A DNA stretch of 22,877 nt, taken from positions 1 to 22,877 of the IMG/VR virus record IMGVR_UViG_3300009068_000214. One strand, given 5' to 3'. The first letter of the stretch is position 1; the number at the start of each line of letters is the position of its first letter. Of this stretch, positions 1-22,877 are shown piece by piece. The DNA is from a virus. Under the pieces are notes generated by a model. The model had not been told where the DNA came from. It worked only from the letters and a program-made list of their open reading frames with translations, and ran no database searches. The position numbers were made by a program, and so were the translations under genes.

Positions 1-83
1 ACCGGCCAGACTGCGCTTTCAACGTCCCAAGTTGGTGCCGTAACCACCGGCCAGACTGCGCTTTCAACGTCTCAAGTCGGTGC
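1..83 (+). repeat. In-frame 45-base tandem repeat
   Basis: Two copies of a 45-base unit (1-45 and 46-90, the second decaying after about base 83) encode TGQTALSTSQVGA twice. Differences inside the matched part, at positions 27/72, 33/78 and 39/84, are third-position and synonymous (TCC/TCT, GTT/GTC, GCC/GCA), so the protein repeat appears to be conserved. More copies may lie upstream of the window. Confidence 0.8.
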
Positions 84-1269
84 AATGTCTACGATGAACG
101 CGTTGGGGTTGCAGGGTATTGCGGACCCAACGCTTCGGTATTGGAACCAAACGGGCAAAGCCGGGACTGGCGGGCAGGGCGAGGTGCGGTTCTTTGATTG
201 GACAACTAACCCAGTGCCGGTCATGGGCGGGTCGAACATGGAAGCGGCGAAATCGCTCATTCCTGCGTTTACCTCCGCGCAAGCCCAAGCTATGGTGACC
301 CCCACTGCTAAGCAATACTTTAACGCGGCAACAAACCGGTACTACACAGACCCTACCGGACAATGGACGCCCCCTGCCGGATGGGTGCAAAAGACTTTTA
401 AAGGCGGTGGCGAAGTGGAAACCAAACATTTTGATGGCGGCGGAAGTATTTTTGATTTTGATACCGGGATAGACATTGCGGCAAACAATGACTACCTGAA
501 TCTTTTTGATATGCCCGCGTCGATTGATTTCGCCACCCAGTTAGCCAGTGCTAACGACGTGCTTGCAAATTATGGCGGTGGATACGACTGGGCACTTGAC
601 CCTAATGCAATGACTGGCGATGACGTTGAAAAGTATCTTCGTGGTCTTCCTAGCGAGAATGCTAGTTACGGCGATTACGACCGCACAGCAAGTTATCAAC
701 AGGACATTAAAGACGCCGCCAATGCAAACGGCTCGCTTTCTGGTGTAGCCAAAACAGTTGTAGACAAACTTGCGGGACTGGGGGCTAAGCTCACTCAGAG
801 TGCGCTTGACTCTATAGCAAAAAATCCCGGTGCGTGGCTTTCGGCTCTGGCCGGTGCGGGACTAGGCTATGCCGCGTCAAAGAACAACACGGTCTCACCA
901 ATGGGCCTCCAGAGTCTGGGGTTATCTCAGCAGCAGGTCTATAACACGCTTAAAGGCGGTAACTACGTTGGTAAAGCTATGGGCGGCGAAATCCCCGGGT
1001 ATGGCGCAGGTGGTGGGTTGCACTATCTAAAAGGTGCTGAAGATGGTATGGCAGATAAGATTCCAGCTACAATTGACAACAAGCAACCAGCTCGGTTAAG
1101 CGGTGGAGAATTTGTGATCCCTGCTGATGTCGTATCCCATCTTGGCAACGGTAACTCTGAAGCCGGGGCTAAACAACTTTACGAGATGATGGACCGAATC
1201 CGTCACGCCCGCACCGGCACTAAGCAACAGGGCAAGCAGATCAACCCGGCTAAGTTCACGCCGAAGTAA
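1..1269 (+). CDS. Virion/ejection-type structural protein, 5' end outside window
   Basis: The frame is open from base 1, so the ATG at 85 is probably internal and the gene begins upstream; 422 residues are visible. Support for this: the 15-residue tandem repeat starting TGQTALSTSQVGA lies in this frame before base 85, and no convincing Shine-Dalgarno precedes the ATG. The middle is Gly/Ala/Asp-rich. The C-terminal quarter has a Gly-turn stretch (KAMGGEIPGYGAGGG, about 970-1015) and then SGGEFVIPADVVSHLG (about 1099-1146), a motif type I associate with C-termini of phage tail or internal virion proteins. It is the first of four co-directional genes; the next starts 9 bases after the stop with its ribosome-binding site over that stop. 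Virion role is inferred from motif and context; no enzyme motif is seen. Confidence 0.7.
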   Translation, partial: TGQTALSTSQVGAVTTGQTALSTSQVGAMSTMNALGLQGIADPTLRYWNQTGKAGTGGQGEVRFFDWTTNPVPVMGGSNMEAAKSLIPAFTSAQAQAMVTPTAKQYFNAATNRYYTDPTGQWTPPAGWVQKTFKGGGEVETKHFDGGGSIFDFDTGIDIAANNDYLNLFDMPASIDFATQLASANDVLANYGGGYDWALDPNAMTGDDVEKYLRGLPSENASYGDYDRTASYQQDIKDAANANGSLSGVAKTVVDKLAGLGAKLTQSALDSIAKNPGAWLSALAGAGLGYAASKNNTVSPMGLQSLGLSQQQVYNTLKGGNYVGKAMGGEIPGYGAGGGLHYLKGAEDGMADKIPATIDNKQPARLSGGEFVIPADVVSHLGNGNSEAGAKQLYEMMDRIRHARTGTKQQGKQINPAKFTPK

Positions 1270-1278
1270 GGAACTAAC

Positions 1279-2310
1279 ATGAGTATTCGATACTTTGACG
1301 CGGGCGGTGCAACCACCGTTACAACCGGTTCTAATCCTGCTGCAACTGGCGCAACTGAAAGCACAATATCAAACTGGGCCGCGCCAATTGTTGGCGGCGT
1401 CATCCAGCGCGGTCTTGAGATTGCAGGGCAACCGTACCAGACTTATGGCGGTGCTAAAGTCGCTGGTTCTTCTGATCTTCAGAATAAGGCGTTTACCGGC
1501 ATTCAAGGGTTGACTCAGCCAAACGCGGCGCAAACAAACGCCGCTACAAACATGCAGAACGTGTATACGTCTGCGGCAACTCAACCTGCGTATACGGGCA
1601 CGACGTTCACGTCTAACACGACGGGAATCAATAACGCATTTGATCAAAACGCGCTCAACAGCTACATGAACCCGTATCTGTCGACAATCCTGAACCCGCA
1701 GCTTGCAGAAGCTCGACGAAATGCAGGTGTTGAACAGATGAAAAATCAAGCACAGATGATTAAATCTGGCGCATTTGGTGGTGGCGGTGCGGATTACTTA
1801 AACGCAGAAACCAGCCGCAACTTAGGGACCAAACTTGCCGACATCACCGGCAAGGGATACGGGGATGCCTACACTGCCGCTTTAGGACAGTACAACGCCG
1901 ACCAAAACCGACTACTCAAGGCACTGGAAGATAAAGAACAATCTGGTCAGTTTGGTTCTAAATTGGGGCTTGACTATCTCAAAGAAGCTGGGGATGTGGC
2001 GCAGAATCAAGGGGTATTTGGTAACCAACAACAGCAACTGGGCCTTACCGCAAACAAACAGGAAGCCGACCTTGGTGCTGTCCAGCGCGGTATCGTCCAA
2101 GAAGGTCTTACCTCCGACTACAACACGTGGAAAGAGCAGCGGGACTACCCCAAGACGAACCTTGATTACTTCAGCAACTTGCTCAAACAGTACCCGATGA
2201 CCACCACCAACACGTATGGTCAGGCTGGGAACACTGCTGCTAGTACACTAGGTGGATTGATCACGGCGCTGTCGGCGTACGACATTCTGTCTGGCAAGAA
2301 AACAACGTAA
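1279..2310 (+). CDS. Predicted phage structural/internal virion protein
   Basis: 343 residues. An AAGGA ribosome-binding site overlaps the upstream stop and supports ATG 1279. The N-terminal third is Ala/Thr/Asn/Gln-rich. The middle has MNPYLSTILNPQ and then a Gly-rich GAFGGGGADYLNAE turn, followed by Gln-rich helices (about residues 190-290) with DYNTWKEQRDYPKTNLDYF. It ends in a hydrophobic TLGGLITALSAYDIL segment. A 'MNPY...NPQ' block, GAFGG turn, Gln-rich helices and a 'RDYPK' block occur, as I recall, in virion proteins of podovirus-like phages next to giant ejection proteins. That family memory and the neighbours are the basis for the call; no catalytic motif is seen. Confidence 0.6.
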   Translation: MSIRYFDAGGATTVTTGSNPAATGATESTISNWAAPIVGGVIQRGLEIAGQPYQTYGGAKVAGSSDLQNKAFTGIQGLTQPNAAQTNAATNMQNVYTSAATQPAYTGTTFTSNTTGINNAFDQNALNSYMNPYLSTILNPQLAEARRNAGVEQMKNQAQMIKSGAFGGGGADYLNAETSRNLGTKLADITGKGYGDAYTAALGQYNADQNRLLKALEDKEQSGQFGSKLGLDYLKEAGDVAQNQGVFGNQQQQLGLTANKQEADLGAVQRGIVQEGLTSDYNTWKEQRDYPKTNLDYFSNLLKQYPMTTTNTYGQAGNTAASTLGGLITALSAYDILSGKKTT

Positions 2311-2319
2311 GGGCGCGTC

Positions 2320-4368
2320 ATGTCGATTATCGGATCATCTCTTGAGGCTGTTCGGCGTGACCTGAAGTACATGCCGACTCAAACGCTTATTCAGTATAAG
2401 CAGAACCCGGCAAAAAATGCCGTTGACGGTATTCCGCTGGATATGCTCGCTGGGCTTGAGTTAAGTCGCCGTGCCCAGATGCAGACTGAATTGTCTGCTG
2501 CCGGTGCTCAAAGCGCGGCAAATATGCCGACCGTTACCGATGCTGCTGTGCAGCAACTTACTGGTCAGCCACAACAACCTCCAGCGCCGATGCCTCAAGG
2601 CGCTCCACAACCCGCACCTCAACCACAACAAGCTGCACCGCAGCCGCAACCTCCGCGCCCTCAAGTACCACAGCAACCGCCACCTCCGACTGATGCGCAA
2701 GTGCAGCAAGGGCCAATGCAGCAGACGCCGCAAGGTGGGTTGCCAACTGTAAAGAAAGCAATGGGTGGGTTCATCATCGATAGCCCTGACGACTTGCATA
2801 ATCTGCTCAACGGTAAGCGCGACCTCCTCAAAACAGAGGGTTACGCTGGCGGCGGGATTATTGCGTTTAACGGCGAAAGAAGAAGTAATGTGCCGTCGGT
2901 TTTGGGTATAGGTAGCGACGAGTACAACGAAATCGACCCAAGGGATATGCCAAAAAATATCCCTACAAGGACAGCCGCAGAAGAGGAAGAAAAAAAGCTG
3001 CGTTGGAGCTGGCCTTGGGAATCTGAAGCAGATGAGGCTGTCCGGCGTAAAAAATTAGCAGAAGCTTCTGCGCGAGTAGAGGCAGAAAAGAAAGCTGCTA
3101 AAGGCGAAAAACAAATCCCGATAGGCGATTCGGCTGCAACACCGCCACCGCCACCCAGCATTGCACCGCCGTCAGAACTTGCGCTAACGAAAGGGTTGTA
3201 TGACTTGCTGCGAACACCGTCAGGTGGCGGGGTTAAGTCAAACTTTAAAGTGCCAGATATCAAAGTACCAGACCTGCCAGACCGGTCGGTAGCAAATGCA
3301 CAGATTGAGAGTCTTGCTAATGAGACTGCTGAAGCGTCTAACGCGCGTATGGCTCAGAAAAATTTTGCTGCTGACCTAGAAAGACGTAAATCGCCGTTCA
3401 TGACAGACGCAGAAAAAGCGGCTGCGGAAAATGCTCAATTTAAAAAATATCAAGCACTTTATGACCCGGTAAATGCGGAAACGCAAAAAGTTCTTGATGA
3501 ACGCAAAGCTGCGCTAGAAGCACGGCGTGGTCGGCGTCTGTCTGAAGCTGGGTTGCAACTCGGTCTGGGTATGTTGGGCGGTCGCGGAAACCTAGCCAGC
3601 ATCATCAGCAACGCGGGTAAAGAAGCTGTCGGTACGTACCAGAAGGGTCAAGAACTTGACGACGCGCAAAACGAGCGTATTCAGGATATGCACCTGAAAC
3701 AACAGCAAGCTCTAGTTGCCCAGAAAGCCGGGAACATGGAACTTGCACATCGTCTGACACGTGAAGCTCAGGCCGATAAACTTGCTATTGACAACTATGA
3801 AATTGCCAAGCAAGAGAAAGCGCTTGGTGCGCAGCAAAAAGCTGCTGAGATTGCTGAAACTACACGCGGTCGCCAGATGACTGCGGCGGTGCATCTTGAT
3901 AATGTTCAAAAAGCTCTTGACATGGCTAAGCTGGGCTATGACATGAGTTCTCAGTTAGCTGAAGCTAAGTTTAATATGCAGCTTGAATTGCATAGGTTGC
4001 AGGTGGCTCATGCTGATACTGCTCGGCAGCTACAACTGGAGAGATTCATCTATCAGATCAGTGAAAACCAACGTAAAGCCGAAGCCGCGCGACTACCGAC
4101 GCCAGAGGGGCTTGCGTCAATATACAAACTGGTAGACCAAGATTTTAGTACAAGTCCCGGGCTGTTAAATGCTGGTATTGCTAAACTGGGTGGTGCGCAA
4201 TTGGTGGCCGATTATCAGCGCAATCCTAACGACCCTAAAGTAGCAGCGGCATACGGTGAAGTAGCAAGACGTGTGCGAGACCTAGCGGCACAAGAAAAAC
4301 TTTCTGTAACACGCACTCCGGGCGCTGCTATGGATTTGAGTTCGGCTTATAGAGCTACGGAACGGTAA
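2320..4368 (+). CDS. Predicted internal virion protein, Pro/Gln-rich then coiled coil
   Basis: 682 residues. A TAAGGG sequence at the upstream stop gives the ribosome-binding site for ATG 2320. Residues about 80-145 are an extreme Pro/Gln/Ala low-complexity linker. This is followed by KKAMGGFIIDSPDDL and YAGGGIIAFNGE, Gly-turn motifs like those in the first gene. A second Pro-rich stretch (about 270-285) precedes a long charged, Ala/Glu/Lys/Gln-rich helical region (about 320-600) that should form coiled coil. Inside this is a short Gly/Leu-rich patch (LQLGLGMLGGRG). The stop is two bases before the giant gene's start, so the two are probably co-translated. An internal or ejection-complex role is inferred from composition and position only. 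Confidence 0.55.
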   Translation: MSIIGSSLEAVRRDLKYMPTQTLIQYKQNPAKNAVDGIPLDMLAGLELSRRAQMQTELSAAGAQSAANMPTVTDAAVQQLTGQPQQPPAPMPQGAPQPAPQPQQAAPQPQPPRPQVPQQPPPPTDAQVQQGPMQQTPQGGLPTVKKAMGGFIIDSPDDLHNLLNGKRDLLKTEGYAGGGIIAFNGERRSNVPSVLGIGSDEYNEIDPRDMPKNIPTRTAAEEEEKKLRWSWPWESEADEAVRRKKLAEASARVEAEKKAAKGEKQIPIGDSAATPPPPPSIAPPSELALTKGLYDLLRTPSGGGVKSNFKVPDIKVPDLPDRSVANAQIESLANETAEASNARMAQKNFAADLERRKSPFMTDAEKAAAENAQFKKYQALYDPVNAETQKVLDERKAALEARRGRRLSEAGLQLGLGMLGGRGNLASIISNAGKEAVGTYQKGQELDDAQNERIQDMHLKQQQALVAQKAGNMELAHRLTREAQADKLAIDNYEIAKQEKALGAQQKAAEIAETTRGRQMTAAVHLDNVQKALDMAKLGYDMSSQLAEAKFNMQLELHRLQVAHADTARQLQLERFIYQISENQRKAEAARLPTPEGLASIYKLVDQDFSTSPGLLNAGIAKLGGAQLVADYQRNPNDPKVAAAYGEVARRVRDLAAQEKLSVTRTPGAAMDLSSAYRATER

Positions 4369-4370
4369 AT

Positions 4371-7300
4371 ATGCCAGTCATCAACGTACCCAATCTTGGG
4401 CCGGTTAACTTTCCGGACTCGATGCCGCAAGATGAGATCAAGGCACGGTTTACCGATCTTGCTCAACGCGCCGCTTCCAAGTTTGAGTACAAGCCAGACT
4501 ACCGAGAACTAGGTCTTGGTCAGCTAATCAAGGGCGGCTTTAACCGCTCGATGTCTGCAATCGGTAGCGGCATTACCGATATCGTCCCTGCAATGGTCGG
4601 CTCGGCTCTGGGGTACGAGGATTACGCCAAAGAGCAAATGGCCGAAGCGGCGGCAAAACGTCAGCGTGCAGAGCTTGAGAACCCGACAGGGTTCCGGTCG
4701 TATAAAGAAATTCGCGGCCCGGGTGATTTTGTTGGTTACGCAGCCGAGACTCTTGGTGAACTTGGTCCCGATATTGGGGCCATGTTGGTCCCCGGTGGGG
4801 TCGGCAGTGCTATCGGTAGACGTGTTGCTATGCGTGGTGCAGCCGAAGTTGCTGGCGCTCGCGCTGCCGAATCTGTCGCTGCTAAAGGTCTTGCAGGTGA
4901 GGCGGCTGAAGCCTACTCAAAACGTCTTACTGATGCCGCAGTTAACCGCGCTGGACGTGCTGGTGCCGAGACTGGCTTAAATTTAGGTATGTATGGTGGG
5001 GCGTACGGGCTTAATACGCCTGAGACGTTCCAAGGGATCTACGAAAAGACGGGCGAGTTTCACCCCGGGACCGCCGCAGTCTTCGGCGCTGCAATATCGG
5101 CGCTTGATACTGTACTACCAAACTACTTGCTAAAACAACTTAGCCCTGCGGCTAAGGGCAAACTGGCGTCTGAGCTTATCAATCGGTCAAGCATTGTTGA
5201 ACCGACTATCAAGATGGGTATCGCTAAGAGCGCCAGTAAAGCTGCGCTCGGTGAAGGCGGTACGGAGGTTCTGCAAGAGGGTCTGAGCATCCTCGCTGAG
5301 AAAACCGCTGGCGCTGCTGGTGAGTTGTTTTCAACCGATAACGTCGACCGGCTGATTAATGCTGGCCTGAAGGGTGCAATCGGTGGCGGTGTACTCGGCG
5401 TCCCCGGCGGTGTTAGAGAGGCATATGCCGAACGTGATGCTGCGCGTGAAGAGATCGCGCGGCGCGAGGGTTTGCCTCCTGAAACACCACCACCGCCCCC
5501 TGCCGCGCCGGTTGATTATGACCGCCCTGCGGTTACGCGCCGCCCAGATTATGTCGCTCGGCCCGGGTTGCGTGAGACCCCGTTGCCAGATGTTGACCCT
5601 AATCAGCTTGATATGTTCCCGGGCGAGAAAGCTCGGTTCAGTCTTGATGAGGTGCGTGCGGCACGTATCCCTGAGCCGGGGTCAAGCCACGTCGAGAACC
5701 TTGAGGTTGCCAAACTTAAACTTGGACGTGGTGACGAGCTAACCAACGGCGAGATTCAGCTTCTACTTGACAATAAACTTGTTACACCGACTGAAGCTAA
5801 AAACCTTCGTAGGGCCGAAGAAGAGGCTGCACCTCCTGAAGTGTTGCCGGGACAGCAGACGTTGCCGGGAATGTCGGTTCCCGAGTTGGCGTTCAGAGAT
5901 GCGGCATATGCCGACACAATCACACAACCGGAATTACCTCTTACTCGGCCAATCACGTCCCGTTTAGATGCCGCGCCACCGCCGCAACAAGAGCAACCGG
6001 CCCCACCACCTGTACCAGAACCCGGAGAGCAACCTGAACTTGACCTTATGGGTGGGCGCACGGGTGAGCAACTAAAATTCTGGAATGCAATCGACAAAGC
6101 CGAACGCGGCAGGGGTATACCGCTACCATTTCCGGGGATGCCGATCAGGGGCGAGGACTTGCGACGGAGGCTTGAAGGCCGACCTGAACCCAAGCCTGAT
6201 GAACGCGCTAACGTAATTAGTCCTGAAGTTCTTGCTGCGCTTGGCGTTACTCCGCAGATGCCAGCCCATAAGCGCACGGTTGGTAAGAGTTTAGATGACC
6301 CGCAAGAACGTGAGCAGGTTGCCAGTGCATTTCGTGGGTTGGCTAAAAATAAACAAGTACCACAAGAAACCCGGGACAAGCTCACGGCTATCCTGAAAAG
6401 CCCGCTGTTCGCTACTCAACCGGAGCTTAACTTTGAAGCACCCCCAGCAACCCCAACCCCCTCGGTACCTGTCACTCCACCAAGTGGAACAGGCCCTAGC
6501 GTACCTAGCGGACCCGGACCGGTCGTTCCCCCCGGAGGAGTTGCAACACCTCCAGCTACCGGAGTGGAAACAACTGAACCACCTGCTACACCAACTGGAA
6601 TGGGAGCGGCAGAACAACCCGGTGCAGTAGAAGCGCCGGAACAACCGGCACCGATGGATCTTGGCACTGCACTGCGCGGCAAACCTCGATCAGAAACGGA
6701 AACAAAGCAAGCGCAAGAAGATCTTAACAAGTCATTAGAAGAAACTGGCGAAGGTACTTTCCGCGCTGCTCCGGGTGTAGACATGACCCGTATGGCGAAC
6801 CTGTTAGGTCCGCAGTTGTACGGCAACATGTCAAAAATTTCCTCGGTCACCGTCAAGGAGATGTTCCAAAACGCGTTCGACGCGATCAAAGATGCTTTGG
6901 TGAAAGGCGGTTTGACCGAAGGAATAATCAATGTAGATACTGACGAACGCAAACGCACAATTAGAATAACTGATAACGGTATGGGCATGACGCCCGAAAT
7001 TATCAGCAAGGCGTTCTTGACGATTGCCGGTACGCATAAAGAATCTGGACGGGGTTCCGGCGGGTTCGGCGTTGCGAAGATGCTATTCCTGTTTGGGAAT
7101 AAAACCTTAAAGCTGGAAACGACGCGTGACGGGCTTACCAGTACACTAGAAACAACCGGCCCGGAACTGTTGGCCGCATTCTCAGACCCAAGTAAAGCAC
7201 CAAATGTTACAACTGTAAGAACTGGTAAAAAGTCCGGTACATCAATAACCGTTACGATTCCCGATACGTACTTAGATGAAGAAAACCAACCTCAACATAT

Positions 7301-10300
7301 TTCATTTGGTTCTGAATATACATTCAAACCAATACTTATTAAAAGTCCGCTACTAGAAAATATCGAAGTTAATTATAATAGCGAAGTGTTACCAATTGGT
7401 AAAAACTTTCCAGCAAAAGATTTTACTGTACTTACAAACGTAAAGTTTCCGTGGGGTAACGCACGCATTTTAGTTAAAGAAGGCAGAGATTTTAATTATG
7501 GTGGAAGCAATTTAATTGTTTTATCGCAAGGGCTTTATCAGTTTGGGCATACACTAAAAGACGGCCCCGGCTACGATGCAAATACGTTACCCTTTACGTT
7601 TTTTGTAAACATAGAACCTACCGTAGCGGCTGAAAACGCTAACTACCCGTTTGCTCTTAACCGGCAAGATTTTTCTCCGGCACAAAAACCGGGCGTCGAA
7701 AAAATATTCAAGTACCTACAGGCTCTGTACACAAATAAAACTACGGCTGAATCCGCGCAAAGTTTTGGAAAACTAGAACTACTATCATCAAGAGGCACCC
7801 CAGTTTCAACTGAAATTGATTTGGCTGTACCACCGGCGCAAAAAGGCACCATCCTTGAAATTGACAAAAACGATATTGTTGAAGTTAAAGATGGGGTGAT
7901 GTACGTAAATAATAGACAGGTCCCAGAACTTACGCCGCAAGCTCTTGAGGCGATGCGTGCTGACCCGTCGCAATTTAAAGTTGACCAAACCCTGATCGAC
8001 CGCAATAAAATTTTAGTACACGACAACGTAGATGTTCGTGAAGACTATGATGATCCAGACTCCGACAAAGTTCCGTTTTTGGAAAGAGCACGCCGCGACC
8101 TTGGCGCAGACAGGGTAAACAAGTTTATCGTTGGTATTGGTAACGTCTTTAAGTTTCTTCGTAATGAAGCGTATGGGGCAGGGGTAAAAAGCTATGGAAA
8201 TTTAAATAAATACGAAACTGTCACTGATGTTCCGGTTGGGGTAAGTTTTGATCCGGGGTATTACGGTGTAAGTATTCGGTTGCCGTTCTCGGGCATGATG
8301 ATCAACCCCACGAGCATTAGAGGTGTTGACAAAAATGATACTAGTTCAGCAGATGTTCGTGCTGATGCGGCTGCTACAATGGTCGGTACAATGGTGCATG
8401 AAATTGCGCACCACGACGAACGGAACCACAGTGAGAGCGGGTTCATCCCGGCGTTGCAAAATCTGGCGGTGCGTCTTGCAATATCTGGGTCAACGCAAGA
8501 AGCCGTTAGAGACCTGATAAAAGTTTTTAGCGCAGATGTTGACGTACTTACTTATTTCTTAAAGGCTGGTGATGGAAATCTCACAAATCGTGGAATCAAG
8601 TTGGAAGGTGCCGCATCCGAAAGGGAGAGCGCGGGGAGCGCAAGCGTTCCTCAACGGTCTACTCGCCCCAGCGCTTCAGGAGGGAATGGAAACGTCAGCC
8701 CCGGAGTACGTCAAGCAACTTCAACTGGCGGTAGACCTAGCGCCCCAAGCCCAAAGCCCGCAGCAGCACCTGCAACTCCTCAACCAAGCGCTATCGCAAC
8801 AGCGGTCAGAGGAACCGGCACGGTCAACGCAAACGTCGCCAACGCAGCGGTCGACCCCAAAGGCAAGTCGGCAGTAGAGCTTCTAAATTCGTTTACACAA
8901 GCACTGACTAAGCTGCCGTTTATTACGCAGCAGCGTGCTGATGCAATCAATCAATTCTTACGCAACACCGTAGATACATCAGGCCGTGCGTTCCTGCTGA
9001 TGTCGATGCCGCTAAACGCGTTGACCGAGGTGGCCGAACGCTACCTTCCCGGTGCAAAACAAATTGCCATGCTTGACCGACTTAAGTCAGGCGATGAGTA
9101 CGCTCGCAATAAGATGATTGAGCCTGTGGTGCTTGCAGCGGAAAAGTGGGCTGCGAAGTTTCCTAAGCTGGTCGATGCGTTTAACCGAACCGTATACCGC
9201 AGCACAGTTGCCGGGGTCGACCCAAGCAAACCGGAATCAACTTATTACGATAAGCCCGGACTGCCAAAGCTGGACAAGGACGGCAACGATCTGGCTCAAG
9301 CGTGGAGAGATCTCCAAGAAGACTACAAGGCAATCGGCCCGGGCGGTCAGAAGCTCTACGCCATGATGCGCGATACGTACGCGTCCATGTATGAGGAGAT
9401 CAAAAAGGCGATTGTCGAAAAGATCTCAGCAACAACCGACAATGCTGACCTTGCTAAAAAGATTAGTGGCGAGGTACTTGCAAAGCTGGCGGCTAAAGGT
9501 GGTCTTGACCCCTACTTCCCGCTGACCCGTTACGGTAACTTCTGGGTTTCGTATAAAACCAAGGGTGGTCCCAAACTGGGGCAAGCAGATTTTTTCATCC
9601 GTGCCTTTGAAACGGAAGTTGAGCGTGAGCGGTTCATCAAAGCTCTGGAAGCTACCGATGAGATTGCACCCCGGACCAGCGTAGACGAAAACGGTAAGAC
9701 GATCACAGAACCGCCAATCCAAAGGTTCTCACAGATCTCTGAGATTAGCTATAAGAACACTCCGGCAAACTCGTTTGTCAACGGTGTGCTCAAGGTTATG
9801 GAGGTTAACAAAGTTCCGGAAGACGCCAAAGAGCAGATCCTCCGCCTGTTCCTGTCGACCTTGCCAGAAACATCTTTTGCCCAAGCGTTCCAAAAGCGCG
9901 GTAACGTAGCCGGTTTTGAGCACGACGCGATCCGTGCGCTGCGCGAGAAGTCGTTCAGTATGTCCCGGCAGTTGTCGAACATGAAGTACGCATACAAGCT
10001 CATCAGTGCGCGTGATGACTTGCGTAAGAATGTTAAGGCGATGGGTAAGGGCGAAGGCGCGACAGACAACCGACTCGCTAAAGAATACTTTGATGAGATC
10101 GATAAGCGAGTCAAGTTCATCATCAGCCCAGAAACATCAAAGCTGTCGCAACTACTGACTTCTTTCGGCTTCACCTACCTGCTCGGCTTTAACGTATCGT
10201 CTGCGGTCATCAACCTGACCCAAGTGCCGCTGATTGTGTTGCCGTATCTCGGCGGCAAGTACGGGTTTTCAGAGACAACCAAAGCACTCGGCAATGCCTA

Positions 10301-11840
10301 TAAGGTGTTTGCAAACACCGGCATCAAAGAGACCGCGATACTTGAGTTCAAAGATGCGAACGGCAAAGACGTAAAGGTCAAATCTCGGGCAATGCCGTCT
10401 ATCGAGAACCTTGATATCAATCGCCCCGGCGACACTCCCGAAGCTAAAAAAGAAAGAGAGCTTGCTGCCCACTATAAAGAGCTTATTGAAGAAGGCACGT
10501 TGCAGGGGCAACTCAACCGGTCGGCGCTCTATGACATCCTTGACGTTAGTGGTGCAAAGAATCCGTTAGCTGTTGCCAATGCCGCGTCGGGCTGGATGTT
10601 TCATCATGCCGAACGTATGAACCGGCAGATCTCGTTAATGGCGGCATACGATCTTGAGTTGAGTAAGACCAAGAATCCCACGGTAGAAGATAAGGTTGCC
10701 GCTGCTAAACAAGCTATCTATGTGTCCGAGCTGACCAACGGCGGGACAACTGCAACCTCGGCCCCACGTATTGCGCAAGGCAGTATCGGTCGGGTGCTAT
10801 TCATGTTTAAGCGGTACGGTGCATCCATGTACTACCTGCTGGCTAAGAACTTTAACGAAGCCATCCGTGCCGGTCAGTATGAGCTTGATGGGTTGAAGGC
10901 TGAGCTTGCCAAGACCAAAGATGCCGCTGAGATCACCAAACTCAAAAAGCAAATTGCCGAAGCCGAAGAACTCGCAAAAGTAAACCGGGGTATTGCTCGT
11001 CGGCAACTGGGCGCGACTTATGCTTCTGCCGCGCTGTTCTCTGGGTTGCAAGGGCTACCGTTGTTTGGGGTGCTTGCCGTTATCTACAACATGTTTGCTG
11101 ATGACGACGATGACGACATGGCGACCGCCGTGCGTAAATCGACCGGCGAGCTTGCGTACAAGGGTCTGGTCAACGCTCTGACCAACATGGACGTAGCGTC
11201 CCGCGTAAGCCTGACCGGCCTGATTATTCGGGATAACAAACTATCGTCCGGATCGCAGACAGTGGCGGAAGCGTTTGGCGATCTTATGGGCGGTCCAGTG
11301 TACGGTATAGCGACCAAAGTCGAACGCGGCGTTAATCAAATCCGTGACGGGCATATCGAACGTGGGGTTGAAAACATACTTCCTTCGGCGCTTAGTAACG
11401 TGTTAAAGGGCTTCCGCTACGCCACATCCGGCACGACCACGTTGCGCGGCGATGCTATCACTGGTGATGTCAACCCAGCAAATGCGATTGCTCAGGCGTT
11501 CGGCTTTGCACCTGCCAATTACACCCGTCAGTTGGAGATCACTGCGCGTGAGAAGGGTATGGACAAGGCAGCGACTGCTGACCGTATCAAGTTCCTCAAT
11601 AACATGTATATCGCCAAGCGGTTCAACGACATCGAAGGTGTTGCTGATGCCCGTGCAGATCTTGAGCGGTTGTATGAGAAGCACCCCGGCTTCAAGAAGT
11701 TCGGCACGCTAGACGAAACTATTGCGCGGTCGATGCGGCAGCACGCGCTGACTACAGAGCAGATGAAACCGTTTGCCGGTGTGACGATCAGCAAAGCTAT
11801 GCGTGATGAGATCCTGCAAGACATGCGAGAGTTTGAGTGA
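4371..11840 (+). CDS. Giant polyvalent virion protein with GHKL ATPase and zincin motifs
   Basis: 2489 residues. In order: an N-terminal Ala/Gly-rich helical region with hydrophobic stretches (about 1-365, for example GELGPDIGAMLVPGG); Pro-rich linkers (about 365-800) carrying QLDMF 412-416 and QPELxL/F at 519, 554 and 683. Next is a GHKL ATPase (from about 805): N-box E830/N834/D837, G1 motif DNGMGM 868-873, G2 motif GRGSGGFGVAK 893-903. A possible transducer-like region includes YPFALNRQDF (from 1092). A zinc-protease motif HEIAHH begins at H1343, with H1353 as possible third ligand. A Ser/Pro/Ala linker (about 1416-1500) leads to a long C-terminal region with a hydrophobic stretch 1935-1964, FMFKRYG near 2144, a membrane-like segment about 2213-2240 followed by six Asp (2244-2249), and a helical tail. 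This region resembles, from memory, 'large polyvalent protein associated' domains. It is probably packaged and ejected; ATP binding is well supported, targets unknown. Confidence 0.8.
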   Translation: MPVINVPNLGPVNFPDSMPQDEIKARFTDLAQRAASKFEYKPDYRELGLGQLIKGGFNRSMSAIGSGITDIVPAMVGSALGYEDYAKEQMAEAAAKRQRAELENPTGFRSYKEIRGPGDFVGYAAETLGELGPDIGAMLVPGGVGSAIGRRVAMRGAAEVAGARAAESVAAKGLAGEAAEAYSKRLTDAAVNRAGRAGAETGLNLGMYGGAYGLNTPETFQGIYEKTGEFHPGTAAVFGAAISALDTVLPNYLLKQLSPAAKGKLASELINRSSIVEPTIKMGIAKSASKAALGEGGTEVLQEGLSILAEKTAGAAGELFSTDNVDRLINAGLKGAIGGGVLGVPGGVREAYAERDAAREEIARREGLPPETPPPPPAAPVDYDRPAVTRRPDYVARPGLRETPLPDVDPNQLDMFPGEKARFSLDEVRAARIPEPGSSHVENLEVAKLKLGRGDELTNGEIQLLLDNKLVTPTEAKNLRRAEEEAAPPEVLPGQQTLPGMSVPELAFRDAAYADTITQPELPLTRPITSRLDAAPPPQQEQPAPPPVPEPGEQPELDLMGGRTGEQLKFWNAIDKAERGRGIPLPFPGMPIRGEDLRRRLEGRPEPKPDERANVISPEVLAALGVTPQMPAHKRTVGKSLDDPQEREQVASAFRGLAKNKQVPQETRDKLTAILKSPLFATQPELNFEAPPATPTPSVPVTPPSGTGPSVPSGPGPVVPPGGVATPPATGVETTEPPATPTGMGAAEQPGAVEAPEQPAPMDLGTALRGKPRSETETKQAQEDLNKSLEETGEGTFRAAPGVDMTRMANLLGPQLYGNMSKISSVTVKEMFQNAFDAIKDALVKGGLTEGIINVDTDERKRTIRITDNGMGMTPEIISKAFLTIAGTHKESGRGSGGFGVAKMLFLFGNKTLKLETTRDGLTSTLETTGPELLAAFSDPSKAPNVTTVRTGKKSGTSITVTIPDTYLDEENQPQHISFGSEYTFKPILIKSPLLENIEVNYNSEVLPIGKNFPAKDFTVLTNVKFPWGNARILVKEGRDFNYGGSNLIVLSQGLYQFGHTLKDGPGYDANTLPFTFFVNIEPTVAAENANYPFALNRQDFSPAQKPGVEKIFKYLQALYTNKTTAESAQSFGKLELLSSRGTPVSTEIDLAVPPAQKGTILEIDKNDIVEVKDGVMYVNNRQVPELTPQALEAMRADPSQFKVDQTLIDRNKILVHDNVDVREDYDDPDSDKVPFLERARRDLGADRVNKFIVGIGNVFKFLRNEAYGAGVKSYGNLNKYETVTDVPVGVSFDPGYYGVSIRLPFSGMMINPTSIRGVDKNDTSSADVRADAAATMVGTMVHEIAHHDERNHSESGFIPALQNLAVRLAISGSTQEAVRDLIKVFSADVDVLTYFLKAGDGNLTNRGIKLEGAASERESAGSASVPQRSTRPSASGGNGNVSPGVRQATSTGGRPSAPSPKPAAAPATPQPSAIATAVRGTGTVNANVANAAVDPKGKSAVELLNSFTQALTKLPFITQQRADAINQFLRNTVDTSGRAFLLMSMPLNALTEVAERYLPGAKQIAMLDRLKSGDEYARNKMIEPVVLAAEKWAAKFPKLVDAFNRTVYRSTVAGVDPSKPESTYYDKPGLPKLDKDGNDLAQAWRDLQEDYKAIGPGGQKLYAMMRDTYASMYEEIKKAIVEKISATTDNADLAKKISGEVLAKLAAKGGLDPYFPLTRYGNFWVSYKTKGGPKLGQADFFIRAFETEVERERFIKALEATDEIAPRTSVDENGKTITEPPIQRFSQISEISYKNTPANSFVNGVLKVMEVNKVPEDAKEQILRLFLSTLPETSFAQAFQKRGNVAGFEHDAIRALREKSFSMSRQLSNMKYAYKLISARDDLRKNVKAMGKGEGATDNRLAKEYFDEIDKRVKFIISPETSKLSQLLTSFGFTYLLGFNVSSAVINLTQVPLIVLPYLGGKYGFSETTKALGNAYKVFANTGIKETAILEFKDANGKDVKVKSRAMPSIENLDINRPGDTPEAKKERELAAHYKELIEEGTLQGQLNRSALYDILDVSGAKNPLAVANAASGWMFHHAERMNRQISLMAAYDLELSKTKNPTVEDKVAAAKQAIYVSELTNGGTTATSAPRIAQGSIGRVLFMFKRYGASMYYLLAKNFNEAIRAGQYELDGLKAELAKTKDAAEITKLKKQIAEAEELAKVNRGIARRQLGATYASAALFSGLQGLPLFGVLAVIYNMFADDDDDDMATAVRKSTGELAYKGLVNALTNMDVASRVSLTGLIIRDNKLSSGSQTVAEAFGDLMGGPVYGIATKVERGVNQIRDGHIERGVENILPSALSNVLKGFRYATSGTTTLRGDAITGDVNPANAIAQAFGFAPANYTRQLEITAREKGMDKAATADRIKFLNNMYIAKRFNDIEGVADARADLERLYEKHPGFKKFGTLDETIARSMRQHALTTEQMKPFAGVTISKAMRDEILQDMREFE

Positions 11841-11844
11841 AAAA

Positions 11845-11867
11845 AATCCCGGCGCTGGGCCGGGATT
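11845..11867 (-). terminator. Intrinsic terminator of the leftward operon
   Basis: A perfect 9-base-pair stem (AATCCCGGC / GCCGGGATT) with a 5-base loop. Read on the - strand it is followed by a T-run (complement of the A-run 11840-11846), the classical intrinsic form. On the + strand the stem is followed by AACCTGATAG with no T-run, so it should work poorly for the rightward virion operon. It sits directly after the stop of the giant gene. Confidence 0.8.
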
Positions 11868-11928
11868 AACCTGATAGGACAGGAAGAGGAGACAGCAATG
11901 AGGCTATCGCGATAGAGTCTACACGAAT
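11868..11928. other. Inter-operon gap with 12-base palindrome and 5-codon minigene
   Basis: The gap contains a perfect 12-base palindrome CTATCGCGATAG at 11904-11915. It also has a purine-rich Shine-Dalgarno-like tract AGGAAGAGGAGAC (11881-11893) ahead of ATG AGG CTA TCG CGA TAG (11898-11915, + strand), a five-codon open frame whose end is the palindrome. No longer gene fits here. It could be an operator, a minigene or the remnant of a lost gene. Confidence 0.4.
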
Positions 11929-12144
11929 CTATACCATTCTCCAAAATCTCACGCCTAATTTTCCTGTCTCAATGCGTTCCACTGAGAGTAACTTCATGTC
12001 ATATCTCTCGGCGTAGCGGTTCATCTGCTTGATGAGTTTGTGCATGTTGAGCGCGGGGACAAAGACTGACGACCCAACTTTGAAGTTGGGCCAGTCGATG
12101 TAGATCAGCAACCCGTCAGGGTTAACCGCCCCGTCACTGCGCAC
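11929..12144 (-). CDS. Small conserved phage protein of unknown function
   Basis: 71 residues from a GTG start at 12144, five bases after the primase-helicase stop (12149), with AGGT just upstream. A longer reading of the same frame up to 12237 would start inside the primase gene and has an implausible N-terminus, so the short form is chosen. The C-terminal half, VFVPALNMHKLIKQMNRYAE followed by an ETGKLGVRFWRMV end, is ordered-looking: a predicted helix, then a strand rich in charged and aromatic residues. I recall similar short phage proteins ending in 'GVRFWR' but know no function. It is the last gene of the leftward operon, just ahead of the terminator. Confidence 0.6.
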   Translation of the reverse strand: MRSDGAVNPDGLLIYIDWPNFKVGSSVFVPALNMHKLIKQMNRYAERYDMKLLSVERIETGKLGVRFWRMV

Positions 12145-12148
12145 ATAC

Positions 12149-15004
12149 CTAGACGGGTATAGCGTTACCGATTGCTGCTGCCGCAATGTTCTGCTCCATT
12201 TCCTCGTCCATAAACTGCGAGCAATCCAACACAACACAGTCAGCCGGGGGCAGGTTGAGTCGAGTGCCTCGGCTGATGCGCACCTTCTTCATCTGACCTG
12301 ACGTAGACCCCGCCCTGAGCTTGTCGTACAGACTCGGGTAATGTATCTGCTGTTTGTTACACCATTCGCGAAACGGCTTGGGCAACAGGTACAAACGCTT
12401 TATGTCGTACTCGTACCGCGCGACCAGCGTCATCCTCGGCGTCGAATCTGGAATAATCAGCGCGTCATCCTGATTCGGCGTGCGTGCATCCGACGTGCTC
12501 TTGATGCGGAGAATATTGTTGTAGTTCTCCGCAAGATATGCGGTTAATGTCTCTTCAATAGACCCCTCCATACCGAGCAACCGCTCCTTGGCTTTCTGGA
12601 TTGTCTCGGCCCACCACTTGATGATCGGCGGGATAGAGAACTTAATCAGACCGGCACGCCGTGCGATAATCAGTCCCGTAAACGCCGATGCCGCTTGAGC
12701 CGACCAGAACCGGTGCGGCTGTGACAGGTCGCCAATCAGATCTAGCTTTTCCTGCGTTTGCTGAAAGAGCTTCTGCGCCCCGTCTACATCGTTCATGATG
12801 TATTGCAGATATGGCACACAAGCGTGACCATAATTGTTGCTCAAGTACCGGTTCAGCGCGTCAGTTTCGGTCTTGGCTTCAAAGACAAACGCCTTCGCCT
12901 GATACTCTAATACCCGGGTCGCTTCGGCTTTGGGGATCGCCTTGTACATACTGACACGATCTAGCAGACTGGTGTTGCCGGTCGTGCAGATGTTCAGATG
13001 CCACGGGTCACCACGGTAACGCTCCTCGTTACTCTTGCCAGACATTCGGTTGCGCTGATGCCCGCCAGTGGTTTGATATAAGAAGTCACTGGCTTCCTTG
13101 GGATGGATGTTGCTCAACTCGTCAATCGGGTGAAAGATGTTTTTGTAAATCTCAGTCCGGTTGAACTTAGAAGCAATCGTATCCCGCTCGTGCGACATGA
13201 TCTCGTCCGGGTTGCCCCAGATGCTCGCACCCGCCAGAATTGCAGTGGTCTTACCCAAGCCGGGGTCCGGACTATAGATATGAAACACGCACGCATGCTG
13301 CGTTGCAAACTGCATCAGGGGCGAGCCAAAACTCAAACCGATCACGAACTGGTGCATCTCCAGCCCGGGGCGGTTATAGAAGTCCATGACGTTATTCCAG
13401 CCCTCAATCGTCCCCTTGGTTTGGAACGTGCCAAACATCTTTACTGTGGCGCTTGACGGTGGGTTGTGGTCGACCCGATCTGGACGGATGTCCTTATCCC
13501 CAACAATAAATGAATCGTACCGACTGTCGACCCAACCGAACTGCCGGTGCGCTTTTTCTGCTTTCGCATTCGCCTGTAGGTTATTAACCCATGCACTTAC
13601 GTATGCCATCAACCCCTCCATATCTATAACGGCCAGCCCATGTGGGGCAACGTGCCGTCTGAATTCGTCTTTAGATAACAAAGAAACCAGCGGGACGGTA
13701 AATTCCCGCACTCCATCTTGAGGTAAATGCAACCGCATTACGATTGCTTCGCCAGCATCCGGATCGTTCAACCGCTTCAAAACATAAAAGTCGTTGTGAT
13801 ACACAGGGATCTCAAGCGGGTCCCCTTGCTTATCCTTGGTCCGCTTAAATACTCCTCCTGCCTTGCCCCGGAAATACGGCGCAGGGTATTTGGGTATCAC
13901 GTACGTTTGTTTAGCTACAAAGTTTGCAACCTCGGGAACGTCCAGTACGACGTTATCCTCGTCACTCGCTTCCTGCACCTCACGACCTAAAGCTATAGGG
14001 CTTTTAATCGTGTTCCGGTGCGGGCATTTTCCGCAGATGCCGGGACTGTAGTTATCAAACGTAGCGCAGGTATACGGACCTTTGATCAGCGCGGCTTTCG
14101 CTTCTGTGGCCTCGAAAGTGTAGCCCGGGTGCGCCTTAGAGATCCTATGGATCGCCTTGTCACCGTCCGTGCAGAACTTCGCGACCGACAGACCCGCTCG
14201 CCACATGGGTTCGTCCAGCGTGGACGCCTCCTCGATCACACGCCTGACCTGCTCACACCCGCGCCCTGCTGCCGTTTTCTCCAGAATGTTTTTAAACACG
14301 CTGACGTAACTACCGGCAAGGGCCTGACTCACGCCGCTCATCTCTCTCGGCACGAATGACCCGACCGTTAACTTGTTGATCACGGGTGCTGGCACATGTG
14401 CTACCAGATCCGCAAACGCAGTAAACGCAACAGGTGCGGCAATCGGGCTGAGCAGCGACACCTCAAGTGCAGGGTCGCTCTTAAAGTTCAACGTCCCCGG
14501 CATACGCAATATGCGAGCAGAATCAGCAGTGACTGCCGGATCAGCATTCATACCTTGTGATGCCAGAAGGGCTTTGAATTGCTCCGCTACAGGCGTCCAG
14601 AGTGTTGCCGCAATCGACTCGGTTAAAGCCCAGTACGCATGAACACCCCGCCCGGAGCCGACTATCGTAGGACGTGGAAACTTATTAGCTGAACAGAAAG
14701 ACTTCAGCGCACGAATGCACTCGACCGGATCAGCGTAGGGCTTACCCTCACCCGCATCGATATCAATAAAGAACGACTTTAGTTGCTTAGCATTGCTCTG
14801 AGTTCTTGAACCGGAGTTCTCAAACGTAGCCAGTGCAAAGTAAGCGTTCCACCCAGATTCGACTAGAGACTCGGTGTATGTTTCAAGAGCTTCAAGACTT
14901 GTAAAGAACTTCTGTTGTACACGATCTGAATCCAGCTTAATTCCATATCCACAGTAATACCCCTCATTACTTAGGACCGTCTCCAGAAATTGTCTCGCTT
15001 GCAT
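12149..15004 (-). CDS. Primase-helicase fusion (AEP/PrimPol-like + DUF927-like ATPase)
   Basis: 951 residues. The N-terminal domain has archaeo-eukaryotic primase (PrimPol) signatures: FFIDID with D81 and D83 as metal ligands, SGRGVHAYW 117-125 with H122, and DSARILRMPGT 161-171. A Cys cluster follows (C313, C324, C327, perhaps C279), likely binding zinc or an iron-sulfur cluster. The C-terminal half looks like the DUF927 family of phage replication ATPases: SFGSPLMQF (558-566), a P-loop SPDPGLGKTT 578-587, and IDEL with D628/E629 as Walker B. A helical tail may be a winged helix. It would synthesise primers and probably unwind the fork ahead of the family A polymerase. The start ATG 15004 has GGACAG close upstream. 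A 60-base gap containing a hairpin separates it from the SSB-like gene. Confidence 0.8.
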   Translation of the reverse strand: MQARQFLETVLSNEGYYCGYGIKLDSDRVQQKFFTSLEALETYTESLVESGWNAYFALATFENSGSRTQSNAKQLKSFFIDIDAGEGKPYADPVECIRALKSFCSANKFPRPTIVGSGRGVHAYWALTESIAATLWTPVAEQFKALLASQGMNADPAVTADSARILRMPGTLNFKSDPALEVSLLSPIAAPVAFTAFADLVAHVPAPVINKLTVGSFVPREMSGVSQALAGSYVSVFKNILEKTAAGRGCEQVRRVIEEASTLDEPMWRAGLSVAKFCTDGDKAIHRISKAHPGYTFEATEAKAALIKGPYTCATFDNYSPGICGKCPHRNTIKSPIALGREVQEASDEDNVVLDVPEVANFVAKQTYVIPKYPAPYFRGKAGGVFKRTKDKQGDPLEIPVYHNDFYVLKRLNDPDAGEAIVMRLHLPQDGVREFTVPLVSLLSKDEFRRHVAPHGLAVIDMEGLMAYVSAWVNNLQANAKAEKAHRQFGWVDSRYDSFIVGDKDIRPDRVDHNPPSSATVKMFGTFQTKGTIEGWNNVMDFYNRPGLEMHQFVIGLSFGSPLMQFATQHACVFHIYSPDPGLGKTTAILAGASIWGNPDEIMSHERDTIASKFNRTEIYKNIFHPIDELSNIHPKEASDFLYQTTGGHQRNRMSGKSNEERYRGDPWHLNICTTGNTSLLDRVSMYKAIPKAEATRVLEYQAKAFVFEAKTETDALNRYLSNNYGHACVPYLQYIMNDVDGAQKLFQQTQEKLDLIGDLSQPHRFWSAQAASAFTGLIIARRAGLIKFSIPPIIKWWAETIQKAKERLLGMEGSIEETLTAYLAENYNNILRIKSTSDARTPNQDDALIIPDSTPRMTLVARYEYDIKRLYLLPKPFREWCNKQQIHYPSLYDKLRAGSTSGQMKKVRISRGTRLNLPPADCVVLDCSQFMDEEMEQNIAAAAIGNAIPV

Positions 15005-15034
15005 GACTGTCCAAAGAGCCGTGAGATAGAAAAC

Positions 15035-15057
15035 GAGAGCCGCATGATACGGCCCCC
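15035..15057 (-). terminator. Possible attenuator hairpin between SSB-like and primase genes
   Basis: On the - strand RNA, GGGGGCCGUA and UGCGGCUCUC pair over 10 base pairs (three G-U wobbles) around a UCA loop, followed by GUUUUC. On the + strand the three wobbles become A-C or C-A mismatches, so the structure suits leftward RNA specifically. The short U-run suggests partial termination or transcript stabilisation, not a full stop, since the operon continues into the primase gene. Confidence 0.45.
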
Positions 15058-15064
15058 GTGCCGA

Positions 15065-15961
15065 TTAATCGTCCCAGCCGTTCACCAGATCACTAAGATC
15101 TGCCGCCGCAGAAGCGGTAGCTTTCTTGGGCGCAACTTTCGGTTCTTCCACAGCTTCTTCGGCCACAGGCACGGGCTTCGCCGCAGCTTTCGGCGCTGGT
15201 TGATTAAACGCGGCAGGAAGAGGTGCAACAGGTGCGGGCTTAGCCCCGCTTGCGTTAAATGAAATAGCTTCAGCCGCTTCCGCTGAATTACGCATCTCGT
15301 TGATCGCCCCGAACTCCTCCTCGGTAACCGGACGCACTGGCTTGAAAAACAGCTTAGGAGTCGGGCTGTTGATATCAAACCGCATTTCCGTAACCAGACC
15401 CACAGCCGGAAGCTTGTGCGAATCTAAGAAGCTACCGTACGCCTTCAAGGGCATCTTGCCGCCCTCGGCATCACCAAAGACCGACTTAGCGGGGATGATC
15501 ATCTGGTATACCTTGCGCTGTTTGATCTCGCCGTCGAGCATCACAGCGATCCGCTTGTGGAACGTGCAAGCACGCCCGTCGCCTTGACCAGACCCCTTGA
15601 TGTTCTGAGGGCAGTCCATACACTTGGTAGCCTGACGATCAGCAGCAGGGACCTCGGCATCCGGCGTAGCCGAATTGGTTGACCAGCACTTGGGCTGAGC
15701 GTTCTGCCCTTCAACGTACGCCCCTGCAAAATGCCAGCGTTGCACGTCTTTATGTGCCTTGATAATCACGGCGTTGAGCATCCGATCTTCACTCACGTGA
15801 ATTTCTTTATTGCCCTGCATCATCCGGAACGCGCCGCCCTTGAGCGAGATACGTAACGGACCTGATACGGCGACTTCGCCAGCAAGTGAACTGCTGGTGT
15901 CATCCTCAAGCGCCTTCAGGTAGGAAGGAAGGCCGGTCTTAAAAATAGTCATGTCGTTCAT
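15065..15961 (-). CDS. SSB-like replication protein with acidic C-terminal tail
   Basis: 298 residues from ATG 15961. A GAGGA site (15966-15970) five bases upstream decides this start over the in-frame ATG at 15991, which lies inside the previous gene. Residues about 25-215 are a mixed alpha/beta globular region with four cysteines (C92, C114, C117, C132) suggesting a bound zinc. A Pro/Ala-rich linker then leads to an acidic end, DLSDLVNGWDD. A globular domain, disordered Pro/Ala linker and acidic hydrophobic tip is the architecture of single-stranded DNA-binding proteins, whose tips recruit partner enzymes. The position between helicase and primase genes matches. The OB fold itself cannot be confirmed by eye; a DUF2815-type phage SSB is the nearest idea. 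Confidence 0.6.
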   Translation of the reverse strand: MNDMTIFKTGLPSYLKALEDDTSSSLAGEVAVSGPLRISLKGGAFRMMQGNKEIHVSEDRMLNAVIIKAHKDVQRWHFAGAYVEGQNAQPKCWSTNSATPDAEVPAADRQATKCMDCPQNIKGSGQGDGRACTFHKRIAVMLDGEIKQRKVYQMIIPAKSVFGDAEGGKMPLKAYGSFLDSHKLPAVGLVTEMRFDINSPTPKLFFKPVRPVTEEEFGAINEMRNSAEAAEAISFNASGAKPAPVAPLPAAFNQPAPKAAAKPVPVAEEAVEEPKVAPKKATASAAADLSDLVNGWDD

Positions 15962-15965
15962 AAAA

Positions 15966-15970
15966 TCCTC
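15966..15970 (-). promoter_or_regulatory. Ribosome-binding site fixing the SSB-like start
   Basis: GAGGA on the - strand, five bases before ATG 15961 and overlapping the TGA stop of the upstream HTH gene (15969-15971). This supports translational coupling and the shorter SSB-like start. Confidence 0.7.
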
Positions 15971-16256
15971 AAACGTCTTTATCAGTTGCAAAGGTGAAAT
16001 CGAACTCCAACTGCACAGGGGCCGCAGGGTCGATGGTTTCTGCTTCAGCCGGAGCCGGTGCAGCTTTCTCGCTCAGCGTTTTGGCGCGGAGCGCGGCATC
16101 CACATCAGCGATGCGGAACCTGTAAGTATTACCTATTTTTAGGTAAGCCGTGGGTGGGATCACATCTTTCCGTAGCCAACCACGAATGGTAGACACCGAG
16201 ACGGTGTAATACTCCGCGACCTCCTCAATCGAAACGTACTTCGCAATCTCATCCAT
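15969..16256 (-). CDS. MerR/excisionase-type helix-turn-helix protein
   Basis: 95 residues. Residues 8-57 form a compact winged-helix of the excisionase/MerR (HTH_17) type: VSIEEVAEYYTVSVSTIRGW, a wing around IPPTAYLKIGNTYRFR, then ADVDAALRA. Such proteins bind DNA and bend or mark it in recombination, replication or transcription. A Pro/Ala linker (66-80) leads to a C-terminal peptide VQLEFDF (81-87) that resembles a sliding-clamp-binding motif. The start overlaps the upstream stop by eight bases. It lies between two replication-linked genes and no integrase is in the window, so a replication or transcription role is more likely than excision; this is inference. Confidence 0.65.
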   Translation of the reverse strand: MDEIAKYVSIEEVAEYYTVSVSTIRGWLRKDVIPPTAYLKIGNTYRFRIADVDAALRAKTLSEKAAPAPAEAETIDPAAPVQLEFDFTFATDKDV

Positions 16257-16647
16257 TTTTCTTTACCGTGATGGAGTATTCGCTATCCACATTCAAACCC
16301 GGTGGAAGCAGGTCGGGGTGTTCCTCAAGGAACTGTTTGGTGTTCTCCTGATGGAGACGTTTCTCGTACAGATCGGTAGCGCCGTGCTCGACAACAAACT
16401 TGCCAAACGACTCCCAATCGTTTGTGCTAAAGCGTTTCTTGACGGTGCGGTAGAACAGCCCACTCTCGGTACGGACAGACTCGACCCCGTGCTCTTTGCA
16501 GTAGCCCAGAAGCGCGGACTTGACCTTAGCCATGCTGGCTTTTAGCTCGTCGTCCTGCTTCTTGAAGTCGGCCAGAAGCTCAGCGTGAGTGGTGCGCATT
16601 TTCAAGTAGACGCGGACTAGCCGCTCTACTGCAATATCTTCAGCCAT
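16249..16647 (-). CDS. Conserved small phage protein, coiled coil plus alpha/beta domain
   Basis: 132 residues. A strong site, AGAGG, precedes ATG 16647. Residues about 8-50 form an amphipathic helix or coiled coil. These are followed by an alpha/beta region with VRTESGLFYRTVKKRF, then NDWESFGKFVVEHGATDLYE, KRLHQENTKQFLEEHPDLLP and a final strand YSITVKK. I recall close phage proteins encoded next to SSB and polymerase genes. The helix-plus-strand layout recalls Mu Gam or Gp157, proteins that protect DNA ends or aid recombination, but I see no diagnostic motif. Function unknown; association with replication or recombination is inferred from its neighbours. Confidence 0.6.
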   Translation of the reverse strand: MAEDIAVERLVRVYLKMRTTHAELLADFKKQDDELKASMAKVKSALLGYCKEHGVESVRTESGLFYRTVKKRFSTNDWESFGKFVVEHGATDLYEKRLHQENTKQFLEEHPDLLPPGLNVDSEYSITVKKNG

Positions 16648-16679
16648 GTTACCTCTTCCTCTAGTTGTAGTAGCAGAAT

Positions 16680-16695
16680 GTGTAGTGTTCTACAC
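16680..16695. repeat. Short inverted repeat at the SNF2 stop codon
   Basis: GTGTAG-TGTT-CTACAC, a perfect 6-base stem with a 4-base loop that spans the SNF2 helicase stop (16690-16692) in the 42-base gap before the next gene. There is no T-run, so it is not a terminator. It may stabilise RNA or be chance. Confidence 0.3.
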
Positions 16696-18243
16696 TTCTG
16701 TCTTGTTGTCAAGCAATTCTTTGTAGAGATCGACAACTTTTGTGTGGGCGTCTATTTTGTTATCAAGCATTGTGTAAACGTATTTCTCCGCATTCGATCC
16801 TTGGAGTCTGATCACGGTGCAGGGGTGATGTTGCCCAGCCCGATGCACTCGGGCGTTCGCTTGTGCGTATGTCTCGGAGGAGGACGTGGGTCCCCACCAG
16901 ATGACGGTATCAGCAGCGGTTAGTGTAACCCCGTGTGCCGCTGACTGCGGTTGGATAACCAGCATCTTCGGCTCGGGTGTATCTTGAAACCGTTTAAAGA
17001 TATCAGTGCGCTGACTCGCAGACACGTCGCCATTTATCACCTCTGCTGTTATGCCGTCATCGTTAAGCTGACGGGTGATCATCTCGATCACGTTCTTGAA
17101 TGGTACAAAGACTAGCACCTTCTGCGCGGCTTCATCAACCACTTCTTTCAACACCGCATAACGGTTCTTGATGTCGAACTCGACCGTCTCCTTGGTGTCC
17201 GTGTACACCGCACCACAAGATATCTGTAGGAGCTTGCTCAGGTTAATCGCGGCGTTCACCGCTGTGATGTCTTCCCCGGCAGCTTGAACTACAAACCGGC
17301 TCTTCATAGCCAAGTAATACTTCTTTTGCTGCTTGGTCAACTCAACCTTGCGATCCACGTATGTCATGGGCGGCAGGTCAAGGCACTCGTCTTTAGTGTA
17401 TCGAATTGCCGGTTGCAGTGCGTTAAACACCGTGGTCGTTGCTGACGGTTTGGGTATCCATTTGAACTGGGTCAGCTTGTACATCACGGACTCTTTGTAT
17501 CCGGTGAAATACTTCGGCACGCTGTTGGGGTTGACCAGCTTAGCCAGCCCGTACGCATCAAGCGGGGACTGCGCCGCAGGTGTACCGGTCAGCATCCAGA
17601 GCCACGTGTTAGGTTGCAACAACCCTTTTAATGTCTTCCATCGATTCGTCTGAACATTCTTATAGGCGTTAGCCTCATCAACAACGATGAGATCAAATCC
17701 ACCTTCAAGAATTTCATCTGCAACAACCTCGACTCCATCGTAGTTGATGATGACGAATTCGGTTGTACTCCTGATAATTTCTCTACGCTTGTCGGCTGAG
17801 CCGTACGCGATGTCGACCGACCGGTGCATAGCGAACTTGAACAGGTCTGCTCGCCATGCCGAATCCATAATAGACAGGGGGCAAATCACCAAAACACGTT
17901 TGATCACCTTGGTCTTCATCAGGTAGTCCGCAGCCCATATCACACTACCGGTCTTGCCTGTGCCCTGCTCGTTTAAGCAGAACGCCCGCTTGTGCAGGGT
18001 AAGAAACGATGCCGTGGACTTCTGGTGTGCAAACGGTTTGTGTAGCCCGGGCCATTTGTAGTCCCGCAGGATGGGGCTTGGCACGTTTTTTATTTTGAGG
18101 TTCTTTAAGACTTGTGCTTCTTCCAATCCCCAATGCACTAATACCTTGTTATTCTCGACTTCTTTGCTCTTGGGAATGACTGCCGTGACCTTCGCTGGAT
18201 CACGCAGTGTAAGAACTAATACTTTGTTCTGAAAGATTTCCAT
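16690..18243 (-). CDS. SNF2-type superfamily 2 DNA helicase/translocase
   Basis: 517 residues with the expected order of SF2 motifs: NEQGTGKT at 91-98 (P-loop, K97), VLVICPLSIM (motif Ia region), DEAN at 189-192 (Walker B), MLTGTPAAQS from 217 (motif III), and QANARVHRAGQ at 461-471 (motif VI with arginine finger residues). The combination of LTGTP with QxxxRxHRxGQ is characteristic of the SNF2 branch. It is minimal, without chromatin-type extra domains, as in phage versions found beside family A polymerases. It would use ATP to translocate on duplex DNA, probably in replication, recombination or restart. ATG 18243 is preceded by CAGGGT. A structured gap lies upstream, so this may begin a separately regulated transcript. 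Confidence 0.85.
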   Translation of the reverse strand: MEIFQNKVLVLTLRDPAKVTAVIPKSKEVENNKVLVHWGLEEAQVLKNLKIKNVPSPILRDYKWPGLHKPFAHQKSTASFLTLHKRAFCLNEQGTGKTGSVIWAADYLMKTKVIKRVLVICPLSIMDSAWRADLFKFAMHRSVDIAYGSADKRREIIRSTTEFVIINYDGVEVVADEILEGGFDLIVVDEANAYKNVQTNRWKTLKGLLQPNTWLWMLTGTPAAQSPLDAYGLAKLVNPNSVPKYFTGYKESVMYKLTQFKWIPKPSATTTVFNALQPAIRYTKDECLDLPPMTYVDRKVELTKQQKKYYLAMKSRFVVQAAGEDITAVNAAINLSKLLQISCGAVYTDTKETVEFDIKNRYAVLKEVVDEAAQKVLVFVPFKNVIEMITRQLNDDGITAEVINGDVSASQRTDIFKRFQDTPEPKMLVIQPQSAAHGVTLTAADTVIWWGPTSSSETYAQANARVHRAGQHHPCTVIRLQGSNAEKYVYTMLDNKIDAHTKVVDLYKELLDNKTEV

Positions 18244-18276
18244 GTGACCCTGTAGTATTTTTACTCAAAGCAGAAT

Positions 18277-18305
18277 AGCCTGAACAGGGTGTACCTGTTC
18301 AGGCT
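18277..18305. promoter_or_regulatory. Strong stem-loop upstream of the SNF2 gene
   Basis: A perfect 11-base-pair inverted repeat AGCCTGAACAG / CTGTTCAGGCT with a 7-base loop, about 34 bases before the SNF2 start. Neither strand shows a proper T-run after it (the - strand continues ATTCTGCTTT), so operator, RNA-stability element, weak terminator or origin element all remain possible. Confidence 0.5.
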
Positions 18306-18467
18306 CTGCGCCGCTTCCCAATCGAGGTGAGGACTGTGGCGGCTGGTGCGGTTAAAGGGTTACTGACGTGCCCCGGGCAGCACACTCACACCTGACTACT
18401 GCCCAATTAGTTCCTAAAGCGACTGGAGAACAGCACGAAAACCAGTCGAATAGGCGCATCTATTCTA
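18306..18467. other. Structured non-coding gap downstream of the HNH gene
   Basis: With the stem-loop above, this makes 224 bases without a convincing gene inside an otherwise packed operon. Two more inverted repeats occur: GGGCAG/CTGCCC at 18375-18380 and 18399-18404, and CGACTGG/CCAGTCG at 18420-18426 and 18442-18448. A 35-codon frame on the - strand (18352-18459) has no ribosome-binding site. No clear promoter or tRNA is seen. Candidate replication origin, RNA element or regulatory gap. Confidence 0.4.
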
Positions 18468-18719
18468 TCAACTTTCGCCCTTGCGGTGACCGTTCCGACT
18501 GCGGTTTTTATGTGCCGACACGACACGCAACCCGTCGGAATTTTTTCCACCATCTTTGAGCATCTTCACGTGGTCAACGTCTTTACCTTTGTGCGGTACG
18601 CCCTCCTTGTCCAGCTTGCGTCTGGCTCGTTGGCGTTCCAGCTTGGCGGGGATTTCGCCCCGCTTTAACTGCATCTCGTACTCGTGTTTATACGGGCGTG
18701 GGGTTTTGGTGTACGGCAT
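18468..18719 (-). CDS. Small HNH endonuclease
   Basis: 83 residues, very basic. The HNH core is DVDHVKMLKDGG from 47 (D49, H50) followed by LRVVSAHKNRS (N72). The usual mid-motif Asn before 'LRVV' is Gly63 here, with N60 a possible substitute, so activity is uncertain. A GGGAG site precedes ATG 18719, which begins two bases after the nuclease stop, so translation is coupled. Such short HNH proteins in phage replication modules are DNA nickases or free-standing homing endonucleases. The structured gap directly downstream would fit an inserted mobile cassette, but this is speculation. Confidence 0.8.
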   Translation of the reverse strand: MPYTKTPRPYKHEYEMQLKRGEIPAKLERQRARRKLDKEGVPHKGKDVDHVKMLKDGGKNSDGLRVVSAHKNRSRNGHRKGES

Positions 18720-18720
18720 T

Positions 18721-19383
18721 TTAATTTCTCCCGTTGTGGGAGCAAGTTAATACGGCACAGTGTTTTCGGCACAAGCCGCTGGGTTTGGGGTTCCATGTGC
18801 CCGTGTCCACGGCAAACGCGAGGCGCTTGTTTCGGTCAGACCACTTCGTCCACAAGAAATCTTGTTGCTCTGCGTTATATTGGCTTTTCACAAGCGCATT
18901 TGCAATCACAAACAGCAGCCCCGCTTTGACCCTTGTAATCTCAGGAAAGTGTTTGAACACACAGAGCGACATCAACTCTAGCTGCTCGGGGTCCGCGTAC
19001 TTCGACGACTTGCCCGTCTTATAGTCCACCACTCGCGCTTCGCGCTTCTCCCGGTTAATGATTAGCAAGTCGGCAATCCCACGATACCATACGTCCGGTG
19101 CATCAAACGCGCACGGCTGAAGATCTTTGGTGATGCCCATCTCATACTCGCACAAGCGCTCACCGGGGATTTGTTTCAGGTTATCAAGTGTTTGCTTGGC
19201 AAACATGAAGTACGGCGGCAGCGACTCATCATCACGCACGTATTTTTCTGCGGCTTCGTGGAATCGGGAGCCGTACAGCAACGCCTCCGTCTCAAGCTCT
19301 ACCACATCCTTTACTATCTTTAGGTGATAGTACTTACGTGGACACTGCTCAAACAGCTTAATGCTGCTGTACGACCATTTCAT
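18721..19383 (-). CDS. Cas4/RecB-like PD-(D/E)XK nuclease with Fe-S cysteines
   Basis: 220 residues from ATG 19383 (TAATG overlap with the polymerase stop); a TTG at 19389 is an alternative start. PD-(D/E)XK signatures in order: YSSIKLFEQCPRKYY near the N-terminus, GSRFHE (H42, E43), GIADLLI with D105, VVDYKTGKS with D120 and K122, and QLELMSL (Q134). Four cysteines sit as in Cas4/AddB iron-sulfur nucleases: C14 plus a C-terminal cluster C205, C209, C214. It probably acts as an exonuclease in recombination or end processing together with the polymerase and helicase. The spacing in the C-terminal cluster (CxxxC, four residues, C) differs a little from the best-known pattern. Confidence 0.8.
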   Translation of the reverse strand: MKWSYSSIKLFEQCPRKYYHLKIVKDVVELETEALLYGSRFHEAAEKYVRDDESLPPYFMFAKQTLDNLKQIPGERLCEYEMGITKDLQPCAFDAPDVWYRGIADLLIINREKREARVVDYKTGKSSKYADPEQLELMSLCVFKHFPEITRVKAGLLFVIANALVKSQYNAEQQDFLWTKWSDRNKRLAFAVDTGTWNPKPSGLCRKHCAVLTCSHNGRN

Positions 19384-21206
19384 TAACAATCACCGTATCT
19401 TTGACCAACACCTGACTCGCAGTTAACCGGCAACCCTACCGCCCACTTCGGCGTCCACCGCATACACTCTTCGACGTATGCTTGCGCCGCTTCGACCTGC
19501 TCCTCGCGCACCGCGCACGCAATCGCGTCATGCACAGTTAGCACGACCCTATACTTCTGCCCGATGCGGAGCATCTGCTCGCCAATGATACACCTTGCGA
19601 TAGCTTGGCAGACGTTCTCGATTACCTTGCCGCCATAAATTCTCGTGCGCCCCCGGCGTGTCTTGTACGTGAACTCCGGACCCTGCTCACCATCTGTCGA
19701 CTGCAAGTCGTCGTAGCGCATTAACAACCCACTGGGCAAGCGAATTGCGGACTCGTTCGGCTCGACTGTCAGTACACCGGTTCGACCCAGTGTGCAGTCG
19801 TCGTTGCGTGATAAACATTCAATAACTCCTTTAGCTTGACGCCACAGATTGACAATTTGCGGACTGCCGTGCCGATATGCGTCGATGATGCGCCGCGCCT
19901 CGTCCAGATCCACCGCGACACCGGCTTGCTTGAGTGCGGCTTGGAACTTGACCGCACCCATCCCGTACCCCGCACCGAGAATGGTCGTCTTACCGATAAA
20001 CCGCTCCGGGGGCGTTATCTGATCTACTGGTTTGCCGTAAATCGTTGACGCCATCTTCTTGTAAACGTCTTCTCGATTGGCGAATGCCGTGACTAGATCA
20101 TCCTGCTCGGCCAGCCATGCCAGCACCCGCGCTTCAATCTGAGCAGAGTCGGCATCGATAATCCGGTAACCTTTGGGAGCCATAATTGCCAGCTTGAGTT
20201 TGTTGGCGTTTGCCCCTCGGCTCGGCAGGTTCTGTAGGTTGATCTTGTCGTCACCGCCAAACCGACCCGTGTGTGCCGCGTAGTAACGTATTGGTACAGG
20301 CATCTTGCCCCGCTTAGCAATACTGATCAGCCGCTCGGTGCGAGTCTCTTCAAGCGTTGACTTGTTACCAAGCCTTGCCGCCACAAGAATCTGCACGCGC
20401 TCATCCGGATGTTCGGCCAAAGCTTTGAACTCCTCGTCGCTCTTAGCCATAGCCAGAGTTCTTTTACCAGTAGTCGCGCTGATCTTGGTCGGCGGCTCGA
20501 CCCCGAAGTTATGTAGCAGCTCACCGAACTTCTGATTACTCATCAGCTCGTCTCGGGTCACCCCGGCGTTCTCAAGCAGTCGGAGTTTGCGGTCCACCAC
20601 CTCGATCAGATGCGCGTCTAGCAACTCTGTATCAAGCTCCAGCACCGGGACTGTAAACATGCGCAGGGTCATGTCGATCAGGTGTAGTTCTTTTTTAGGG
20701 AACCCCTTGACCATTTCAAGGTAGAGCTTCTGCGTTAGTTCCACGTCGTTGATGCAGTAGTCACCATAACGTGATAGCGCGTGAGCATCGAAGTCTTGAC
20801 GGCGTTTACCCAGTGCGTTGATGACCTCAGTGCCTTTCGCTCCAAGCTCGTACCGTTGCACCAATGCGGAGAGTGACGCACCGACCTCGACCCCGTGCAG
20901 GGCACGTCCCATGCAGAGCGTGTCGAGCATGAACCTCGGCACAAGATCAAAGTGCCACGACAGGATCGCTCCGTCAAACATCATATTGTGTGCGAGCACG
21001 ACCGAGTTGGGGATATCGAACTGAGTAAGCCACTCCTTGAGCAGCTCTTTCGGCCCACTCGCCCACTGCGTCTGTTGATCATTGACCTTGACTGCAACCC
21101 CGATGACTTCAAATCGTGAGTCGCGTATGTACTCCTCGGTCGTTACTTTAGACAAGCTAAAGTCTTTATCGTAATACGTTTCAAAGTCTATGGTTAACAG
21201 ATTCAT
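19383..21206 (-). CDS. Family A DNA polymerase with 3'-5' exonuclease domain
   Basis: 607 residues. Proofreading domain: DFET (D7, E9), AHNMMFDG (D78), YCIND (Y150, D154). There is no 5'-3' exonuclease domain, as usual in phage enzymes. Polymerase domain: GRFGGDDKINLQNLPSRG, motif A DADSAQIEARVLAW (D353), motif B R402-xxx-K406-xxx-L410-xxx-Y414-G415, motif C LTVHDAIA (H559, D560). The residue matching E. coli Phe762 is Leu410, and the Glu after the motif C Asp is Ala561. It would be the phage replicase. The start overlaps the upstream stop (ATGA) and AAGG lies just upstream. Confidence 0.95.
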   Translation of the reverse strand: MNLLTIDFETYYDKDFSLSKVTTEEYIRDSRFEVIGVAVKVNDQQTQWASGPKELLKEWLTQFDIPNSVVLAHNMMFDGAILSWHFDLVPRFMLDTLCMGRALHGVEVGASLSALVQRYELGAKGTEVINALGKRRQDFDAHALSRYGDYCINDVELTQKLYLEMVKGFPKKELHLIDMTLRMFTVPVLELDTELLDAHLIEVVDRKLRLLENAGVTRDELMSNQKFGELLHNFGVEPPTKISATTGKRTLAMAKSDEEFKALAEHPDERVQILVAARLGNKSTLEETRTERLISIAKRGKMPVPIRYYAAHTGRFGGDDKINLQNLPSRGANANKLKLAIMAPKGYRIIDADSAQIEARVLAWLAEQDDLVTAFANREDVYKKMASTIYGKPVDQITPPERFIGKTTILGAGYGMGAVKFQAALKQAGVAVDLDEARRIIDAYRHGSPQIVNLWRQAKGVIECLSRNDDCTLGRTGVLTVEPNESAIRLPSGLLMRYDDLQSTDGEQGPEFTYKTRRGRTRIYGGKVIENVCQAIARCIIGEQMLRIGQKYRVVLTVHDAIACAVREEQVEAAQAYVEECMRWTPKWAVGLPVNCESGVGQRYGDC

Positions 21207-21535
21207 TGACAGTTACCTTGCGGGTTAACATTTCTTGGTAAGTTTCTCAAATAGTAGGCATATCCCGGCTCGTTTTTAAGCGCGGCATTCCTTACCTTTT
21301 CTTCATTAGTTTGAGGTCTTTTTCTGGGTCTCGGCGCTTTACCGGACAAACTATATGCCATACACATCCGTGCATTGCATCCCTCCATAGGGATCTCTCT
21401 GCGCAGTAGCACACCCTCGAAATAGAAATTCCGCAGTGCACTCTTAACTGCGCCAAGCGTCATTTCGGGTATAAGAATTTTTGCTGCGGGTAACTCGCCA
21501 TGCTTCTTTAGGTATTCAATTATCGGATGCGGCAT
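21203..21535 (-). CDS. Small winged-helix candidate upstream of the polymerase
   Basis: 110 residues. GAGGAG upstream supports ATG 21535, which lies inside the end of the preceding gene (20-base overlap). Residues 1-65 fit a winged helix-turn-helix: IIEYLKKHGELPAAKILIP, then MTLGAVKSALRNFYFEGVLL, then a strand pair to AYSLSGK. The rest is basic and Pro-rich and probably disordered. A DNA-binding regulator or polymerase accessory role is an inference from the predicted fold and the ATGA coupling to the polymerase. Confidence 0.55.
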   Translation of the reverse strand: MPHPIIEYLKKHGELPAAKILIPEMTLGAVKSALRNFYFEGVLLRREIPMEGCNARMCMAYSLSGKAPRPRKRPQTNEEKVRNAALKNEPGYAYYLRNLPRNVNPQGNCQ

Positions 21536-21707
21536 TTGGGTACTCCTCTTGAAGAATGTTGTCGTAAAGCTTTTGTAGATCGTATATCCAGTCTTTTAAC
21601 GCATCTAGTTGCAGTATCCGATACGCATCATCAAATTCTGGTTTGGTAGACACCACGCCTTCTTCTTTTAACGTATCCCATTTCAAGTTAATCAGTGTTC
21701 GTTTCAT
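21516..21707 (-). CDS. Small hypothetical phage protein (63 aa)
   Basis: 63 residues, acidic, largely helical: FDDAYRILQLDALKDWIYDL followed by QKLYDNILQEEY. No family recognised. It is joined to both neighbours by overlaps (ATGA upstream, 20 bases downstream), which supports it being a real operon member. Confidence 0.55.
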   Translation of the reverse strand: MKRTLINLKWDTLKEEGVVSTKPEFDDAYRILQLDALKDWIYDLQKLYDNILQEEYPNAASDN

Positions 21708-21847
21708 ATTAAAGCATCAGGCACGTTGGACAAGTCCAACTTGGGTTTACGTTTGCGCTTGATTTTCTGCACGATGTGCGGGTATGGCGGCATATGCCAG
21801 ACCCACCGGATCACCTTGCCTTCGTCGTCAAGGATTCCGTATCTCAT
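21704..21847 (-). CDS. Very small phage protein (47 aa)
   Basis: 47 residues: MRYGILDDEGKVIRWVWHMP, then YPHIVQKIKRKRKPKLDL and a short tail. AAGGAG sits seven to eight bases before ATG 21847. The start overlaps the upstream stop as ATGA and its own stop overlaps the next start as ATGA, so it fills the operon exactly. A beta-hairpin N-terminus plus basic linker is the apparent form. I recall similar 'MRY..LD..G.V.RW' micro-proteins near phage polymerases. Function unknown. Confidence 0.6.
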   Translation of the reverse strand: MRYGILDDEGKVIRWVWHMPPYPHIVQKIKRKRKPKLDLSNVPDALI

Positions 21848-22305
21848 GTGTTCTTCTCCTTCAGCCTCGCTTCAAGCGCGGCTATCATGTCTATGACATA
21901 CGGTCGATTTGCCATCGAGATTTCTTTTGCTTCTTCTTTAGTCAGCCCGACCCACGGGCGCGGGTCCGGATCTTCCATAGCTTCAAAAAGCGCCGACTGC
22001 ACGTTGTGTGATAAATCTTCTAGCTGATCATGGCGTAGAACTTCAAACTCCACGTTGCCCTGAGTCCTTAGACACATTTCATTCTCAGCATCGCCCCATA
22101 CTTTTTTCCAGCCTTTATTCCAATCGGTCATGTCATACCAACCAAGATAAGCCGATGCTCCTTCGGCCCTTCCAATCACGTAAAACCGGACCTTGCCGTT
22201 TTTGTTTGGTATTCCGTTCATGTGTTTTTCCCTTTCATCTAAGCATTCTTTCCAAATTTCGTTGACTTCATCTTTCATCTCAGCGCGGGACATTGGCTTG
22301 CTCAT
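21844..22305 (-). CDS. Hypothetical phage protein (153 aa)
   Basis: 153 residues from ATG 22305, which overlaps the upstream stop (ATGA). The middle is an alpha/beta region rich in Trp (GWYDMTDWNKGWKKVWGDAE). The C-terminal 40 residues carry PWVGLTKEEAKEI and a final helix ending ARLKEKNT, a short module I recall at the end of many unrelated phage proteins in replication regions. The split composition suggests a two-part protein with this tail as an add-on. Function unknown. Confidence 0.55.
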   Translation of the reverse strand: MSKPMSRAEMKDEVNEIWKECLDEREKHMNGIPNKNGKVRFYVIGRAEGASAYLGWYDMTDWNKGWKKVWGDAENEMCLRTQGNVEFEVLRHDQLEDLSHNVQSALFEAMEDPDPRPWVGLTKEEAKEISMANRPYVIDMIAALEARLKEKNT

Positions 22306-22571
22306 TGCTCAATCCAATTCACAAAGTTAATTGTCTTGTCTACGCTATTCGCCCATCTATCAAACTCTTTTACTGGGCAACTAACGTCCACAAAAAACTC
22401 AGGTGTCCAATATCTAAATCGGTAGGCCCTGCCGTTTTTGTACGCAACAGAACCCCACTTAAAAAAGTCACGGTTTAATTTATAGCCACGCCGTTTAAGC
22501 AAGGTCTTAAATTGACTAGGACTCATACCAGACAGTTGATTGCGACGGGGCTTCTTTGCCCTGTACTTCAC
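22302..22571 (-). CDS. Small basic hypothetical phage protein (89 aa)
   Basis: 89 residues from GTG 22571, chosen over TTG 22577. GGGAG lies about six bases before the GTG, and the GTGA overlap with the upstream stop (22568-22570) matches the ATGA overlaps elsewhere in the operon. Features: a basic N-terminus, MSPSQFKTLLKRRGYKLNRD (helical), then an aromatic strand region (FFKWGSVAYKNGRAYRFRYW) and a Trp-rich C-terminal helix. A nucleic-acid-binding role is possible from the charge only. Confidence 0.5.
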   Translation of the reverse strand: MKYRAKKPRRNQLSGMSPSQFKTLLKRRGYKLNRDFFKWGSVAYKNGRAYRFRYWTPEFFVDVSCPVKEFDRWANSVDKTINFVNWIEQ

Positions 22572-22822
22572 TTCCAACTCCCACCCCGCGCTGTCATCTG
22601 ACCGGCCAGAAACGCGGCTTTATATGCGCCGTCGTTCGTGTTAGCACGCATCAGTTGCCCCTTGAGATGATTAATCTCAGCCTGAGATTGTTTATCTGCC
22701 GCATTCCACCCCGCGATAAATGCGTCATGGACGTATCCTTCCAGTCGGTGATACCCACCCATCGGCATGTGCTGCCCATGCGTTTCCGTCCACCATTTTT
22801 TCCATGCTTCAGCTTCAGTCAT
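22568..22822 (-). CDS. Small helical hypothetical phage protein (84 aa)
   Basis: 84 residues from ATG 22822, supported by GGAGAG (22828-22833) five bases upstream. A longer frame to 22867 would overlap the preceding gene and lacks such a site. Mostly helical: MTEAEAWKKWWTETHG, a repeated-looking pair AFIAGWNAADKQSQ and AAFLAGQMTARGG, each an 'AF.AG' helix. This recalls the 'AFxAGW' helices of short phage proteins of unknown function. Confidence 0.55.
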   Translation of the reverse strand: MTEAEAWKKWWTETHGQHMPMGGYHRLEGYVHDAFIAGWNAADKQSQAEINHLKGQLMRANTNDGAYKAAFLAGQMTARGGSWK

Positions 22823-22877
22823 TTTTACTCTCCGTGTATTTAATCCAAACTTCTTTGGGCATCTCAATTGTCATCAC
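22815..22877 (-). CDS. C-terminal fragment of a gene clipped by the window edge
   Basis: An open frame from the window end to TGA at 22815-22817, twenty codons ending EMPKEVWIKYTESKND. It overlaps the next start by eight bases, as in the rest of the operon. There is an ATG at 22874, but 19 residues would be too short to be convincing as a whole gene, so this is more likely the tail of an upstream gene. No function can be given. Confidence 0.35.
   Translation of the reverse strand: MMTIEMPKEVWIKYTESKND
22828..22833 (-). promoter_or_regulatory. Ribosome-binding site fixing the 22822 start
   Basis: GGAGAG on the - strand, five bases before ATG 22822. It decides the shorter start for the 84-residue gene. 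Confidence 0.6.

Follow-up and report, generated by a model that had tools for sequence, protein, structure and literature searches.

A contig from an uncultured phage encodes a giant protein in which an HSP90-type ATPase and a predicted zinc protease are joined in a single module. In the AF2 model, residues ~801-1412 are one module: a GHKL N-domain of HSP90 type comes first, then a middle (transducer) domain resembling that of HSP90, and last a predicted zinc-protease domain. This module may be a protease that is switched on by ATP only once inside the cell. Polyvalent proteins of phages are already known; it is the coupled GHKL-Wss1-like module that appears to be new.

The window, meaning the whole stretch of DNA analysed, is an entire linear virus contig of 22,877 bases from a metagenome. 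The giant gene (4371-11840, + strand) is intact, begins with ATG and encodes 2489 residues. The initial annotation had described one frame with all the GHKL motifs and a zinc-protease motif, and each lies exactly where it had been placed: EMFQNAFDA at residue 830 (E830/N834/D837), DNGMGM at 868, GRGSGGFGVAK at 893 and HEIAHH at 1343. It had missed H1353 as a third zinc-ligand candidate, the HSP90-like middle domain with R1098, the LPD39 domain and the C-terminal tail-700/PLxRFG region. The features of the window are:

85..1269, + strand: probable virion gene of the same run, no family (position alone)
1279..2310, + strand: DNA ejection protein (PHROG 4287, E 8.6e-9, PHROGs)
2320..4368, + strand: probable virion gene adjoining the giant gene upstream, no family (position alone)
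4371..11840, + strand: giant polyvalent protein, 2489 aa (LPD39 and tail-700 domains)
4371..5465, + strand: residues 1-365, Ala/Gly-rich N-terminal region (composition by block)
5466..6740, + strand: residues 366-790, low-complexity linker rich in Pro, at 14-20% over most of its length (composition by block)
6771..7295, + strand: residues 801-975, GHKL (Bergerat) ATP-binding N-domain with E830, N834, D837, D(N/D)GxGM and SGGxGxAK (Pfam, NCBIfam, AF2 and Foldseek, invariance)
7296..7760, + strand: residues 976-1130, HSP90-like middle/transducer domain with invariant YP..(N)R containing R1098 (Foldseek alignments, R1098 in 85/85)
7761..7994, + strand: residues 1131-1208, connector of the module, directly upstream of the conserved HDN at 1217-1219 (AF2, alignment)
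7995..8606, + strand: residues 1209-1412, predicted zinc protease domain, HEIAHHDERNH at 8397-8429 (AF2 secondary structure, invariance, weak YgjP-like/WLM matches, Wss1p)
8976..9446, + strand: residues 1536-1692, LPD39, large polyvalent protein associated domain (Pfam E 6.8e-16)
9510..11822, + strand: residues 1714-2484, C-terminal carrier, tail-700/PLxRFG, 'DarB-like' PHROG 10089 (NCBIfam, PHROGs, Parlo gp81)
12149..15004, - strand: DUF927 primase/helicase, convergent neighbour and end mark of the virion gene run (Pfam, PHROGs)
16690-18243, - strand: SNF2-type helicase, ordinary phage replication gene
18721-19389, - strand: exonuclease, ordinary phage replication gene
19383-21206, - strand: family A DNA polymerase, ordinary phage replication gene

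From its composition, the N-terminal region (residues 1-365) is perhaps a packaging or membrane part. The Pfam scan found no domain in the Pro-rich linker that follows. Docking to the sliding clamp through a beta-clamp-like QLDMF motif in this linker was considered and rejected, since among 81 giants only 3, which are closely related, have such a motif.

The GHKL part of the giant exceeds the Pfam gathering score for HATPase_c (residues 828-964, E 2.5e-6), also matches HATPase_c_3, and has weak matches to HSP90-family and Top6B models in NCBIfam. Both Pfam models were matched by all 51 relatives scanned, as was the HSP90 family PRK14083 of NCBIfam (51/51). Given the Pfam score and the unanimity of the relatives, the GHKL motifs are not chance occurrences. 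An AF2 model built on alignment A2 (51 diverse relatives, 33-53% identical to the window) reached a mean pLDDT of 86 and a pTM of 0.75 over residues ~801-1412, and supersedes an earlier model from 7 sequences (pLDDT 58). Searched against the PDB with Foldseek, its closest solved structures were HSP90/TRAP1 (E 2.6e-13), followed by GyrB and MORC2; many alignments to HSP90 chains covered ~370-430 columns and some were longer, which is enough for the N and middle domains. The position of R1098 resembles that of the catalytic Arg of HSP90 and suggests, by analogy, the same role. The HSP90-type GHKL ATPase of the initial annotation is thus borne out by profile and by predicted fold. The profiles it had named for checking (HATPase_c, HSP90-family models and an LPD family, here LPD39) were all matched, and structure prediction of the module gave a clear Bergerat fold, so that the adverse outcome it had named, absence of both the Bergerat and the zincin fold, did not arise.

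In the viral Foldseek library, an unnamed protein (A0A516L4L2) matched the entire module with 35% identity (E 4.8e-54), and the remaining matches were mostly RIIA, HSP90 and topoisomerase proteins at E 7e-14 or weaker. PADLOC matches were generic GHKL ones only. A Salmonella Infantis SARB27 locus (L102, 2956-4791) encodes a 611-aa HtpG-like protein with a large gene after it, and the N-domain of this protein outscores the tested RIIA proteins against the module profile.

The zinc motif is longer than first noted. HEIAHHDERNH has the form HExxHx5H, with H1353 as the third ligand candidate, and is followed by F (F1358); most aligned rows have HE(I/L/M)AH and an Arg two residues ahead of the final His. 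The AF2 model orders the domain as a helix, three strands, the HExxH helix and a further helix, the same order as described for zincin-like metallopeptidases in Iyer et al. 2017 (PMC5512222). At E<=1 the Pfam YgjP-like model matched 47 of the 51 members and WLM 40 of 51 (best E 2e-5), with scores below the curated cut-offs in members scored singly, and neither model matched the zincin domain of the window itself. A zincin profile (A4) run against PDB sequences found Wss1p as its best match (E 0.0065), then a metzincin and then the minigluzincin proabylysin. Zincins are absent among the Foldseek matches listed because HSP90 chains occupy the top places. Motif, secondary structure and weak profile matches therefore agree on a predicted zinc protease of the zincin type, as had been proposed, and by motif and weak profile, the fold not proving it, the protease appears most like Wss1/YgjP.

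Many of the giants have a second HExxH domain upstream or downstream of the module, either HELLHAATNRK-like (L021, L022, L029, L050 and others) or HEVLHAATEA (L026, L031, L037). Profile comparison did not relate these other HExxH domains to the module zincin (hhalign probability <1%), and the Pfam polyvalent MPTase was not among the 25 families listed for the 51 relatives. Polyvalent MPTases have HExxH with a Glu as third ligand in the next helix, according to Iyer et al. 2017 (PMC5512222). The idea that the zincin is the usual polyvalent MPTase was rejected on the hhalign result and on the third invariant candidate, which is a His (H1353) and not a Glu.

An IMG/VR scan with the window sequence gave 8 loci, and one with a 7-row alignment gave 113 relatives, of which 80 were kept. 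All ATP and zinc residues are invariant in A2 (51 rows). Across 85 distinct modules, with identities to the window as low as 33-35%, E830, N834, D837, D868, G872, K903, R1098, H1343, E1344, H1347 and H1353 are identical in every one (85/85), and M873, K890, G897, G900, Y1092, P1093, R1264, D1294, N1312 and F1358 are also found without exception in the 84 further modules. Invariance of both the ATP and the zinc residues over this range argues that both activities are selected.

Pairing of the ATPase and protease halves is near-obligate. When the halves were searched separately (zincin, A4; GHKL/transducer, A5), 140 of 141 zincin frames also contained the GHKL part, a count based on the best 80 loci per scan with several loci on the same contigs. 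The sole zincin-only frame (L107) is cut off by a contig end, and no GHKL-only frame was seen among the best 80 loci per scan. A possible exception lies outside the 141-frame set, at L092 and G020:C54:57-1947, where GHKL (379 aa) and zincin (~417 aa) are in adjoining frames, through a split gene or a frameshift; its contig belongs to a Neisseriaceae MAG and encodes a phage-type ribonucleotide reductase.

The module is also the best-conserved part of the giants. Coverage of the window giant by blastp matches from 80 relatives is ~79 at residues 901-1300, 47-58 at 1601-2400 and at most 7 at 1-700. Complete giants have 1895-5219 aa (median 2873), and the module starts anywhere from residue 63 to residue 1552. 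Together with the finding that it is the only part detectably in common with the window protein in 7 of the 14 relatives inspected, this indicates that the module is self-contained and has moved as a unit. The giant at L035 (2-16651) runs for at least 5550 residues in one frame and has the module at 3334-4028. In a Deltaproteobacteria MAG contig (L091, JAUYMQ010000012.1, 3-6242) the giant frame has the module and a ParB-like stretch, and its ending resembles peptide deformylase (GVGLAATQV...EGCLSVPG...HEMDHL), possibly a further polyvalent domain or a misassembly.

The giant gene is the last of a same-strand run that contains the PHROG 4287 ejection protein gene, and the opposite-strand DUF927 primase faces it. 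An ejection-like gene lies upstream in 39 of the 54 relatives with enough upstream sequence, and a convergent primase is present in 42 of 59. In the contig of a near relative (L012) the upstream genes encode tail-fibre-like, endonuclease VII and virion structural proteins. A T7-like portal (PF12236) scored above cut-off in 3 of 18 relatives' contigs. Directly after the stop of the giant gene, between the convergent runs, window positions 11841-11870 hold a terminator-like, hairpin-like sequence (AATCCCGGC-GCTG-GGCCGGGATT). In Pseudomonas phage Rollin, a large gene (L250, record 15452-22006) likewise converges with the gene of a primase that is related to the one in the window; the large gene is annotated as OppA oligopeptide-binding, probably a misannotation.

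Polyvalent proteins are very large, have several domains including LPD or effector domains, are linked to late or structural phage genes, and are packaged and passed on to the host. The giant combines LPD39, GHKL, zincin and tail-700 domains in 2489 aa, its gene lies downstream of the PHROG 4287 gene, and a comparable link recurs in the relatives (39/54); it belongs with the polyvalent proteins. Its tail-700/PLxRFG domain (residues 1714-2167, E 2.4e-108, NCBIfam) and its DarB-like antirestriction match (PHROG 10089, E 3.4e-55, PHROGs) lie in a C-terminal region of 989 residues that matches 70 phage records. One of these is gp81 of Serratia phage Parlo (3764 aa, C-terminal match E 5.6e-60), whose gene directly follows virion protein genes. 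Another C-terminal relative, H66_0060 of Pseudomonas phage H66 (47645-59008 of the record), is annotated as structural and verified in the virion by mass spectrometry. The GHKL-zincin module is absent from Parlo gp81 and from the Vibrio 1F273_PE002 giant. The simplest inference from these alignments would be a common C-terminal carrier with exchangeable payloads, the GHKL-protease module being one of them. The view of the initial annotation, a polyvalent and probably ejected protein, is strengthened by LPD39, by the 'DNA ejection protein' gene upstream and by a C-terminal region common to podophage giants, and the window giant is most likely injected into the host.

The module is common in environmental phages and rare in cellular genomes. 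It was not found in ~50,700 annotated phage records: queries with the modules of the window and L019 gave no match, and those with L017 and L045 gave only GHKL-length matches, chiefly to RIIA, none covering 80% of the query. A direct relative in a cultured phage was rejected on these results. A scan of GTDB contigs (one genome per species, ~85,000) found 3 loci, all on MAG contigs <10 kb, and 1 of 398 Pseudomonadota genomes matched, this being one of the same three loci, in cellular searches that were limited by pattern pre-selection. A cellular origin of the module was rejected, as these scans gave no convincing cellular copy.

In HSP90, GyrB and MutL, the GHKL clamp closes when ATP drives the N-domains to dimerise. 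The explanation we consider best, held tentatively and with slightly less than even confidence, is that the giant is a virion-borne polyvalent protein ejected with the DNA, and that its ATP-gated protease is turned on in the host and cuts host proteins. The HSP90-type N and middle domains would form an ATP-operated dimer clamp acting as a switch for the fused protease, which would sit at the clamp exit, since it is placed where HSP90 carries its C-terminal domain. The virion has no ATP supply and the cytoplasm has ATP, so the clamp could serve as an arrival switch: in the capsid it would stay open with the protease idle, and in the cytoplasm ATP would close it round a bound protein, which would be presented to the protease. 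Host proteins would be cut early, plausibly those on the incoming DNA, such as defence complexes. This explanation builds on the module, its intact active-site residues, its obligate pairing and its link to virion proteins, as read from sequences and model; ejection of the window giant, ATP gating and host targets are the parts that we infer, the gating by analogy with HSP90/MutL clamps. In a narrower version, which we regard as unlikely, the module would be a phage counterpart of Wss1/SPRTN, a nucleotide-switched protease loaded by its clamp onto protein on DNA, and during the first minutes of infection would clear the incoming genome of defence or nucleoid proteins, with cytoplasmic ATP as the on-signal.

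Alternatively, the protease may cut the very giant that carries it, either within the head or once in the host, freeing effector domains, with the GHKL clamp timing the cut and host proteins not being targets. This is possible, if less probable than cleavage of host proteins. Autoproteolysis has been proposed for polyvalent-protein metallopeptidases beside host attack, with both left open in Iyer et al. 2017 (PMC5512222); the long Pro-rich linker ahead of the module and the suitability of ATP as an arrival signal for timed self-release point the same way. However, the second, unrelated HExxH domain of many relatives could do the processing, so that self-cutting does not explain why an ATP-driven domain is needed, and an ATPase clamp is a costly means for a cut in cis. 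A role as self-chaperone, in which the HSP90-like part would refold a giant unfolded for passage through the tail and the zincin would remove failed copies, draws on the HSP90 N and middle domains as the best fold match; it is very unlikely, because the HSP90 C-terminal dimerisation domain is replaced by the zincin and giants on the same carrier, such as Parlo gp81 and the Vibrio giant, manage without the module.

The module might also be an RIIA-like counter-defence factor, its protease being no more than the C-terminal domain that varies among RIIA-type proteins, and such proteins are indeed its main sequence matches in cultured phages and are frequent among the viral fold matches. RIIA combines GHKL with a C-terminal domain that varies and has been discussed as counter-defence (PMC7824862); this makes a conflict role for the module somewhat more plausible. 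Against an RIIA identity, the similarity ends within the GHKL domain, HExxH occurs in none of the 4 RIIA proteins tested, HSP90-family models score equally or better, and no RIIB partner was noted in the window; we give this account as little credence as the self-chaperone. Naming the module an RIIA protein was rejected, its profile matching only the GHKL domain in 3 of 4 RIIA proteins and giving T4 RIIA no significant score.

If cleavage of host proteins by an ATP-switched protease is correct, an energy-dependent protease is added to the enzymes that phages deliver ready-made. With its near-obligate pairing, its abundance in environmental phages and its rarity in cells, the module makes ATP switching and early-infection substrates directly testable. 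An HSP90 clamp fused with a zinc protease is not known to us from any other enzyme. A full-text search, which did not extend to subscription journals, found no paper describing a GHKL-zinc protease fusion, and HSP90, GHKL and histidine-kinase ATPases all go unmentioned in the main text of Iyer et al. 2017 (PMC5512222).

Among known systems, the phage-type polyvalent proteins described by Iyer et al. 2017 (PMC5512222) have in common with the window giant their size, several effector domains, an LPD domain, a metallopeptidase and a late-gene position, but the zinc protease of the giant is of another type than their polyvalent MPTase. Parlo gp81 and H66_0060 have a homologous C-terminal region, and their genes likewise close the virion gene run. 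JC1 gp69, a 4515-aa DarB-like protein of which 51 unique peptides were found in CsCl-purified virions (PMC9144972), and P1 DarB, which is believed to enter the cell from the virion (PMC9024508), are virion-borne giants likened to the window protein by the DarB/DarB-like name only. DarB-like/PLxRFG podophage giants carry methylase/SNF2-type payloads, whereas the window giant carries GHKL-zincin. RIIA (T4 rIIA and orthologues) has an N-terminal GHKL domain with the same preceding helix and a suggested counter-defence role, but it lacks HExxH, is not part of a giant and is encoded next to rIIB, so that the likeness is limited to GHKL. The HSP90 family (TRAP1, HtpG) has the N- and middle-domain fold, the ATP motifs and the middle-domain Arg in common with the module; it has its own C-terminal dimerisation domain where the module has a predicted zinc protease, and for lack of that domain the module is not an HSP90. 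Wss1/WLM, YgjP and SprT-like zinc proteases have the same HExxHx5H followed by F and the same helix-strands-helix-helix order, a likeness limited to the motif surroundings and below curated cut-offs, and unlike them the zincin of the modules analysed here is always fused to GHKL.
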